Shown here piece by piece: positions 1 through 64,000 of a DNA stretch of 64,000 nucleotides (within the stretch, counting starts at the first letter, position 1; every line of letters starts with the position of its first letter). The translations under genes and the position numbers were made by a program. This DNA comes from Natronomonas marina (GTDB lineage: Archaea; Halobacteriota; Halobacteria; Halobacteriales; Haloarculaceae): contig NZ_CP101154.1 in assembly GCF_024298905.1 (NCBI RefSeq), forward strand, positions 1,550,001-1,614,000, read 5' to 3'. The notes beneath the pieces were generated by a model. It made no database searches. It was not told where the DNA came from and saw only the letters and a list, made by a program, of their open reading frames with translations.

Positions 1-34
1 AGCGTGTATTTGGCGAAATCGTCCAGTAAGCTAA

Positions 35-299
<265 letters not shown>

Positions 300-1223
300 T
301 CACGAACGGCGGTCGTTGTGGTCTCTGCGCTGGACGCGCTCGGTTCGCGTAACGGTTGCACTTCCGTCGAGAAGAAGGCGGAGCGAGGCGGTATCCCGAC
401 GAAACTCGACGCGGTACCGCTCGGGGTCGGTATCGACGCGCTCGGACGTCCACCGCCCGTCGTGGAGGAAGCGATTGAACTCCCACACCCCGGACTCCAG
501 GATGTCGATGCCCCGCTCCCAGTGGAACGATATAGATGCGGGGTGGTACGCGGCAGCGATGGGAAGCGGAAGACTCAGGAACCGGAGACATTCCCGACAC
601 TCGCTGCCGGTGATAAAGGAGACCGGTATTTCGTCGGGAAACCGGATGTCCGTGGCGTCCCAGACCTCGGTTTCGATGCGGCCCGCACAGTCCGGACAGA
701 CCCCGCGACGGGTCTTGAGGAGGTCGCCGGCCTGTTCCCGAGCCACGGCGTCGATCAGGTCCGCTCCACGCCGGTCGCGCACCTGTGCCGGCCGAACGCG
801 GTAGGCGTTCGCACCCCGGTCGCAGGCCGTACAGTACACCATGAAGTACTGGTCTTCGAGCACCGCCCGAACGGTCGTTTCGCCACAGAACTGGCATCCG
901 CCCTCCGTCTCGATAGGGCCGACTTCCGTCGGCCGGCGGTAGTTCTCCGCGAGGACGAACCGTACCATCTGTTCGCCGGCGTGAGTGAACCCGTAGCCGT
1001 CCTCGTGCTTCCTGAGAAACGTCCCGGTGAGCTCGCCGAGGTGGTACGATAGCTTCGACGTGTCGTCAACGTCGACACGGTCGTATATCTCCGAGAAGGA
1101 CAGCGCGGCGACGCCAGTCTTTTTGTTCTCGTGTTGGGCGACCGCGACCGTCCGGAGCACGTCGAGCCGGGTCTCGTCGGAGAGGAGCCGGAACACCTCG
1201 TCCGCGGTCTGTTCGGAACCCAT
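300..1223 (-). CDS. Winged-helix transcriptional regulator with zinc-ribbon domains
   Basis: A 307-residue soluble protein. Residues 5-85 read as an ArsR-like winged helix (EVFRLLSDETRLDVLRTV, then SKLSYHLGEL for the recognition region). Four cysteines at 110, 113, 131 and 134 form a zinc ribbon, and further CxxC pairs lie at 176/179 and 209/212. Haloarchaea have many such HTH proteins with C-terminal sensing domains. The ATG at 1223 was chosen because a TATA-like stretch (1243-1256) lies at leaderless distance and the sequence upstream is arginine-rich and unlike protein. It is divergent from the RND exporter, so control of that exporter is the natural guess. The ligand is unknown. Confidence 0.8.
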   Translation of the reverse strand: MGSEQTADEVFRLLSDETRLDVLRTVAVAQHENKKTGVAALSFSEIYDRVDVDDTSKLSYHLGELTGTFLRKHEDGYGFTHAGEQMVRFVLAENYRRPTEVGPIETEGGCQFCGETTVRAVLEDQYFMVYCTACDRGANAYRVRPAQVRDRRGADLIDAVAREQAGDLLKTRRGVCPDCAGRIETEVWDATDIRFPDEIPVSFITGSECRECLRFLSLPLPIAAAYHPASISFHWERGIDILESGVWEFNRFLHDGRWTSERVDTDPERYRVEFRRDTASLRLLLDGSATVTRTERVQRRDHNDRRS

Positions 1224-1646
1224 GGGCGTCGATCCGCCACCACGATATTGAAATTTCCGTCGAGAAGGTACCTGGACGCGGGCGCGCGGTCGCTCACGGC
1301 CCGATATCCGGCGCGGTCGCCTCCGGTCGGACGCGCCGCGCCCGACACGCAACGGCCAGGGACGAGAGTAGTGTAAGAATTCGTTCAAAAATGGCGTTGA
1401 GTATCACGCCCGTTTGTCCGTCGAATCGGCTCATATCTTCGTAGAAATCGTTCGAAAACGACTGAATCGCTCAACACTAATTTTGAAACGATTCCGATAA
1501 TATATCAAATATTCTATAATACTTATGTGCCAGCCGGACGACTCATCGGACAGGTGATCGACTCAGATGGTCCCCACACGACGGCCGGACCGCACGTATC
1601 GAGCGACCGAGTCCTGCCCTGGCGGAATCAACCGGAGAGCTGACCG
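1224..1646. promoter_or_regulatory. Divergent promoter region between regulator and RND exporter
   Basis: No gene is seen in these 423 bases. A minus-strand TATA-like element (TTTCAATATCG on that strand, 1243-1256) sits about 25 bases before the regulator start. An unusually AT-rich block at 1490-1530, containing ATATATCAAATATTC and TATAATACTTATG, is the likely plus-strand promoter. That leaves a leader of about 100 bases before the exporter ATG, long for a haloarchaeon, so an operator or a different start is possible. Confidence 0.45.
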
Positions 1647-4151
1647 ATGACCGGTGCGATCCGGACGGCGTTCGACGCCGTCACCAGACACAACGTGCTC
1701 GTGTTGGTCCTCATGCTCCTCGTGACCGCGGGCGTCGCTGCGGGGACGGCCCAGCTGCAACTGGGCGAGGGCGAGTCTCCCAGCGGCAGCGACTCCGAGG
1801 TGGCCCAGAAGATGGAGTACGTCCAGCACAACTTTGGGAACCGGACCGGCGCCACCGAATCGGCGAGGAAACCAGCCGCCGTTTACGTGCGCTCGGAGGG
1901 GAACGCACTATCGAAGAGCGCACTGCTGGATTCGTTGCGGTACCAGCGTGCGGTTCGTGACAACGAGTCCGTCGCGGCTGCACTCGGCGACCGGCGCGTG
2001 CTCGGCGTCGCCAACCTCGTTGCCACGCGCGCCGCTGGCACGCCCGACCCGACGCTGGAACAGCAGATAGCCGCGCTCGAACGCGCCAGCGAGTCCGAGG
2101 TCGAGCAACTCGTCGGTCGGACGCTCACCCCAGGTTCGCCCGCCCTGCGATTGCTGCCCGAGACCTACGAACCGGGAACGACGACCGCCGAGAGCCACCG
2201 GATGGTGTTCCCGTTTGCCGACACCGACGGCCGGACGGCAGCGACGGCCGCCCTCTACGAGACCGCATCGGAACGGGAGAGTCCCGAGTACTTCACCCGG
2301 GGCGAACACGCACGCGACGAGCGGCAGTCGACGTACCTTCTGAACACGATGGAACTCGTCGTGCCCGCCGCGCTCCTCGTCATCCTCGCTGTGCTGGGGT
2401 TCTCCTATCGCGACTTCGTCGACGTCGCGGTCGGGTTCGCCGGCGTCGTCCTCTCGGTGCTGTGGATGTTCGGCATCCTCGGATGGCTCCGGATCCCCGC
2501 CGGCGTCTCGATCATCATCGGCCCGGTACTCATCGTCGGCCTCAGCGTCGACTACGGTCTCCACGTCTTCATGCGTTACCGCGAACAGCGTGGCGAAGCC
2601 GAGAACGTCCGGGAGCCGATGGCCCGCGGGCTGTCGTCGGTATCGGTCGCGCTCGGGCTGGTGACGCTGACCGCGATGCTCGGATTCATGTCCAACGCGA
2701 CCAGCGAACTCACGACTATCAGGCAACTGGCTATCGCCATCACGCTCGGCGTCCTCTCGACGCTCGTGGTCTCGTTGACCATAGTTCCCTCGCTGAAGGT
2801 GACCGTCGACCGCCTGCTCGAGCGCGCCGGTCTCGACCGGCACACGCGACCGCTGGGCAAGACCGGGCTGCTCCAGCCGATGCTGAAAGGCGGCGCCTCG
2901 CTCGCCCGACGCGGCGCGCCGGTCGTCCTCGTCGTCGCACTCGTTGCGGGGTCGGCCGGTGCGGTCGCCTGGACCGACCTCGACAGGCAGTCGATACAGC
3001 AGCAACAGGGGGAAATCGACGACTGGAAACAGGACCTCCCCGGGCCGATCGGCTGGGACGTCTCCGAGGCATCGGAACACAGGAGCTACGTCGCCGACCA
3101 CTACCGGGCCGCCGATGAAGACCGACGGAGCCGATCGAGCGTGCTCGTCGAAGGCACCGTGACCGACCCGGCCGCACTCGAGAGCGTGCAGGCCGTCCAC
3201 GGCGCCGCCCGTGAGAGTGACATCGTCTTCCAGCGCGGCGACGCCGTTGCCGTGACCTCGCCGCTCACCGTTATGGAAGACGTTGCCGCCTCCGACGAGA
3301 CGTTCCGGAAGCGACTCCGCGAGGCCGATACCGACGGTGACGGTCTCCCGGACCGGAACCTCGAGGCGGTCTACGACGCGCTGTACGCAACCGCCCCCGA
3401 TCGGGCCAGTCGGGTCCTGGACCGCGAGGACGGCGAGTACCGCTCGCTCCGCGTCATCGTGCCGGTGCAGTCCGACGCCACTACCTCCGAGCGTGCCGCG
3501 GGCATGCGTTCCATCGCCGCTGCCGGCGGAGGCGACGAGGCCGTCTCGACGACCGCCGTCGGAAGCGGCATCCTCCAGCAGGTCCAGCTATCGGAGACCG
3601 CCGATAGCATCCTGGAGACGCTGGTCGTCGCACTCGTGGCGGTGAGCGTCCTGCTGATCGTCGTGTATCGACTAATCGCGGGCAGTGCCTCGCTGGGCGC
3701 TGTCACGGCGCTACCGATATCGCTGGTGGCGGCCCTGGTCATCGGCGGGATGTGGGTGTTCGATGTCCCACTGACGCTGCTTACGGCACTGCTACTGAGC
3801 CTGGTTATCGGGGTCGGCGTCGACTACAACATCCACGTCAGCGACCGGTTCCTCCAGGAGCGAGAGCGCGGCCGTACGGTCCACGACGCGCTCGTCGCGG
3901 CGACCACCGGCACCGGGGGCGCCCTCCTGGGGAGTACGCTCACCTCCGCCGGCGCGTTCAGCGCGCTCCTCCTGCACCCCAATCCGCAGTTCGAGCACTT
4001 CGGGACGTTGGTCATCCTGGCCATGGTCACGTCCTTCATCGTGGCGGTGTTCGTGCTCCCGAGCCTGCTCCTGCTGTGGACCCGATACGTACGGCCATCG
4101 ACCACGGGAGCCGGCAGCGGCGTCAACCACTCCGTCCGAGCAGACGATTGA
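1647..4151 (+). CDS. RND/MMPL-family membrane exporter
   Basis: An 834-residue membrane protein with the duplicated RND plan. One transmembrane helix lies near residue 20, followed by a large extracytoplasmic loop and a helix bundle from about 230 to 390; the pattern then repeats, with loop residues 450-650 and helices from about 660 to 820. Each half carries the MMPL/HAE3 helix motif with an acidic residue (GLSVDYGLHV near 300, GVGVDYNIHV near 725), the expected proton relay. Substrates are probably lipids or hydrophobic compounds, driven by the ion gradient, but cannot be named. The second loop holds a DTDGDGLPD motif near residue 561 that resembles a calcium-binding loop. It is divergent from the winged-helix gene. 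Confidence 0.85.
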   Translation: MTGAIRTAFDAVTRHNVLVLVLMLLVTAGVAAGTAQLQLGEGESPSGSDSEVAQKMEYVQHNFGNRTGATESARKPAAVYVRSEGNALSKSALLDSLRYQRAVRDNESVAAALGDRRVLGVANLVATRAAGTPDPTLEQQIAALERASESEVEQLVGRTLTPGSPALRLLPETYEPGTTTAESHRMVFPFADTDGRTAATAALYETASERESPEYFTRGEHARDERQSTYLLNTMELVVPAALLVILAVLGFSYRDFVDVAVGFAGVVLSVLWMFGILGWLRIPAGVSIIIGPVLIVGLSVDYGLHVFMRYREQRGEAENVREPMARGLSSVSVALGLVTLTAMLGFMSNATSELTTIRQLAIAITLGVLSTLVVSLTIVPSLKVTVDRLLERAGLDRHTRPLGKTGLLQPMLKGGASLARRGAPVVLVVALVAGSAGAVAWTDLDRQSIQQQQGEIDDWKQDLPGPIGWDVSEASEHRSYVADHYRAADEDRRSRSSVLVEGTVTDPAALESVQAVHGAARESDIVFQRGDAVAVTSPLTVMEDVAASDETFRKRLREADTDGDGLPDRNLEAVYDALYATAPDRASRVLDREDGEYRSLRVIVPVQSDATTSERAAGMRSIAAAGGGDEAVSTTAVGSGILQQVQLSETADSILETLVVALVAVSVLLIVVYRLIAGSASLGAVTALPISLVAALVIGGMWVFDVPLTLLTALLLSLVIGVGVDYNIHVSDRFLQERERGRTVHDALVAATTGTGGALLGSTLTSAGAFSALLLHPNPQFEHFGTLVILAMVTSFIVAVFVLPSLLLLWTRYVRPSTTGAGSGVNHSVRADD

Positions 4152-4153
4152 GT

Positions 4154-4261
4154 TTACCCACGACTGAAGTCGTGGGATTCAGCGTGGACTCCCGCTCTGG
4201 CCGACACATCGCCGGCAGGTGATTCATACTCACCGTTCACGTTCAACATCCCGCTGCTAAC
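4154..4261 (-). pseudogene. Second TnpB C-terminal relic
   Basis: The minus-strand frame ends with [20 protein letters not shown] and then [14 protein letters not shown], clearly related to the end of the relic at 42-299. Only about 35 codons are recognisable and the sequence upstream is unrelated. It starts 2 bases after the exporter stop codon and reads towards it. Confidence 0.7.
4157..4176. repeat. Terminal hairpin, second copy
   Basis: CCCACGAC-TGAA-GTCGTGGG has an 8-bp perfect stem with a 4-base loop, the counterpart of the hairpin at 35-54. Two compensatory changes (GC to AC, GC to GT) keep the stem paired. Confidence 0.6.
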
Positions 4262-4427
4262 CAGAACTCCGCGGCCGAGTACGAGATATCGTCGGTCATC
4301 GGCGGCAGGCCGGCGAGAGGGGCGGTCGGGACGGACCGCTGTAGCAACCACCCGGCTCGGCGGTTCGCTTAAATCACCAGAAATGTAGTGCAGAACTGCT
4401 ATCTTTTATTTTCCACACTAGCGGGTG

Positions 4428-6938
4428 ATGAGCGGCAACGAGGAATACTCATCCGGCGGGCAGGGCGAACCAGTATCGCGGCGGACACTGCTCGGTGCCA
4501 TCGGCGCCGGTGCCGGCCTGGCGGCCGCACCGCGAGCCGCGCTGGCAGGTCAGGCCGACGGCGAAGCGGCCGCAGAGGGGCGATGGACCAACGCCGAACT
4601 CGCCCGCGCACGCATCGAGCAGTTCGGGCTCGGGCGGCTGGCCGCCAAGCCCGGCTGTTTCAAGCCGAACGCCCGCGAACTGTACGGTCCGACGGACCTC
4701 AACGCCCAGTCGGCCAACGGCCGCCTGGCGGTCGGCGTCAACGGCGCCGGGACGATGACGGTGTTCCGGTGGCCCCGGCCGTCCTTCTACGACCAGGTCA
4801 AGTACTTCACCGAAGGGCGCGACGACGACGCGGACATCCAGGTCGCGCCGAACATGGGTGCGTTCCTGGGAATCGCGGCCGACACCGGGGACGGCTTCCG
4901 GACGACGTGGCTCCGTGACTTCGACGAGGTCGAACAGTACTACGCGAACGACCGCGACGAGACGGCGGGCGAGTACTCGGACGAGATCGTCACGCGATTC
5001 GTCGACGACGACCTCGGGCTGGACGTCCGGGTCCGGGACCTGACGACAAACGACCGGGACGCGTTCGTTCGCCGTGTCCGGGTCCATCGCCGTGGGACCT
5101 CGCCGGTCGAGCGGGCCCGGCTGGTCGCCTTCGGCAACTTCAACCTCGTCACCGAGAAGCTCCCGCAGTTCCCGGTACAGGACTGGTGTCTCGAGGAGGA
5201 CAACGTCAGCCGCGCACGCTATCTCGACCGGCTGGACGCCGTCGTCTACGACGCGACCGGCGTCGACGTCTCGACCGGCACCCGTCGGTCGGTCGCGGTG
5301 GCGATGGGTTTCGGCGGCGACACCGTCGGCCACCAGGTCGGCGGTGACGCCTACGACCCGGCGGCCGAGCCGACCGGTCGCGCCGGCCCGACCGTCGACG
5401 CCTACGACGACGCCGCCACGGGGTCGCTGTCGGGCAACGACGAGTACGTCGGTCAGGCGACGAGCGCGCTGACGACCGACCTCTCCTTCGAATCGGGCGG
5501 GAACGTCGCCGAGGAGACGGTCGTCGTCGCGGCCGCCGAGGACGAAACCTCGGTGGCGACGACGCTCGGGGCGGTCCGGGAGGAGTCCCACGAGACGCTC
5601 CGGGAACGGAAGGAGACTTGGCTCGCGGAGGTCCTCGCCGACGCCCCGCTGCCGGACCGAGACGCTATCGAGGCCGCGGAGGGAGAAGAGGTGGCGACGG
5701 CGGTGATGCAGGCGGTCCGGCGGGCGCTCGTGGTGCTGGTGACCAACTACGACCGCGAGTCCGGCGCCGTCGTCGCCTCCATATCGACGCAGCCGCCCTA
5801 CGGCGAGGACTGGCCCCGCGACGGCGCCTACTTCAACTACGTCCTCGAACTGATCGGTCGCCACGACTGGGTGGAAAAGCGAAACCGCTGGTACGCCAGC
5901 ATCCAACAGCAGGCCGCCGATTCCGCACTGGACGGCGATCTGCTGGGAAGCCTGCAGCCGTCGCAACTCACCTCCCTGACGACGCTGCCGGCGAACTGGA
6001 ACATGTGCTACTACGCCGACGGGGTCGCCGGCGGTCCCATCCCCTACCAGATCGACACCACGAGCTACGTCGTCTGGACGATGTACGACCACTACGAGAT
6101 GACCGGCGACGAGGAGTACCTCCGGGCGGTGTACCCGGCCATCCGCCGGGCAGCGGACTTCCTCGTCCAGTGCAAGGACCCCCGCAACGACCTCCAGTGT
6201 CCGGCCTTCGAGGACGACCGCTTCACCGAACCGACCCGACAGACGATGAACGGCGCGGCGCCGGTGTGGCGGGCCCTGCGGGCGGCGACGGACGCCGCGC
6301 GGGTGCTCGGCCGCGAGGACGACGCCGTCCGGTACAGCCAGCGACAGCACGAACTGGGCCAGGCCATCGAGCGCGAACTGTACGACGAATCGCTCGGCGG
6401 CTACGTGTCCGACCCCGGTTCGACGTACTCCGAGACGGTCTGGCCGCTGGAGTACACCCCCTACGTCGACCCGGAGACGGGCGAGATCCGCGACCGCCCG
6501 CAGGTCGAGGACCCGCTCGAACACCCCCGCATCCAGCGGCACCTGGACGCCGACGCCCGCAGCGTCGAGGCTATCTTCGAGGAACCGGAGGGCGGCGAGG
6601 TGGACACCGGCGCCTACGAGGCGAAGGTCCTGATCCCGCTGGCGAAGGCCCGCCGGGAGACCCCGCCGGGTGACTTCGAGTTCGTCAGCGACGGCGTCCG
6701 CTGGCTGGCGACCGAACACGCGACCGACGACACCCGGGTCATGGGCGAGGCCTGGAAGGTGTTCCCCGACGAGAACGGCGACCGCGACGTCCGGTCGATC
6801 ACCGGCCAGCCACACGTCTGGGAGCAGGTCCTGCTGTACCTCGCCACTCTCGAGGCGTACCCGCCGGCCGACGTCGCCTTCGACGACGACGGTATCGGTG
6901 GCGTCCTGGCGGCACTCAGAGAGCAAAAGCGGGAGTAG
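4428..6938 (+). CDS. Tat-exported GH15-type glucoamylase
   Basis: The first ATG gives 836 residues; a GTG one codon earlier is also possible. The N-terminus has a Tat signal (SRRTLLGAIGAGAG, then an Ala-rich stretch), so the enzyme is folded before export. An N-terminal beta-rich domain (about 50-370) precedes an (alpha/alpha)6-type catalytic domain (about 400-825). The latter has the GH15 signature EDWPRDGAYF near residue 460 and the late conserved QPHVWEQVLLYL near 795. GH15 enzymes release glucose from the non-reducing ends of starch, dextrin or related alpha-glucans. Exact specificity cannot be read. A TATA-like CTTTTATTTTCC lies just upstream. Confidence 0.8.
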   Translation: MSGNEEYSSGGQGEPVSRRTLLGAIGAGAGLAAAPRAALAGQADGEAAAEGRWTNAELARARIEQFGLGRLAAKPGCFKPNARELYGPTDLNAQSANGRLAVGVNGAGTMTVFRWPRPSFYDQVKYFTEGRDDDADIQVAPNMGAFLGIAADTGDGFRTTWLRDFDEVEQYYANDRDETAGEYSDEIVTRFVDDDLGLDVRVRDLTTNDRDAFVRRVRVHRRGTSPVERARLVAFGNFNLVTEKLPQFPVQDWCLEEDNVSRARYLDRLDAVVYDATGVDVSTGTRRSVAVAMGFGGDTVGHQVGGDAYDPAAEPTGRAGPTVDAYDDAATGSLSGNDEYVGQATSALTTDLSFESGGNVAEETVVVAAAEDETSVATTLGAVREESHETLRERKETWLAEVLADAPLPDRDAIEAAEGEEVATAVMQAVRRALVVLVTNYDRESGAVVASISTQPPYGEDWPRDGAYFNYVLELIGRHDWVEKRNRWYASIQQQAADSALDGDLLGSLQPSQLTSLTTLPANWNMCYYADGVAGGPIPYQIDTTSYVVWTMYDHYEMTGDEEYLRAVYPAIRRAADFLVQCKDPRNDLQCPAFEDDRFTEPTRQTMNGAAPVWRALRAATDAARVLGREDDAVRYSQRQHELGQAIERELYDESLGGYVSDPGSTYSETVWPLEYTPYVDPETGEIRDRPQVEDPLEHPRIQRHLDADARSVEAIFEEPEGGEVDTGAYEAKVLIPLAKARRETPPGDFEFVSDGVRWLATEHATDDTRVMGEAWKVFPDENGDRDVRSITGQPHVWEQVLLYLATLEAYPPADVAFDDDGIGGVLAALREQKRE

Positions 6939-7164
6939 AGCCGTTTTCCGGGGGACTGGCTGATTTCGGTTCGTTCGCACCGTCTTGGAAGCGGTCTGAC
7001 TGTATCGCCATCCGCTCCGCCCTGAAGCGCGAAGGTTTCCCCTGTTTCTCGTAAATTCACTCGAACGAACAGTCGATCATAATGGATTTTAGAATATCAA
7101 CTCGATCTATCGTGTATATTGACTGTTCCAGAAGGATTAACAACATAAAAGCCAATAAATACCC

Positions 7165-8364
7165 GTGTACACGCTGGCCCTCCAGACGAACAGTGCGCCC
7201 CTCGTCGACATCGGTGCCAGCGTGGTTCTCTGGACGGTGCTGGGTCTCTACCTCGCGGGAGACCTGTACTGGATTTACGAGATGCTCTGGTACGGAATCC
7301 GGTATCGGCCGCCCGCCCGACAGTACGGCGCCCGGGACGCACAGGTCAGGATTCTGACCGTGAACAACGAATCCGTCGTCCGCGAAACCGTTCGACGGCT
7401 GCCGGACTCCTTCGACGAGCGGTACGTCATCGCCGAGGAACCGATGGACGTCCCTGGGGCGGATGTCAGGGTCGTGCCGGACGACTTCGAATGCAACGCG
7501 ACGAACAAGGGGCGGGCGCTCGAGTGGGCCCGGCAAACGCTCTCCTGTGACCGCGAGTTCGTGTTGTACCTCGACGAGGACAGTCACCTGCTCGAATTCG
7601 GGGGGTTTCCGGACGCCGACATCGTCCAGTTCAACGAACACCCGCGCCGCACGACGAGCCTTCTGGCGTACCTCTGTGAGATCAATCGCATCGGCTTCCA
7701 GATCGAACAGCGGGCGTTCCCGTCGCTGAAAATCCCGCTGTACGCCTGGGGCGGCGGCATCGCCATCAGGAAGTCAGTCGAGGACGAGATCACCTGGGAC
7801 TACCCGACCGTCATCGAGGATACGGTCTTCGTCTGGCGGGTGTTCTCGAGTCTGGGTCGTTCGGCAACGCTGACGTTCGTCCCGGACCGGATCTCCAACC
7901 AGTCACCCCCGTCAATCCCGGCGATGTTCCGGCAACGGCGCCGCTGGATCGCCGGCAGCCGCGAGGACAACGACCTCCTCTCTCTCGACCGAATCCTGAT
8001 GTACGGCATCCGGGACCTCTCGTGGTCGGTCACGGGAGTCATCCCGATACTGGCGCTGTTGGCGTTCCTCCCGGGCATCGACGTCTTCTTCGGCCGCCTG
8101 TATGCGGTCGCGTCGGTCGTCCTCCTCGGGTTCATGTACGTCTGGATCGTGATCGGCCTCCTGCGCTACCGGCCGCCGGCCAAAATCGCGGTCGCGGTCG
8201 TCGTCCTCGCGCCGCTCACGACGGTCCTGCACTCGCTGGGCGCCCTGTGGGGACTCGTCTCGACGCCCGACACCTTCGAGGTGACCGCGAAGGTCGACGA
8301 CGAGTCACAGTTCGACGAAGCGTATACGACGCCGCAGGGCGAAGCCCCCACTGAACAGCCGTGA
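7165..8364 (+). CDS. Membrane family-2 glycosyltransferase (BRE-3/egghead-like)
   Basis: A 399-residue protein starting at GTG behind an AT-rich stretch (ACATAAAAGCCAATAAAT). One N-terminal helix (about 15-38) is followed by a GT-A domain with a DxD-type motif (YLDEDSHLL, about 134), an acceptor-side ED (VIEDTVF, about 215) and the processive-type QRRRWIAGS motif (about 257), then three or four C-terminal helices (285-355). This order matches inverting GT2 polymerases and the egghead/BRE-3 beta-mannosyltransferases. Sugar and acceptor are unknown. The stop codon overlaps the start of the GH26-type gene, so the two are translated together. Confidence 0.75.
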   Translation: MYTLALQTNSAPLVDIGASVVLWTVLGLYLAGDLYWIYEMLWYGIRYRPPARQYGARDAQVRILTVNNESVVRETVRRLPDSFDERYVIAEEPMDVPGADVRVVPDDFECNATNKGRALEWARQTLSCDREFVLYLDEDSHLLEFGGFPDADIVQFNEHPRRTTSLLAYLCEINRIGFQIEQRAFPSLKIPLYAWGGGIAIRKSVEDEITWDYPTVIEDTVFVWRVFSSLGRSATLTFVPDRISNQSPPSIPAMFRQRRRWIAGSREDNDLLSLDRILMYGIRDLSWSVTGVIPILALLAFLPGIDVFFGRLYAVASVVLLGFMYVWIVIGLLRYRPPAKIAVAVVVLAPLTTVLHSLGALWGLVSTPDTFEVTAKVDDESQFDEAYTTPQGEAPTEQP

Positions 8365-9335
8365 GAAACCCCGACGACCCTGACCGAGGGCGGGCGCTCG
8401 GTGTCTTCCCCGCCGACGACCTCTCGGAGGCGACGGCGGTCGACCGGTGGCTCGACGGTGGGCTGTCGGTCGTCGTCACGTTCGTCGGCACGGATGTCTC
8501 GCCGGCGGCGCGTGACCGATTCGTCGAGAAGTACCTGACGGCGATATGGGACGCGGGCTACGTGCCCGTCGTGACGCTGGAGCCGTGGAACATCGACGGC
8601 GTGTCGTCGGCGGGGCTGTTCGAGGACGGCGACACGATCCGAGGGTGGGCGACCCGCCTCGCCGACTGGGTCGAGGAGTCGCCCGAGCGGACGCTGTTTC
8701 TCAGGCCCGCCCACGAGATGAACGGGTCGTGGTACCCCTGGAGCGTCGGCGCCGGACTCGACCCGGCGGACTACCGGCGGGCGTGGCGGACGATGTACGA
8801 TACCTTCCGCGAGGCCGGCCTCGTGGGCGAACGCGTCCGGTGGCTGTGGTGCATCAACGCCGAGACGACGGCCGACGTCGACCCGCTCTCCTGTTATCCC
8901 GGCGACGACTACGTCGACTGGGTCGGCGTCGACGGCTACAATTTCGGCGACAGCCAGGCGTGGAGCACCTGGATCGACCCCGGAACCGTCTTCGAATCGG
9001 CCTTCGAGCGGCTTCGTACCCTGACCGACGCGCCGCTCTCTGTCCCCGAATTCGGGTGTTCGCCGATGCGGGCGGGGACCCACGACCCGAGCGGGAAGTC
9101 GACGTGGATCACCGACGCGTTCGACCTCTTCGACGACTGGGACGTCCGTCTGGCCGGGTGGTTCAACACGACCAAGGAGACGGACTGGCGCGTACTCGAC
9201 CCCGCGCCCGACGGCGACGGTCGGTATCCCGGCACGGTCCGATTCGATGGCACCCGCTACGCCGTCTATCCCTCGTTCCGGCGTGCGGCGAAACGGTATC
9301 TCGACGGCGGGGGCGTTACCGGGACGGGATGGTGA
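8361..9335 (+). CDS. GH26-type beta-mannanase-like hydrolase
   Basis: A 324-residue protein starting at a GTG that overlaps the GT2 stop (GTGA). A (beta/alpha)8 glycosidase is indicated by RPAHEMNGSWYPW, with the candidate acid/base Glu near 119, and by VPEFGCSP, with the candidate nucleophile Glu near 230. Both are placed as in GH26 beta-mannanases and lichenases. No signal peptide or membrane segment is visible, so it may act inside the cell or leave by an unseen route. Tight coupling to the synthase suggests editing, release or turnover of the polymer the GT2 makes. Confidence 0.75.
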   Translation: MRNPDDPDRGRALGVFPADDLSEATAVDRWLDGGLSVVVTFVGTDVSPAARDRFVEKYLTAIWDAGYVPVVTLEPWNIDGVSSAGLFEDGDTIRGWATRLADWVEESPERTLFLRPAHEMNGSWYPWSVGAGLDPADYRRAWRTMYDTFREAGLVGERVRWLWCINAETTADVDPLSCYPGDDYVDWVGVDGYNFGDSQAWSTWIDPGTVFESAFERLRTLTDAPLSVPEFGCSPMRAGTHDPSGKSTWITDAFDLFDDWDVRLAGWFNTTKETDWRVLDPAPDGDGRYPGTVRFDGTRYAVYPSFRRAAKRYLDGGGVTGTGW

Positions 9336-9369
9336 ACCGCGTCGGGTCACCGACGACGAACCCGAATAT

Positions 9370-9507
9370 GTGTGGACTCTACAGGCGGAGCAGGCCGTCG
9401 CGGTCGTCGATACCAACGTGCTGTTGAATCTCGCAACACCGGTCGTCGACGGGCGTCCCCGGGCGCCATCCGGCGGGGACCCACTCAAGGCACTCCTCAC
9501 TGCCTAA
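9370..9507 (+). pseudogene. PIN-domain protein fragment
   Basis: A 45-codon reading stretch contains AVAVVDTNVLLNLATP, the N-terminal strand and first catalytic Asp of a PIN nuclease, and then stops where the remaining roughly 100 residues should follow. There is no recognisable promoter. It is most likely the 5' end of a truncated PIN gene, part of the debris field that follows. Confidence 0.45.
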
Positions 9508-9605
9508 TTTGATACCGGCCACACCCTCCCGTGAGATTCGTTCCATAACACGCTCCGGTGGGGGTCAAAAGGCCTCCGGGAAGAGCAGGTCGACGACCTC
9601 GGGAG

Positions 9606-10051
9606 TTAGGTCCGGACGCGGTCAAGCGTCGCCCCGAATACCACACCGAGCGGGAGGAGTACGATGAGCGCCGCAGTCAATGGTAGGATTATCCATGCCG
9701 ACACGGTTAGCACGTCGTTGATGGTTAATTCTGCTGGAGAAGTAGAAAAAAGCCAACGTCGGCGAGTCCAAAGAAGGTATCACCCCCGATAGAGGTCAGA
9801 TTCGCGAGGAGGACGTACACAGGGGCGGCGAACGCAACGAGCGGGTATGCCAGGAGAATCGTACACAGCCCGGCGACGGCCCCTCAGTACCGCATCTCCG
9901 GGACGACTCCCCAAGCGAACCAAGCAGCGACGAACGTGGCCACGGCAACCGTAGCGGACAGTACGATCACGGGAGCGAAGTAGCCCTGACCGAGTACCAC
10001 GTAATAGAACAAGAAGGCACCGACGAACGCGGCAGCCGTCATTCGTCCCAT
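9606..10051 (-). pseudogene. Broken small membrane protein
   Basis: From ATG at 10051 the frame reads MGRMTAAAFVGAFLFYYVVL and a second hydrophobic helix to PEMRY, then a TGA (9884-9886). It continues in the same frame with another membrane segment (GLCTILLAYPLVAFAAPVYV) to a second stop at 9725-9727. After a one-base shift near 9730 it resumes with VSAWIILPLTAALIVLLPLG and ends at 9606. The whole is a protein of about 148 residues with four helices, broken by a nonsense codon and a frameshift. Family unknown. Its first bases abut the TnpB fragment. Confidence 0.55.
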
Positions 10052-10280
10052 CTTTGTAGTCGATGGCGAGAACGTTGCTGATTCCGAGATCGATGCCCGC
10101 CGTGTTGTCGCCCGGTACATCTTCGACGGGAATCTCTTTCTTGCAGACGAGGTGTAGCTCCCATTCGTCGCCGTTCCAGACGGCACGCACCTGCTGAATG
10201 TTCTCGATTTCTACGTCGGGGCGGGTTTCGTACTCTGCGAGGAATGAAGTCAGACCGGCTCTCTTTCAGGTTGCCACAGA
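10052..10280 (-). pseudogene. TnpB fragment with the first RuvC motif
   Basis: The minus strand encodes GNLKESRSDFI, a one-base frameshift, then LAEYETRPDVEIENIQQV, RAVWNGDEWELHLVCK and DNTAGIDLGISNVLAIDYKD. GIDLGISN carries the first catalytic Asp of the RuvC fold. The N-terminal domain and everything after this motif are missing. It belongs to a different TnpB subgroup from the relics at 42-299 and 4154-4261, so at least two kinds of IS1341-type element have passed through here. Confidence 0.7.
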
Positions 10281-10507
10281 CGTATCTCGGTGATCGATCC
10301 CCGCCAGCGGCCATCGACTGTTCCGAGTGGCGGGATGTCGGCAGTCCAAAAGCACTCCCGGATACCGACCGGAACTAGCTCGACGTCCGAAGGGGATGGA
10401 AGTTGAGACTATACCGGATTTGGCAGAGCTGTAATGCGTGGTTTCAGCCGAATCAGTGAACAGAAACTCCTTCAGATCACCCTTCGTTCGCTTCTTCGTG
10501 TCGCACT
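10281..10507. other. Gene-debris gap before the IS4-type element
   Basis: No intact gene is seen. The minus strand has a protein-like stretch of about 45 codons (SDVELVPVGIRECFWTADI, then DGRWRGSITEIRLW) that runs into the TnpB fragment in the wrong frame and is closed upstream by TAG. It may be the remains of another gene, which I do not recognise. Confidence 0.3.
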
Positions 10508-12337
10508 AGCAACCAAATAGCCGTTTTCCCGAGATTCACGATAGCGTTGTCACTCGGAAATCTGCGCTGACCCAGAGCGAGGGCCCTGCTATCCGATTCC
10601 AGTCTCCTTCTTCAGCAGCGTCAGTGTATTATCTGCTGTCACCATCGGCGAGTGTTCGTACTCACCAGTCAACTCAACCTGGACGAGCAAGTCGACAGCT
10701 CGCCAGATCGAGTACAATAGGCAGGCAAATGCGAAGTAGAAGAACCGAAGCCCGAAATCCTTCGATGTCGTCGCCGCCATGAACCGCTTGATCGATCGGT
10801 AGCCGCTCTCAATCTCCCACCGATACCCGTACTCTATGAGGTGACCACTCCCGCAATTCGTCATGAACACCGAGTACTGCCGGTGGTCGTCGTGTTCGGA
10901 GTTCTCCTTTCGACGATAGATGAGTGTCGTCTCGTGCCACTCGTTCTTCCCAAGATGGAGCTTCCGGTCGGTCTCGTATCGGTCTTGGTCTCGCTGGAGC
11001 AACCGCTTGGCCTGGGCTTTCTCACTCGTCTGCATCCGCTTCGGAACGACGTAGGAGAGCCCGCGCTGGCTTATCATTTCCAGAACGTGCTGGCTATCGA
11101 ACTCTCGGTCCATCAGGACGTTATCGACGTGGACGAGTTCTTCCGCCGAATTCAACAAGTCCTCAACGATCTCCTTGCGTGACTCGCCTTTCCGTACCGG
11201 GCAGGCATCGAGGACGAGTGGGACAGCGTTGCCGACCAGCTGGACTGTCGCCCACTGATAGGCGTACTCGTCGGTCTTCTCCTTCGTCCCGATGATCTCC
11301 TCTTCGTGGCCGGTGCGGTCGCCCGTAAAGGGGTCGGCTTCAGTGATATCGATGGCGACGATGCCTGCGCGGAAGAACTCCTCAGTCTCTGCGACCTCGT
11401 CTATGAGCTGTCGGAGAGCCTGTCGATACATCTCTCGAATCTGCTCGATAGAGAGGGCGCGAATGTGATCGCAATGAGCGTGCCCGAGTGGTGTCCGCTC
11501 CCGCGTTGACTCGTGGATGAAGCTACGAGCGCCCTCGTTGGCGGCCAAGTTTTCACGAAGGCCGAGATACGTCTGTAAGCTCCAGTAGGCGTTCTCGTGG
11601 ATCTCACAGCCCCTGCCCCGATTAAGCGAGAACGCGGGAAAGACGACACGGCTGATGTGCTCGGTAATTGTCTCAGCGTTGTCCAGAATGGCTCGGTTGT
11701 CGGGATGTGATTCGTCTGCGTCATTGCCCCGAGGCGGAAGGGTCTGTTCCGGTTCGCGGGGGACAGCGACATCCGCGTTCAGCGCTTTGATGAGAATCGT
11801 CCGAGCGGCTTTCTGGGCCGTTTCGCGAAGCTCATCGGTGAAGCGCGTGTGCCAACTGCGCCAGAGTGTCGATTGGTCGGGGACTGTTTCCAACTCAAGG
11901 TGCTCACACAGTTCGGGATGGCTGTCGAGGTACTCGCAGAGTGCTGTCTCGTGCTCCCATCCGTGGAGTTCCTTCAGAACGAACATCCGAAAGAGGGTGT
12001 CCATCTCGTAGCGTGTCAGACCTCCATAGCAATCGTAGGTGTTGAACCGGAAGTAGGCCAGCGGGAGTGACCAGACGAACTCCTCAACCGAGTTGTGGCT
12101 ATCGTGGTCGAACCACGTCTCTGCGACCACTCGGACATCTGATTCTAGTCCGGCAAGCGACGTTCGATCGTACAGCGGTGTTGAATCGTATGCCGGCCAC
12201 TCGACGTATGGGCGTTGGGTGATTCGTCGAAAGACAGCTCGATATGACTCAGGAGTCGAAACCACTTCGAGACACTGAGCATCAAGCGCTAAAGAACTCC
12301 CCACATCTGCGGAAATCTTAGGGCTGTTACGGTTGCT
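10508..12337 (-). mobile_element. IS4-type insertion sequence (ends uncertain)
   Basis: The transposase gene is bounded by AGCAACC (10508-10514) and its inverted copy GGTTGCT (12331-12337); further matches inward (AGCC, AGATT) are only partial. I see no direct target duplication outside these points, so the ends are tentative and the element may be old or one-sided. Confidence 0.4.
10589..12304 (-). CDS. IS4-superfamily DDE transposase
   Basis: A 571-residue protein starting at GTG. The C-terminal catalytic part has the IS4 signature Y-x2-R-x3-E-x6-K, seen exactly in YGYRWEIESGYRSIKR. Upstream, FRAGIVAIDITEADPF and HVDNVLMDREFDSQHV supply likely catalytic Asp residues. The frame is intact, so the enzyme may be active. 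It is longer than most IS4 transposases, with a large N-terminal region containing TLFRMFVLKELHGWEHE, probably for DNA binding. It lies just downstream of the cobalamin cluster on the same strand and may have inserted there. Confidence 0.85.
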   Translation of the reverse strand: MGSSLALDAQCLEVVSTPESYRAVFRRITQRPYVEWPAYDSTPLYDRTSLAGLESDVRVVAETWFDHDSHNSVEEFVWSLPLAYFRFNTYDCYGGLTRYEMDTLFRMFVLKELHGWEHETALCEYLDSHPELCEHLELETVPDQSTLWRSWHTRFTDELRETAQKAARTILIKALNADVAVPREPEQTLPPRGNDADESHPDNRAILDNAETITEHISRVVFPAFSLNRGRGCEIHENAYWSLQTYLGLRENLAANEGARSFIHESTRERTPLGHAHCDHIRALSIEQIREMYRQALRQLIDEVAETEEFFRAGIVAIDITEADPFTGDRTGHEEEIIGTKEKTDEYAYQWATVQLVGNAVPLVLDACPVRKGESRKEIVEDLLNSAEELVHVDNVLMDREFDSQHVLEMISQRGLSYVVPKRMQTSEKAQAKRLLQRDQDRYETDRKLHLGKNEWHETTLIYRRKENSEHDDHRQYSVFMTNCGSGHLIEYGYRWEIESGYRSIKRFMAATTSKDFGLRFFYFAFACLLYSIWRAVDLLVQVELTGEYEHSPMVTADNTLTLLKKETGIG

Positions 12338-12420
12338 TGTATCGATTTATGCTGGCGTTCTGCTTCTAGTTCGACGTGCATCGTCTCGGCAATTTCCTCG
12401 TCGAATTGCGAGCCACTCAT
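12289..12420 (-). CDS. Short ORF at the transposase 5' end, unknown
   Basis: A 43-codon frame begins MSGSQFDEEIAETMHVELEA, is charged and helix-forming, and overlaps the transposase start. The frame is also open upstream (DWEAEIVELLGL). If the IS boundary proposed at 12337 is right, this is the start of a chromosomal gene cut by the insertion, its last codons being IS sequence. It may not be expressed. Not recognised. Confidence 0.3.
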   Translation of the reverse strand: MSGSQFDEEIAETMHVELEAERQHKSIQATVTALRFPQMWGVL

Positions 12421-12494
12421 CAAACCTAAAAGTTCCACGATTTCAGCTTCCCAGTCACCCGCTGTCGAAGAAAGAGGTCACGGAGTCCGATTTA

Positions 12495-13979
12495 CTATAA
12501 ACATCTAGTAAATACTGAATAATCAAATTCATCAACCAACTCTGCAGCACTATCGTACGAGGAACGCTGTTCCATGTCAGTGACGTCACGCTGTTTGTTT
12601 GCGTGTCGGAATACCGAGTCTAGAAACGCATCGCGTACGTCCTCGTTCTCGAATAATCCATGCAGATAGGTCCCGAGTACGGACTGGGTGGCAGCACTCT
12701 GCTCTTCCAAGGGTTGTTTGACGGCTCCTGTATAGGTCGCTCGCCCCATGTGAATCTCGTATCCTGAAATAGTGCCTGCTACGCCGTCGATCGGTCCCGT
12801 TCCTGTGGCTTCTAGACTCACTTGTTGGACTCGTTTCTGGTGTGAGAAGCACGTCTCGACAGGAAGGAGTCCGATCCCATCGATAACGTCCGCTGTCCCC
12901 GTGCCCTCGATGGAGGCGTTCGTTATTCGCTCACCGAGCATCTGATAGCCGCCACAGATGCCGACGATCGGCCCCGAAAAGGAAGACAACGCGTCATCTA
13001 ACCCTGCTTCTTTGAGTGCGAGCAGATCGTCGACAGTGTTCTTTGTTCCCGGAAGGATGACAGCGTCCAGGTCTGCGAGCTGCGAGTCGATTGGAACGTA
13101 TTCGACGCGAACCCCCGGGACAGCAGCCAACGGTGCGAGGTCAGTGAAATTCGAGATACGTGGAAGCCGAGGAACACCGATGGTGACGGTCTGCTCAGGG
13201 GGATGTCCATCGTCGTCACCAAATACAGCGCGCTGTCCCTCGGACGGTAACGAGACGCTGTCCTCCTCGGGCAACCCTGGGTCGTCGTAGGGGAGAACTC
13301 CGAGAACGGGAGTACCCATCTTGGCTTCGAGTTCTTCGATACCGGGGTCTAGGAGCGACGCATCACCACGGAATTTGGTGATTACGACGCCTCGAACCCG
13401 GTCGCGGAGGTCCTCCGGCATGAGTTCGAGCGTGCCGTAGAGACTGGCGAACACGCCACCACGTTCGATGTCCCCCAGGAGGACGATGGATGCATCGGCG
13501 AACCGGGCAGTTTCGACGTTTGCCAGGTCGCAGTCGTGGAGATTAATCTCTGCGATGCTTCCCGCGCCCTCGGCGACGATGAGATCGTACTCCGCCGCCA
13601 GCCGTTCGTAGGATTCGATAGCTGCCTGACGCGCCTGCGCCCAGTGTTCGTCGTAGTACTCCCCCGGTTCGTAGTGGCCGACAGCCTCTCCCTGAATGAC
13701 GAGCTGACTCTCGCCCTCGCCGCGAGGTTTCAACAGCACCGGGTTCATATCGGTCGTCGGCGCCACGTTCGCGGCACGCGCCTGTACGAACTGCGAGACG
13801 CCGATCTCTCCCCAATTACCGTCTGGGGTCACGACTGCCCGGGCGTTGTTGCTCATGTTCTGGGCCTTGAATGGAGCGACCGCCACTCCCTCGCGAGAAA
13901 GTCGTCGACACAGCCCGGCAACGACCGTGCTCTTGCCCACGTGACTCGCCGTTCCCGCGACGAGTACCGTTCGTGTCAT
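12495..13979 (-). CDS. cbiP: Cobyric acid synthase
   Basis: A 494-residue glutamine-dependent amidotransferase that amidates side chains b, d, e and g of adenosylcobyrinic acid a,c-diamide. The N-terminal ATPase domain starts [19 protein letters not shown] (P-loop) and has FKAQNMSNN. The C-terminal class-I amidotransferase domain has nucleophile Cys342 in GICGGYQML and His440 in TYLHGLFEN. Length is normal. Its ATG overlaps the upstream cobO stop by one base (TGATG), so it is the last gene of a minus-strand operon. A few hundred bases beyond its end lies the IS4-type element. Confidence 0.95.
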
Positions 13980-14680
13980 CAGTACTCCGTCCCCTTCCGC
14001 GCCCGATGTCCCGCCTCGAACGGGTGTTTCTCTTTTCGGACGTTCGTGACGAGGTCGGCGTGATCGTAGACGTACGTTGGTTTCTCGTGTCCTCCCGTGA
14101 GTACGAGCTCGAGACGCTCGGGTTTCGCCTCAATGAGATTCACCACGGCGTCGGGGCTGATGAGGTCGCGGTTTGCAGCATACAGTATCTCGTCAAGCAT
14201 CAGCATATGCACGCCATCCTCTGGAGGCCCATTGAGCGGAAGGACCGATTCCAAGTCCGGGTCATCCCAGGAAGCGAGCAACTCGCGGGCGCGTTCGAGA
14301 CCTCCGCGGGCTCTCGCAGCGTGATCGTCCTCATCCGTTCCGTCTCGTAGTCCGTGCCAGCCGTAGTGTCCCGAGTTCTCGTAGGAGATCCCGGGCATCG
14401 CTCCTATCGCGTTGTACTCCCCGCGGACGTCCTCAACACTCGACGCACCTCCCTTCATGAACTGAAGCACATGGACGCGATAACCGTGGCCCGCTGCGCG
14501 AAACCCCATTCCCAGTGCTGCGGTGGTCTTTCCTTTCCCTTCACCCCACCAGACCTGAACGAGACCGAACTCTTCGGGTGTCGCCAGTTCGATGTCTTCA
14601 GCTTTCGGAGTCACGCCACCGCCAGGCGTTCGAGACGATGCTTCGCTCTCGTCTGCGCTGTGAATGGGATCCTCTGTCAT
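13979..14680 (-). CDS. cobO: Corrinoid adenosyltransferase (CobO/BtuR type)
   Basis: A 233-residue protein that transfers the 5'-deoxyadenosyl group of ATP to Co(I) corrinoids. The P-loop is [13 protein letters not shown] (about 45-57), followed by [11 protein letters not shown] and the Walker-B-like [12 protein letters not shown]. The first 38 residues are an acidic, probably disordered tail. The start overlaps the end of SUMT by 4 bases, and the stop overlaps the cbiP start. Confidence 0.93.
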
Positions 14681-15615
14681 GAGTCGAACACCTCGGCATG
14701 TCGATCGGTAACGACACCATAGTCGGTATCACTGTGTTCGGTATCGACTACAGATCCCTCTCTAGAATCTGTGTGTTCCCCTCTGCAATGTTCCCGAAGC
14801 GTCTCGTTCCGCCTCGGTTCGATCTTTTCCTCCGCCGCCGCTGAGGCCGTGCCTCCGAGCCAGTCGGCGACATTTCTGTGGACGTCGACGACGTCACCGA
14901 CGACGGTGACGGCAGGAGAATCGACACCCGCGTTCCGGACTTTTTCGGTTATGTTGTTGAGCGTCCCGGTGACGGTGAACTCGTCGTTCCAGGTTGACTT
15001 CTGGACTATCGCCGTGGATGTGTCGTCCTCAACGCCGTTTTTGAGGAGGGCGTCGAGGTTGTCGGGGAGTCGTCGGACACCCATGAGGATGACGAGCGTT
15101 CCACCGGTTTCGACGTTTGAGGCGAGGGAGTCCCAGTCGAGGGCGCTCTTGTCCTTGGTCGGATCCTCGTGCCCCGTGACGACGGTGAACGACGACGAGT
15201 ACTCACGGTGTGTCACCGGAATGCCGGCAACCCCCGGAGCCGCCACGGCGCTTGAGACGCCTGGAACGACCTCGAACACCACTCCCTCGGAGGCGAGGTA
15301 CTCTGCCTCTTCCCCACCTCTCCCGAAAACGTTCGGATCCCCTCCCTTGAGACGGACGACCTGTTTACCGTTCGTGGCTTGCGTAGCCATCATACGGTTT
15401 ATTTTGTCCTGGGGTGTGCGCTCGCCTCCGGGCTTCTTTCCGACGTTGTGGATCTCAGCGTTTTCGGGGATCCAGTCGAGGACACCGTCACCGACGAGCG
15501 AGTCGTGGAAAATGACGTCTGAGTTTTCGAGGAGGCGTTTCGCCTTCACGGTGAGGAGTTCGGCATCGCCGGGACCCGCTCCGACGAGATATACTTTTCC
15601 GATGTCACCGGACAT
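14677..15615 (-). CDS. cobA: Uroporphyrinogen-III C-methyltransferase (SUMT)
   Basis: A 312-residue enzyme using S-adenosylmethionine to methylate C2 and C7 of uroporphyrinogen III, giving precorrin-2, the branch point to cobalamin and siroheme. Motifs are VYLVGAGPGDAELLTVKA at the N-terminus, VVRLKGGDPNVFGRGGEE, and EVVPGVSSAVAAPGVAGIPV. The last 55 residues, from about 258, form a polar tail not needed for the fold. No fused uroporphyrinogen synthase or oxidase domain is present. It overlaps cobO downstream. Confidence 0.93.
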   Translation of the reverse strand: MSGDIGKVYLVGAGPGDAELLTVKAKRLLENSDVIFHDSLVGDGVLDWIPENAEIHNVGKKPGGERTPQDKINRMMATQATNGKQVVRLKGGDPNVFGRGGEEAEYLASEGVVFEVVPGVSSAVAAPGVAGIPVTHREYSSSFTVVTGHEDPTKDKSALDWDSLASNVETGGTLVILMGVRRLPDNLDALLKNGVEDDTSTAIVQKSTWNDEFTVTGTLNNITEKVRNAGVDSPAVTVVGDVVDVHRNVADWLGGTASAAAEEKIEPRRNETLREHCRGEHTDSREGSVVDTEHSDTDYGVVTDRHAEVFDS

Positions 15616-15745
15616 CAGCTTCTACCTCCTGTTTTTTCCGACGTGTTTTTCCGTTTGACCCCTCGGCCCCAAGCCGTCGAGAGTCAGCGAGCTGACCCTC
15701 GACGAACCCGGAGCACCCAATCGACGACTCGACTTCAAACATCAT
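15605..15745 (-). CDS. Possible 46-residue ORF before SUMT
   Basis: The frame starts MMFEVESSIGCSGFVEGQLA, ends in a basic/acidic tail, and its stop codon overlaps the SUMT start by 11 bases. Overlap of this kind is common for real genes in this operon, but composition is not strongly protein-like and no family is recognised. It also overlaps the HAD fragment by 11 bases. It may be only a leader region. Confidence 0.3.
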   Translation of the reverse strand: MMFEVESSIGCSGFVEGQLADSRRLGAEGSNGKTRRKKQEVEADVR

Positions 15746-15872
15746 GAAACACCCCCAACAGATGGTCGTTTTCCTCCGGCGAACGCTCCGTGATCCGGAC
15801 CTCGTTTACCGTTACGAGGGTTCCGAAGAGATCGAACGAGACCGCGGCGACGGTTTCGTTTCCGTGTCGCAT
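15735..15872 (-). pseudogene. HAD-family hydrolase, N-terminal fragment
   Basis: Starting at ATG 15872, one base ahead of the cbiA stop codon region, the frame reads MRHGNETVAAVSFDLFGTLV. FDLFGTLV is HAD motif I with the nucleophile Asp and phosphate-binding Thr. The frame ends after 45 residues, so motifs II-IV are missing. HAD-type genes occur next to cobalamin genes in other haloarchaea, so this is probably the start of a gene whose body was deleted, which would also explain the short unassigned stretch before SUMT. Confidence 0.5.
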
Positions 15873-15873
15873 C

Positions 15874-17172
15874 TTACATCGCCTCGAGGAACGCGTCGAA
15901 GGCCCCGCTAGCGGGGTGGACGTGACAGTACGTCCCGAGCGTCTCGTACTCGTAAAGCCCGTCCCGACCGTCTTCGATGCCGTCACCCCGCTTGACATCG
16001 AACGCGAACTGACCGTCTCTGGCGACATCAGCACTGGAATAGTGGAACTCGTGGCCTCGCAGGGACTGCCCCGAGCCGGCAGTAAGTGTACTTTCTCGGG
16101 CGCGGAGTTCGACGTGATCGAGTGCCTGATACCGGTCGTGCATCTGCACATCCGCAGGGAGGACCCCCGCCATTCGGTGGGTGTCGCCTTCGTCGGTAGT
16201 CAGCGTCTCGGCGAGCGTCATCAGCCCGCCACACTCGCCGACGATAGGAAGCCCATCGGCCGCCCCAGCGCCGAGTTGTCGTATCGAAGGACTGTTCTCC
16301 AGCGTGGCAGCGTGAAGTTCGGGGTATCCTCCCGGAAGATAGACCCCGTCGCAGTCGGGGAGTTCGTCTCCCGCCGTCGGCGCGAACGTGACCACGCTTG
16401 CACGCTCACGAAGGCGCTCGATAGTCGCGGGATAATAGAAGCGGAATGCGTCGTCCCGAGCGACCGCAACTCGCTTGTCCGCCTCCGGCTGGACTGGTTC
16501 TCGATCGAGCTGTGGAGGTGTCCGCGCGATATCAACGAGTCGTTCAGTACGGATGTGTTCGGCCGCATCGTCTAGGACCTCCGTTGAGAGCGGGGATTCG
16601 TCCCCCATGTGCAGCCCAAGATGGCGGTCGGGAATCTCGAAATCGTCGCGAGGGGGGATTCGACCCAGGTACGTCAAATCGTCCGGCAGTGCATCGCGAA
16701 TGCCACGTTCGTGGCGTCCGCCGTGAGCGCGTTGTGCAATGACACCTGCGACATCGACGTCGGTGTCGGCATGTTCGCTGTATCGCTGAAATCCGAGTGC
16801 AGTCGCGGCGACGCTTTCCATCCCAGCTTTTGCATCGACGGCGAGAACGACGGGAAGGTCGAGTGACTCGGCGACCATGGCGGTACTGGAGCCGTCGCCG
16901 TCGTACAACCCCATCACGCCCTCCACGACACAGACGTCGCCGTCGCCTCGGTAGTAGTTCCGCCGAAGCCCGTCCTCACCCTGGAGCCAGCGGTCGAGCG
17001 TTCGCGAGGGCCGACCGGCCACGCGCTCGTGATGACTGGGATCGATGAAATCGGGACCGGCTTTGGCGGGTTGGACCGTGTATTCCCGCTCTTGGAGAGC
17101 CCGAATGATGGCGAGCGTGGCCACGGTCTTCCCGACGCCCGAACGGGTTCCACCGATAACGATGCCCTTCAT
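15874..17172 (-). CDS. cbiA: Cobyrinic acid a,c-diamide synthase
   Basis: A 432-residue ATP- and glutamine-dependent amidase for side chains a and c of cobyrinic acid. The N-terminal P-loop is [16 protein letters not shown] (7-22). The glutaminase half has nucleophile Cys314 in [14 protein letters not shown] and a late HYSS stretch. The start overlaps the stop of the cobT-like gene by 4 bases, showing operon translation. Length is slightly below bacterial CbiA, but all motifs are present. Confidence 0.93.
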
Positions 17173-18173
17173 GCGTTAGCAGTGACCTCCTCACCGACGA
17201 GCCTGTCGTAGACGGTGGCGATTTTCTCGCGTACGGCTGCCATCGATACGTCGGCAGCGGCAGCCAGCGACAACGCCCCGCCCATTCCCACGCCCTCCTT
17301 GGCCTCGCCAGCCACGTAGGCATCCATCGCCGGATGACTCACACTATCGAAACCGGGATCGGTGACCGTCAGCGCTACGTCGAGATCGTCCGCAAGTTCG
17401 CGGATTCCCGCCGTTTCGTCTACAGCAATGAAAGAAGTGGTCTCGAGCGAGATCGAAGCATCCGTGCCTGCATGCCGAACGAGCGCGGCGGCGGCCATCT
17501 GGGTACCGCCGGCGAGCGTTACGCTCTTCCCCGCGTCAGTCGCTCCGGCAGTCAATCCGGCCACGACAGCGAGTACCGGATCGCCGACGTACCGAACCGC
17601 CTCTAGCGGGTTACCGGCAGCGCTCCCGCTCGACATGCTACTCGTGTCCAGTGCTTCGCCGACGACGTCGCGCTTGAGCGAGAGTGGGTTCTCCGGCAGC
17701 GACGAGGAGACGGTCGGCTGCTCCCCGAGTGCGGTCAGAACACCGAGAGCAGTCGTCGTGCCACCGGGAATCGTCTCGCCGATCACGAGTTCCTTATCGG
17801 GCAGGGAGCGACCCAGTCGACGAGCGGCTTCGAACGTGTCCGATGCCGACGCGACCGGGTCCGGGGTTCGAATATCGTTTCCGACCTCGTCTCCGATCGT
17901 GACCGTCGGTGCCGCCGTCGATCTGGCGAGCCCAGCGTCGACGGCAAGCAGGTCGAATCCGAGGAGTTCGCGGACAGCGCGAGTGATGACCGCTGGCGTT
18001 GGGCAGCCGGTCGGGCTAACCGGAACGACCGGAGCTTGGACTGGATGACCGTATTCGACGATTTCGAGATCTGCACTGGGCGTGTGAACCATCGCGTCAG
18101 GGTTGGCCCCTGCTGCGCTGATCCCATCGATACGGGCCGTATCGGTGTTTCCTGCGACGAGAACGACTCTCAT
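17169..18173 (-). CDS. cobT: CobT-like phosphoribosyltransferase family protein
   Basis: A 334-residue protein of the archaeal CobT-like family related to nicotinate-nucleotide-dimethylbenzimidazole phosphoribosyltransferase. Features include [20 protein letters not shown], the glycine-rich [20 protein letters not shown] and [15 protein letters not shown]. The bacterial enzyme activates the lower-ligand base of cobalamin; the archaeal role is inferred. ATG 18173 was chosen over one 16 codons upstream because the latter would run through the stop of the preceding gene. A 16-base gap separates the two genes. Confidence 0.8.
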
Positions 18174-18189
18174 TGTGTGACCCGAATCA

Positions 18190-18978
18190 TTACCGCTGGA
18201 CCTCTTCTCCGTCGGTTGCAACCGGGCGTCGTGTCCGGGTCAATTGCGCTTCGAACGAGGCTGCCGACGCACCGTCGTCGCCAGCGAGCGCGCGCTGCTT
18301 TTCGACCTCCGCGTGAACGGCGTCTGTTATTCGTGGATGCGCTCCAAACGGGTCAGCATACTCGATGCCACCGCGTGCGAGTTCGAGCTCGTCGGGAATC
18401 CTGCTCTCGGTCGCTTCGGTTCGTGTCAGAAAGAGCGGGACAGCTACCGACTGGTTCTTGCTAGTATTGTACCGGACACATTCGACTGTGGGATTCTGGA
18501 GGAGATAACAGGTCAGCACTTCTCCGTATCCCGATTGTTCTCGAAGTCGTGCTGCGTGATAGTCGGTTGTTTGCCGGTGGTACGGTTTCGAACTACTCCC
18601 GAATCCAACGAGGATGAGAGAGACGTCGTCAGATGCCGGAATCAGACTTGCTCCTTTCTCTTCTATCACCTCGGTGACGGCCGGGCTCTGACCGGGTGGT
18701 TCGCAGTAGTGGATGTCCCCTGGGACATAGGAGAGCGCGGCGGGGACGCCATCGATCGTGTCGTGGCTATGTGCGGCACACATTGGGACTGCATACACTG
18801 TATCCGCAGAAATCCGCTCGAACTTTTTTTTGAGCCCACGGATCGGTTCACTCTCGTACGTCGCTATCTCGACGTCATCGACGACGGAACGCCGGCTGAG
18901 ACGACCGGCGTGTGCTTCGAGCACTTCGTGGGCGTTTCTCGTATTACGGCCGATGAGCAGGATTGATTCGGTTGTCAT
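18190..18978 (-). CDS. cbiX: CbiX-like chelatase family protein
   Basis: A 262-residue protein resembling CbiX sirohydrochlorin cobaltochelatases. It begins [17 protein letters not shown], in place of the usual LLxGHGSR, and has [19 protein letters not shown] and [19 protein letters not shown], the latter two with candidate metal-binding His. The usual N-terminal His is replaced by Arg-Asn, so the active site differs from the CbiX at 31218-32444. A distinct role, such as cobalt delivery or a different tetrapyrrole, is possible. It is the first gene of the operon running to cbiP. Confidence 0.7.
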
Positions 18979-18991
18979 GGGTCATCCACTC

Positions 18992-19025
18992 ACACAAGTT
19001 TATTTGTGTTAACCCAATTTGGGTT
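18992..19025. promoter_or_regulatory. Paired inverted repeats upstream of the cbiX-cobT-cbiA operon
   Basis: ACACAA-GTTTAT-TTGTGT (18992-19009) is a perfect 6-bp inverted repeat with a 6-base spacer. It is followed directly by the perfect palindrome AACCCAATTTGGGTT (19011-19025). They lie 14-47 bases before the ATG at 18978, overlapping where a haloarchaeal promoter is expected. Repeats of matching core and spacing occur before cbiT. Confidence 0.55.
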
Positions 19026-19136
19026 GTCTTACTGGTTGAGACGGACTGTCAAATAAGTTTTGGTGAGCCAGATTCCGTGCAGCGAGAGAGCGGCGATAGT
19101 GACACATAGTGGACACTCAGTAGCCCGTAGATAGCA

Positions 19137-19145
19137 TTAACAGCG
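19137..19145. repeat. Target-site duplication, left copy
   Basis: TTAACAGCG directly precedes the left inverted repeat of the IS5-type element and is repeated exactly at 20214-20222. Confidence 0.85.
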
Positions 19146-20213
19146 GGCGGTGGTGCAGAAGTCCTCACAAGGAAGCGGTAGGACGAAATTGATGTGTCCA
19201 GCAGCAAGTCCGTCCTACCGAGTAACGATACGGTCGAACAGGTTTTCAAAGCACTGGAGACGGAGACAACGGCACTGTTCGAACACCTCGATGTCTCGTT
19301 TCTCACCGACTATCCCGTGTTCGCCCCCGATCCGAGGGGGCGAACACGGGTGCACGACCCACCAGAACTCCTGAAAGGTGTCCTCCACTGCTTCTACCAC
19401 GATATCTACGGTCCTCGTCCGATGGCACGGGAACTCCACAACGAGGACGTCTGGCGACAGTGTGGCTTCGAGCGTCCGCCGTCCCGGCGGACACTCTCAA
19501 GATTCATCACCGACTTCGAACTGGTCGCCGAGGACGTATTCATCGAGTTAGTCCACGAGCTTGCCGAGCAAGTCCCGCTCGGCAAGCTCTTCCGCATCGA
19601 CGGCACAGACATCCCCGTCGATCACCGTGACGAGGACGCTGACTGGAACTACGATCACGCAGAAGACGCCTACTACTACGGCTACGGTTGCTGTGTCGTC
19701 ACTGCAGCAGACAATATTCCGGTTGCAGCGGCGTTCACTCCTGGGAAGAAGGTCGATGAGGAGACGGCGATGCGCGTCACGCGTGACGCGCTCGCCGTCG
19801 ACACGCCACGCTGGTTCCTCGGTGATTCTGAGTTCGATATGCTGGGGTGGCACGACTGGCTGCTGGAGCAGTCAGTCGTGCCGATATCACCGTACAACCC
19901 ACGGAATACAGACGATCCTCCAGACATAGAATACCGCGTCGAAGAACGAATCAAAGCACACAGCGACACAGTTCGTCTCTGGCAGCGCCAACTCGACGAG
20001 ACGTATGCAGAACGCTCACGGGTTGAAACAGCGATTGGCGTCTGCAAGGATCTCGGCCTCGGGACCCCGCGGGTCCGAGGCCGAGTACGCGTCAAAGCAC
20101 ACGTCTTCATCGCTCTTTGCCTTCGATTGGCCGTTGCACTCGCTAATCACCATCGAGGAAACGATGTCGCCAGCCCAACCATCACGCTATGAGAACAGTT
20201 CTGCGCCACCGCC
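19146..20213 (+). mobile_element. IS5-type insertion sequence, complete
   Basis: A 1068-base element with imperfect inverted ends. The left end GGCGGTGGTGCAGAAGTCCT corresponds to the right end, read inward, GGCGGTGGCGCAGAACTGTT. It is flanked by a perfect 9-base duplication. One intact transposase fills it. Size and a 9-base duplication fit the IS903-like part of the IS5 family. The clean duplication implies recent insertion between the operons starting at cbiX-like and ending with cbiE. Confidence 0.88.
19194..20192 (+). CDS. IS5-family DDE transposase
   Basis: A 332-residue transposase starting at GTG. Catalytic residues are visible: Asp in LFRIDGTDIPVDHRDED, Asp in WFLGDSEFDMLGW, and Glu in YAERSRVETAIGVCK, which keeps the Y-x2-R-x3-E-x6-K spacing. 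The N-terminal half has the DUF772-like region typical of these enzymes (PPELLKGVLHCFYHDIYGPR). The frame is unbroken. Confidence 0.9.
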   Translation: MSSSKSVLPSNDTVEQVFKALETETTALFEHLDVSFLTDYPVFAPDPRGRTRVHDPPELLKGVLHCFYHDIYGPRPMARELHNEDVWRQCGFERPPSRRTLSRFITDFELVAEDVFIELVHELAEQVPLGKLFRIDGTDIPVDHRDEDADWNYDHAEDAYYYGYGCCVVTAADNIPVAAAFTPGKKVDEETAMRVTRDALAVDTPRWFLGDSEFDMLGWHDWLLEQSVVPISPYNPRNTDDPPDIEYRVEERIKAHSDTVRLWQRQLDETYAERSRVETAIGVCKDLGLGTPRVRGRVRVKAHVFIALCLRLAVALANHHRGNDVASPTITL

Positions 20214-20222
20214 TTAACAGCG
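20214..20222. repeat. Target-site duplication, right copy
   Basis: TTAACAGCG, identical to 19137-19145, immediately follows the right inverted repeat of the IS5-type element. Confidence 0.85.
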
Positions 20223-20234
20223 ATAAAAAACGAA

Positions 20235-20255
20235 GATTCAGAAGCAGACTGAATC
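20235..20255. terminator. Hairpin after cbiE
   Basis: GATTCAG, a 7-base loop, then CTGAATC forms a perfect 7-bp stem 9 bases beyond the cbiE stop. The six-base A run at 20225-20230 would be a U tract after the stem on the minus strand. It could end the cobN-cbiE transcript and isolate it from the IS. Confidence 0.4.
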
Positions 20256-20263
20256 GGTCTAAG

Positions 20264-21028
20264 CTAGTTGGACCGAACAGCTAATATCGAAAGATCGGAG
20301 AACGGTGACGTTTCGTCATCTGATTCGTTCGTGAGTGCCTGGAGTCCTCCTAGCGTCGTCGTCTTCACTTCTTCGTCATCGTGTGTCAGCCGTTCTAGGA
20401 CGAGAGCCTCGAGCGAGGGGGATGCACCTGCATCGAGTAACTCGGCGGCGATGTCCTCCGGCATCCAGTCGTAGGGACGCGGGAGCACGAGGAGGTGTCG
20501 GTCACCGACCTCGTCGCAAAGTCGACGGAGGTCAGGTGTGATATCTCCACTCTTGTGGAGGGTCACGAAGACCGTCTCCTCCATTGGTGTTCGTGCTCTG
20601 CTGGCGGCCACCTGCAGGGACGAGATTCCAGGGATGACCCGAACGGGCCGTTTGACAGCTGACTGAACTTTCCCGACGAACTGATAGCCCGAGTGGTTCG
20701 GATCACCCATCAGGACGGCCGTTCCGGACTCCCCGTTAGCCACGCGGTCAGCGAACGTCGCAAGCGTCTCGGCCTCATCACGATACCCACACCTGAGTAG
20801 GTCGGCGTTCGTCTTCTCGCGGACGAACTCGACGACGGTTTCGAAACCCACGACGACATCGGCATCGCGGATTGCGCGCTCGCTGCGAGGGGTCAGATAC
20901 TCCAGGTTCCCCGGACCGATACCGACTGCGTACACCGGGTTCTCCGCAGATACGGACTCAGGTTCAGGGACCGATGCCGCCAGTGCCGCTGGATCGGGGC
21001 CGGAGTCTAAGTCGTACGTGTCGCTCAC
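20264..21028 (-). CDS. cbiE: Cobalt-precorrin-7 C5-methyltransferase
   Basis: A 254-residue SAM-dependent methylase of the tetrapyrrole family. The fold marker is VYAVGIGPGNLEYLTPRSER near residue 32, with AVLMGDPNHSGYQFVGKV and VRVIPGISSLQVAASRARTP. With CbiT it completes C5/C15 methylation and decarboxylation; CbiT is encoded separately at 38081-38650. The start overlaps the cbiC stop by 4 bases. It is the last gene of the cobN operon. Confidence 0.9.
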   Translation of the reverse strand: MSDTYDLDSGPDPAALAASVPEPESVSAENPVYAVGIGPGNLEYLTPRSERAIRDADVVVGFETVVEFVREKTNADLLRCGYRDEAETLATFADRVANGESGTAVLMGDPNHSGYQFVGKVQSAVKRPVRVIPGISSLQVAASRARTPMEETVFVTLHKSGDITPDLRRLCDEVGDRHLLVLPRPYDWMPEDIAAELLDAGASPSLEALVLERLTHDDEEVKTTTLGGLQALTNESDDETSPFSDLSILAVRSN

Positions 21029-21807
21029 GGGAGGTCGACCTCTCCACTCCGGACGTCGCTTGCTACGTGGACGAGTTCGTTCGTCAGGCCGGCTGCCAAC
21101 CCGCTTCCGCCACGCCGGCCAACGTTCGTGATTGCAGGGATGCCGTACGAGCCCGCGACCTCGCGCAGCCGTGTCCGACTCTCCGCAGCTTTGACGAAGC
21201 CGACCGGAGTGGCAACCACGACTGCCGGGCGCGTGCCGTCTTCGATACAGTCTGCGAGGGCGAGTGCTGCGGTCGGGGCGTTCCCGATGACGGCGATGGC
21301 GCCGTCGTAAACCCCCTGTTTGTCGAGTTCGAGTACAGACGCAGCCGTCCGCGTCATGCCAGTCCGTTTCGCGAGTTCGGCACCGTTCCCGATGGCCTTC
21401 TGAACAGGGCAGTCGTGACCGCGACCAGTGATACCGGCCTTGACCATCGTGATGTCGGTAACGATCGGATGTTCGTCGAGGACCGCCCGAGAGCCAGCGG
21501 CGACCGGTTCATCCTCGGTCTCACCGGTGAACCGCACGAGGTGCTGGAACTCGGGATCGCCCGTGGCATGGACACTCTTCTGTCGGATGCGGTCGGCTAA
21601 CCTCTCGTCCGGGACGAGTTCGCGCACGCGATCCATGCTCGTCTCGGCGATCTCCATCGCGTTCTCAGTAGTCGCACCGAGATCGGCGTACTCTTCGACC
21701 TCACTAGCGTTCTCGGTCTCGCTACCGCCGTCCGTTCGGCTGTCGTCAGCTGTCAACGCTCGTCGCCTCCGGTTGATACGAACCATACTCGTGCATTTCA
21801 TCGTCAT
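21025..21807 (-). CDS. cbiC: Cobalt-precorrin-8 methylmutase
   Basis: The enzyme moves the C11 methyl group to C12, giving cobyrinic acid or its cobalt form. YADLGATTENAMEIAETSMD begins the conserved part, and EFQHLVRFTGE supplies the catalytic-His region. The start is unclear. ATGs at 21807, 21801 or 21786 overlap the preceding gene by 40-62 bases, while a TTG at 21756 would overlap by 11 and drop a basic, poorly conserved leader. Core length is normal. Confidence 0.9.
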   Translation of the reverse strand: MTMKCTSMVRINRRRRALTADDSRTDGGSETENASEVEEYADLGATTENAMEIAETSMDRVRELVPDERLADRIRQKSVHATGDPEFQHLVRFTGETEDEPVAAGSRAVLDEHPIVTDITMVKAGITGRGHDCPVQKAIGNGAELAKRTGMTRTAASVLELDKQGVYDGAIAVIGNAPTAALALADCIEDGTRPAVVVATPVGFVKAAESRTRLREVAGSYGIPAITNVGRRGGSGLAAGLTNELVHVASDVRSGEVDLP

Positions 21808-22144
21808 CCGCCTCGACCTCGATATCGAGATCGAATAGTCGAACTACGGTGTCGAGAGTAGACCCGTCGCCTCCTCTCTGAATACGCGTTATCGGTGCTG
21901 CTAGGAGCTGATCGACGATGGCGTCGGCCAACCCTTCGACGACATCGCGCTGAGCATCGCCGAGTTCACCGCGTGCGTCGAGTTTGCCGAGAGCTTCCTC
22001 GACTTCACCTCGCTTGATGCGCTCCGCGTCTTCGTATATCGCAGTGGCGACGTCCTCGGCGTGCTGGCACTCGGGCTGTTCTAGCAGAGGGGTAGCGCCG
22101 CTACCGAGGGTCCAATCGATTTCTTCGACGGCGTCAGTCGTCAT
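21746..22144 (-). CDS. Stand-alone protein resembling the GluTR dimerisation domain
   Basis: A 132-residue protein. Residues 37-90 (YEDAERIKRGEVEEALGKL, then VVEGLADAIVDQLLAAPITR) match the C-terminal dimerisation domain of glutamyl-tRNA reductase, whose hallmark is a charged helix, a second amphipathic helix and a final LL-x-AP-T. No NADPH or catalytic domain is present, so it cannot be the enzyme itself. ATG 22144 overlaps the end of cobN by 11 bases, and the stop lies inside the cbiC leader. It could regulate or scaffold the first step of tetrapyrrole synthesis, or the CobN complex. Function unknown. Confidence 0.7.
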   Translation of the reverse strand: MTTDAVEEIDWTLGSGATPLLEQPECQHAEDVATAIYEDAERIKRGEVEEALGKLDARGELGDAQRDVVEGLADAIVDQLLAAPITRIQRGGDGSTLDTVVRLFDLDIEVEADDDEMHEYGSYQPEATSVDS

Positions 22145-25100
22145 CGCTGGACACCTCCGTTGCGTTCGCGTTCCCGGCACGCGCTTCGATGTCACCGTCC
22201 ACTCGGAGATTGATGTCCCGGAGCTGATCGGCGGTCTCGTCGTCGGCGTCCCACAGACCGCGGTCGATCGCCTCGAGGAGCGTGTCACTAATGCTCTCCA
22301 GGGCCCACGGGTTCACGTCGCGCATCCACTCCTGTCGGTCCTCGTCGAACGCGTACTTTTCGGCGACGTCGGCCCAGAGCGCGTCACTCACGACGCCGGT
22401 GGTCGCGTCCCAGCCGAGGACGACGTCCACAGTACTCGACAGGTCGCCAGCACCCTTGTAGTCGTGTTCCTCCATGCTGTCGAGCCAGTCGGGATTGAGC
22501 ACGCGGGCGCGCATCGCCTTGCGGACTTTCTCCTCGTTGGTGTACACCGAGACGTTGTCGGGATCGCTGGAGTCGCCGACGTAGGAGGCTGGCTCCTCGC
22601 CCGCGATCTCCGAAACGGCGGTGATGAATCCGCCGTGGAACGCGTACCAGTCGGAGCTGTCGAACTCGTCCTGTTCGGCAGTATCCTCGATCTTGACCGT
22701 GGCGTCGACGCCTCCGAGGCGTCGCTCGAAGGACTCGTGCGCCTCCGCGACGCGCCCCCGCTTCCCGAGGGCGTATCCGCCCCACTGGACGTACACGTCG
22801 GCGAGGTCGGACCGGTCGTCCCAGTTCCCCTCGTCGACTGCTTTGTTCGTGCCCGCACCGTACCCACCGGGTCGGGTCGTGAACACCCGATGTCTGGCGG
22901 CCTTTTCGGGGTCGTCGACACCCTGCTCGTCGAGCTGCTCGGCTTCCTCCTCGACGTGCTTTTTGACGTAGTTCATTTCGTGTGGTTCGTCGAGGTCCAC
23001 GACCGCGTCGACGGCGTCGTGAACAACGCCTGCGACCTGCGGGAAAGCGTCGCGGAACAGCCCCGAAACGCGAGTGGTGACGTCGATCCGGGGGCGATCG
23101 AGTTCGTCCAGGGGAATGGGAGTGACGCCGTCGATACGTCCGGCGTCGGTCCACTCGGGTTCGACGCCCATCAGCGCAAGCACCTGGGCGATGGTCTCGC
23201 CTCGGGTTCGAACGGTCGGCGTCCCCCACGCGACGACGCCGATCTCTTCGGGATACGCGCCTTCCGCTTCGTGGTGACGCGCTGCGATGCCGTCCGCGAC
23301 CTCCTTCCCGACGCGCCACGCGCTCTTGGCCGGCACCTTCCGCGGGTCCAGCGTGTAGAAGTTTCGTGCCGTCGGCAGTAGGTCGACCCCGCCCCGCGTC
23401 GGCGCACCGCTCCCGCCAGGCGGGACGTATTCGCCGGCCAGGGCGTCTGCCGTTCTCGGAATCTCGTCCTCCGCACCTCGGACGCGAGGAGCAACCTCTT
23501 CACAGATGAACGCCAGCGCGTCCCGGAGGTCGTTGTGTGCGCCGGATTTCGCACGTGCGTCCCCGAGCGGGTCGATGTCCACTACGAGAAGGTTCATGTT
23601 AACCTCGTCCTCCGGTCTCGCTTCTCCCTCCGAAGCCGGAATGTCGAAGCCGTGGTCGGCCAGCGTCTCCACGAGCTCGATACTCGTCTCGTACACTTCG
23701 TCGGCAGCCTCCGAGAGTGTCATGCCCAGTTCGTCGTCGTATACCCCCGGTTCGTCGAGCATCCGCTGGTAGTCGACGCCGAGCACGCCGGCCACACTCT
23801 CCCGGAGACTGGGCCCGCCTGGGTTCTCCAGGCGCGTGAGTGCGACGAGGTACTCGACGAGACGGTCCGCCTCTGGAGGCTCGCTCATCGTGTGGAGCCC
23901 CATCCGAATCTGCGTCGTCTTCACGTCCGTGAGGTATCCGTGGATACGTTCGACGAGTTCATCGACGTCGACCTCGTCACCGTCGACTCTCCCCTCCGCG
24001 AGCGTCGTACCGGCTTCCTCTGGACCGCGAACGTCGACGCGTTCGTCTATATCGCCTGCGATGCCGAGTTCGACCGCAAGGTCGAGTTCGTCGACTTTCT
24101 CGCGAAGGAGCCGTTCGAGATGTTCGCCGTCGTCGGTGCGGGCGTCTTCCATCCCGGCTTCGCGATACTGGTCTGCGAGTTCCTCGAGTTCGGCCAGTTC
24201 GTCGTACGTGCCGGCGTTGCGCATCACCGGCGTCAGGTAGTCGACGATGGCCGCGTACGAGCGCCGTTTCGCCTGGGTCCCCTCGCCCGGATTGTTAATG
24301 ATGTACGGGTAGACGTTCGGGATATCGTCGACGAGCTGGTCCGGAGCGCTCTCGCCGTTCAGCCCGACCGTCTTGCCAGGAAGCCACTCCAGACTCCCGT
24401 GCGTGCCGAGGTGAACGACGGCGTCGGCATCGAACGTGGTCCGGAGCCAGCCGTAGAACGCCACGTAGTCGTGAGGAGGCTGGAGGTCGGAGTCGTGATA
24501 GACCTTCGATGGGTCCATCCCGAATCCACGCGGTGGTTGGACGGTGACGAGGACGTTCCCGAACTCGACGCCAGGGATAGCGAACGGACGGTCGGGGACT
24601 TCGCCCCACTCGTCCACGATGTTCGACTGGAAGCGTTCGTCCGTGGCCGCGAACCACTCGCGATACTGCTCGGTGGGGACGATGTCGACGCTCAGGTCGC
24701 GCACGTCCGCTGGGGCGACCCAGCGGTCGTCGAGCGTCAGCTGCGCGGTCAACTGGTCTATCAAGGCCTGACCGTTCGTCGGTGTCCGTCCGCCGAGGTC
24801 GTAGCCGCGCTCCCGAAGTTCCTGGAGAAGATTGACGGTGCTCTCGGGACTGTCGAGTCCGAAGGCAGTGCCGATGCCATCGTCGCTCGGCGGGTAGTTG
24901 TGTAGGACGACCGCGACGTTCTTTTCTTCGTTCGAAGTATGCCGAAGCGTCGCCCAGTTAACCGCGAGCCGTGCGGCGTGATCCACCCGGTCGTCGATGG
25001 GGAAGTGCTGTTTCGGCGCGCTTCCGATGCCCGCCTCGTCGTCGGTCCGTTCCTTGCCGCTAATCGGATGAGTGATGACGTTGCCGTCGAACTCCGGGAG

Positions 25101-26015
25101 TGCGACCGACAGCGCGAGTTCGAAGCCCATGACGCCCGTGTCGCTTTTCTCGTACCGCGAGCGAGACCGCATCGTCGTCACGGTCTGGATGACGGGCACG
25201 CCGAGCCGGTCGAGGAAGACATCCTCCGCAGCATTCCCCTCATCATCGGCCGCCCGCCCTCGCTCGTCCATCGACAGCGAGAACATGAACGACGAGAGCA
25301 CGGCGTCGACGATAGGCTTTCCATCGTCCAGAAGCCACTCCTCCGTTACGCGTTCAGCGTCCCACTGTTCGTCGCTGTCCGTCGCGGGATTACAGAAAAT
25401 AGGGAGTGCATCCGCACCCTGGGCCTCGACGGCACGTACCTGGCCGTCGACGTACCGCGTGTTCTCGTGGGTCCAATGAGATTCGTAGAACCAGATGGCG
25501 ACAGTCGGTGTGTCTGGATTTAACGTTCCTATCAGCTCCTCGTACGATGCCCCCGGATGGTCCGGATGGTAGACTCCCTCCGTTGGAAGCGTCACCGGTT
25601 CATCGTAGTCACACTCGACGGCCCCGTACTCGTCGACGAGGAACCGAACGCAGTTCGCGACGTTGCTGGTTCCACCCTTCTCCAGGTACTCGTAGACTCG
25701 ATCGCGGTCTGTCGCAATGACGGACGTGTCCTCGAGTGCGTAGGCGTCACCGGTCGATTTGACGACCAGCGGGACGCCAGCCTCCGCCAGACGACCGACG
25801 GCGTGGTCGTACCCTGGCATACTCTCCTCGGCGCCGTGCAGCCAGAAGATCGCCGCCGCCGCATCTTCGAGCTCGTCGAGGAACGCGTCGACGTCTGTCT
25901 GATCGTCGAGATCGCTCTCCGAGCGAACGGCCAAGTCGACGTCAGTTCGCGCCGCCGCCTGCTGGACGGCTCCGAGTTCGTTCTCGGTCGCGGTGTATAG
26001 GCCGATTGTTGGCAT
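22134..26015 (-). CDS. cobN: Cobaltochelatase large subunit CobN
   Basis: A 1293-residue member of the CobN/BchH/ChlH family, which binds the tetrapyrrole and receives cobalt while an AAA+ partner supplies ATP energy. Recognisable segments are AAIFWLHGAEESMPGYDHAV, VHLGTHGSLEWLPGK, VVAWGTPTVRTRGETIAQVL and the C-terminal VLGWDATTGVVSDALW and WMRDVNPWALESI. Length matches CobN. It is divergent from the ChlI/ChlD fusion, its likely partner, with starts only 34 bases apart. Confidence 0.95.
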   Translation of the reverse strand: MPTIGLYTATENELGAVQQAAARTDVDLAVRSESDLDDQTDVDAFLDELEDAAAAIFWLHGAEESMPGYDHAVGRLAEAGVPLVVKSTGDAYALEDTSVIATDRDRVYEYLEKGGTSNVANCVRFLVDEYGAVECDYDEPVTLPTEGVYHPDHPGASYEELIGTLNPDTPTVAIWFYESHWTHENTRYVDGQVRAVEAQGADALPIFCNPATDSDEQWDAERVTEEWLLDDGKPIVDAVLSSFMFSLSMDERGRAADDEGNAAEDVFLDRLGVPVIQTVTTMRSRSRYEKSDTGVMGFELALSVALPEFDGNVITHPISGKERTDDEAGIGSAPKQHFPIDDRVDHAARLAVNWATLRHTSNEEKNVAVVLHNYPPSDDGIGTAFGLDSPESTVNLLQELRERGYDLGGRTPTNGQALIDQLTAQLTLDDRWVAPADVRDLSVDIVPTEQYREWFAATDERFQSNIVDEWGEVPDRPFAIPGVEFGNVLVTVQPPRGFGMDPSKVYHDSDLQPPHDYVAFYGWLRTTFDADAVVHLGTHGSLEWLPGKTVGLNGESAPDQLVDDIPNVYPYIINNPGEGTQAKRRSYAAIVDYLTPVMRNAGTYDELAELEELADQYREAGMEDARTDDGEHLERLLREKVDELDLAVELGIAGDIDERVDVRGPEEAGTTLAEGRVDGDEVDVDELVERIHGYLTDVKTTQIRMGLHTMSEPPEADRLVEYLVALTRLENPGGPSLRESVAGVLGVDYQRMLDEPGVYDDELGMTLSEAADEVYETSIELVETLADHGFDIPASEGEARPEDEVNMNLLVVDIDPLGDARAKSGAHNDLRDALAFICEEVAPRVRGAEDEIPRTADALAGEYVPPGGSGAPTRGGVDLLPTARNFYTLDPRKVPAKSAWRVGKEVADGIAARHHEAEGAYPEEIGVVAWGTPTVRTRGETIAQVLALMGVEPEWTDAGRIDGVTPIPLDELDRPRIDVTTRVSGLFRDAFPQVAGVVHDAVDAVVDLDEPHEMNYVKKHVEEEAEQLDEQGVDDPEKAARHRVFTTRPGGYGAGTNKAVDEGNWDDRSDLADVYVQWGGYALGKRGRVAEAHESFERRLGGVDATVKIEDTAEQDEFDSSDWYAFHGGFITAVSEIAGEEPASYVGDSSDPDNVSVYTNEEKVRKAMRARVLNPDWLDSMEEHDYKGAGDLSSTVDVVLGWDATTGVVSDALWADVAEKYAFDEDRQEWMRDVNPWALESISDTLLEAIDRGLWDADDETADQLRDINLRVDGDIEARAGNANATEVSSDDD

Positions 26016-26049
26016 AACGTTGTTAAACCTCCATTGCGCTAATACAAGT
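26016..26049. promoter_or_regulatory. Compact divergent promoter cobN / chlID
   Basis: The 34 bases between the two ATGs must hold both promoters or share them with coding sequence, so at least one transcript is leaderless. GTTGTTAAAC and AATACAAG are the AT-rich parts. No clear inverted repeat is seen apart from AACGTT at 26016-26021. Confidence 0.4.
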
Positions 26050-28191
26050 ATGGTTGATTACGGCGGAGGCAAAAAAGCTTCGCACGGTCGGGGGACGTCG
26101 CTGTCCTTTTCGGAGATCGTCGGTCAGGAGGAACTCAAGAGAGCTTTACTGGCCATCGCAACGAACGACGGCCTGGATGGCCTTCTCATACAGGGTGAGA
26201 AAGGAACGGCGAAGTCCACGGCGGTGCGGGCGCTAACTGACCTTCTTCCGACACAGGATGCTATCGAGGACTGTCCGTACGGCTGCCCGCCGAACGTACC
26301 CAAATATCAGTGCGAGAGCTGTCGTGAGCGGACCGACCCCCCGACGATCGAACGGTCGGTTCCTCTCGTGACGCTTCCGCTGGGGGCGACCCGCGAGCGG
26401 GTCGTCGGGACGCTCTCCGTGGCGGATGCTCTCGGCGGCGACTACGAGTTCGACCCCGGACTGCTCGCCCGCGCGAACCGCGGTATCCTCTATGTTGACG
26501 AGGTAAATCTCCTCGACGATCACCTCGTCGACGTGTTACTCGATGCGGCGGCGAGTGGGGTCAACAGAATCGAACGTGACGGTATGAGTGTCTCTCACCC
26601 AGCCAGGTTCACGCTCGTGGGGACGATGAATCCCGAAGAGGGAGATCTCAGACCGCAGCTTCGCGACCGTTTCGCACTCCAAGCGACGGTCACCGCCTGT
26701 GAAGACGTGGATCAACGGGTCAGTATCATCGACCGAGCGATCGGACGAATGGATGGAGATGGAACGGAGCAATCGACCAACAAACGTGTAGAGGACAGGG
26801 ACTTCCGGGACCAGTTGTGGCAAGCCCGCAAACGGCTCTCCGAAGTCGATCTCTCAACCCAGTTCGCCCGGGACATCGCAGAACTATGTCGGAACTCGGG
26901 TGTTGACGGACACCGCGGAGACATCGCGACAGCGCGGGCAGCCAGGACGTTCGCCGCTCTCGACGGGCGCTCGAAGGTCATCGAAACCGACGTGCAGCGG
27001 GCGGCAGAACTCGCGCTCCCTCACCGGCTTCGATCACAGCCGTTCGAAGACGCGCCCGATCCGAGTGAACTCATCGACGACCACTTCGATGGTGAGGGTA
27101 ACGACGGCGGGCAAGAGGACCGAAACGACCGCCCCGACGAGGAGCCCTCCGACGCCGACGAGAATCCTCCGGACGGAACGGACGACACCGGAGACGCTGA
27201 GGAGACGGACGCGTCGGACTCGACCGATCCCAGGTCGTCCGAAAAAAACGGCACGTGCGACGGGGCCGAGTCCGGCACGTCGTCCCCGGAACGGAGTGAC
27301 GAGGGAGGGACCGATGATGTCGAAGCAGAGGCGACGGACGAGAACAAGAAGGCGGACGAAAACGACGACGTGACGGAAGGGACACCGATCGTCCCTGGAG
27401 AGTCGCGTGCTGACATCGGGGCGGGACGCGCTCCCGAACTGACCGCGCCCGAAGCCGTCGAGAGCGGGAGAGCAGGTAGCGGATCCCGGTCGCGGACGCA
27501 GCCACACGTCGACACCGAGGGAGCACGGGTACGAAGTCGGCAAGCGGATTCGACCCGACGCATCGACGTCGCGGCGTCGGTTCGAGCGGCATCCGCCCGC
27601 GGCGCTTCGTCCGTTGAGTCGCGTGACCTACGTCAATCTGTCCGCCAGAGCGAGTCCTCCGCGCTGGTGGTGTTCGTCGTGGACGCGAGTGCGTCGATGT
27701 TACCGGCGATGCGTGCGGCGAAGGGAACCGTCCTCGAACTCCTGAAGGACGCGTATCAAAAACGCGACGAAGTCGCGTTCGTCGCGTTCGCCGGCGAGGA
27801 AGCAAACGTGCTCCTCCCGCCGACGAACAGCGTCACCCTCGCCGCTCGACATCTCAAGGATCTGCCGACCGGCGACCGGACGCCACTTCCGTCAGGTCTC
27901 CGAACGGCTGGCGACGTGCTCGACCGGGCCGAACCGAGCGCCAGCGTCGTTGTGCTGGTCACTGATGGGCGGGCGAACGTTGCGAAAGAGAGCCCAGTCC
28001 GTGAGACGCGTGAAGCCGCTAGACGGTTGAGCGAGCTCGACCCCCACGTGGTCGTCGTCGACGCGAGTGACGGTGACCAATCCGGTGTAACGGACCTGGT
28101 CGTCGACGAAACGGACGGCGAGCGTGTCCCGCTCTCCGCACTGTCAGCCGACCGAATCGAGGCGGCCGTCGCTGCCGCACACGAAAGTTAG
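26050..28191 (+). CDS. chlID: ChlI-ChlD fusion: AAA+ chelatase subunit with vWA domain
   Basis: A 713-residue motor subunit for metal chelation. An N-terminal AAA+ domain (20-330) has P-loop GEKGTAKST (49-57), GILYVDEVNLLDDHLVD for Walker B and TLVGTMNPEEGDLRPQLRDR. Cys75, 79, 88 and 91 lie in the insert after helix 1. A very acidic, Ser/Asp-rich linker (about 345-460) leads to a von Willebrand A domain with MIDAS motif VVDASASML (about 544). Bacteria split these as CobS/CobT or ChlI/ChlD. ATG 26050 was preferred over an in-frame start at 25993 inside the cobN start region. It probably powers CobN. Confidence 0.9.
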   Translation: MVDYGGGKKASHGRGTSLSFSEIVGQEELKRALLAIATNDGLDGLLIQGEKGTAKSTAVRALTDLLPTQDAIEDCPYGCPPNVPKYQCESCRERTDPPTIERSVPLVTLPLGATRERVVGTLSVADALGGDYEFDPGLLARANRGILYVDEVNLLDDHLVDVLLDAAASGVNRIERDGMSVSHPARFTLVGTMNPEEGDLRPQLRDRFALQATVTACEDVDQRVSIIDRAIGRMDGDGTEQSTNKRVEDRDFRDQLWQARKRLSEVDLSTQFARDIAELCRNSGVDGHRGDIATARAARTFAALDGRSKVIETDVQRAAELALPHRLRSQPFEDAPDPSELIDDHFDGEGNDGGQEDRNDRPDEEPSDADENPPDGTDDTGDAEETDASDSTDPRSSEKNGTCDGAESGTSSPERSDEGGTDDVEAEATDENKKADENDDVTEGTPIVPGESRADIGAGRAPELTAPEAVESGRAGSGSRSRTQPHVDTEGARVRSRQADSTRRIDVAASVRAASARGASSVESRDLRQSVRQSESSALVVFVVDASASMLPAMRAAKGTVLELLKDAYQKRDEVAFVAFAGEEANVLLPPTNSVTLAARHLKDLPTGDRTPLPSGLRTAGDVLDRAEPSASVVVLVTDGRANVAKESPVRETREAARRLSELDPHVVVVDASDGDQSGVTDLVVDETDGERVPLSALSADRIEAAVAAAHES

Positions 28192-28212
28192 GTTTGGCTC
28201 GTCCGGAAGATT

Positions 28213-28239
28213 TACAATCTTACTTGATATTGTACAAGT
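28213..28239. promoter_or_regulatory. Nested inverted repeats upstream of cbtB
   Basis: TACAAT (28213-28218) pairs with ATTGTA (28229-28234), and ACTTG (28222-28226) pairs with CAAGT (28235-28239). Both end within 40 bases of the cbtB ATG, so a cobalt- or cobalamin-responsive repressor could act here. The ACAA/TTGT core also occurs at 18992 and 38676. Confidence 0.45.
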
Positions 28240-28249
28240 GTGGTTTAGA

Positions 28250-28438
28250 ATGGCGACTGCCAACAACACCGTTCACGGTAGAGTCGAACAGGCACGCATG
28301 GAACTAACGCCGACGCAGCTGGCCGTCGGACTCGCTCTCGTCGCGGCACTCGGATTCGCCCTCCTGTTCGTTCAGGAGCCGATGCTGCACGATTCGATGC
28401 ACAACTTCCGGCACGCGGCGGGAATCACCTGTCACTGA
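28250..28438 (+). CDS. cbtB: CbtB cobalt-transport subunit
   Basis: A 62-residue protein with a single transmembrane helix (about 25-42) and a His-rich end (LHDSMHNFRHAAGITCH), diagnostic of CbtB. It pairs with CbtA, whose gene starts 2 bases after its stop, in cobalt uptake. ATG 28250 follows an AT-rich promoter-like stretch; longer in-frame readings run into the chlID end. Confidence 0.85.
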   Translation: MATANNTVHGRVEQARMELTPTQLAVGLALVAALGFALLFVQEPMLHDSMHNFRHAAGITCH

Positions 28439-28440
28439 CC

Positions 28441-29235
28441 ATGCTCGCTGCCTATCTGAAGCGAGGGGTGAAAGCAGGAGTGGTTGCTGGGCTGGTATTC
28501 GGTCTCCTCATGGCGCTCGTCGCTAATCCGCTCGTCGCGTTCGCCGATGAGCTCGGCCACGAGGGTGGCCACGCTGTCGGTGACCACCACGAACACGCAA
28601 CTGGGGAACACCACGAGGGGAGTGGTGGAGAACAGCACGAGGGCGCCGTTTCGATGACGGTGACAAACGGCGTGAGTATCGTCTCCGGTGTTCTCTGGGG
28701 TATTCTCCTGGGCGGAGTCGTGTTCGGCATCGCCTACTACTTCCTCGAACCCGCAATCCCGGGAACCGGTGGAACGAAGAGCTATCTCTTGGCCGTCGCC
28801 GGCTTCATCACCGTTTCTGGGGCACCGTGGCTCGTGCTCCCGCCACAGCCGCCGGGAGTCGAACAAGCGCTCCCGACGGAGATGCGCATCATACTCTACG
28901 GCGGAATGATGGTGGCCGGTTCGCTCGTTTGTTTGTTCGCAGCGATTGTGTACGGTCGACTCCGAGTCACACACGGACGAACGACCGCGGCCATCGTCGC
29001 GATGCTTTCTCTCTGTCTGCTCGCGATTCCAGCCGCTCTCTCGCCGGTGAACGCGGTGGAGAGTTCCCTTCCATCCGAGCTGGCGATTGGGCTGACGGGA
29101 ATGATCGTGTTCGGACAGGCGTTGCTCTGGCTGCTCCTCGCAGGCACTCACGCCCGACTTCGCCGCCGGTCGATGGACACGGGGGCCTCGGATATCGCAA
29201 CCTCCCCGACCGACGGAACGCTCACTGCAAATTGA
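28441..29235 (+). CDS. cbtA: CbtA cobalt-transport protein
   Basis: A 264-residue integral membrane protein with about five or six helices. The first (10-35) is followed by an external loop with eight histidines among residues 40-66 (HEGGHAVGDHHEH, then GEHHEGSGGEQHEG), a likely cobalt trap. CbtA is a known B12-linked cobalt importer. Its TGA overlaps the next ATG (TGATG), tying it to the 2Fe-2S gene. Confidence 0.9.
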   Translation: MLAAYLKRGVKAGVVAGLVFGLLMALVANPLVAFADELGHEGGHAVGDHHEHATGEHHEGSGGEQHEGAVSMTVTNGVSIVSGVLWGILLGGVVFGIAYYFLEPAIPGTGGTKSYLLAVAGFITVSGAPWLVLPPQPPGVEQALPTEMRIILYGGMMVAGSLVCLFAAIVYGRLRVTHGRTTAAIVAMLSLCLLAIPAALSPVNAVESSLPSELAIGLTGMIVFGQALLWLLLAGTHARLRRRSMDTGASDIATSPTDGTLTAN

Positions 29236-29564
29236 TGAGACCGCGAACCGAGGACGTCGTTGAGAACGGGTTCTCCGACCATGTATTAGTCTGTACGAAC
29301 GCGCGAGACTCGGAGTACGCCTGCTGTGCGGAGGCGTACGGTGATGAGGTGTACGAGGCGGTGAAGTCGTGGCTGCGTGAACGAGACGTCTTCTGGTCAC
29401 GGGTCCACGTCGTCGAGACGAGCTGTCTCGGTCTGTGCAGCGCCGAAGGCACCGCGATCGCCATCCATCCCCGCAATCGGTGGTACTCGGACGTGCTCCC
29501 GGAAGACGTGCCGGAGCTGCTTGAAGACGAATTCGGTGCCGACGCGTCGCAATTAGGAGAGTAG
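29235..29564 (+). CDS. 2Fe-2S thioredoxin-like ferredoxin
   Basis: A 109-residue protein with cysteines at 20, 30, 31, 64 and 68 (LVCTNARD, YACCAEAYG, SCLGLCSAEG), placed as in thioredoxin-fold 2Fe-2S ferredoxins. The same domain is fused to the end of the CbiX at 31218-32444. In this setting it probably supplies electrons for cobalt reduction or a missing reductive step of corrin synthesis. That role is inferred. It is the last gene of the plus-strand chlID-cbtB-cbtA operon. Confidence 0.75.
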   Translation: MRPRTEDVVENGFSDHVLVCTNARDSEYACCAEAYGDEVYEAVKSWLRERDVFWSRVHVVETSCLGLCSAEGTAIAIHPRNRWYSDVLPEDVPELLEDEFGADASQLGE

Positions 29565-29612
29565 CGCCGAGGGTAACGTCTCCGCTAGCAAGTGATCCCG
29601 TTGTGTCCGGAC

Positions 29613-30845
29613 CTACCAGCGGCCCACACCCAATAATAACCGATAGGTGCCTCGGTTCTCACCCTCGTCGTGATAGACTACCGGCTCTTCTACGGCGGCG
29701 AACGATCCACCGTCCAGTGCAACCGCTGTAACGATGCCATCGGTTTCGAGGGCCGTTTCGGGGCCAGTTTCCGAACTGAATATTCGAAGACCGTGGACTT
29801 CGGCATTGCGCGTGCGAAAGTGCTGCGCCCCGGGAACAGCCACGAGGTCGCCTCCGACACCGAGTTCGCTCGCGAAGCCACCGACCGAGGCCGTCCAGAC
29901 GCATTCGCCGTCCGGCGTGTACCCGAGGGCAGTATGTTCGCGGGGGTGTAGCGACGCCGTCTCCCGACCCTCCGTCGAATACGTGTTCCCCGTGACGAAG
30001 ACCGCACCGTGCGCTGTCGCGTGCACGTGGTTCGGATAGGCGTACAACGTTTCACCGTCGACTTCCGTTGGTGTCCCAAGGTCGACACACCACTGTTCGG
30101 CACCCCCGTCGCGGAGGCGGTAGCCACAGTAGTCGCCGTGGCTGGTGACCACGACGCCGTCTTCAACGAGCGAGACGTCACCGACGCGTCGCTGGCCGTC
30201 GGTACCGGGATCCCACTCGTATCGCACGGCACCCGTTTCAGCATCGAGGACGACCAACCCGTGCTGGTGGGTGCCGGGACAGCGATTGTACGCAACGGCT
30301 AGGCGGCGACCTTCGACATCGAGACTGATCGGAGATGCATCGGTATCGTGCGTCCAGACGACATCGCCTGCCTCGTCGAACGCGTAGACGACACTGGTGA
30401 ACGAACGACGGTCAGCGTCGCGCTCGTAGCGACGGGACGCAACGTACAACCGATCTCCATCTGTCTCGATATCTGCGACGAAGGGAAGGAAGAACCGAGA
30501 CGATTTCTGTGGGACCCCGAGGTCCGTCGCTGTGGCGTACTGCCATCGAAGTTCGCCGGTCTTCTGGTCGTAGAATCGGATTGTTCCCTCGGAGCTGCGC
30601 TCGCCGACCGCGATGCCGTCTCCGTATGGCTCCGCTGCTACGACGGACGTCATCTCAGTTTCCGTTCCCCCTCGCCATCGCTCTTCAAGGGTCGTCCGGT
30701 CGTGAGCGACCACGTCCCCGGTGGCCGTTCCAGTGACCACCAGCTCCTCGAGCAACGTGACTGCCGACCGTTTGCCCGCGTGCCGAGATCGAGCGGGCGG
30801 TACGTCACCGAGTCCGACCGCTCGCTGTTGCAGGGCGTTACTCAT
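29613..30845 (-). CDS. PQQ-like beta-propeller protein
   Basis: A 410-residue protein with repeated WD/PQQ-like blades (VVAHDRTTLEERWRGG, TIRFYDQKTGELRWQYA, VYAFDEAGDVVWTHD, GLVVLDAETGAVRYEW). No signal peptide or lipobox is seen, so it should be cytoplasmic, unusual for PQQ-type propellers. ATG 30845 overlaps the DUF3209 stop by 8 bases; an earlier ATG would be deep inside that gene. It is the last gene of the cbiT-led operon, so a link to cobalamin is inferred from position only. No catalytic residues can be assigned. Confidence 0.7.
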   Translation of the reverse strand: MSNALQQRAVGLGDVPPARSRHAGKRSAVTLLEELVVTGTATGDVVAHDRTTLEERWRGGTETEMTSVVAAEPYGDGIAVGERSSEGTIRFYDQKTGELRWQYATATDLGVPQKSSRFFLPFVADIETDGDRLYVASRRYERDADRRSFTSVVYAFDEAGDVVWTHDTDASPISLDVEGRRLAVAYNRCPGTHQHGLVVLDAETGAVRYEWDPGTDGQRRVGDVSLVEDGVVVTSHGDYCGYRLRDGGAEQWCVDLGTPTEVDGETLYAYPNHVHATAHGAVFVTGNTYSTEGRETASLHPREHTALGYTPDGECVWTASVGGFASELGVGGDLVAVPGAQHFRTRNAEVHGLRIFSSETGPETALETDGIVTAVALDGGSFAAVEEPVVYHDEGENRGTYRLLLGVGRW

Positions 30846-31209
30846 CGACGGGGAAGGTCTCGTGGAGGACGTCGTGTGCCTCACCCAACCCGCTAAGGAC
30901 GCTCTCGCCTTGGTCAGTCAGTCGATGGACGGCGCGCTCCGCGTCGCGGACGGCCACTAGTCGGCCACGCATGTAGCCGTACTCCGGGTCGTCTGAATCG
31001 GTGGCGGCGATTTCCTCCTCGAGGTCGACGAGCGCCGCGTCGAGGTGGCGCTCGATCTCCGAAACGGTCTCCGCGTTTGCCAGAGCCTCGATGGGGCCAT
31101 CCAGATGACCCTCTAGTTCGGTCTCCGCGTGTTCGCGTGCGCTCCGGTCTTCGGTACCGAGCACGTTCATCAGTCCGAGTCGTAGGGCTTCGATTTCGTA
31201 GCAGCTCAT
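30838..31209 (-). CDS. DUF3209 family protein
   Basis: A 123-residue acidic, all-helical protein (MSCYEIEALRLGLMNVLGTE at the start, ERAVHRLTDQGESVLSGLGE late). DUF3209 is a family of unknown function found next to cobalt-chelatase genes. His and Cys near the N-terminus could bind metal, but this is a guess. It lies 8 bases after cbiX, in the same operon. Confidence 0.75.
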   Translation of the reverse strand: MSCYEIEALRLGLMNVLGTEDRSAREHAETELEGHLDGPIEALANAETVSEIERHLDAALVDLEEEIAATDSDDPEYGYMRGRLVAVRDAERAVHRLTDQGESVLSGLGEAHDVLHETFPVDE

Positions 31210-31217
31210 GATTGTGG

Positions 31218-32444
31218 TTACAGTGTTTGATCGACGAGATCCGAGACGATACGGTCCCGATCGAGGTGGGACGAAACGATTCGCTCCGCGTCGGTCTGGT
31301 CGACATCCCCGTACCAGACACCGTCGGGATAGACGGCGACCATGGGACCGTCGCCACAGCGGCCGAGACACGACGAACGCGTGATCCGGGCGTCACAGGC
31401 GTCGGAGTCACGGGCCTCCTGTCGCAACCGTTCGAGCACGGCCGGTGAGCCGTCGGCGGCACAGGTCTGATTCGTACAGACCGCGACGTGTTTCTCCGGT
31501 GCGTCGTGCGCGTGGGGTTGGGCGTCCACGTCGTCACGATCTGCGTGGGATTCCTGGTGTGTCAGCGCCCGCAGCATCGCTCTCGCGCCGCCGACGTCCT
31601 CCTCGTACCCGTCGAGTTCCACCTTGTATTTGCAGGTGTCACAGGACATGTCCACGCTGTCCGTCCGGGCTTCCTGCCAGCGATCTCCGAGTACGTCCAG
31701 GAGCCGAGTGTCGGTCCCGAGCGGGTCGCCGGCCCCAGCGTTTACGTACGGATATTCGTCGTCGAACTCGGCGGCACCGTCGCGGATACGTCCGGTGAGT
31801 ACGCCGTCCCCGAGCATGTACGGGAGTACCACCACGGCGTCCGGACGGTTTTTCGCCACCGTGTGGAGCGTCTCCTCGAGGCGCGGCTCGGTAACACCGA
31901 TGAACGACGTTTCGACACGATCGAAGGAGCGCCCCTCGTATAGTAACCGAGCGAGTTTGTGTGCGTCACTGTTCGCGTCCGGGTCGCTGGAGCCACGGGC
32001 ACAGAGGACGACCGCGACGTCATCGTCGTCGCGGTCGATTCCCAGCTCCGCTTCCACAGCCGCGGCCCGATCGTCAAGGAGGTCCACGAGTGCGGGATGT
32101 ACCCCAAGATGTGCACCGTTGTGGATTGTGATCTCAGGGTGTTCCGAGCGGGCGTTCTGGACTGCCAGTGGCACGTCGTTCTTGACGTGACTGGCGGCGA
32201 AGAGCGACAACTGGACGACGGTGATTCGCGAAACACTCGAGGCGAGCCCTGCGATGGCGTCGGGAATCGACGGTTTCGCGAGTTCGAGGTACCCCGCGTC
32301 AACCGGGACGCCGAGTCGTCCTTCCAGGTCGGCGGCAAGCGTGAGAACCTGTTCGTTCGACTTCTCGCGGCGAGATCCGTGTCCGACCAGCAGCACCGCT
32401 TCGTCGTCGAGCCCGATCGAGGTCGCTTTCGCGTTCGTGGTCAT
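31218..32444 (-). CDS. cbiX: Sirohydrochlorin cobaltochelatase fused to a 2Fe-2S domain
   Basis: A 408-residue fusion. Residues 15-265 are two CbiX-type half-domains with VLLVGHGSRREKSNEQV (active-site His near 22) and LFAASHVKNDVPLAV (second His near 85). After a CDTC pair and a His-rich linker, residues 320-405 form a thioredoxin-like ferredoxin (VAVCTNQTCAADG, TRSSCLGRCGDGPMV). CbiX inserts Co(II) into sirohydrochlorin, the first committed step of the anaerobic route. The fused iron-sulfur domain resembles the protein at 29235-29564. The start overlaps the previous gene by 4 bases. Confidence 0.9.
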   Translation of the reverse strand: MTTNAKATSIGLDDEAVLLVGHGSRREKSNEQVLTLAADLEGRLGVPVDAGYLELAKPSIPDAIAGLASSVSRITVVQLSLFAASHVKNDVPLAVQNARSEHPEITIHNGAHLGVHPALVDLLDDRAAAVEAELGIDRDDDDVAVVLCARGSSDPDANSDAHKLARLLYEGRSFDRVETSFIGVTEPRLEETLHTVAKNRPDAVVVLPYMLGDGVLTGRIRDGAAEFDDEYPYVNAGAGDPLGTDTRLLDVLGDRWQEARTDSVDMSCDTCKYKVELDGYEEDVGGARAMLRALTHQESHADRDDVDAQPHAHDAPEKHVAVCTNQTCAADGSPAVLERLRQEARDSDACDARITRSSCLGRCGDGPMVAVYPDGVWYGDVDQTDAERIVSSHLDRDRIVSDLVDQTL

Positions 32445-33157
32445 CGGGAGAGCTCGCCCACCTCACTACCCGTTGCACGTTCGACGCTCCGGCGGAGTTT
32501 CTGCCGCCGCTCCGTCGAGTACAGTCCCGACCCGTCGCTGCCGGCGTACACCCATCGTGCAAACGCCGCCGTGTCCGCATCGTCGCCCAGACCGAACCAG
32601 TATCCACCGGAGGACGTCTCGGAGAGGTCGTCGGCCGGAACGTGGGGATCAGCGGCGTCGAGGAGCGACTGAACCGTCCGAAGTAGGGCTTCGTCGTCGT
32701 GGACGAACGAGACACCGACCGACCCCGAGGACTCACGGAAACAGACGGTGCCACAGGCCTCGAGTAATCCACGAACGAGCTGTGGACGGTACTCTGAGAA
32801 CGTGTCGAACCGATATCCACCAGGCTGTCCGTCGATGGGGAGTCCAAGCGCGGCACTTGCGCGGTCGGCCAGCATCCCGAATACCTGTAACTTGTACTCG
32901 TCTTCGAACCGGACGATCGAGGCATCGTGCGACGACTCGCGGGCAGCGATTCGGTGGTCGTGGTCCGTTCGACCGGCGCCGGCGATCGCCGCAAGCGCGT
33001 CGGCCGACGTCTCATCTGCCGTCCGAACGGTCACACAGTCCTGAGTCAGTTCGCCATCACCGGCTACGCGTCCCCAGAAGTACGCCGTGGCCGGTGTCGA
33101 GGTGAGCAGATCCTCGACCGGGTCCGGCGTCGTGGATTGTCGGTTCGCGTCACTCAT
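32441..33157 (-). CDS. Unassigned protein with LAGLIDADG-like motifs
   Basis: A 238-residue protein inside the cobalamin operon, overlapping genes on both sides. Two segments resemble the paired LAGLIDADG helices of homing endonucleases and WhiA: YFWGRVAGDGEL (26-37), and VRGLLEACGTVCF (128-140) where the acidic residue shifts to Glu. Each is followed by a beta-rich half. It has no HTH. Such folds can lose cleavage and remain as DNA-binding or structural units. A role in corrin synthesis or operon control is inferred only from position. The fold assignment comes from motif reading and needs confirmation. Confidence 0.55.
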   Translation of the reverse strand: MSDANRQSTTPDPVEDLLTSTPATAYFWGRVAGDGELTQDCVTVRTADETSADALAAIAGAGRTDHDHRIAARESSHDASIVRFEDEYKLQVFGMLADRASAALGLPIDGQPGGYRFDTFSEYRPQLVRGLLEACGTVCFRESSGSVGVSFVHDDEALLRTVQSLLDAADPHVPADDLSETSSGGYWFGLGDDADTAAFARWVYAGSDGSGLYSTERRQKLRRSVERATGSEVGELSR

Positions 33158-33413
33158 CGTCTTCCTCCGTCAGCACCTCGATCGCGTCGACCGGGCAGGC
33201 GCGGGCCGCCTGTTGGGCGGCCGTCAGCCGCTCGTCGGTGAACGTCACGAGCTGTTCTCCGTTCATGTCGTGCTCCTGATGACTACCGTCGGCGTCCTCG
33301 TCGATGGTCGCCAACCCGTCCGAGGCCTCGACGAAGCGGTCGTCTCGGACGAGACAAGCGAACACGCCATCACAGGCGCTACGGTCGAGCCGAACCTGAT
33401 ACTCAGTAGTCAT
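33150..33413 (-). CDS. Single-cluster ferredoxin (3Fe-4S-like)
   Basis: An 87-residue protein with Cys14, Cys20 and Cys73-Pro (SACDGVFACLV, ARACPVDAIEV), the pattern of monocluster ferredoxins with only three cysteine ligands. A spacer of about 35 acidic residues lies between the motifs. It overlaps the genes on both sides and is a likely electron donor to a redox step of the cbi pathway, for example ring contraction or a reductase not yet identified. Confidence 0.8.
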   Translation of the reverse strand: MTTEYQVRLDRSACDGVFACLVRDDRFVEASDGLATIDEDADGSHQEHDMNGEQLVTFTDERLTAAQQAARACPVDAIEVLTEEDDE

Positions 33414-34479
33414 ACTTGGACTCGTACCCCCGCGGCGTCACCATCCGATCGTCCCAGACGTACGTCTCCTCGTTTCCGACGAGGATCGTCGTCGTCATGT
33501 CGACGAGGTCCGTCTCGCCGAGGTCCTCAAGCTCTCCGAGTTCAACGATCTCAACCTCCTCGTCGTCGCGGCCCGCCCCGTGGACGACCCCGACAGGCGT
33601 GTCCGGTGAACGGTGTTCCATGAGGATCTCACAGCACTTCTGGAAGTTCTCCCGGCGCTTGCGGCTCCAAGGGTTGTAGATCGCGATGGTGAAGCCCTCC
33701 TTAGCTGCCGCGTGGAGCCGTGACTCGATGGTTGGCATCGACGTCAGGTGGTCCGACAGGGAGATACTGACCGTGTCGTTCACGAGCGGCGCGCCCAACC
33801 GCGCGCCACAGGACTGGGCTGCGGGGACGCCGGGGACGACCTCGAAGTCGACCATGCTCGCGGTCGCACCCTTCGACTCGAGGATCTCCAGCGCCAGACC
33901 AGCCAGCGCGTAGACGTTCGGATCGCCGCTTCCGATGATGGCGACATCGTTACCTGCGAGCGCGCGATCAATCGCTTCCTCCGTGCGAGACACTTCTCCA
34001 CACATCGGCGTATCGTACAGTTCCTCTGCCGACTCCGTGACCTCTTCTGGCAGGAGTTCGACGTACGTGGTGTACCCGACGATATGCTCCGCGTCGAGCA
34101 GCGCCCCGCGGGCACGCTGGGTCATCCCCTCCGGCTGTCCGGGACCCAATCCAACTGCGATGAGTCGTCCGGGATCTGCCTCGAAGTCGTCGACAGTAGA
34201 CCCGACCTTCTCGTCGGTCGCCGACTTCTTCGAACTGCCGCATCCAGAACTCGACGACGTCGTGGACCCGCCACACGTCGACGCGCTCTCACCAGCATCT
34301 GTCGCCGTTCCGGCTGCGCTCGTGACGCCACCGTCGGCCTCGGCGTCCGGGGTCGAAGCGCCGCATTTCGAACTGGATTCGGTGTCAGTCGCAGTTTCAG
34401 CCGCGTTCGAATCGTCACTCGCTCCACAGCTGGTTTCGGTGTCTGTGCTCGTCTCAGTGGTGATGTCGTCAGTGCTCAT
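33403..34479 (-). CDS. cbiH: Precorrin-3B C17-methyltransferase with a Cys-Gly-rich N-terminal tail
   Basis: A 358-residue protein. The enzyme domain starts near residue 104 (RLIAVGLGPGQPEGMTQRAR) and has VAIIGSGDPNVYALAG and FEVVPGVPAAQSCGARLG, typical of CobJ/CbiH. It methylates C17 and drives contraction of the macrocycle. The first 100 residues are Ser/Thr/Asp-rich and low complexity, with four evenly styled C-G-[AGS]-S motifs at Cys18, 39, 69 and 80, absent from the paralogue next door. They could bind metal or an iron-sulfur cluster, or be a flexible salt-adapted tail. It overlaps the ferredoxin gene by 11 bases. Confidence 0.9.
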   Translation of the reverse strand: MSTDDITTETSTDTETSCGASDDSNAAETATDTESSSKCGASTPDAEADGGVTSAAGTATDAGESASTCGGSTTSSSSGCGSSKKSATDEKVGSTVDDFEADPGRLIAVGLGPGQPEGMTQRARGALLDAEHIVGYTTYVELLPEEVTESAEELYDTPMCGEVSRTEEAIDRALAGNDVAIIGSGDPNVYALAGLALEILESKGATASMVDFEVVPGVPAAQSCGARLGAPLVNDTVSISLSDHLTSMPTIESRLHAAAKEGFTIAIYNPWSRKRRENFQKCCEILMEHRSPDTPVGVVHGAGRDDEEVEIVELGELEDLGETDLVDMTTTILVGNEETYVWDDRMVTPRGYESKYDY

Positions 34480-34481
34480 TG

Positions 34482-35381
34482 TCAGAAGTCGTCGACGTCA
34501 CGCCCGCCGCGCGGGGTGACGAGGTGTTTGCCGTAGTCGTTCTCCCAGACTGTCGTCTCGTGATTGCCGATCAGAATGGACGTTCCCATCCCGCCGACCT
34601 CGTCGTCGTGGTCGTTCGCCTCGCCGAGGGTGGTGATGGTGTGTGTCTCGTCGTCCAGATTTCGACCTGCGTCGCCACGGCCGGCGTCATTGAAGATGCC
34701 GACCGGCACGTCGTCGGCTCGCTCCTCGCAAACCACGTCGATGGCGCGTTGATAATCCCGCCAGCAGTTGTAAAGGACGATGACGAAGCCGCTGATCGCT
34801 GCGGCTCGGAGCTTCTCTTCGATCTCGTCCCATCCGCGCCACTTGTCGGACAGCGACACCGTACAGAAGTCGTTCGACAGCGGTGCGCCGAGGTTCGCCG
34901 CGCCACCGAGCGCCGCCGTCACACCGGGGACTACTTCGATGGGAACGTCGTACGCCTCGTCCGCCTCGGCCATCGTGTACAGGAGGTCGCTCTTGCCGTA
35001 GACGTTCGGATCGCCGCCAGAAACGTGGGCGACATCTTCGCCCGCCCGGACGCGCTGGAACGCCTCACGGGCCAGTTCGACCTGCTTCCCCATCGTCGAG
35101 CGGATGAGGGTCTGGCGGGTACCCCCTGGCCGTTCGAAGACGGTACCGGACTCGTCTCCCGCCGCCGTTCCCCCGTCAGGTGCGGCTTCCACCTCGGCGT
35201 TTTCTGGGGGGAGTGTTCCGTCGCGACGGAGGAACTCCTGGTAGAGGTTCGACGCGATGACGCAATCGGCGGTGGTGATGACGTCCTTGGCCCGCTGCGT
35301 CATCGCGTGGGGCAGTCCAGGGCCGATGCCGACGACGAAGAGGGTCCCCATCGCGTCGGCGGTGGCATCTCTGCCATCCAT
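34482..35381 (-). CDS. cbiH2: Precorrin-3B C17-methyltransferase, second paralogue
   Basis: A 299-residue SAM methylase of the same family as its neighbour: LFVVGIGPGLPHAMTQRAKD at the N-terminus, VAHVSGGDPNVYGKSDLL, and IEVVPGVTAALGGAANLGAP. Two CbiH-type genes side by side suggest division of labour, such as methylation against ring contraction, or formation of a heteromer. A polar insert of about 30 residues follows the second strand. Spacing is 2 bases to cbiH and 1 base to cbiG. Confidence 0.9.
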   Translation of the reverse strand: MDGRDATADAMGTLFVVGIGPGLPHAMTQRAKDVITTADCVIASNLYQEFLRRDGTLPPENAEVEAAPDGGTAAGDESGTVFERPGGTRQTLIRSTMGKQVELAREAFQRVRAGEDVAHVSGGDPNVYGKSDLLYTMAEADEAYDVPIEVVPGVTAALGGAANLGAPLSNDFCTVSLSDKWRGWDEIEEKLRAAAISGFVIVLYNCWRDYQRAIDVVCEERADDVPVGIFNDAGRGDAGRNLDDETHTITTLGEANDHDDEVGGMGTSILIGNHETTVWENDYGKHLVTPRGGRDVDDF

Positions 35382-35382
35382 G

Positions 35383-36363
35383 TTACCGCCCCACCGCGAC
35401 GGTCACGGCGTCATCGAACCGCTCTTTCTTCCGGGCGAGGTCGTGCTCGCGTCCGCCGGCAATAGCCGACGCTTCAGCGATACCCGGCCAGCCGATGAGT
35501 TCCTTCGACCGCGAGGGTGAGGGCCCCTCGAACCCCTCCAGCGTTTCCTTCTCGAAGAGGACGACCCCCGCACCGATCTCCTGGGCTGCCTCGTAGAGTC
35601 CTTCTTCACCCTCCTTTCGGGTGCCAGTCGCGATGAACTCCACGTCCGAAAACTCCAGATTCAGGTCGTCGAGGACAGCCTCCCAGGCATCGAGTACCTG
35701 CGCTTTCTTCACCCCCGAGACGGTGCCGGTCCCGAGGACGACGCCATCGGCCGCGTTGCGCTTGAGCACGGTCACGTCGTCGCCGACGAGGACCGCTCGG
35801 GGGCCGTCGAGACGGGCCACCGGACCGAGTTCATCGTTCAAAACGGCGAGGTTCGTCGCGACCGTCGAATCGCCGTTGACGACGTGGGTGTCCAGCGCCT
35901 TCGCCTTGCTCTCGACGCCCTGCTTGCCCGCAGCCTCGCTCGCGGTCGTCATCGCCGGGACTGCGCCCAGTTGTGAGAGATCGTGGGCGACCTGATTTGC
36001 ACCGTGGTGGCCACCCGTGATCGGGATTGCCCACGTGAGCGCTTCGTCGACGACGACGATAGCGGGATCGTCCCACTTGTCATCGAGGAGCGGCGCGGTC
36101 TTGCGCATCGCGATCCCCGAGGCCATCAGCCCGACGAAGCAATCGTACTCGCCCCAGTGTTCCGCGAACACGTCGCCGTGGTACTCGATGATATCCACGC
36201 GCTCGTAGGCGTCGCCGATTCCCGCCTCGATCTCGCGAGCGGTGTCGAGTTTTCGTTCGAAGCTGATGATCGCGATCTCCTCGGCCACCTCGCCGTCCGA
36301 GTCCGGTGTGGAACAGTGACCGCTCGATTCGTCCGAATCCGCGTCGTTGGTGTCGGTACTCAT
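35383..36363 (-). CDS. cbiG: Cobalt-precorrin-5A hydrolase
   Basis: A 326-residue protein that opens the delta-lactone and releases the two-carbon unit as acetaldehyde in the anaerobic route. Recognisable are FVGLMASGIAMRKTAPLLDD, WAIPITGGHHGANQVAHDLS and the C-terminal GTGTVSGVKKAQVLDAW. The first 28 residues are an acidic tail. Presence of cbiG marks the anaerobic, cobalt-early pathway. It lies between cbiF and cbiH2 with gaps of 1-3 bases. Confidence 0.93.
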   Translation of the reverse strand: MSTDTNDADSDESSGHCSTPDSDGEVAEEIAIISFERKLDTAREIEAGIGDAYERVDIIEYHGDVFAEHWGEYDCFVGLMASGIAMRKTAPLLDDKWDDPAIVVVDEALTWAIPITGGHHGANQVAHDLSQLGAVPAMTTASEAAGKQGVESKAKALDTHVVNGDSTVATNLAVLNDELGPVARLDGPRAVLVGDDVTVLKRNAADGVVLGTGTVSGVKKAQVLDAWEAVLDDLNLEFSDVEFIATGTRKEGEEGLYEAAQEIGAGVVLFEKETLEGFEGPSPSRSKELIGWPGIAEASAIAGGREHDLARKKERFDDAVTVAVGR

Positions 36364-36366
36364 GGT

Positions 36367-37233
36367 TCAGTCGTCTGCTTCGCTCTCGGTGGAACTGCGG
36401 TTCGCCCAGTCACCGTACAGGTAGGAACGCTCGTATCCCGCTTTTCGCGCCGCATCGCCGATGATGACGAGCGCGGACGCACGGTAGCCGGCTGCCTCCA
36501 GACGCTCGCCGATCGTTCCGATGGTCCCCTCGATGATCTCCTCGTCCGGCCACGAGGCGTGATAGACCACGGTAACCGGCGTCTCCGGGTCGTGGCCGTC
36601 TTCGAGGAGGCGGTCCATCGTCTCGCCGACCGCGTGAGTGCCGAGGTAGATGCAAGTCGTCACATCACCCATCTCGACGAACTCGCCGATGTGATCGTCC
36701 TCGGGGTCGAGGGTCTTCCCCTGAGGCCGGGTGAAGGCGACGTGGTTGGCCACGCCGTTCAGCGTGAGCTGGGTCCGGAGCGTCGCACTGGCTGCGAACG
36801 CCGAGGTCACGCCTGGAATAATGTAGGTCGGGACCCCCTCGTGTTCCAGAGCATCCATCTGTTCCAGCGCTGCTCCGTAGATTGCCGGGTCGCCGCTGTG
36901 GAGACGGACGACCGTCCGCCCCGCCTCGTAGGCGTCCCGCATCAGCGGCACCAACTCCTCCAGGTCTTTACCGATGCTCGACACCTGCTCGGCGTCCGCA
37001 CAGTATTCGTCGAGAAGTTCGCTGTTGACCAGCGAGCCGGCGTGGACGACGAGATCTGCCGCCTCGACCAGCTCTCTACCGGTGACAGTGAGGAGCCCTG
37101 GATCGCCGGGACCGGCACCGATGAACGGGATGCCCTCCTGTCTCTCGCCAGCAGTTCGCTCCTCGATCCGAGGGTCTCGCTCCGCCGCTCGGGTGGCCGC
37201 CTCCGCGTCGATAGCGTCTTGCGGGTCGGTCAT
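36367..37233 (-). CDS. cbiF: Cobalt-precorrin-4 C11-methyltransferase
   Basis: A 288-residue SAM-dependent methylase. IPFIGAGPGDPGLLTVTGRE lies after a 35-residue leader, followed by VVRLHSGDPAIYGAALEQMD and YIIPGVTSAFAASATLRTQL. LTLNGVANHVAFTRPQGKT is the CbiF/CobM-specific segment. Start and end overlap or abut neighbours. All family motifs are intact. Confidence 0.93.
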   Translation of the reverse strand: MTDPQDAIDAEAATRAAERDPRIEERTAGERQEGIPFIGAGPGDPGLLTVTGRELVEAADLVVHAGSLVNSELLDEYCADAEQVSSIGKDLEELVPLMRDAYEAGRTVVRLHSGDPAIYGAALEQMDALEHEGVPTYIIPGVTSAFAASATLRTQLTLNGVANHVAFTRPQGKTLDPEDDHIGEFVEMGDVTTCIYLGTHAVGETMDRLLEDGHDPETPVTVVYHASWPDEEIIEGTIGTIGERLEAAGYRASALVIIGDAARKAGYERSYLYGDWANRSSTESEADD

Positions 37234-38084
37234 CGCGGCGGGACCTCCGGGACTTCGTCGCCGCAGGCTTCACCTTCGGCTCGCTCCATCGACACGGTAT
37301 CACTCCGAAATTCATCCACGGACCAGGGCTCTGAGGCAGGCTGCGCCCCGCCATCGGTCTTCACCCTCGCTCCGGTGCCAGAGTCGCTCTCCGATTCGGT
37401 CTCTTCGAAGGCCGCAGTCGCCGGCTCCGAATCGAGATCGCATTTCTCCGCGTAAGCCAGCGTATAGTAGTCGCGTTCGGTCAGCGTTCCGGGATCATCC
37501 GTCACGACCGTCTCGCCCTGATCCATGTACAGTCGGCGGCCGTACACCACGTCATAGCCCGCCTCAACGAGCTGTTCGTGGGTCGTCGGGACATCGGTGA
37601 CCTTGAACAGAAGCATCCGATCTGGTCCGGTAGGTGCTGCACCACGAGCGGCCTCGTGAAGCGCGAGACTCGCCCCGGAGGAAATCTCGACGCCAAGAGC
37701 CGTGGTAAAGGCCGTTACGGCACTCACCCCGGGAACGACCACGATATCGACATCAGCGTGAAACGCGGAGAGCGTCCGCCGCAAGTGCCCGAACGTCGAA
37801 TAGACGTTCGGATCACCGAGCGTGACGAACGCCACAGTTCCGTCGCGAGCACGCGGTGCGATCTCTTCAGCGGCCTCGCGCCACGCTCGCCGGAGTTCGT
37901 CCTCGTCGCGAGTCATCGGAAAGTCGACGTCACCGATTCGGTCTTGGGGGACGTGTTCGGTCGCAACCGATCGAGAGAGGCGTCCCGGCGAGTAGACGAC
38001 GTCCGCTGCTTCGAGGACGCGACGTCCGCGTACGGTTACAAGGTCGGCGTCGCCGGGGCCGAGTCCGATACCGTAGAGAGTCAT
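37230..38084 (-). CDS. cbiL: Cobalt-factor II C20-methyltransferase
   Basis: A 284-residue methylase acting second in the anaerobic branch. LYGIGLGPGDADLVTVRGRR stands at the very start, then FVTLGDPNVYSTFGHLRRTL and IVVVPGVSAVTAFTTALGVE. The last 50 residues are a variable polar tail. The ATG overlaps the cbiT stop by 4 bases. Confidence 0.92.
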   Translation of the reverse strand: MTLYGIGLGPGDADLVTVRGRRVLEAADVVYSPGRLSRSVATEHVPQDRIGDVDFPMTRDEDELRRAWREAAEEIAPRARDGTVAFVTLGDPNVYSTFGHLRRTLSAFHADVDIVVVPGVSAVTAFTTALGVEISSGASLALHEAARGAAPTGPDRMLLFKVTDVPTTHEQLVEAGYDVVYGRRLYMDQGETVVTDDPGTLTERDYYTLAYAEKCDLDSEPATAAFEETESESDSGTGARVKTDGGAQPASEPWSVDEFRSDTVSMERAEGEACGDEVPEVPPR

Positions 38085-38650
38085 CGCTGTCCCCCGTCTG
38101 CCGCAACCGCATCGGTCCCGCCCACCAGCATGTACACCGGGTTGTCGGAATTGAAACTCGTCGCGCCGGCGAGTTCGTACCCGTGACTCACCTGGAACTG
38201 GACGACCTCTTCCAGGAGGTCCCGATTACGGAACGCCTCGGTGGCGGATCCAGCGACTTCGAGCCGCGAAACGTTCATGACGATACGGTCAACCTCGGTT
38301 TCGACTGCGTGGTCGAGGACTGCCTCGTAGTTCCGACTGCCGCCGATGAACAGGACGTCTGCGTCGCCGGGTAACCCCTCGGGAGCTTCGGCTTCCCGAA
38401 GGTCAACGCCCCCGGTCACCTCATTGGCAGCGAGATTTTTTCTGGTAGTTTCGATTCGTTCTGCTTTTCGTTCGAGTGCAGTGACCCGACCCGCGCGCCG
38501 CGCCGCCTCGATCGTAACGGCGCCGGTACACGAACCGACCTCTGCGAAGTGGTCGGTCGACCCGAGGTCGAGTTTGCTGAGAAGGACGGCCCTGACCTCC
38601 GGTTTCGTCGGACCGGCCTTCGCATCGTGTGGGAGCGATACGTGTGCCAT
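38081..38650 (-). CDS. cbiT: Cobalt-precorrin-6B C15-methyltransferase (decarboxylating)
   Basis: A 189-residue class-I methyltransferase. The SAM site is FAEVGSCTGAVTIEAARRAG (about 35-54), with TALERKAERIETTRKNLA and DVLFIGGSRNYEAVLDHAV. It methylates C15 and removes the C12 acetate carboxyl, working with CbiE. ATG 38650 was chosen over one 4 codons upstream because MAHVSLPHDAKAG fits the family start better. It is the first gene of the operon down to the beta-propeller gene. Confidence 0.92.
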   Translation of the reverse strand: MAHVSLPHDAKAGPTKPEVRAVLLSKLDLGSTDHFAEVGSCTGAVTIEAARRAGRVTALERKAERIETTRKNLAANEVTGGVDLREAEAPEGLPGDADVLFIGGSRNYEAVLDHAVETEVDRIVMNVSRLEVAGSATEAFRNRDLLEEVVQFQVSHGYELAGATSFNSDNPVYMLVGGTDAVAADGGQR

Positions 38651-38675
38651 CGCCGAACACAACTATCGTGAGGCG

Positions 38676-38697
38676 TAAAACAATTTTGGTTGTTTTA
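38676..38697. promoter_or_regulatory. Inverted repeat in the cbiT/regulator gap
   Basis: TAAAACAA-TTTTGG-TTGTTTTA is perfect over 8-bp arms with a 6-base spacer, 26-47 bases upstream of the cbiT ATG and so at the promoter. Core and spacing match the ACACAA-N6-TTGTGT repeat at 18992-19009. It may be bound by the divergent regulator at 38798-39613. Confidence 0.55.
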
Positions 38698-38708
38698 GAG
38701 AAATTTAA

Positions 38709-38745
38709 GTTGGGTAGTTTGCCGTAGAGGTCATGTTTACCCAAC
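38709..38745. promoter_or_regulatory. Second, wider inverted repeat in the same gap
   Basis: GTTGGGTA (38709-38716) and TACCCAAC (38738-38745) are perfect 8-base inverted copies 21 bases apart, lying between the two promoters. The same ACCCAA/TTGGGT sequence forms the palindrome at 19011-19025, so both cobalamin promoter gaps carry the same pair of motifs. Confidence 0.5.
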
Positions 38746-38797
38746 CTCATGCGTTCTAAGCCAAAGTTACTTTAGTTCGCAGTCCAGAGAAGAGATA

Positions 38798-39613
38798 ATG
38801 CCGAAGAACGCGGCCGATCCCGAGGAATTCGGCGTTCTCCAGAGCAAACGTAACGCCACACGGTATCAAATCCTCGTCCAGATCGCAGAACGACAACCCG
38901 CGGTAAACCAACAAGAGATAGCCGATGCTATCGGGGTCACCTCCCAGGCTGTGAGCGATTACCTCCAAGACCTGGTTGAACACGGATACGTCAACAAGCA
39001 CGGCCGTGGCCGATACGAAGTAACCAAGGAAGGAGTCGACTGGCTGATCTCACAGACCGACGAGTTGCGCCACTTCATCGAACACGTTTCTGAAGACGTC
39101 ATCGGACAGGTCGAGATCGAGACTGCAATCGCGACGACGGAAATCAGCGAAGGAGAGACCGTATCACTGACGATGCAGGACGGTGTTCTACGGGCTATGT
39201 CTGGTGGGGCCGGGAGCGCAACTGCAGTTGCAGTCACGAACGCGGAGGCAGGGCAGGATGTTGGAATTACGAATTTCGACGGGGTCGTCGATTACGACTT
39301 GGGTTCGGTGACTATCGTCTCGATCCCACGGGTTCAAAACGGCGGAAGTTCGGCGGTGGATCCGAATAGAATCGCTGAGATGGCCGAAAGCCACGATCTG
39401 ATAGCGGTTGGTGGAGTCGAGGCTATCGCCGTCGCTGAGGCAGCAGATCTCGAGCCAGACATTCGTTTCGGAAGCGCGTCTGCTGTTCAAGAAGCAGCTG
39501 CGAAGGGACTCGACATACTGCTCCTATCTTCGACAGATCTGCTCTCGGCACACACCGACAAACTCCGGGATCAGAATCTCAGTTATGAGGTCGTGGACGT
39601 GGCGGACACGTAG
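38798..39613 (+). CDS. MarR-type winged-helix regulator, candidate cobalamin-gene regulator
   Basis: A 271-residue protein with an N-terminal winged helix (RYQILVQIAERQPAVNQQEI, then QAVSDYLQDLVEHGYV, about 20-75). The C-terminal alpha/beta part (about 110-270) has glycine-rich segments (AMSGGAGSATAVAVTN, DLIAVGGVEAIAVAEAADL) suited to binding a small ligand. It is divergent from cbiT across two inverted repeats, so autoregulation and control of the cbi genes by corrinoid or cobalt is the simplest reading. The ligand is unknown. Its ATG is 21 bases before mvaD debris begins at the other end. Confidence 0.7.
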   Translation: MPKNAADPEEFGVLQSKRNATRYQILVQIAERQPAVNQQEIADAIGVTSQAVSDYLQDLVEHGYVNKHGRGRYEVTKEGVDWLISQTDELRHFIEHVSEDVIGQVEIETAIATTEISEGETVSLTMQDGVLRAMSGGAGSATAVAVTNAEAGQDVGITNFDGVVDYDLGSVTIVSIPRVQNGGSSAVDPNRIAEMAESHDLIAVGGVEAIAVAEAADLEPDIRFGSASAVQEAAAKGLDILLLSSTDLLSAHTDKLRDQNLSYEVVDVADT

Positions 39614-39639
39614 CGCCGCCAACTAGCGGACCTGTGAAT

Positions 39640-40599
39640 ATGAAGGCCAGCGCGCGTGCCCACCCGATCCAAGGGCTGATCAAGTATCACGGCCAGAGGG
39701 ACCCCGCCCTGAATATCCCGTACCACGATTCGATTTCAGTCTGCACTGCGCCCTCGGAGACCCGGACGACCGTAGCCTTCGGGTACGATACCGACACCTG
39801 CCACGTCAACGGGTCCCCAATCGACGACGAGGGATACGAACGGGTGACGACCGTCCTTGACCTTGTCAGGAATCGTTCTGGTATCGATAGCTACGCCCGA
39901 GTCGTCTCCGAGAACAACTTCGAGTCGAACATCGGTCTTGGTGCGTCAGCCTCCGCGTTTGCTGCCCTCGCCCTCGCAGCGACGGATGCAGCCGGACTCG
40001 ATCTTCCGCGCGAGAAACTCTCGTGACTGGCTCGGCGTGGATTTACATCTGCTGCTCGGAGCGTAACTGGGGGCTTCTCACATCTGCGTACGAGCGAACA
40101 CGCGGAGGATTACGTCGCCGAACGGATATCTGACAGGTTTGAAGAGGACAGCCGTATCATCGTTGGAGTCGTGCCGGAATACAAGCGAACTTCTCGTGCT
40201 CATATGGAGACACCACAGTCACATCTCTTTCGTGGCCGGCTTGCACACATTCACAGCGAATTGGCCGAGATGCGTGATGCAATTCAGAGCGGAGATTTCG
40301 AATCGACGTTTGAGATTGCAGAGCGCGATTCACTCAACCTCCTCGCCGTGACGATGACCGGACCCGACGGGTGGGTGTACTGGCAACCGGAGACGCTCGA
40401 GTTACTCCAGTTAGCTCGTAGATTGCGAGAGACTGGTATTCCCGTCTATCTCTCGTCTGATACTGGAGCGACAGCGTACGTTAACACAACCGCCGAATAC
40501 GCTGATGAAGTTTCAGACGCAGTCGAGGGATTGGGAGTAGAATCTCGGACGTGGCATGTCGGTGACGGGGTGGAGAGTATTGACCAGCACCTCTTCTGA
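39640..40599 (+). pseudogene. mvaD: Phosphomevalonate-type decarboxylase (mvaD) with an in-frame TGA
   Basis: The frame gives a complete GHMP-fold decarboxylase of 319 codons broken only by TGA at 40024-40026 (codon 129). Before it are AHPIQGLIKYHGQRDPALNI and SNIGLGASASAFAALALAA; after it, still in frame, are LARRGFTSAARSVTGGFS, IIVGVVPEYKRTS, MTGPDGWVYWQPETL and YLSSDTGATAYVNTT. The family normally has Arg or a similar residue at this point, so a CGA-to-TGA change would suffice. The enzyme serves archaeal isoprenoid (membrane lipid) synthesis, so a working copy must exist elsewhere unless this TGA is read through or is a sequencing error. Confidence 0.85.
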
Positions 40600-40750
40600 C
40601 TGAGAACATCTCAGTCTATGGTTTTTTAATGGACTCGAGGAAAGTCGATTGCTTGAGAATCCGAAGAGAACATCCTATGCATTGAGACGGCCAGTCTCAA
40701 CTACTGGAAGGGGAAGGTTCAGGTACATCTGCCCGATACCGGCGACACGA

Positions 40751-41320
40751 ATGCTCCCGTGGGGTCACCTGGCGGTCGCCTACATCGCCTACTCGCTTGC
40801 CGTCCGGGTTCGAGGCGGCAGCCCCTCCGGTGCAGCCGTTCTGGCGCTCGCCGTGGGCACGCAGTTCCCCGACCTGATCGACAAACCACTCGTCACATGG
40901 GTGGCCCTGCTGCCCTCGGGGCGGAGCCTGGGCCACTCGCTTCTCTTCGCGCTCGTCTGTGGCGCCGGCCTCTGGCTGCTGGGTCGGCGGTTCGACCGGC
41001 TGGACGTCGCCGCTGCCTTCCTGTTCGGCCAGCTCGCGCACGTCGCGGCCGACGCCGTCGGCCCGGCGACGGCCGGCCGATGGGCCGAACTCGGATTCCT
41101 CGGCTGGCCAGTGACGCCGGCGTACCGGTACAGTGCCGATGGGGAACGCGTCCTCGTCGAGTACTTGCTGACCCAGTTGACGACGCCGCCGCACTACCAG
41201 CTTGTCCTCTTCGGCGTCGCGGCCGCGCTCTGGATCGTCGACGGACGGCCGGGCCTGCTTGCGACCCGTACTTGGCTCCGCGAGCGGTATCGAACGGCCG
41301 TCTCGAACCCGGACCGGTGA
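40751..41320 (+). CDS. YdjM-like membrane metal-dependent hydrolase family protein
   Basis: A 189-residue membrane protein with about four helices. MLPWGHLAVAYIAYSL at the start, LAVGTQFPDLIDKPLVTW, and GRSLGHSLLFALVCG with QLAHVAADAVG give the His/Asp pattern of the LexA-regulated YdjM/DUF457-type family, predicted metal-binding hydrolases of unknown substrate. ATG 40751 fits this motif; upstream in-frame sequence is not conserved-looking. Confidence 0.7.
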   Translation: MLPWGHLAVAYIAYSLAVRVRGGSPSGAAVLALAVGTQFPDLIDKPLVTWVALLPSGRSLGHSLLFALVCGAGLWLLGRRFDRLDVAAAFLFGQLAHVAADAVGPATAGRWAELGFLGWPVTPAYRYSADGERVLVEYLLTQLTTPPHYQLVLFGVAAALWIVDGRPGLLATRTWLRERYRTAVSNPDR

Positions 41321-41371
41321 CCGTTTCCGACGGGCCATCCGCCACCTCGAGTACGACTTTCCGTCCGGCGG

Positions 41372-42244
41372 CTACCCGCTTTCCGCTGTGTCGGTAGTCC
41401 CGGCCGTGAAGCGACGGACCAGATAGACCACCATCACGACCCACAGCGTGGCCGCGTAGCCGTACACGGCGTCCCCGGAGGGGTTCCCGGAGCCGTAATA
41501 AAAGGTGGCTGCCAGGTACGTCACGGCGCCGCCGGCCACCGCGACGCCGACGTACGCGAGCCAGGTGGGGTTCCACGCCGTATCCGCGCCTCTCACGTCC
41601 ATCACGTCCCTGTAGGCGGCGAGGGGCGCGAACAGCGCCACGACGAGTACGAACGCGACGACGACGAAGAATGCCCCTTCGGGGAAGATTGCCTCGACGT
41701 CGCGGCCGAGTACGGACCACAGGAGGCCGCCGAACAGGACCGGCGCGGTCACGACGTACACCGCGAGGGGCGTCCACCAGGCGAGACCGACGCCGAACTG
41801 GACGCCGTCGCCGTCAAGCACGTCCGGCGCAAGCGGGTACTCCCAGGCGCTTCCGAACACGGCCTTGCCGGTGGCGACGAGCGAGAAGGCGAACGTGCAA
41901 AACGCGACGAACACGGTCGCGGACGCCGCGACGAACAGCAGTCCGGCAACCGGGAGCAAGACCAGATCAGGGAGAACGGCCCCGCCGGCGATGAAGAGGC
42001 CGGCGAGCAGGAACACACCGGCCAGTGCTGCCGCGTACAGCACCTGCCAGTTGAGCGCGTTCCGGGCGTTCGACCGGGTAAACTCGTGGTCGGCGGCCGC
42101 GTAGACGACGAGCGGCCCGACGAACGACGTAAACAGGCCGAGCAGGTGGACGAAGATGCCGGCTAGCGTTCGCTCCGCCAGGACGTCCGGTCCCGGCTGG
42201 GAGGGCTGTTCCGCTCGGGTCGTGGTGTCGTGTTCGTTGGACAT
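41372..42244 (-). CDS. DUF4870-type membrane protein
   Basis: A 290-residue integral membrane protein. The first 130 residues match DUF4870 (GIFVHLLGLFTSFVGPLVVY, RSNARNALNWQ). The C-terminal half adds four or five helices not part of that domain. Function unknown. It follows the HTH-membrane gene at 42265-42867 by 20 bases on the same strand, so the two probably work together. Confidence 0.7.
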   Translation of the reverse strand: MSNEHDTTTRAEQPSQPGPDVLAERTLAGIFVHLLGLFTSFVGPLVVYAAADHEFTRSNARNALNWQVLYAAALAGVFLLAGLFIAGGAVLPDLVLLPVAGLLFVAASATVFVAFCTFAFSLVATGKAVFGSAWEYPLAPDVLDGDGVQFGVGLAWWTPLAVYVVTAPVLFGGLLWSVLGRDVEAIFPEGAFFVVVAFVLVVALFAPLAAYRDVMDVRGADTAWNPTWLAYVGVAVAGGAVTYLAATFYYGSGNPSGDAVYGYAATLWVVMVVYLVRRFTAGTTDTAESG

Positions 42245-42264
42245 GGCTTTCGTGTCGGTGTGGG

Positions 42265-42867
42265 TTACTTCGAGACGGATCGATCGCGGGTCGGCACGAG
42301 ACCTCGGGGGCCGTCGTTGCGGACCGTTCGAGCGATGCGTTCGGCGAAGAGCAGGACGAAACAGACGGCGAAGAGGTTCGCGGCGGCCGCCCAGAGCCCG
42401 TTTTCGCTCCCGATCGCTGGATCGACCGTCGTCAGGGCCGCGACAGTCCCGAGGACGAACAGGACCAGACACAGCTGGAAGCCGGCCAGCACGAGCGTCC
42501 GGATGCCGGCGGGGTTGCGCAGTCGGACGAAATCCGAAAGCGAGAGCGTCTCCAGCGGCGTCTCGTGGGACAGCGCCTCCTTCGCGGCCGGCGCGAGCGG
42601 CCAGTTCGACTCGGGGTGGTTGACGTAGTAGAGGGTGATCGACTCGGGGTAGGTCTCCGCGGCGACGACGTCGATCTCGCGGAGTTCGATTAGCCGGTTT
42701 CTGACCGTCTCCTTGCTCACGTCGGGACTCACCCGGGCGCGGATCTGCTCGGCCGAGAAGAACGGCCGCTCGGCGTCGAGCATCGTCTCGACGACGTGCC
42801 GCTGTGTGAGCTTCTTGTCGAGGTCGTGATCGGTTCGGTCGTCGATCCACGCTGGGAGGGCCGACAT
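42265..42867 (-). CDS. Membrane-anchored winged-helix protein
   Basis: A 200-residue protein. Residues 20-95 form a winged helix (VSPDVSKETVRNRLIELREI); residues 120-180 hold two transmembrane helices (TLVLAGFQLCLVLFVLGTVA and LWAAAANLFAVCFVLLFAE). It could be a one-component membrane sensor that binds DNA directly. ATG 42867 was chosen over one 22 codons upstream because the protein-like part starts there. It forms an operon with the DUF4870 gene. Confidence 0.7.
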   Translation of the reverse strand: MSALPAWIDDRTDHDLDKKLTQRHVVETMLDAERPFFSAEQIRARVSPDVSKETVRNRLIELREIDVVAAETYPESITLYYVNHPESNWPLAPAAKEALSHETPLETLSLSDFVRLRNPAGIRTLVLAGFQLCLVLFVLGTVAALTTVDPAIGSENGLWAAAANLFAVCFVLLFAERIARTVRNDGPRGLVPTRDRSVSK

Positions 42868-42981
42868 CGTCCTGGTGGCTCCGGCTTGGAGACACCGAAG
42901 GATAAACCCACACGTCGATTTGGCGGGCGCCAACCGCCAAACTGCGGCCGAACGGCGGCGATTTCCCGGCCGGGGCGTTTC

Positions 42982-43209
42982 GTGGCCGCACGACCGGGGA
43001 CCGCAGGCGCCAAGACCGAATCGTCCGGTTCGTGGAACCAGCTAACCGAACACGTCGGCCTCACGACGACGAACGTCTGCAAACAGGAACTAGAGCAGCA
43101 CGTCGAGAACACACGCGAAACGACACCGGGGTACCGAATCGATAGGTACAGGGAGTCCGTTCGGCAATCTTGGCAGGATGGATTCACCCCGAAGCCAACT
43201 ACGACGTAG
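42982..43209 (+). other. Possible gene fragment in a 355-base gap
   Basis: The gap 42868-43222 holds no clear gene. A plus-strand reading from a GTG gives 75 residues whose second half looks protein-like (LTEHVGLTTTNVCKQELEQH, then GYRIDRYRESVRQSWQDGF). No family is recognised and the first half is low quality. Perhaps a C-terminal remnant. Confidence 0.25.
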
Positions 43210-43222
43210 TCGTTACTGCGAG

Positions 43223-43603
43223 TTACGCCAGCGTGTAATAGACCGACGTCCCGTTTTCCGTCTCCACTTCTTTGGTCGTCACGATTCCCTCCTCGACTAG
43301 TTCGGTGAGTGCTTCATCGATATCGTTGACCACGATTGTCGAGGCAGCAACATCACCGGCAAAGTCGACCAGACCGTCAGCGAGCACTCCCAATGGATTC
43401 CGCGTCCGATCCATGAATACGGGGCTAAAATCGACGCCGAGAACGATTTCCCGCTCGGTGAACGCCCTGTTCGGCCGCTCGCTTAAAAAGGACGTAATGA
43501 GGTCTTTTTCAGTTTCGATGGGCCCCTCTTCGTCGTTGGCGATCGGCTCGTCACCGCTAACTTCGACCGTCCCCGACTCGAATTCCTCATTGGAGATTGG
43601 CAT
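43223..43603 (-). CDS. Small winged-helix-like protein
   Basis: A 126-residue acidic protein. A helix-turn-helix is suggested by DLITSFLSERPNRAFTEREI, then IDEALTELVEEGIVTTKEVE and a wing ending GTSVYYTLA. Haloarchaea have many such single-domain MarR- or PadR-like proteins; target unknown. The first 30 residues are a disordered acidic tail. A short frame (43635-43787) lies 31 bases upstream. Confidence 0.6.
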   Translation of the reverse strand: MPISNEEFESGTVEVSGDEPIANDEEGPIETEKDLITSFLSERPNRAFTEREIVLGVDFSPVFMDRTRNPLGVLADGLVDFAGDVAASTIVVNDIDEALTELVEEGIVTTKEVETENGTSVYYTLA

Positions 43604-43634
43604 TCTATCTCGTCATAATGGACGACGGAGGTAA

Positions 43635-43787
43635 TTAATTGTCGAACGTACTGGGAGACGCGTCGCCTCCGACCGCCAGCCAGGTGTCTTTCTCAGCCGC
43701 ATCTAGGTCGGGTTCTTCATCGCCGATTTGCGCGTTCTTTTCAGCAGCGTCGAATTTATGTGACGAGGTGGTACAGGAATGATCCAT
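43635..43787 (-). CDS. Possible 50-residue ORF, unknown
   Basis: A frame begins MDHSCTTSSHKFDAAEKNAQ and ends AVGGDASPSTFDN, with haloarchaeal acidic composition and 31 bases to the next gene. Its ATG overlaps the ATG of the divergent gene at 43786, which is hard to reconcile with two promoters, so only one of the two starts may be real. Confidence 0.3.
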   Translation of the reverse strand: MDHSCTTSSHKFDAAEKNAQIGDEEPDLDAAEKDTWLAVGGDASPSTFDN

Positions 43788-44049
43788 GGCCGAGATGACC
43801 GAGAGAGTGACCGACCGCGCGGACGACGGGTTGACGAAGACGGAACTGTACGCCGTCGTCAAGCGGGCGGTCAAGGACGCGATACTGGAGGTGCTCGGGA
43901 CCGTCGCCCGGCTGGGGCTCTCACTGTTTCTGATCGGCGTCGGCGGTGGTGGCGCCATCGTCGCGTCGTCGCCCCTCGAAATCGCCGTCAGCGCGGTGCT
44001 CTTCGTGCTCGGTCTCGTCAACGCGGCCGTCGTCCTCGACGTCATATAG
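43786..44049 (+). CDS. Small two-helix membrane protein
   Basis: An 87-residue protein. An N-terminal charged helix (DGLTKTELYAVVKRAVKDAI) is followed by two transmembrane helices (about 40-60 and 64-85). No family is named. It lies 59 bases before the ABC transporter ATPase and may be unrelated. Confidence 0.55.
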   Translation: MAEMTERVTDRADDGLTKTELYAVVKRAVKDAILEVLGTVARLGLSLFLIGVGGGGAIVASSPLEIAVSAVLFVLGLVNAAVVLDVI

Positions 44050-44108
44050 GCCAGGACGCTCCCCGAGTCGAAACTGTTAGGCGTGTTCTCCCGGAACGTC
44101 CGGCACTC

Positions 44109-44885
44109 GTGCCCTCCAGAACCGCCGATGTCGCAATCGAGGCGCGGGACCTCCAGAAGCGTTACGACACGGAGGTCGCCCTCGACGGCGTCTCGCTCTC
44201 CATCCCGACCGGAACGGTGTACGGCTTTCTCGGGCCCAACGGCGCCGGGAAGACGACCACGATGCGCATCCTGACGGGGCTCACACAGCCGACCGCCGGC
44301 AGCGCGCGAATCCTTGGTACCGAGGTCTCCGACCGGCGTACCCTGTCGTCGCTCATCGGCTATCTCCCGGAGAGTCCGCCGCTGTACGAGGAGTTCAGCG
44401 CCAACGAACAGCTCTCCTACGTCGCGGACCTGCGGGACATCCCGCGCGAGCGGGCCGACGACCGGATCGACGACTACCTCGAACGGTTCGACCTGGCCGA
44501 GGACGCCGACCGGCGCATCGGCGAGTACTCGAAGGGGATGAAACAGAAGACCGCCTTCATCCAGAGCGTGCTGCACGACCCCGACGTCCTGTTCCTGGAC
44601 GAACCGACCTCCGGGCTGGACCCGCGTGCAGCCCGCCGCATCCGGGAGTCCATCGCGGCCTTCGCCGACGACGGCACGACGGTCTTTCTGTCGACGCACA
44701 TCCTGCCCGTCGTCGAGGCGGTCGCCGACGAGGTTGGCGTCCTCTACGACGGCCGGGTGGTCGCCGAGGGGTCGCCTTCGGAACTGCAGTCCCGCGCGGA
44801 GACGGGCGAGGGTGGCACACTCGAGGACGCCTTCCTCGCGGTGACGAGCGAAGGCGACGCCGAATCGGTGGCCCGGCCGGAATGA
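44109..44885 (+). CDS. ABC transporter ATP-binding protein
   Basis: A 258-residue ATPase starting at GTG. Motifs are Walker A GFLGPNGAGKTTTMRILTG (about 40), signature IGEYSKGMKQKTAFIQ (about 140; YSKGM replaces LSGGQ, common in DrrA/CcmA-type exporters), Walker B VLFLDEPTSGLDP and H-loop STHILPV. It pairs with the permease whose ATG overlaps its stop by 4 bases. Such two-gene systems export small molecules or act on membranes; substrate not inferable. Confidence 0.9.
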   Translation: MPSRTADVAIEARDLQKRYDTEVALDGVSLSIPTGTVYGFLGPNGAGKTTTMRILTGLTQPTAGSARILGTEVSDRRTLSSLIGYLPESPPLYEEFSANEQLSYVADLRDIPRERADDRIDDYLERFDLAEDADRRIGEYSKGMKQKTAFIQSVLHDPDVLFLDEPTSGLDPRAARRIRESIAAFADDGTTVFLSTHILPVVEAVADEVGVLYDGRVVAEGSPSELQSRAETGEGGTLEDAFLAVTSEGDAESVARPE

Positions 44886-46492
44886 ACCTCCGACGCGACC
44901 TCCGCGACGGCGCCCGGATCGGCCGCGCCGAGGCGACCCGCAGCGTCCGCCGACAGCTGGGTAGCACCCGCCGCGTGGTCGGGATGGCTGTCGCCGTTCT
45001 GTTCCTCGGCGGGAACTTCCTGTTCGCCCTGCCGGCGGTGTACGCCCTCGGCCGAACGGCCGAGTCGCTCTCGGCGCTGCCGTATCTCGGCGGCTCCCTG
45101 ACGCTGGTCCCGGTCGGGCTGTTGCTGCTCGCGGGCCTCCGGACCCTCGAACGTATCGCCGCCAGCGACCAGGAGGCGCTGCTCCTGACGACGGTCCACC
45201 ACCGGGCGGTCGTCGTCGGACTCGTCCTCGCCGAACTGTTCCGGCTGGCGGCGTGGTTCGGCCCGCCGCTCGTGGCGCTCCTCGTCGCGTTCGCGCTCGG
45301 GGTGGGGTCGGCCTCGCTCCCGTTCGCCGCCCCCGTCGTCGCGGTCCCGGTGGTCGCGTGGACGGCCGTCTGGGGGTACGCCCTCGGGCTGGCGGTCCTC
45401 CGGGCGCTCCGCCGGCTTCCGGGCGTTCGCCGCGTCCTGAAGGTCGTCGGCGTCGTTGCGATGATCGGCCTGATCGTCGCCTCCCAGTTCGTCGGGCCGT
45501 ACCTCGTCGAGGGGGATGTCTCCCTCGAATCGATACTGGACACGCTCGCGTTCGCACCGCTCGTCGATTACGTCGCACTCGCCTTCGTCGGGACTCGCCT
45601 CGGCGGGCCGATCACGCCGGCCGCGGTCGGCGTCCTCGCGGCGCTCGTCGTCTCGACGCCGCTCGGACTCGCCGTGGCGACCCGACAGGCGAGTAGCCTC
45701 TGGTTCACCGACGTCCACCGATCCAGCGACACCTCGGCGGCACCGACGTCGTCGGGCGACTTCACGGCACCTCGCCCCTTCGCGTGGCGCAAGAGCGGCC
45801 GCATCGCGTGGGGGCTGCTCGTCCGCGGGATTCGGAACCCCGGCGAACTCAGCCACCTCGTGATGGTCCTGTTCTTCATCGGGCCGCTGGCCACCACCGT
45901 CGTCCAGTCGTCGGGTGACGCCCTCGGCGCCCTCGTCGCCGGCACCGGTGTCGGTCTCGGGACCTACCTTGCGGGTGCGACGTTCGGGCTGAACCCCCTC
46001 GGCGAGGACCGGCCGCAACTGCCGCTGTTGCTGTTGACGCCGACGACACCGGCGACGCTGGTTCGCGGGCGCGTACTCGCCGGTCTCGCCGTCGGCGTCC
46101 CGGTGGCCGTCCTCGTTTCGCTCGCCTCGCTGGCGCTCGGTTCGGCGCCGACGACGGCGGTCGCGCTGGCCGCGGTCGGGGCGGCGATGTGTCTCGCTGC
46201 CGCCCTCTTTGCGGTCGGTCTCGGTGCGACCTACCCGGTCTACACCGAACGGAAGTTCTGGGGGACCGAGACCGTCGTCCCGTCGATGCTGGTGATGTTC
46301 GGCTACATCTTCGTCGTCGGCGGCGGCACGGTCGTCGGGCTGGTCACGACGTGGTTCGCCGTCACCGGCAACCTCACGCTCACGCCTGTCTCCGGCGTCG
46401 GAATCGGCGTATACCTCCTCCTGACGGTCGGCATCTCCTACGGGGCCTACCGGTACGCGCACCGTCGATACAGGCGATTTGCGATCGATTGA
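44882..46492 (+). CDS. ABC transporter permease
   Basis: A 536-residue protein with about 11-12 transmembrane helices in two halves separated by a cytoplasmic segment near 280-300. Helices include VVGMAVAVLFLGGNFLFAL, TLVPVGLLLLAGLRTL and SMLVMFGYIFVVGGG. No conserved catalytic motif is expected. Cotranslated with the ATPase, which it overlaps. Confidence 0.8.
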   Translation: MNLRRDLRDGARIGRAEATRSVRRQLGSTRRVVGMAVAVLFLGGNFLFALPAVYALGRTAESLSALPYLGGSLTLVPVGLLLLAGLRTLERIAASDQEALLLTTVHHRAVVVGLVLAELFRLAAWFGPPLVALLVAFALGVGSASLPFAAPVVAVPVVAWTAVWGYALGLAVLRALRRLPGVRRVLKVVGVVAMIGLIVASQFVGPYLVEGDVSLESILDTLAFAPLVDYVALAFVGTRLGGPITPAAVGVLAALVVSTPLGLAVATRQASSLWFTDVHRSSDTSAAPTSSGDFTAPRPFAWRKSGRIAWGLLVRGIRNPGELSHLVMVLFFIGPLATTVVQSSGDALGALVAGTGVGLGTYLAGATFGLNPLGEDRPQLPLLLLTPTTPATLVRGRVLAGLAVGVPVAVLVSLASLALGSAPTTAVALAAVGAAMCLAAALFAVGLGATYPVYTERKFWGTETVVPSMLVMFGYIFVVGGGTVVGLVTTWFAVTGNLTLTPVSGVGIGVYLLLTVGISYGAYRYAHRRYRRFAID

Positions 46493-47197
46493 GGCTACCA
46501 CCGGGGGACGGCCGTGGCCAGCGAGACCGGGCGGGTCGCGGTCGGGGTCACCGGGGGCCTGCGGGTCGCCGGCGCGCCACGACGAGGCTACCTGTAACAG
46601 TGAGAGAGTCCCGCCCTTCAGGGCTGGCGTGAATCGCGTCACTTTCACTCCGCTTTCCCCGTATTTATGCCCGCCTGGGTCGAACGCAGACGTGACTCAA
46701 GCGCCGAAACTAATCCGAGAACACATTGGGGTCCTCTCCGCCGATATGGACGGACACCACCCTCGACTGCTCGGGGCCACAACGGAGAAGGGAGACAGCT
46801 GTGGTGTGCGAAATCCAACGTCCTCACACTACCCGTACCTCCGCTGGAACGGGCGGTTAACGCCCGTGTACGAGAGCGGGTGACGGCACGACCAATCCAA
46901 CCCCTGCGGCGGTTGAGCCTCGCCACCGTGGCAGAAAGGCGAGGCAGGCCGATGGCACGGCCCGTGCGTCCCCGACCGCGAACGGCGGGGGCGAGCCCGA
47001 TGCTGTTTCGGGCGCTGTGCAAGGAGATACCGTGTCCATCCCGGACACCGAACCCGCCACACCCCTCGCGGGGCTCACGGACCGAGCACGAACCGGAGTA
47101 CGCCCACGCGGCGGAATCTTGCCCCCGTTGGTGTCGGACCGCCCGACCCCAACCGTGCGGGTGTGGGGAAACCGCGCCGTTCACCGCGCGGAGGATG
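46493..47197. other. GC-rich 705-base stretch rich in hairpins, no recognisable gene
   Basis: Long open frames exist on both strands, but they are arginine-rich, mutually shadowing and match nothing I know. Several strong stems are visible: GCCTCGCC/GGCGAGGC (46917-46945, 13-base loop), ACGGGCG-GTTAA-CGCCCGT (46849-46867), and GCACGG-C-CCGTGC near 46955. A GCCC-TTCA-GGGC hairpin near 46610-46625 looks like an IS605-type end. It could be a structured RNA, or what remains of a mobile element. Confidence 0.4.
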
Positions 47198-47641
47198 TCA
47201 TAGGAGGCGCCGGAGGCCGCCCACGCCGCCGAACCGGTCAGTGCCAACCCTGAGAACGGCCTCGAGACCGCCGGCGAGAACCGCGAGCGCGAACAACAGC
47301 GGCCAGACGGTCAGGTACGACGAAAGCGGGTGGAGGTGGGTCCCGTAGGCCCACATGTAGACGGTGTTGCCGAAGAGTCCCGCGGTGACGATGGCCGGCG
47401 TGCAAAGCGACAGTCGGGCCAGCAGGTACAGCGGGACCGCGGCCACGAGCCAGAGCCCGCCGCCGGCGTACCCGACGCCGAGGGCTGTCGTGACCGGGTC
47501 GCCGCCCGCGAAGTACAGGCCGTTCGACCGCATCCACGCCAGCACGACCACCGCGTAGACGACCCCGCCGACGGCGGCGAACAGGCTGGCGTCCCGCCAG
47601 CCACCTGTCGTCCCGTCCCGGCGGTGTGGGCTCTCAGTCAT
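47198..47641 (-). CDS. Four-helix membrane protein, unknown
   Basis: A 147-residue protein with helices at about 17-38, 50-72, 78-98 and 107-130 (ALGVGYAGGGLWLVAAVPLY is clear). Start ATG 47641 overlaps the stop of the gene upstream by 8 bases. No family is recognised. It is the last gene of a run of membrane genes behind the beta-helix protein. Confidence 0.6.
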   Translation of the reverse strand: MTESPHRRDGTTGGWRDASLFAAVGGVVYAVVVLAWMRSNGLYFAGGDPVTTALGVGYAGGGLWLVAAVPLYLLARLSLCTPAIVTAGLFGNTVYMWAYGTHLHPLSSYLTVWPLLFALAVLAGGLEAVLRVGTDRFGGVGGLRRLL

Positions 47642-48026
47642 CGCGCCAGTCGAGTTGGGTCCCGCGGGTGTACCTCCCGGCGAACACGAGGAGATCGACG
47701 CCCAGCAGTGCGAGCGAGAGCCCGCCGACGCCGGCCAAAAGCAGGTAGAGCGATCCGCCGGCCGTCCCGAAGACCCCGAGCGGGAGCGACAGTCCGAGCA
47801 GGACGTTCCCGAGCCCGCTCCACCGGTACCACGCCCAGCCACCCGGTCTGTCGGCGGCCGCGAGCAGATCACAGCCCCCGGCGAGCGCCACGAGGAGTAC
47901 CTGCCCGGCCAGAACCGGGGTCGCAAGCAACCCGTCGCCCAAGAGTGTGACCACGACCACCGCGACGGCGAGCAGGAACACGCCGAGCGCCGCGTTCAGC
48001 CGTCGCTGCGTTCGGCCCACGCTCAT
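47634..48026 (-). CDS. Small membrane protein, unknown
   Basis: A 130-residue protein with four helices (LGVFLLAVAVVVVTLLGDGL, ATPVLAGQVLLVALAGGCDL, NVLLGLSLPLGVFGTAGGSL and one more) ending in a short polar tail. ATG 48026 was preferred over one 4 codons earlier; the difference is unimportant. It overlaps the next gene by 8 bases. Confidence 0.6.
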   Translation of the reverse strand: MSVGRTQRRLNAALGVFLLAVAVVVVTLLGDGLLATPVLAGQVLLVALAGGCDLLAAADRPGGWAWYRWSGLGNVLLGLSLPLGVFGTAGGSLYLLLAGVGGLSLALLGVDLLVFAGRYTRGTQLDWRDD

Positions 48027-48144
48027 GGGTGTGAGCAATGTGTCTGGATTCCGTATCGGCTCGAACTGGAGGGCAGCACGACCGCCGCTTCGGGTTCCGA
48101 ATACAAACGAGCAGCGCGTTGCGGCCAGCGAACCGACGCCTCGC

Positions 48145-48771
48145 TCACTCCGGCCGTCCGGCGGGCGTCGTCGCGGCGCTGCCGGCGTCGCCGTCGTGCC
48201 GGTAGGCGCCGTAGCCGATGGCGACCGCGACGAGTCCCAGGAGTCGCCAGCCGAGGACGCCCGGTAGCTCGACGGCGTTCGTCCCGGCGACCAGATCGAC
48301 GACGAACAGCACGAACGGGAGGACGAAGAGGCCCACGGCGACGGCGTAGGCCGCGATCGCCGTCCGTCGTTCGGGCGTCCTGGCTCGCTCGAGTACCCCG
48401 GTGCCGCCGTCGAGTCGGTAGACGGCGTAGCCGACGACGCCGGCGACCCCCAGCAGCATCCGGGTGACGACGACGGTCATGGTCTGGAACAGCACCACGG
48501 TCCGGCCCGAGAGGACGTCCGGCAGGAAGAAGAGGGCGGGCGAGACGGCGAGGATGGCGACGACGGCGTACCCGACGAAGACGAGTTTCTCGCGTTCGCC
48601 GCGGCGCGCACCGAGGAGATAGCCCGCGACGAGTGCGGTGGCGACAAAGACCGGGACGGGACCGGCCACCTCCGCGGCGACCCACGCGGCGGTCGCGCCG
48701 ACGACGACCGCGCCGAGAACGACGCTGGAGAGGTGCTGGAGGTCGACCCCAGTGTCGGCCGTCTCAGACAT
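48145..48771 (-). CDS. Six-helix membrane protein, unknown
   Basis: A 208-residue membrane protein (VVLGAVVVGATAAWVAAEVA, VPVFVATALVAGYLLGARRG, LVFVGYAVVAILAVSPALFF and three more helices). Start overlaps the stop of the beta-helix gene by 8 bases, so the two are translationally coupled; it may help anchor or export that protein. Confidence 0.6.
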   Translation of the reverse strand: MSETADTGVDLQHLSSVVLGAVVVGATAAWVAAEVAGPVPVFVATALVAGYLLGARRGEREKLVFVGYAVVAILAVSPALFFLPDVLSGRTVVLFQTMTVVVTRMLLGVAGVVGYAVYRLDGGTGVLERARTPERRTAIAAYAVAVGLFVLPFVLFVVDLVAGTNAVELPGVLGWRLLGLVAVAIGYGAYRHDGDAGSAATTPAGRPE

Positions 48772-50080
48772 CCTCGAGCCCCCCGATCGGCGGCTTCGGC
48801 GGTTCGGTCTCGGGGTCGGCGAGTTCGTACTCGTCGAGGTCGCTGCGGAGCGTCTCGGGGTCCGGATCCTCGACGGTCGCGTCCGTGCCCTGCGGATAGC
48901 TCCCGATCTCGTCGGCCTGCATGAAGTCCTTCAGGACGTTGAGGAACACCCAGACGTCGCCGAAACTGCCGTCGCGGCGCTGGAGGAAGGTCGGACGGGT
49001 ACTCCCGACCTCGTTGTCCGAGAAGGCGTTCCCGGCGGCCGGTGCCGAAAGCGCCAGATCCGCCCGGGTCGAGCCTCGCACCCGGTTCCGCATCACGGCG
49101 TTGTTCCGGGGCCGATAGAGGTTCGTATCGCCCGTCACCATCGGGATGACGCCGATGCCGTACTTGTCGTGGTTCTCGATGGTGTTGTCGCAGATGTCGT
49201 TGCCGACGCCGCCGGCGACGACGACCCCGGCGCCCGACACCGCGTAGGCGTTCGAGTACATCGGCACCTCCAGATTGTTGTTGTCGTAGATCTCGTTGTT
49301 CTCGATGCGGATGCCGCCGTTCTCGTGGCCCTGCGGCGCGCCCTCCTGGGAGTCGAGCGTGTTCGGGACGATCCCGACGGCGTTGTCCCGCCAAATCGAG
49401 TCCCGGATGACGAGATTCCCCCCGGAGTTCGTCCCCGAGTATCCCATCGCGTTCTGCTCGGCGAGACAGTCGGTGATGACCGCGTCGGCTTGCTGGGTCT
49501 CGCCGATGTAGAAGCCCGCGTCCTTGCAGCCGGAGGTGTAACAGTGCTCGAAGCGGCCCTTCTCGGAGCTGAACGCGTAGATGCCGTAGACGCCGTTTCT
49601 GATCGCCGTCACGTAGCTCCCGCGATAGCCGGTGACGCTGTTGGTCCAGTAGACGCCGTTGCCCCGGTGGTCCTTGACCGTCAGGTTCTCGACGACCGTC
49701 CCGTCGGCGGTGGTCCTGATGCCGTTGTACCGCTCGTTCTCGCCGTCGATGACGACCTCCTCGCGGTCGGTCCCCCGGATCGTCAGGTAGGGCGTGTCGT
49801 TGATCTCGACCTCCTCGGTGTAGCGGCCGGGCGAGACCAGGATCAGGTCCCTCGGCGTGGCCCCGTTGACCGCCGCCTGGATCGTCTCGAAGTCGCCGCT
49901 TCCATCACCTGCGACGCGGTGGACGTCGTAGTCGTCGTACGGTTCCGGGGCGGTCTGCTCGCCCCACGACTCCGACCGGGCGACGTGGGCGTTCACGTCC
50001 CGGTTGGCCGACGCACCGACGACACCCGCGGCACCGACCGCCGCCCCCGCCTTGAGCAGCGTTCGACGATCCGTATTCAT
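48764..50080 (-). CDS. Tat-exported right-handed beta-helix protein (NosD/pectate-lyase-like)
   Basis: A 438-residue protein with a Tat signal (TDRRTLLKAGAAVGAAGVVG). DFETIQAAVNGATPRDLILV opens a parallel beta-helix of many N-rich turns (RYNGIRTTADGTVVENLTV, NLVIRDSIWRDNAVGIV, GGIRIENNEIYDNNN). NosD-type folds bind copper or carbohydrate; no copper ligands stand out here. Likely a surface protein that binds or cuts polysaccharide. Coupled to the membrane gene downstream. Confidence 0.75.
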   Translation of the reverse strand: MNTDRRTLLKAGAAVGAAGVVGASANRDVNAHVARSESWGEQTAPEPYDDYDVHRVAGDGSGDFETIQAAVNGATPRDLILVSPGRYTEEVEINDTPYLTIRGTDREEVVIDGENERYNGIRTTADGTVVENLTVKDHRGNGVYWTNSVTGYRGSYVTAIRNGVYGIYAFSSEKGRFEHCYTSGCKDAGFYIGETQQADAVITDCLAEQNAMGYSGTNSGGNLVIRDSIWRDNAVGIVPNTLDSQEGAPQGHENGGIRIENNEIYDNNNLEVPMYSNAYAVSGAGVVVAGGVGNDICDNTIENHDKYGIGVIPMVTGDTNLYRPRNNAVMRNRVRGSTRADLALSAPAAGNAFSDNEVGSTRPTFLQRRDGSFGDVWVFLNVLKDFMQADEIGSYPQGTDATVEDPDPETLRSDLDEYELADPETEPPKPPIGGLEDV

Positions 50081-50218
50081 GGTGAACGTTGATCGGGTTT
50101 AGAATGTATAAGTTGGGGTGGTACGCTCCCGTACGCCGGAGGCGGTGGCCGCGACCCTGCCGGCTTCGGTCGCTCCGGCCCCCGAACCTTCTTGCTCCGG
50201 GCGTCGTACCATCCGGCC

Positions 50219-51454
50219 ATGCATCGGCGGGCCGTCCTCCGGAGGCTCCTGGCGGCCGGCGGGGCGGCGGCGCTGTCGGCGTGTCTCGACGTGGAGTTCG
50301 ACGACGACGCCCCCGAGATACCCAGCGGATCGCCGGACGACCGCCCCGACCGCCAGCACGCCTGGAACGCCGCTCTCGAGACCGACGAGCACGGCAACCG
50401 ACGGCTCCCGAGACACCACGTCTTCCGCTCGCTGTCCTACGTCGGCGAGGACCGAGAGCGGGACCGGGGGCTCGTGGAGACGGCGCTGACGGACCTCGAA
50501 CGCGCCTACGGGGCGAGTCCCGACGGCCTCCTCTTTACCGTCGGCTACTCGCCTTCGTACTTCGAGCGGTTCGGCGAGTCGCTCTCGGTCGACCTGCCGC
50601 CCGCCGGGCCGGTCGTACCGGGCGAGAACGTCCGCCGCGACGACGCCGACGCTTTCCTGCATCTCGCGTCCGATCACGCGAGCGCCGTCCTCGGGGCCGA
50701 GGCGGCGCTGTTCGGCGACCGGCCGGCCAACGGGACCGACGTGAGCCGACTCGATGGCGTCTTCGAACTGGCGGACCCGGAGGACGGCCGCCGGACCGGA
50801 TTCGTCGGCGCCGGGCTCCCGGCCGACAGGGAGGGCAACTTCCAGGGGGTCCCACAGGAGGAGGTCCACGAGGCGGCGCCGAACTTCATGAACTTCCGGT
50901 CCGGGCTGAAGGGCTCCCAGGCGACCGAAGACCGGGTCACGATCCGGGAGGGCCGCTTCGCGGGCGGAACGACCCAGCACGTCGCGTTGCTCGTCCACAC
51001 GCTCTCGAACTGGTTCGACCGCTCGACACAGGAGCAGGTCGCACGGATGTTCGCACCGGACGTCGACGCCGAGAACGTCGGCCCGGTCGGCGAGGAACTG
51101 ACCGCCCACAACCGGGTCGACCCGGTCGACGAGTCGGCACTCCACGAGGTGGCCGACGAACACGGCGTCGTCGGGCACGCCCAGAAGATGGCCCGCTTCC
51201 GCGAGGACGGACGCCCGCCGATCCTCCGGCGCGACGTCAACACCGACCACGACCACGAGGCCGGCGTCGTCTTCGTCTCGCTACAGCGTGCCTTCGAGGA
51301 GTTCCGTCGTCTCCGGGTCGCCATGGCGGGACTCGACATCGCGGCGTCGACCCCGGTCTCCGAGCGTCAGGACAACGGCATCCTCCAGTACTTCCGGACC
51401 CACCAGCGGGGGAACTTCCTGATACCACCTCGTCGACTGCGGGCCCTCCCCTGA
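50219..51454 (+). CDS. Secreted DyP-like peroxidase-fold lipoprotein
   Basis: A 411-residue protein. The Tat-type signal (RRAVLRRLLAAGGAAALSAC) ends in a lipobox Cys, so it is exported and lipid-anchored. The body resembles dye-decolourising peroxidases: FAGGTTQHVALLVHTLSNWF for the conserved strand-helix, VGHAQKMARF with a possible proximal heme His, and PPILRRDVNTDHDHEAG, GVVFVSLQRAFEEFRRL for the C-terminal strand. The usual GxxDG is replaced by NFRSGLKGSQ, so the distal catalytic Asp seems absent. A non-peroxidase heme protein or chlorite-dismutase-like role is possible. Confidence 0.6.
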   Translation: MHRRAVLRRLLAAGGAAALSACLDVEFDDDAPEIPSGSPDDRPDRQHAWNAALETDEHGNRRLPRHHVFRSLSYVGEDRERDRGLVETALTDLERAYGASPDGLLFTVGYSPSYFERFGESLSVDLPPAGPVVPGENVRRDDADAFLHLASDHASAVLGAEAALFGDRPANGTDVSRLDGVFELADPEDGRRTGFVGAGLPADREGNFQGVPQEEVHEAAPNFMNFRSGLKGSQATEDRVTIREGRFAGGTTQHVALLVHTLSNWFDRSTQEQVARMFAPDVDAENVGPVGEELTAHNRVDPVDESALHEVADEHGVVGHAQKMARFREDGRPPILRRDVNTDHDHEAGVVFVSLQRAFEEFRRLRVAMAGLDIAASTPVSERQDNGILQYFRTHQRGNFLIPPRRLRALP

Positions 51455-51468
51455 CCCGACGCTACGTG

Positions 51469-51744
51469 TCAGTACAGCGAGACCCCACGCCGGAGTTCGA
51501 CGCGACACGCCTCGTGGACCGCCCCGGTTCCACCCTGGAGATCGCCCGCCGGACGCAGGGGTTCCTCACAGACCCGGCAGATCGGCGACGACGCTGTCGT
51601 GACGGACACCTGTCGAGTCACCCAAGTGATAGAATCGCGCTCGTCGTGGTCGGCGTCGGTGTGTGATGACACGATGTTTCCCTCGACCCGGCTAGTCGCC
51701 GTACGGACATTGTTAGGAGCGCGATAACGACGGTTCGGCATCAC
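51469..51744 (-). CDS. Small CxxC/HxxxC zinc-finger protein
   Basis: A 91-residue frame whose C-terminal half has SPICRVCEEPLRPAG and AVHEACRVELRRG, four ligands (C, C, H, C) for one zinc. The first 50 residues are polar and may not be translated; a GTG (VSVTTASSP) would give a protein of about 45 residues. Function unknown. It converges with the DyP-like gene. Confidence 0.45.
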   Translation of the reverse strand: MMPNRRYRAPNNVRTATSRVEGNIVSSHTDADHDERDSITWVTRQVSVTTASSPICRVCEEPLRPAGDLQGGTGAVHEACRVELRRGVSLY

Positions 51745-51771
51745 TTACGGCTCCCCGTGGCCTCCACCCGT

Positions 51772-52608
51772 TCAAACGGTCGCGTTCAGCGGCCTCGATT
51801 GCCCCTCGTCCGCGTCCGGGATCCAGGCCGGTCGTTCGACGGCGACGTCGTTCCGGGGCGTGACCGACTGGGTGAGTCGAACCCGGACCGACCCGGCGCC
51901 CGTTCGCGCGTCGTAGGCGACCGCGAGTTCCCGGACCAGTCCCGCCTCCGTGACCGTCGCACCCACCGAGACGTTCCGCGGGCTCCCGGCCCGAACCCCG
52001 GAGAGGCCGCGGTCGAGGTCGACCGCCCCGGTCGAGTCGAGCAGAACCTGCCCGTCTGTGCCGCGAGTCACCTCGTAGTCGCCGGTCGCAAAGAGCCGCC
52101 GCGGAAGCGCCCGACCGAAGAAGTACGTCGCCGAACTACTGGCGGGCAGGCGGTTCGTAACCGTCCGCCCGTCGGCGAGTTCCGCCCGCGAGTGGACGAT
52201 GTCCGACTCCCGATACCGGGTCCGGTTCTCGACGGCGGCACCGACCGGGCCGTCGCCACGGATCGACAGCGTGGCGATGACGACCCCGTCGGCGGTGCGT
52301 CGCTGGACGCGCTCGATGCGGAGCGTGCCGTCCGGGCCGCGAACTTCCACCGTCCGTTCGAGCCGGTGGGCCGTCGCGTCGAGCGCGCGGCCGTTGGCGG
52401 CCGCGAGGCGCTGTGGGCCGTCGACGCCGGCCGCACCGACGCCGGGCGGATAGGATGGCCGGTCGGTCGGCACCGCGACGGGCGTGGCCGTCTCCGTCTC
52501 GACGGCCGTACCGCCGCCCGGGAGGGCGGAACACCCGCTCGCGGCGACGAGAACGACTACCAGGGCCCAGCGGCCGGCGTCCGGAGTCACTGGCGCACAG
52601 TAGCGCAC
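51772..52608 (-). CDS. Haloarchaeal lipoprotein, DUF7537-like
   Basis: A 278-residue protein. An N-terminal hydrophobic signal (WALVVVLVAASGCSALPGGG) has a lipobox Cys near 26, followed by a Thr/Pro spacer and a beta-rich domain (TVEVRGPDGTLRIERVQRRT, FATGDYEVTRGTDGQVLL). Such lipoproteins are common in haloarchaea and of unknown function. It lies 28 bases downstream of nothing obvious and is probably monocistronic. Confidence 0.65.
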   Translation of the reverse strand: MRYCAPVTPDAGRWALVVVLVAASGCSALPGGGTAVETETATPVAVPTDRPSYPPGVGAAGVDGPQRLAAANGRALDATAHRLERTVEVRGPDGTLRIERVQRRTADGVVIATLSIRGDGPVGAAVENRTRYRESDIVHSRAELADGRTVTNRLPASSSATYFFGRALPRRLFATGDYEVTRGTDGQVLLDSTGAVDLDRGLSGVRAGSPRNVSVGATVTEAGLVRELAVAYDARTGAGSVRVRLTQSVTPRNDVAVERPAWIPDADEGQSRPLNATV

Positions 52609-52779
52609 GCGCCTACCTAACGGTGGGGGTCACACATGTGGACCGCCGCGTTCCGCGGGTGGGCGACGGCGAACTAGAGGATCTCGCCCAGCGCCTCGAC
52701 GACCCGTCGGTTGTCCTCGGGCGGGCGTCACGGCTGTTACCTTGTGGCTTCTAACGTGGCCGGGAGCGAACTGTCCTGC

Positions 52780-53613
52780 ATGCCACGGAACGTACTGGTG
52801 CCGGTAGACGGCTCACCGCTCTCGAACGACGCACTCGAACACGCCACGGCGACGTTCCCGGACGGCACGTTCACGCTCCTCCACGTCGACGACCCCCGGT
52901 ACACCGCGCCGGACGAAGACGTGTTGCGGCCCGAACGGGTGTTCACCGAGTTACTCGACGCCGCCGAGCAGCACGGCGTCGAGGTCGAAACCGAGGTTCG
53001 TGTCGGGCACCCGAGCCGCGAGATAATCGCGTTCAGCGAGGAAGCCGACGTCGACGATATCGTGATGGGGAGTCACGGCCGGGAGGGGGCGTCACGGATA
53101 CTGCTGGGTAGCGTCGCCGAGCGCGTCCTGCGACGGGCGCCGGTCCCCGTCACGGTCGTTCGCCCCCACCAGCGGCGGGGCGCGACGCACCACCTCGTCG
53201 CGATAGACGGCTCCGAACAGTCCGAGAAGGCCCTGGAGTACGCGTTCACGGTCTTCCCGGAGGTCGAAACGACGATACTCCACGCAATCGACCCGATGGA
53301 GACGTACTACGGCGAGGGGCAACTGGTCCACTCGGAGGCGGCCTACGAGGAGATCGAGCGGGACGCCGAAGCGTTGCTTGCGGACGCCCGGGAGTTCGCC
53401 GAGGAGCACGGCGCCGAGGTCACGACGACGACGGTCGTCGAGTGGGGACCGAATCGGCCGGCAGCCGCGATTCTCGACTACGTCGACGGCAACGACGTCG
53501 ACCATGTGATCGTGGGGAGTCACGGTCGGTCCGGCGTGTCGAGAGTGCTCCTCGGCAGCGTCGCCGAGACCGTCGCGAGACGGTCGCCCGCACCCGTTAC
53601 GGTCGTCCGGTGA
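52780..53613 (+). CDS. Tandem universal stress protein (two UspA domains)
   Basis: A 277-residue protein with two UspA units. Each begins with a strand and Asp-Gly-Ser (VLVPVDGSPLSNDAL, HLVAIDGSEQSEKAL) and ends with the nucleotide-binding G-x2-G-x9-G-[ST] motif (GSHGREGASRILLGS near 108, GSHGRSGVSRVLLGS near 247). ATP binding is likely. It sits just before the phosphate operon; a link to phosphate stress is only positional. Confidence 0.9.
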   Translation: MPRNVLVPVDGSPLSNDALEHATATFPDGTFTLLHVDDPRYTAPDEDVLRPERVFTELLDAAEQHGVEVETEVRVGHPSREIIAFSEEADVDDIVMGSHGREGASRILLGSVAERVLRRAPVPVTVVRPHQRRGATHHLVAIDGSEQSEKALEYAFTVFPEVETTILHAIDPMETYYGEGQLVHSEAAYEEIERDAEALLADAREFAEEHGAEVTTTTVVEWGPNRPAAAILDYVDGNDVDHVIVGSHGRSGVSRVLLGSVAETVARRSPAPVTVVR

Positions 53614-53770
53614 GGCTCAGTCCCGACTCGCCGCTGGCGTCGCCCTTCGCAGTCGCCGGGCGCCCGCCGTTCGCCCGCCCGAAAAATAGCGCTATATATC
53701 ACAATTTCTACTCGGGTGGAGCAAGTACCGGCTCGTACCGGACCGGTGACCACCGTATCGGGGGGTACCC

Positions 53771-53780
53771 CTATTATAAA
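53771..53780 (+). promoter_or_regulatory. TATA box of the phosphate operon
   Basis: TATTATAAAG lies 34-43 bases before the pstS start, right after the perfect palindrome GGGGTACCCC (53761-53770), which could be an operator or BRE-linked site. A second AT-rich element (CGCTATATATCAC) is at 53690-53702. Confidence 0.55.
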
Positions 53781-53813
53781 GTAGTTTAGTACTCTCTCGC
53801 GCCGGTTCTGGTG

Positions 53814-54953
53814 ATGACGCGTGATGAAACGCGGCTGGCGAATCTCGCATCGCGGCGCAAGTTCCTGATCACGACCGGTGTTGCGGGGATCGGGGCCGTC
53901 GCCGGCTGTACCGATCAGAGTAACCCGGCGGAGGACGACGAGACGCCGACCGACGCGGGGATGGGCGACGACGACGAGACCGACACCGAACAGGACGACG
54001 AGGCCTCGGGGACCTCGCCCCTGGAGGCCGGTGGCTCCTCGACGGTCTATCCCGTCTCCAACACCGCCTCGTCGTACTGGAACGCCAACCGGCCGGCCAG
54101 CGACTCCGAGTACTGGCCGCACGGCGAGTACGGCATCGACACCGACAAGAACCTCGCCGACTACTGGGCGGGCCTGTACGGCTTCGAACCGGGCGAGGAC
54201 GGCGACCCGCCGTTCACCGTCGCGGTCGCGCTCTCGCACTCCGGGACGGGCGTCGAGAAGGTACGCGACCAGAAACACGACATCGGGAACTCCTCGGGGA
54301 ACGTCGAGGACGAACTCCCCGACCGTGACAGCTACGAGAAGTTCGTCGACCACGTCGTCGCCGTCGACGGCCAGCCGCTCGTGGTCTCCCAGGAGATCGC
54401 CGACGCCGGCGTCGAGACGATCACCGGCGACCAGCTAAAGGACATCTACAAGGGCCGCGTCGACAACTGGAGCGAGATCGGCGGCCCGGACAAGGAGATA
54501 CAGGTCCTGGCCCGCGTGAAGGGCTCCGGGACGCGGACGTCGTTCGTCTCGAACGTCTTCGGCGATCCGAAGGCGAACACGACCGTCGACCAGCGGTTCG
54601 GCCAGAACCAGCGGCTCGCCCAGGCGGTCGCCCAGGCCGACAACGCCATCAGCTACCTCGCGTTGGCGTTCATCGACACCGACGGCCTCGCTCCGGTCGC
54701 CCTCGAGTGGGAGGGCACGACCTACGAGTACCAGGACGACCAGAACGGCCTGGACTCCAAGGAGTACCCGCTGTCGCGGGACCTCCACATGTACACCTGG
54801 GACGGCACCTCGATGAAGGAAGCCGCCTTCATCAACATGTGTCTCTCGGAGTTCGGCCAGGAGACGTTCGTCGCGCCGAACAACTACTTCACGCTCGGAC
54901 AGCGCCGCCTCGAGGAGCAGCGCGCGAAGCTCCCCGATCAGGACCCGGTGTAA
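53814..54953 (+). CDS. pstS: Phosphate ABC transporter substrate-binding protein PstS
   Basis: A 379-residue lipoprotein. A Tat signal (SRRKFLITTGVAGIGAVAGC) ends in a lipobox Cys, then an acidic spacer and the PstS-type fold: EAGGSSTVYPVSNTASSYWN and ALSHSGTGVEKVR for the phosphate loops, VAVDGQPLVVSQEI, GDQLKDIYKGRVDNWSEIGG and VKGSGTRTSFVSNVFG. It captures phosphate outside the cell and hands it to PstC/PstA. ATG 53814 was chosen over the GTG one codon earlier. Confidence 0.92.
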   Translation: MTRDETRLANLASRRKFLITTGVAGIGAVAGCTDQSNPAEDDETPTDAGMGDDDETDTEQDDEASGTSPLEAGGSSTVYPVSNTASSYWNANRPASDSEYWPHGEYGIDTDKNLADYWAGLYGFEPGEDGDPPFTVAVALSHSGTGVEKVRDQKHDIGNSSGNVEDELPDRDSYEKFVDHVVAVDGQPLVVSQEIADAGVETITGDQLKDIYKGRVDNWSEIGGPDKEIQVLARVKGSGTRTSFVSNVFGDPKANTTVDQRFGQNQRLAQAVAQADNAISYLALAFIDTDGLAPVALEWEGTTYEYQDDQNGLDSKEYPLSRDLHMYTWDGTSMKEAAFINMCLSEFGQETFVAPNNYFTLGQRRLEEQRAKLPDQDPV

Positions 54954-55049
54954 CGGCGGACCGAGGCCATTCGCTCCCGCGGCACGCGGCGGACGCTGGA
55001 CCGGCGGGTCAACGGAGCAGCCACGTTTTCAATCCATGCCAATTCAACT

Positions 55050-56159
55050 ATGACAGACGTTACAGGTGGTCTCATCGGGGCGGACGCCGACGATGGGTCG
55101 GTGCTCGCGGTCGCAGCGTCGGCGCTGACGCTCGTCGCGGCCATCGCCACGTTCCTGTTCCGGCCCGGACTCGCGGTGCCGGTGCTCGTGGCGTTCCTCG
55201 TCGTGACGGCGGTCGGGTGGGTGACCTACCAGGCGGCGGTCGCCCGGCTCCTGACGCTCGTGGCGACGATCCTGACCGTCCTGACCGTGCTATTCATCAC
55301 CCTGTTCCTGTTTGCGAGCGCGCTACCCGCGTTCCGGGAACACGGGCTCGGACTGTTGGCGATCCCGGTCGAGAACGGCGACGAACGCTGGTTCTTCTGG
55401 CTCCAGCACGTTCTCCCCGGGACGGATGCGATCTGGAACCCTCGGGGTGGTGCCTACTCGCTGATCCCCTCGATCTGGGGGACGGTCGTCGTGACGACCA
55501 TCGCGGGGCTCGTCGCGGGCCCGCTCGGACTGCTCGGTGCGCTGTTCATCGCCGAGATTGCCAGCGACGGCGTCCGCGAGGTCGTCAAACCCGGTGTCGA
55601 GGTGCTGGCGGGCATCCCCTCGATCGTCTACGGCTTCATCGGCTTCCAGGTGCTCAACGAGTTCGTCCAGCAGTCGTTCCTCGACGACGGTGCGAGCTTC
55701 TTCATCGCCGGCCTGGTCGTCGGCGTGATGGCGCTGCCGACCGTCGTCTCGGTCGCGGAGGACGCCCTCTCGAGCGTCCCCGACGCGATGGGCGACGGTG
55801 CCGTTGCGATGGGCGCCACCGAGTGGCAGAAGATGAAGAGCATCTCGATCCCGGCGGCCTTCTCGGGCATCTCCGCGGCCGTCATCCTCGGGCTCGGCCG
55901 GGCCGTCGGCGAGACGATGGCCGTCGCCGCCATCATCGGGGCGCTGTCCGCCAACCTGAGCGCGCCGCTGTTCGACCTCTTCGAGGCGAACACGACGCTG
56001 ACCAGTTTGATCGCGGTCAACTACGGGAGTGCCTCGGAGTCGACCGTGGACGTGCTGTTCGTCTCCGGCGTCATGCTGTTCGTCGTCGTCGCCAGCATGA
56101 GCATCGTCGCCCAGTACATCGAACGCCGCATGCAAACCAAACTCCAGGGGGACACCTGA
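55050..56159 (+). CDS. pstC: Phosphate ABC transporter permease PstC
   Basis: A 369-residue protein with about eight helices. The transport domain occupies residues 145-355, with EAA loop GATEWQKMKSISIPAAFSG near 252 that docks to PstB. GIPSIVYGFIGFQVL is the typical PstC/PstA helix. The first 140 residues contain extra helices. It starts 96 bases after pstS and ends 1 base before pstA. Confidence 0.9.
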   Translation: MTDVTGGLIGADADDGSVLAVAASALTLVAAIATFLFRPGLAVPVLVAFLVVTAVGWVTYQAAVARLLTLVATILTVLTVLFITLFLFASALPAFREHGLGLLAIPVENGDERWFFWLQHVLPGTDAIWNPRGGAYSLIPSIWGTVVVTTIAGLVAGPLGLLGALFIAEIASDGVREVVKPGVEVLAGIPSIVYGFIGFQVLNEFVQQSFLDDGASFFIAGLVVGVMALPTVVSVAEDALSSVPDAMGDGAVAMGATEWQKMKSISIPAAFSGISAAVILGLGRAVGETMAVAAIIGALSANLSAPLFDLFEANTTLTSLIAVNYGSASESTVDVLFVSGVMLFVVVASMSIVAQYIERRMQTKLQGDT

Positions 56160-56160
56160 G

Positions 56161-58812
56161 ATGAGCGACGCGTACGCCACCGAGACGACCCTCGTGAACG
56201 CGGAGTCGTCCGTGTACGACCGGATCATGGACGGCGTCATCGCGCTGTCCGTGCTCGGGTTCGGTATGGGGCTCGTCGCGCTCCCCGATGTCGTCTCCCC
56301 GGCAGCGGCGGGCGCCGAACTCGTGACGTTCCTCGGAACCCTCGTGGCCGTCGTCGCCGGGGGTCTCGGTGTGGTCGCGGCCGCCGACCGGCTCCGGGTC
56401 GTGACCGTCGACTCCCAGCGGGTCCGCGGTATCGCCGTCGGGCTCGTCGTCACCACGATCCTGCTCGCAGCCGTCGGGGCCACGTCCGGCGTGACCCTCG
56501 CGACGCTGCTCGGCGTGGTCCTGCTGGTGCAGGGGGTCGTCGTCGTCGGCGCCGGCGTCGTCTCCCGGTTCGACGCGGTCGACACCCAGCCCGACAGCTC
56601 GGCCGGGCTGCTGGCTGGCGGGCTGTTCGCCGCCGTCGGTCTGGCCGTCGGGGCGACGCTGACCGCGGGCGTGGTCGGGGTCGGCCCGGTCGCGCTCGGT
56701 GGCGGGCTCGCTGGCGCACTCGTGCTCGGCGGCGTCACCGTGTTTCCGCGCGAGGACCTGGGCTCGACGCTCCCGGTCGGGTTCGTCGTCGGCACGCTCG
56801 GCGTGGTCGTCACCACGGCCGCCATCGGCGTCGGCTGGCAGTGGGATCCGAGCGCCATCGACGGCGGCTTCACGGGCGGGGTCGTGATCCCGATTTTCGC
56901 CGTGTTCGGCTCGCTCGTCTCCGGCTGGGCGGCCGGGAAGTCACGCGCCGGCTTCGGTGCCCAGGGCCGGGAGTACGGCGCCTTCCTCGTCGTCTACCTC
57001 AACGGGTTCATGATGATCCTCGTGATGGTCGGCATCGTCGTCTTCGTGTTCAGCAAGGGCCTGGCCTACGCGTTCCACGGGTTCTCCGCCAGCGCACTGG
57101 AGCTGCTCGTCCTCCTGGTGCCGGTGTTCGCGCTCGTCACCGAGTTCGCTCGAACGCCGCCGGGACGGACGGAGTGGCACCGGGGCGCGAGGGAGCTGTT
57201 CCGCGCGGTCCCGCTCGCCGTCACCGGCGCGGTCGCCGCGCTGTTGACCACGGTGCTGGTGACGGGTGACCGGCTGGCCTACCCGTTCACCTACACCATC
57301 CTCACCGAGAGCCGCCAGTCGAGGACGCTCGACACCGCCATCGCGGTCACGCCCGAGTGGACCGTCGGCGGTCTCGCGCTGTTCCTCCCGACCGCGCTCG
57401 TGGCCGTCGTCCTCTATCGGGGGTACGGCTCGCTCGGGAACGTCGGCGAGTCGACCGAGCGCCTCGAGGCGGTCCGTACCGCGATTCCGGTCGGAATCGC
57501 TCTCGGCGTCGTGCTCGCTGGCGCGTTCCTGCTCTCGGGTCCGACCCCGGCCGGCCTTCCGGTCGGCGGCACCGTGGGCGCGGCCGTCGTCGTCGCCGGC
57601 GCCGTCGCCGCACTCCTGCTGGCCGCGCTCCCGGTGGCTGCCGTCGTGTCGCGGGACGGTCCGCTGGCCGACCGCGCACTCGACGCGGCGCCGCTGTACG
57701 TGGTCGGCGTGTTCGGTGGGCTCGGCCTGCTCGCGTCGGTGCTGGTGCTGCAGGCGCCCGCGCGAACGACGCCCGCCGTCGCCGGGATCGCTGTCGTCCC
57801 CCTCGCCGGCATCATCGCGGCGCTGGCCTCCATAGCGGCCGCCGGCGTCGCCGCGTCCGCAAACTACGGGAGCGACGACACACTCCGAACAAGGCTGCTC
57901 GGCGAGGAGACCGTCCTCGCACTGGCCGGCGGGTTCGGATACGCGGCCCTCGTCGGGCTGCATGTGTTCGTGACCGGTTCGGCGGTCCGTCTGGGCGGCC
58001 TCGCGGTAGCGACGAAGGGCACGCTCTCGTGGCCGATGACGATGCAGGCGTACATCCCGCTCGGGGCCGAACCCGGCGGCATCATGCCCGCGGTCGTCGG
58101 GACGGTGTGGCTGGTCGTCGGCGCGACGCTGTTCGCCGTCCCGCTCGGCGTCGGCGCGGCGGTGTTCCTCACCGAGTACGCAGAACAGGGACCGTTCACC
58201 GCGGTCGTGGAGGTCGCAACGAACGCGCTGTGGAGCACGCCGAGCGTCGTCTTCGGCCTGTTCGGTGCGGCGTTCATCCTGCCGCGAACCGGGAACAACG
58301 AGACGCTGCTGGCCGGAATGGTGGTCCTCGGCTTCATGCTGTTGCCGCTGGTGCTGATCACGAGCCGCGAGGCGGTCAAGGCGGTCCCGGACGAGTACCG
58401 CGACGCGAGCGCGGCGCTGGGCGTCTCCCGCTGGGAGACCATCAAAAGCGTCGTGCTGCCGGCGGCGATGCCGGGCGTCATCACCGGCTTCATCCTCGGC
58501 GTCGGCCGCATCGCCGGCGAGACCGCGCCGCTGATCATCGTGCTCGGCTCGACGCTGAACGCGACGACGGCCGTGAAGGTCATCGACGGCTTCCAGTTCG
58601 TCGGCCGGCCGCCGTTCGTCGTCAACGACCAGCTGCTGACGGCGTCGGCGGCACTGCCGACGCAGGTGTGGGCGGTGATCGCGGCCGGCGTCTCCGGCTC
58701 CCCGCAGATGGGCTGGGCGTCGGCCACGGTCCTGCTGATGGTCGTGCTGACGTTCTACGCGGTGGGCATCACGGCCCGGACCTACTTCCGGAGGAAACTG
58801 AACTATGAGTGA
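56161..58812 (+). CDS. pstA: Phosphate permease PstA with a very long membrane N-terminus
   Basis: An 883-residue protein, where a PstA of 280-550 is usual. The permease domain is residues 640-883, with [16 protein letters not shown] and EAA loop [19 protein letters not shown] near 748. Before it lie about 600 residues with some 16 hydrophobic helices and short loops, no soluble domain, and segments rich in Gly/Val/Ala. No second EAA loop is visible there. Length and position are supported by an unbroken frame and overlap with pstB. It may be a fusion to an unrelated membrane module or a lineage-specific expansion. Confidence 0.85.
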
Positions 58813-59704
58813 AACGACACCCGAGACGGAGCGTACAGACGCCGGCAGCACGACGACCGGCGAGAGCGAAGAGCAGGTCCGGGACGCCTGGACCGACTAC
58901 CGGACCGGCGCCGAGACGAAGCTCTCGGTCGAGGACCTGAACGTCTGGTACGGCGACGACCACGCCCTGAAGGACGTCTCGCTGGACATCCCCGAGGAGT
59001 CGGTCACGGCGCTCATCGGGCCCTCGGGCTGCGGGAAGTCGACGTTCCTGCGGTGTCTCAACCGCATGAACGACCGCATCAAGAGCGCCCGCGTCGACGG
59101 GTCGGTCGAACTCGACGGGACCGAGATTTACGACCCGAACGCCAACCTGGTCGAACTCCGCAAGCGGATCGGCATGGTGTTCCAGTCGCCGAACCCGTTC
59201 CCGAAGTCGATCCGGGAGAACGTCTCCTACGGCCCCCGCAAGCACGGCGACATCGAGAAGGGACTGCTCGCGCGGCTGCTTGGCCGCGACGACACCGAGG
59301 CGGAGGCCGACCTCGTCGAGCGCTCGCTGCAGTCGGCCGCGCTGTGGGACGAGGTCGAGGACCGCCTCGACGACAACGCCCTGGGACTCTCGGGCGGCCA
59401 GCAACAGCGGCTCTGTATCGCCCGCTGTCTCGCGGTCGGCCCGGAGGTCATCCTGATGGACGAACCCGCCTCGGCGCTGGACCCCATCGCCACCTCGAAG
59501 ATCGAGGACCTCGTCGAGGAACTCGCCGAGGAGTACACCGTCGTCATCGTCACCCACAACATGCAGCAGGCGGCCCGCATCTCGGACCAGACGGCCGTCT
59601 TCCTCACCGGCGGCGAACTCGTCGAGTACGACGACACCGAGAAGATATTCGAGGACCCCGAGAGCCAGCGCGTCGAGGACTACATCTCCGGGAAGTTCGG
59701 ATGA
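58805..59704 (+). CDS. pstB: Phosphate ABC transporter ATPase PstB
   Basis: A 299-residue ATPase. Walker [20 protein letters not shown] (about 72), signature [17 protein letters not shown] (about 197), Walker [14 protein letters not shown] (about 217) and H-loop [14 protein letters not shown] are present. NRMNDRI is the PstB-specific segment. A 30-residue polar tail precedes it. Overlaps pstA by 8 bases and phoU by 4. Confidence 0.95.
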
Positions 59705-60381
59705 GCATGGCCCGCGACACCTACCAGGAGTCGCTCGAGGAACTCCGAAGCGACGTGCTCGGGATGGGCGAGGCCGTCGTCCGGCAGGCCGACGGCGGGC
59801 TCGCGGCGCTGGAGTCCGGCGACGAGGAACTCGCCCGCGAGGTAATCGACGGCGACGACCCCATCAACGACCGATACCTCGAACTGGAGAGCGACTGCAT
59901 CGACCTCTTTGCTCTCCAGCAGCCGGTCGCCAGCGACCTCCGTTTCGTCGCCGCCTCGTTCAAGATACTCACGGACCTCGAACGGGTCGGCGACCTGGCG
60001 GCGAACCTCGCGAAGTACTCGCTGGCCGACGACGGCAGCAGCCTCCCCGAGGTCGGCGTCGTCGACATCGGCCGCGACGCGGTCGGCCTCCTCGAGCGGA
60101 GCCTCGACGCCTACGAGACCGGCGACTCGGCGGCCTGTCGGGCCGTCGCGGCCGACGACGACGAGGTCGACGCGCTCTGTCAGCGGGCCACCCAGCAGGT
60201 GGTCAGGGACCTCGTCGAACGGGAGGCCGGCAACGACCTCTGGACGGTCGAGGCGCTGCTGGACGACGTCTCGCGGCTGCTGTTGACCGTCCGGGACATC
60301 GAACGCATCGCCGACCACGCCGTCAACGTCGCGGCACGAACCCTGTACATGACCGAGAGCGACCCCGAACTCGTCTACTGA
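59701..60381 (+). CDS. phoU: Phosphate-uptake regulator PhoU
   Basis: A 226-residue all-helical protein with two PhoU three-helix repeats, each with the acidic metal-site motif ([19 protein letters not shown] and [18 protein letters not shown]). It restrains Pst transport when phosphate is ample. Its ATG overlaps the pstB stop, and its TGA shares one base with the next ATG. Confidence 0.92.
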
Positions 60382-61364
60382 TGGACCAACGCAAGATCCA
60401 GCAGGTCGGCAACGGGACGTACACGGTGTCGCTCCCGAAGGAGTGGGCCAGGGGCGTCGACATCGAGGCCGGCAGCGTCGTGACGCTGCGTGCCCACCTC
60501 GACGACCTGCTCGTCGTCCAGGCCGTCGAACCCGACGACGACGGGGCCCTCGACGTCGAGGTCGGCGACGAGGCGGCCGCCCGCCCCGAACAGCTGTTGC
60601 GGGCGGCCTACGCCGCGGGCATCGAGCGCGTCCGGTTCACCGCCCCCGAGGGGTTCGAAGACGGACAGAAGCGGGCGCTCAAGCGGGCCGCTCGCAACCT
60701 CTGTGGGCTGACCGTCGACACCGAGTCCGGGACGGCACTGTCGATGGAGACGCTGCTCGACTCCCGTGGCGTCTCCGTCCAGCAGTCGGTCCGACAGCTC
60801 ACCTACGTCGCGCTCGGCGCCCACGAGAGCGCCGTCGCGGCGGTGACCAGCGACGACCTCGAGGACCCGATTCCACAGGACGACCACGCCGACCGGATGT
60901 ACGCCCTCGTCGACCGGCACTTCCAGCGCGCGCTCGTCAGGCTCGAGGAAGTGGACGCCCTCGGACTGACTCGCCCGCAACTGTTCGGCTGCTGGCGGAC
61001 GGCCAGGGAACTGGAGCGGGTCGCCGACCACGCCGAGCGAATCGCGGCCATCGGGGCCGAACTCGACGCGCCAGCCCCGGCGACGGCCGACCGGCTGACC
61101 GCCCTCGCCGGCCGGACCCACGACGTCGTCGAGACGGCCGTCGACACCGTCCTCGACGACCCCGACAGGGCCACCGCCCAGCGCGCGCTGACCGAGCGGG
61201 ACGCGATCAGATCGGATGTCCGGGCGTTCGAGGCGGACCTCCTCGGCGGCGACGACGCCGTCCATCTCGTCCGGGTTCTGGACAGCCTCGAACGGACCGC
61301 CGAACACGGGGGTAACGTCGCCGAGGTCGGCCTCGGCATGGCTCTCAGCGGCGAATCCCTGTAG
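60381..61364 (+). CDS. PhoU-family protein with AbrB-type DNA-binding head
   Basis: A 327-residue protein. Residues 1-45 form an AbrB/SpoVT swapped-hairpin (IQQVGNGTYTVSLPKEWARG); residues 110-320 form PhoU-like repeats (CWRTARELERVADHAERIAA and VLDSLERTAEHGGNVAEVG). It could sense phosphate through the PhoU part and bind the pst promoter directly, replacing a PhoB-type regulator. This architecture is known in haloarchaea. Last gene of the operon. Confidence 0.88.
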   Translation: MDQRKIQQVGNGTYTVSLPKEWARGVDIEAGSVVTLRAHLDDLLVVQAVEPDDDGALDVEVGDEAAARPEQLLRAAYAAGIERVRFTAPEGFEDGQKRALKRAARNLCGLTVDTESGTALSMETLLDSRGVSVQQSVRQLTYVALGAHESAVAAVTSDDLEDPIPQDDHADRMYALVDRHFQRALVRLEEVDALGLTRPQLFGCWRTARELERVADHAERIAAIGAELDAPAPATADRLTALAGRTHDVVETAVDTVLDDPDRATAQRALTERDAIRSDVRAFEADLLGGDDAVHLVRVLDSLERTAEHGGNVAEVGLGMALSGESL

Positions 61365-61490
61365 GCCGTCGGGGTGCCGGCGGACGAGGGCCCGCCGCGC
61401 CGACCGCGGCACCTCTCCCCGACGATTCCCACCGGCCGGGAACCACCGCCGGAGTATTGCTGCCCCGGTTCCGATAGCGGAACCGACCAC

Positions 61491-61640
61491 ATGACCTACA
61501 CGCTCGAAATCAGCGACGAACTCAGGGAACGACTGGACGACCACCTCGAGGAGGGCGAATCGTACGAGGAGCTCATCACCGAACTGGTCGCCCTCTACGA
61601 GACCGATGGGGCGTTCCTCCAGGAAGGCTACTCGGAGTGA
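61491..61640 (+). CDS. Small ribbon-helix-helix-like protein (DUF7557-like)
   Basis: A 49-residue protein (MTYTLEISDELRERLDDHLE, then SYEELITELVALYET) with one strand and two helices, as in antitoxin-type RHH proteins. No toxin gene lies next to it. Probably DNA-binding. Confidence 0.6.
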   Translation: MTYTLEISDELRERLDDHLEEGESYEELITELVALYETDGAFLQEGYSE

Positions 61641-61703
61641 TCGGCGGGCGGTTCTCGCGGCGCCCTCCGGTTTCGAACCGCCGCCGACCGCCCGGGAGCG
61701 CCG

Positions 61704-61910
61704 CTACTCGGCGCCGCCCGTGGGGTTCTCGACGTCCTCGAGGTCCGCCCCCGGCGCGTTCTCCTTGACGCTCCGGAGGCCCTGCTCGCACTTCTGTCGG
61801 CTGGCGTACCCCTCACCGCTGTCGGCGATGATGTTCCCGTTGTCGTGGACGAGTCGCCAGCGCCACTGTCCCGCGCTGTCCTCGTAGAGTTCGAAGGTGG
61901 CTTGCGACAT
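61704..61910 (-). CDS. DUF1508/YegP-like small protein
   Basis: A 68-residue protein with one DUF1508 repeat (TFELYEDSAGQWRWRLVHDN, IIADSGEGYASRQKCEQGL, SVKENAPGADLED). The fold is known but the function is not. A monocistronic gene between plus-strand genes. Confidence 0.8.
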   Translation of the reverse strand: MSQATFELYEDSAGQWRWRLVHDNGNIIADSGEGYASRQKCEQGLRSVKENAPGADLEDVENPTGGAE

Positions 61911-62017
61911 GACCTAGCGTTCGGCCCGGCGGACCAAAAACGTCGGGCGTCGACGTTCCGATTTCCTGAGAACGGTCGCACGCTACAGGTCGCTGCGGCG
62001 TCTCTTTCGACCGAGCC

Positions 62018-62653
62018 ATGCCACCATCTCGTCGGTTCAGGGACCGGACGGAGGCGGGCGAGCGACTGGGCGAGGCGCTCCGCGAGCGGGACGTCGCGGT
62101 CGACCTCGTGCTGGCGGTTCCCCGGGGCGGTCTCCCGGTCGGGCGGGCCGTCGCCGACGCCGTCGGCGCCCCGCTCGACGTCGTCGTCGCCTCGAAGATC
62201 GGCGCGCCGGGCAACCCGGAACTGGCCATCGGCGCCGTCGCCAGCGACGGCAGCGTCTGGCGCAACGAGGCGGCGTTGCGTGGCACCGGCGCCGGCGAGG
62301 AGTACTTCGAGCGGGAGCGCGAGCTGGAGGTCGACAACGCCCGTCGGAAGGCCGACCGCTACCGGGGCGACCGCCCGGAACTCGACCTCGCGGGCAAGAC
62401 CGTGGTCGTCGTCGACGACGGCGTGGCCACGGGGTCGACCCTCCGGGCCTGCCTCCGGATGCTCGCCGAGAGCGACGCCGACCGCGTCGTGGTGGCGGTC
62501 CCCGTCGGCCCGCCCGACACGATAGCCGAGTTGCGAGAGACCGTCGACGAGGTGGTCTGTCTGGAGACGCCCGGTAGTTTCATGGGCGTCGGCCAGTTCT
62601 ACGAGCGGTTCGACCAGGTCTCCGACGAGGCGGCGATGGCCTACCTGGAATGA
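62018..62653 (+). CDS. Phosphoribosyltransferase-family protein
   Basis: A 211-residue type-I PRTase. The PRPP loop is KTVVVVDDGVATGSTLRA (about 126), preceded by VLAVPRGGLPVGRAVADAV and SKIGAPGNPELAIGAV. Substrate unassigned; similar stand-alone proteins are widespread. A 62-base gap before the start has no special features. Confidence 0.8.
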   Translation: MPPSRRFRDRTEAGERLGEALRERDVAVDLVLAVPRGGLPVGRAVADAVGAPLDVVVASKIGAPGNPELAIGAVASDGSVWRNEAALRGTGAGEEYFERERELEVDNARRKADRYRGDRPELDLAGKTVVVVDDGVATGSTLRACLRMLAESDADRVVVAVPVGPPDTIAELRETVDEVVCLETPGSFMGVGQFYERFDQVSDEAAMAYLE

Positions 62654-62696
62654 GGGCGACTTTTGGCGGCCTCCCGGGGGCGCTGCGGGACCACTG

Positions 62697-63908
62697 ATGG
62701 CGGAACTCCGCCGCGAACTGGGGCTGTTGGAGGCCGTCGTCTACGGCGTGGGCCTGATTCTCGGGGCCGGCATCTACGCCATCATCGGCGAGGCGACCGG
62801 CGTGACCGGTGGCTCGATAGTGGTCTCGTTCCTCCTGGCGGCCCTCGTCGCGTCGCTGACGGGGTTGAGCTACGCCGAACTCGCCTCGCTGTTCCCGAAG
62901 GCCGAGGGCGACTACGTCTACGTCCGGGAGGCCTTCGCCCGCGACGTCGTCTCCGACGCGACGGCGCTGGGCCGCCTGGCAATCGGCGTCATCTCCTCGG
63001 CGGCGGTGGCGCTCGCGTTCTCGGGCTACCTGACCGCCTTCGTCGACGTGCCGGCCGTCCCGGTCGCCGTCGTCCTCGTCGTCGCCACGACCGTCGTCAA
63101 CTTCTGGGGTATCGACCTCTCGACCCGGATCAACGTCCTCTTCACCGCCATCGAGGTGGCCGGCCTGCTGATAATCGTCTGGGTCGCGGGCGGCTCCTGG
63201 GGCAACGCCGACGTCCTGCAGGCGTCCAACGGCGCCGTCGGCGTCGTCGAGGCGGCGTTTCTGATCTTCTTCGCCTACCTCGGCTTCGGGTCCGTCGTCA
63301 ACCTCGCCGAGGAGACGGAGGACGCCTCCGTGGCGATACCGCGCGCCATCGTCCTCTCAATCGGCATCACGACGGTACTGTACGTCCTGGTCGGACTCTC
63401 GGCGGTCGCGCTGGTCGACCCGCAGGTGCTCGGCCAATCGGCGTCGCCGCTGGCCGAGGTCGCCCGCGTCGGGTGGGGACCGCTCGGGGCGACGGTGCTG
63501 GCCGTCATCGCGCTGTTCTCGACGACGAACACCGTCCTCATCCTCCAGATTTCGACCTCGCGGCTGCTGTACGGCGTCTCGAAGGCCGAGTACGACGTCT
63601 TCCCGGCGGTGTTCTCCCGGGTTCACGCCGCCCGCCGGACGCCACACTACGCGGTGGCGACCGTCGGACTCCTGACGCTCCCCTTCGTCCTCCTCGGCGA
63701 CATCGGACTCGTGGCCGGGCTCGCCAACCTCGTGCTGTTGGTCGTCTTCGTGCTGGTGAACGCCGCGCTCTTGAAACTCCGGTACGCACGGCCCGGCCTG
63801 GAGCGCGGGTTCCGGGCGCCGCTCAACGTCGGCCGCCTGTCGCTGACCGCGGTCGCGGGCCTCCTCTCGTGTCTCGGGTTGATACTGTTCTACGTGCTGA
63901 CGTGGTAG
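62697..63908 (+). CDS. APC-family amino-acid/polyamine permease
   Basis: A 403-residue transporter with about 12 helices. GVGLILGAGIYAIIGEATGV (about 18-37) is the unwound helix 1 that binds substrate amino and carboxyl groups. FLIFFAYLGFGSVVNLAEET (about 186) is the helix-6 motif. Substrate unknown. It begins 44 bases after the PRTase gene. Confidence 0.85.
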   Translation: MAELRRELGLLEAVVYGVGLILGAGIYAIIGEATGVTGGSIVVSFLLAALVASLTGLSYAELASLFPKAEGDYVYVREAFARDVVSDATALGRLAIGVISSAAVALAFSGYLTAFVDVPAVPVAVVLVVATTVVNFWGIDLSTRINVLFTAIEVAGLLIIVWVAGGSWGNADVLQASNGAVGVVEAAFLIFFAYLGFGSVVNLAEETEDASVAIPRAIVLSIGITTVLYVLVGLSAVALVDPQVLGQSASPLAEVARVGWGPLGATVLAVIALFSTTNTVLILQISTSRLLYGVSKAEYDVFPAVFSRVHAARRTPHYAVATVGLLTLPFVLLGDIGLVAGLANLVLLVVFVLVNAALLKLRYARPGLERGFRAPLNVGRLSLTAVAGLLSCLGLILFYVLTW

Positions 63909-63911
63909 CTC

Positions 63912-64000
63912 TCAGCGGTCGGCGCCGTCGCCCAGCAGGCCCGCAAGCGTCCCCAGGAACCGCGCGGCGTCGGCCCCGTCGACGACCCGGTGGTCGAAGG
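63912..64000 (-). CDS. 2-oxoacid dehydrogenase E2 (acyltransferase), 3' end only
   Basis: The last 28 codons read FDHRVVDGADAARFLGTLAG and stop after GDGADR. DHRVVDG is the catalytic motif of dihydrolipoamide acyltransferases, with the active-site His and Asp. The gene continues beyond the window, on the minus strand, converging with the permease. Confidence 0.85.
   Translation of the reverse strand, partial: FDHRVVDGADAARFLGTLAGLLGDGADR

Follow-up and report, generated by a model that had tools for sequence, protein, structure and literature searches.

Background

Regulators, splicing helpers and mating-type switches are known among domesticated LAGLIDADG proteins, and LAGLIDADG proteins bind a divalent metal between the ends of their two motif helices. 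WhiA is one such cell-domesticated protein, which does not cut. It carries a helix-turn-helix (HTH) domain and acts as a transcription factor (PMC11701221).

Two described systems concern the supply of cobalt to the chelatases of vitamin B12 synthesis. The CbiX-L chelatase of Bacillus megaterium ends in a His-rich tail proposed to store and deliver metal, although for insertion by B. megaterium CbiX the tail is dispensable (PMC7689651). In the cobalt-late pathway the cobaltochelatase receives Co(II) from CobW, whereas the cobalt-early chelatase CbiK works without a metallochaperone (PMC10206600). CobW, a GTPase, differs in fold and pathway from the protein described below; we claim no relationship between the two and consider only an analogous role.

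The pathway of Haloferax volcanii, as presented in the main text of PMC8305020, has two consecutive gaps, for which four unassigned genes of the cobalamin cluster are named as candidates. One of the four, HVO_B0055, is listed there without an assigned function and with synteny conserved in most haloarchaea; it lies between cbiX1 (HVO_B0054) and HVO_B0056/cbiH2 (HVO_B0057), and that main text gives it no fold. The gene studied here occupies the same slot in Natronomonas marina and is equated with HVO_B0055 by gene order, not by sequence. To this extent the gene was already known, its Haloferax counterpart being an unassigned member of the cobalamin cluster in that source. In the main texts of the part of the related literature that we covered, we found no mention of its fold, of lost nuclease residues, of its near-perfect co-occurrence with cbiG or of an exchange with His-tailed CbiX.

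Results and discussion

The locus and its surroundings

The window, a stretch of 64,000 nucleotides, contains a cobalamin operon on the minus strand in which a gene for a 238-residue protein (32441–33157, minus strand, ATG start, no internal stops) shares 4 bp with cbiX and 8 bp with a ferredoxin gene, an overlapping arrangement that the first-pass annotation had read correctly from the open reading frames. The cbiX gene (31218–32444, minus strand; PF01903, E 3e-49) encodes a cobaltochelatase of the CbiX-L type with an MSCDTC motif and a C-terminal thioredoxin-like [2Fe-2S] domain (31272–31499; PF01257, E 4e-8), and the ferredoxin (33150–33413, minus strand) belongs to Fer4_15 (PF13459, E 7e-18). 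Upstream on the same strand follow cbiH2 of the precorrin-3B C17-methyltransferase family (33403–34479; TIGR01466 above cut-off), the diverged second paralogue cbiH1 (34482–35381; TIGR01466 below cut-off) and, assigned by NCBIfam, cbiG (cobalt-precorrin-5A hydrolase, 35383–36363), cbiF (36367–37233), cbiL (cobalt-factor II C20-methyltransferase, 37230–38084) and cbiT (38081–38662). Downstream, cbiX adjoins a DUF3209 gene (30838–31209, minus strand; PF11483, E 3e-52), followed by another cluster member, a PQQ-repeat (beta-propeller) protein recognized by a domain match (29613–30884, minus strand). Farther away lie cbtB and cbtA, probable cobalt transporter subunits (28124–29235, plus strand; PF09489 and PF09490), a chelatase AAA/VWA gene, and cobN, the large subunit of a late-type cobaltochelatase/Mg-chelatase (22134–26015, minus strand; PF02514).

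A winged-helix protein with a DUF7839 domain (38798–39613, plus strand) is encoded divergently from the head of the cbi operon. This gene adjoins cbiT in many of the loci read and is a likely operon regulator. Beyond it lies a diphosphomevalonate-decarboxylase-like gene (39634–40602, plus strand) with an MVD-like N-terminal and an MDD C-terminal domain; one in-frame stop at about position 40024, with the frame open on either side, marks it as either a pseudogene or an assembly error. A tRNA search of the whole window found none.

A predicted LAGLIDADG fold

Both of the LAGLIDADG-style stretches picked out by the first-pass annotation are present in the protein, AYFWGRVAGDGEL at residues 25–37 and VRGLLEACGTVCF at residues 128–140. 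An AlphaFold model built from an alignment of 17 haloarchaeal relatives (mean pLDDT 74, pTM 0.76) places the former on a helix formed by residues 22–34 (33056–33094, minus strand) and the latter on a helix formed by residues 117–135 (32753–32809, minus strand) together with the next strand, 136–141. The second of these helices ends in Cys135. In each half of the model the order of elements is helix, strand(s), helix, strand, strand, helix, giving paired helices in two halves of the alpha-beta-beta-alpha-beta-beta-alpha type found in the LAGLIDADG superfamily.

When the model was compared with the PDB by Foldseek, ranks 1–20 were all LAGLIDADG homing endonucleases, maturases or inteins (best E 4.2e-5, probability 0.99–1.00), including the bI3 maturase, I-Tsp061I, I-SceI, I-DmoI and inteins. 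The weak matches at ranks 21–22 were LAGLIDADG proteins too, and the first match of another kind, at rank 23, had a probability of 0.11. Profile comparison by hhalign with an alignment of haloarchaeal LAGLIDADG_3 domains from related genomes gave E 2.7e-6 and 1.9e-5 (probability 89% and 78%) for the two halves, these E-values being one-against-one and their scale set by ten other families from the same loci, all of which stayed below 5% probability. Since the first twenty fold matches are uniform and both halves score above the controls, the fold call is right: the protein has a two-domain LAGLIDADG fold, with a resemblance beyond chance.

The similarity is faint at the level of single sequences. 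Searches with the protein against Pfam, NCBIfam and PDB were blank or not significant, so that the fold call of the first-pass annotation caught something that standard annotation misses. LAGLIDADG_3 (PF14528) was the Pfam family most often matched by the 17 relatives, weakly and in 4 of them (best E 0.0065). The family profile found only chance matches among PDB sequences, such as DBP5 and eS12, and a search of PHROGs gave no meaningful match. A comparison of one half with the other was not significant either, and the internal repeat is therefore seen only through the fold and through the match of each half to LAGLIDADG_3.

The protein thus shares the two-domain fold, the paired helices and the profile similarity in both halves with LAGLIDADG homing endonucleases and maturases (I-DmoI, I-Tsp061I, I-SceI, bI3 maturase; PF14528). 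The likeness to WhiA suggested earlier did not hold up: neither the protein nor any of the 17 relatives matches the WhiA HTH domain in Pfam, the transcription-factor features of WhiA were not found, and the fold matches listed are homing endonucleases and maturases. Some members of the family seemed to contain an internal TGA codon that could be taken for recoding; this was the terminal stop codon in two of the loci inspected, and in a third the stop lies upstream of the start.

Loss of nuclease residues

In homing endonucleases that cut, each LAGLIDADG helix ends in an acidic residue. Conservation was counted over 84 family members (82 for His77). By hhalign, D34 aligns with the first catalytic acid of LAGLIDADG_3, where Asp is found in only 71% of the members and the residue varies among D, S, N and A. 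The catalytic Asp of the second motif aligns with Cys135, which is Cys in 83 of the 84. Because the first acid is variable and the second is replaced by a nearly invariant cysteine, the protein is almost certainly not a nuclease as judged from its residues, which bears out the earlier suggestion of a domesticated, non-cutting state for this 238-residue protein (32441–33157). Two further residues are invariant, Cys139 (codon 32741–32743, minus strand; 84/84) and His77 (82/82), and together with Cys135 they form a candidate set of metal ligands.

The gene also differs from homing endonucleases in its inheritance. Active members of that group are mobile, residing in an intron, an intein or an empty site, while here we find a stand-alone gene in a conserved slot of the B12 operon, inherited vertically or with the cluster and showing no invasive behaviour.

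Co-occurrence with the B12 pathway

In a collection of 392 haloarchaeal genomes the gene was found in 206 and cbiG in 211; both were present in 205 genomes and neither in 180, with cbiG alone in 6 and the gene alone in 1. Fisher's exact test gives p ~1e-103, a value that ignores relatedness among the genomes and is inflated by it. In the single genome with the gene alone, G183 (88% complete), the gene lies at the edge of a contig. Most of the loci read keep the order cbiG-cbiH1-cbiH2-fdx-gene-cbiX-DUF3209, in line with the constant company of cbiX and cbiH that the first-pass annotation had proposed to check in haloarchaea. Protein distances of the family and of CbiG are correlated (Mantel r 0.73, compared with a maximum of 0.27 in 999 permutations), and very few genomes have more than one copy of the gene. 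Among 295 genomes sampled across the phylum there were no convincing relatives from outside the order, the one match having E 0.029. The gene is tied to the B12 pathway and tracks cbiG almost perfectly.

Two genomes have unusual arrangements. The cluster of G045 is distributed over more than one contig, and the gene survives as a diverged copy at another place, near a dCTP-deaminase-like gene that carries an apparent intein with LAGLIDADG motifs of its own (L079, 13362–15443). In G085 the cluster is split over two places, cbiG is duplicated and diverged, and the gene (L080, 9263–10039) has acquired a repeat of roughly five SNAT units that lies between the two domains.

The cobalamin cluster of N. 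marina (22134–39613) is for the most part 80–97% identical at the protein level to records from Haloarchaeobius, Halobellus, Haloarcula and Haladaptatus, the Haladaptatus copy being located on a plasmid. Identity to the clusters of its own genus is mostly 46–83%, and 60–63% for the gene considered here. As the copies of other genera are closer than those of the same genus, the cluster, this gene included, appears to have come in by horizontal transfer as one block.

Exchange with His-tailed CbiX

The six genomes with cbiG and without the gene (G044, G046, G068, G130, G278 and G322) differ from the others in their chelatase. Among the gene-positive loci that were read, the C-terminus of CbiX is a thioredoxin-like [2Fe-2S] domain and in no case a His-rich tail, whereas each of the six gene-negative genomes carries a CbiX with a His-rich tail containing 12–40 His. 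Five of the six belong to one lineage, and from their clusters DUF3209, the ferredoxin and the CbiX [2Fe-2S] domain are likewise missing.

A tree of CbiG, CbiF and CbiL places the remaining genome of the six, G130, within the gene-positive ones. Here the ferredoxin, DUF3209 and a [2Fe-2S]-tailed CbiX are all retained, and the very slot between fdx and cbiX that the missing gene would fill is taken by an additional cbiX with a His-rich tail (tandem cbiX genes, one His-tailed and one [2Fe-2S]-tailed, at 12703–13644 and 13689–14885 of L077). Its congener G158 has the 238-residue gene in that slot. CbiX matches occur in 93 of 117 genomes of the family of G130, with the extra His-tailed copy only in G130; in the sample, no other cbiG-positive member of the family lacks the gene. 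Since the tree sets G130 apart from the other His-tail clusters, the gene and His-tailed CbiX have been exchanged in two independent cases; these are few, and they agree.

A proposed role at cobalt insertion

The His-rich tail and the protein described here are different objects, the former an unstructured part of the chelatase itself and the latter a separate folded protein, yet the tail, proposed to store metal for this chelatase and pass it on, stands in for the gene in six genomes. If the tail can indeed take the place of the gene, the most economical reading is that the protein serves a comparable function alongside the CbiX of the [2Fe-2S] type. Our tentative proposal is that a LAGLIDADG protein lost its nuclease chemistry and was taken into the haloarchaeal cobalt-early B12 pathway, where it would act with CbiX, presumably by direct contact, at the insertion of cobalt into sirohydrochlorin. 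It would most likely hold Co(II) and hand it over, or otherwise ready CbiX, and so do the job of the His-rich C-terminal tail of other CbiX proteins. The metal could sit in the old binding pocket, between the ends of the two motif helices; Cys135 at that point, together with Cys139 and possibly His77 and His153, would make a plausible Co(II) site.

Several observations count against this role. With only two independent swaps, their agreement could be a coincidence. The deep His-tail lineage does not single out the 238-residue gene, because its clusters have also lost DUF3209, the ferredoxin and the CbiX [2Fe-2S] domain, and G130 keeps a [2Fe-2S]-type CbiX while being without the gene. Two published points weigh against the role as well: insertion by B. 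megaterium CbiX does not depend on its His tail (PMC7689651), and CbiK of the cobalt-early pathway manages without a metallochaperone (PMC10206600). The more specific version, in which a homing-endonuclease fold serves as a dedicated cobalt metallochaperone with a Cys-ligand pocket that loads CbiX in the cobalt-early pathway, we consider rather doubtful. It would be a new claim, held lightly here, since the route is described as free of metallochaperones on the evidence of CbiK (PMC10206600).

The strongest rival, in our view an unlikely one, is that the protein is a redox or Fe-S maturation partner of the ferredoxin and of the [2Fe-2S] domain of CbiX, for example keeping the cluster or the cobalt reduced in an aerobic cell, and carries no cobalt. 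Its place between the ferredoxin gene and cbiX, overlapping both, would fit such a function, as would the two nearly invariant cysteines and the joint absence of the gene, the ferredoxin, DUF3209 and the [2Fe-2S] domain from the deep His-tail lineage. However, G130 has lost the gene and kept all three of these presumed partners, and two cysteines are few for an Fe-S site.

The first-pass annotation had left a choice between a regulator of the operon and recruitment into cobalt or corrin chemistry. The comparative data favour the second of these, next to CbiX, while a regulator would not be predicted to be lost in exchange for a chelatase. Regulation of the B12 operon by a DNA- or RNA-binding protein whose LAGLIDADG groove binds a site without cutting it, in the manner of WhiA-like or maturase-like proteins, is nevertheless consistent with a fold family that mostly binds nucleic acids and with best matches that include the bI3 maturase and homing endonucleases. 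It would also suit the Rfam search of 21000–41000, which matched no B12 riboswitch and no other Rfam RNA. Against it, the protein has no HTH domain, and the separate winged-helix gene stands at the operon head. The 238-residue protein has a smaller share of basic residues than haloarchaeal LAGLIDADG_3 domains (9.6% compared to 13.2% K+R) and a net charge per 100 residues of -8 compared to -3, and its acidity resembles that of the enzymes of the operon. This composition weakly disfavours binding to nucleic acids, and on the whole we judge a regulatory role quite unlikely.

Improbable, too, is the idea that the protein replaces CbiD (C1-methylation) or CbiJ (reduction) in the haloarchaeal pathway. 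Neither CbiD (PF01888) nor CbiJ (PF02571) was found in any of the 145 genomes tested, this one included, by searches that matched six control genomes for PF01888 and three for PF02571; the earlier remark that CbiD and CbiJ/CobK are not visible in the window consequently extends to the whole genome. This absence, and the naming of the Haloferax counterpart among the gap candidates in the main text of PMC8305020, speak for such a replacement. A functional replacement should be present wherever the pathway runs and CbiD and CbiJ are absent, but the cbiT-L-F-G-H1-H2-X set is present in all six gene-negative genomes, of which the four in the 145-genome sample have neither CbiD nor CbiJ. Assuming that those clusters work, the gene is not required for the CbiD and CbiJ steps everywhere. 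The protein has no Pfam match to PF02571 or PF01888, and no methyltransferase or nucleotide-binding fold is present among its fold matches.

CbiH1 is the better candidate for the CbiD substitute. The two CbiH paralogues are encoded in tandem (33403–35381, minus strand), and the diverged CbiH1, kept in all six gene-negative genomes, fits a role in C1-methylation, which is also suggested in the main text of PMC8305020.

The reading of the gene as an active homing endonuclease, or as a decaying remnant parked in the operon, has the LAGLIDADG fold itself in its favour and is close to refuted by the variable first acid and the second being Cys in 83 of 84 members, the open frame in 206 genomes, the mostly single copy in a conserved slot, and protein distances that correlate with those of the cbi genes (Mantel r 0.73 with cbiG).

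Conclusions

An unassigned and nearly universal gene of haloarchaeal B12 clusters gains a predicted fold and a place in the pathway. One of the four candidates for the CbiD/CbiJ gap can probably be taken off the list, which leaves CbiH1 as the best candidate for CbiD. The proposed action beside CbiX is directly testable in the genetic model Haloferax volcanii. Should the metallochaperone version prove true, it would add a new fold class to the metallochaperones, in a pathway reported on the basis of CbiK to do without them (PMC10206600). A LAGLIDADG protein with a part in a cofactor pathway would extend the known roles of the fold.
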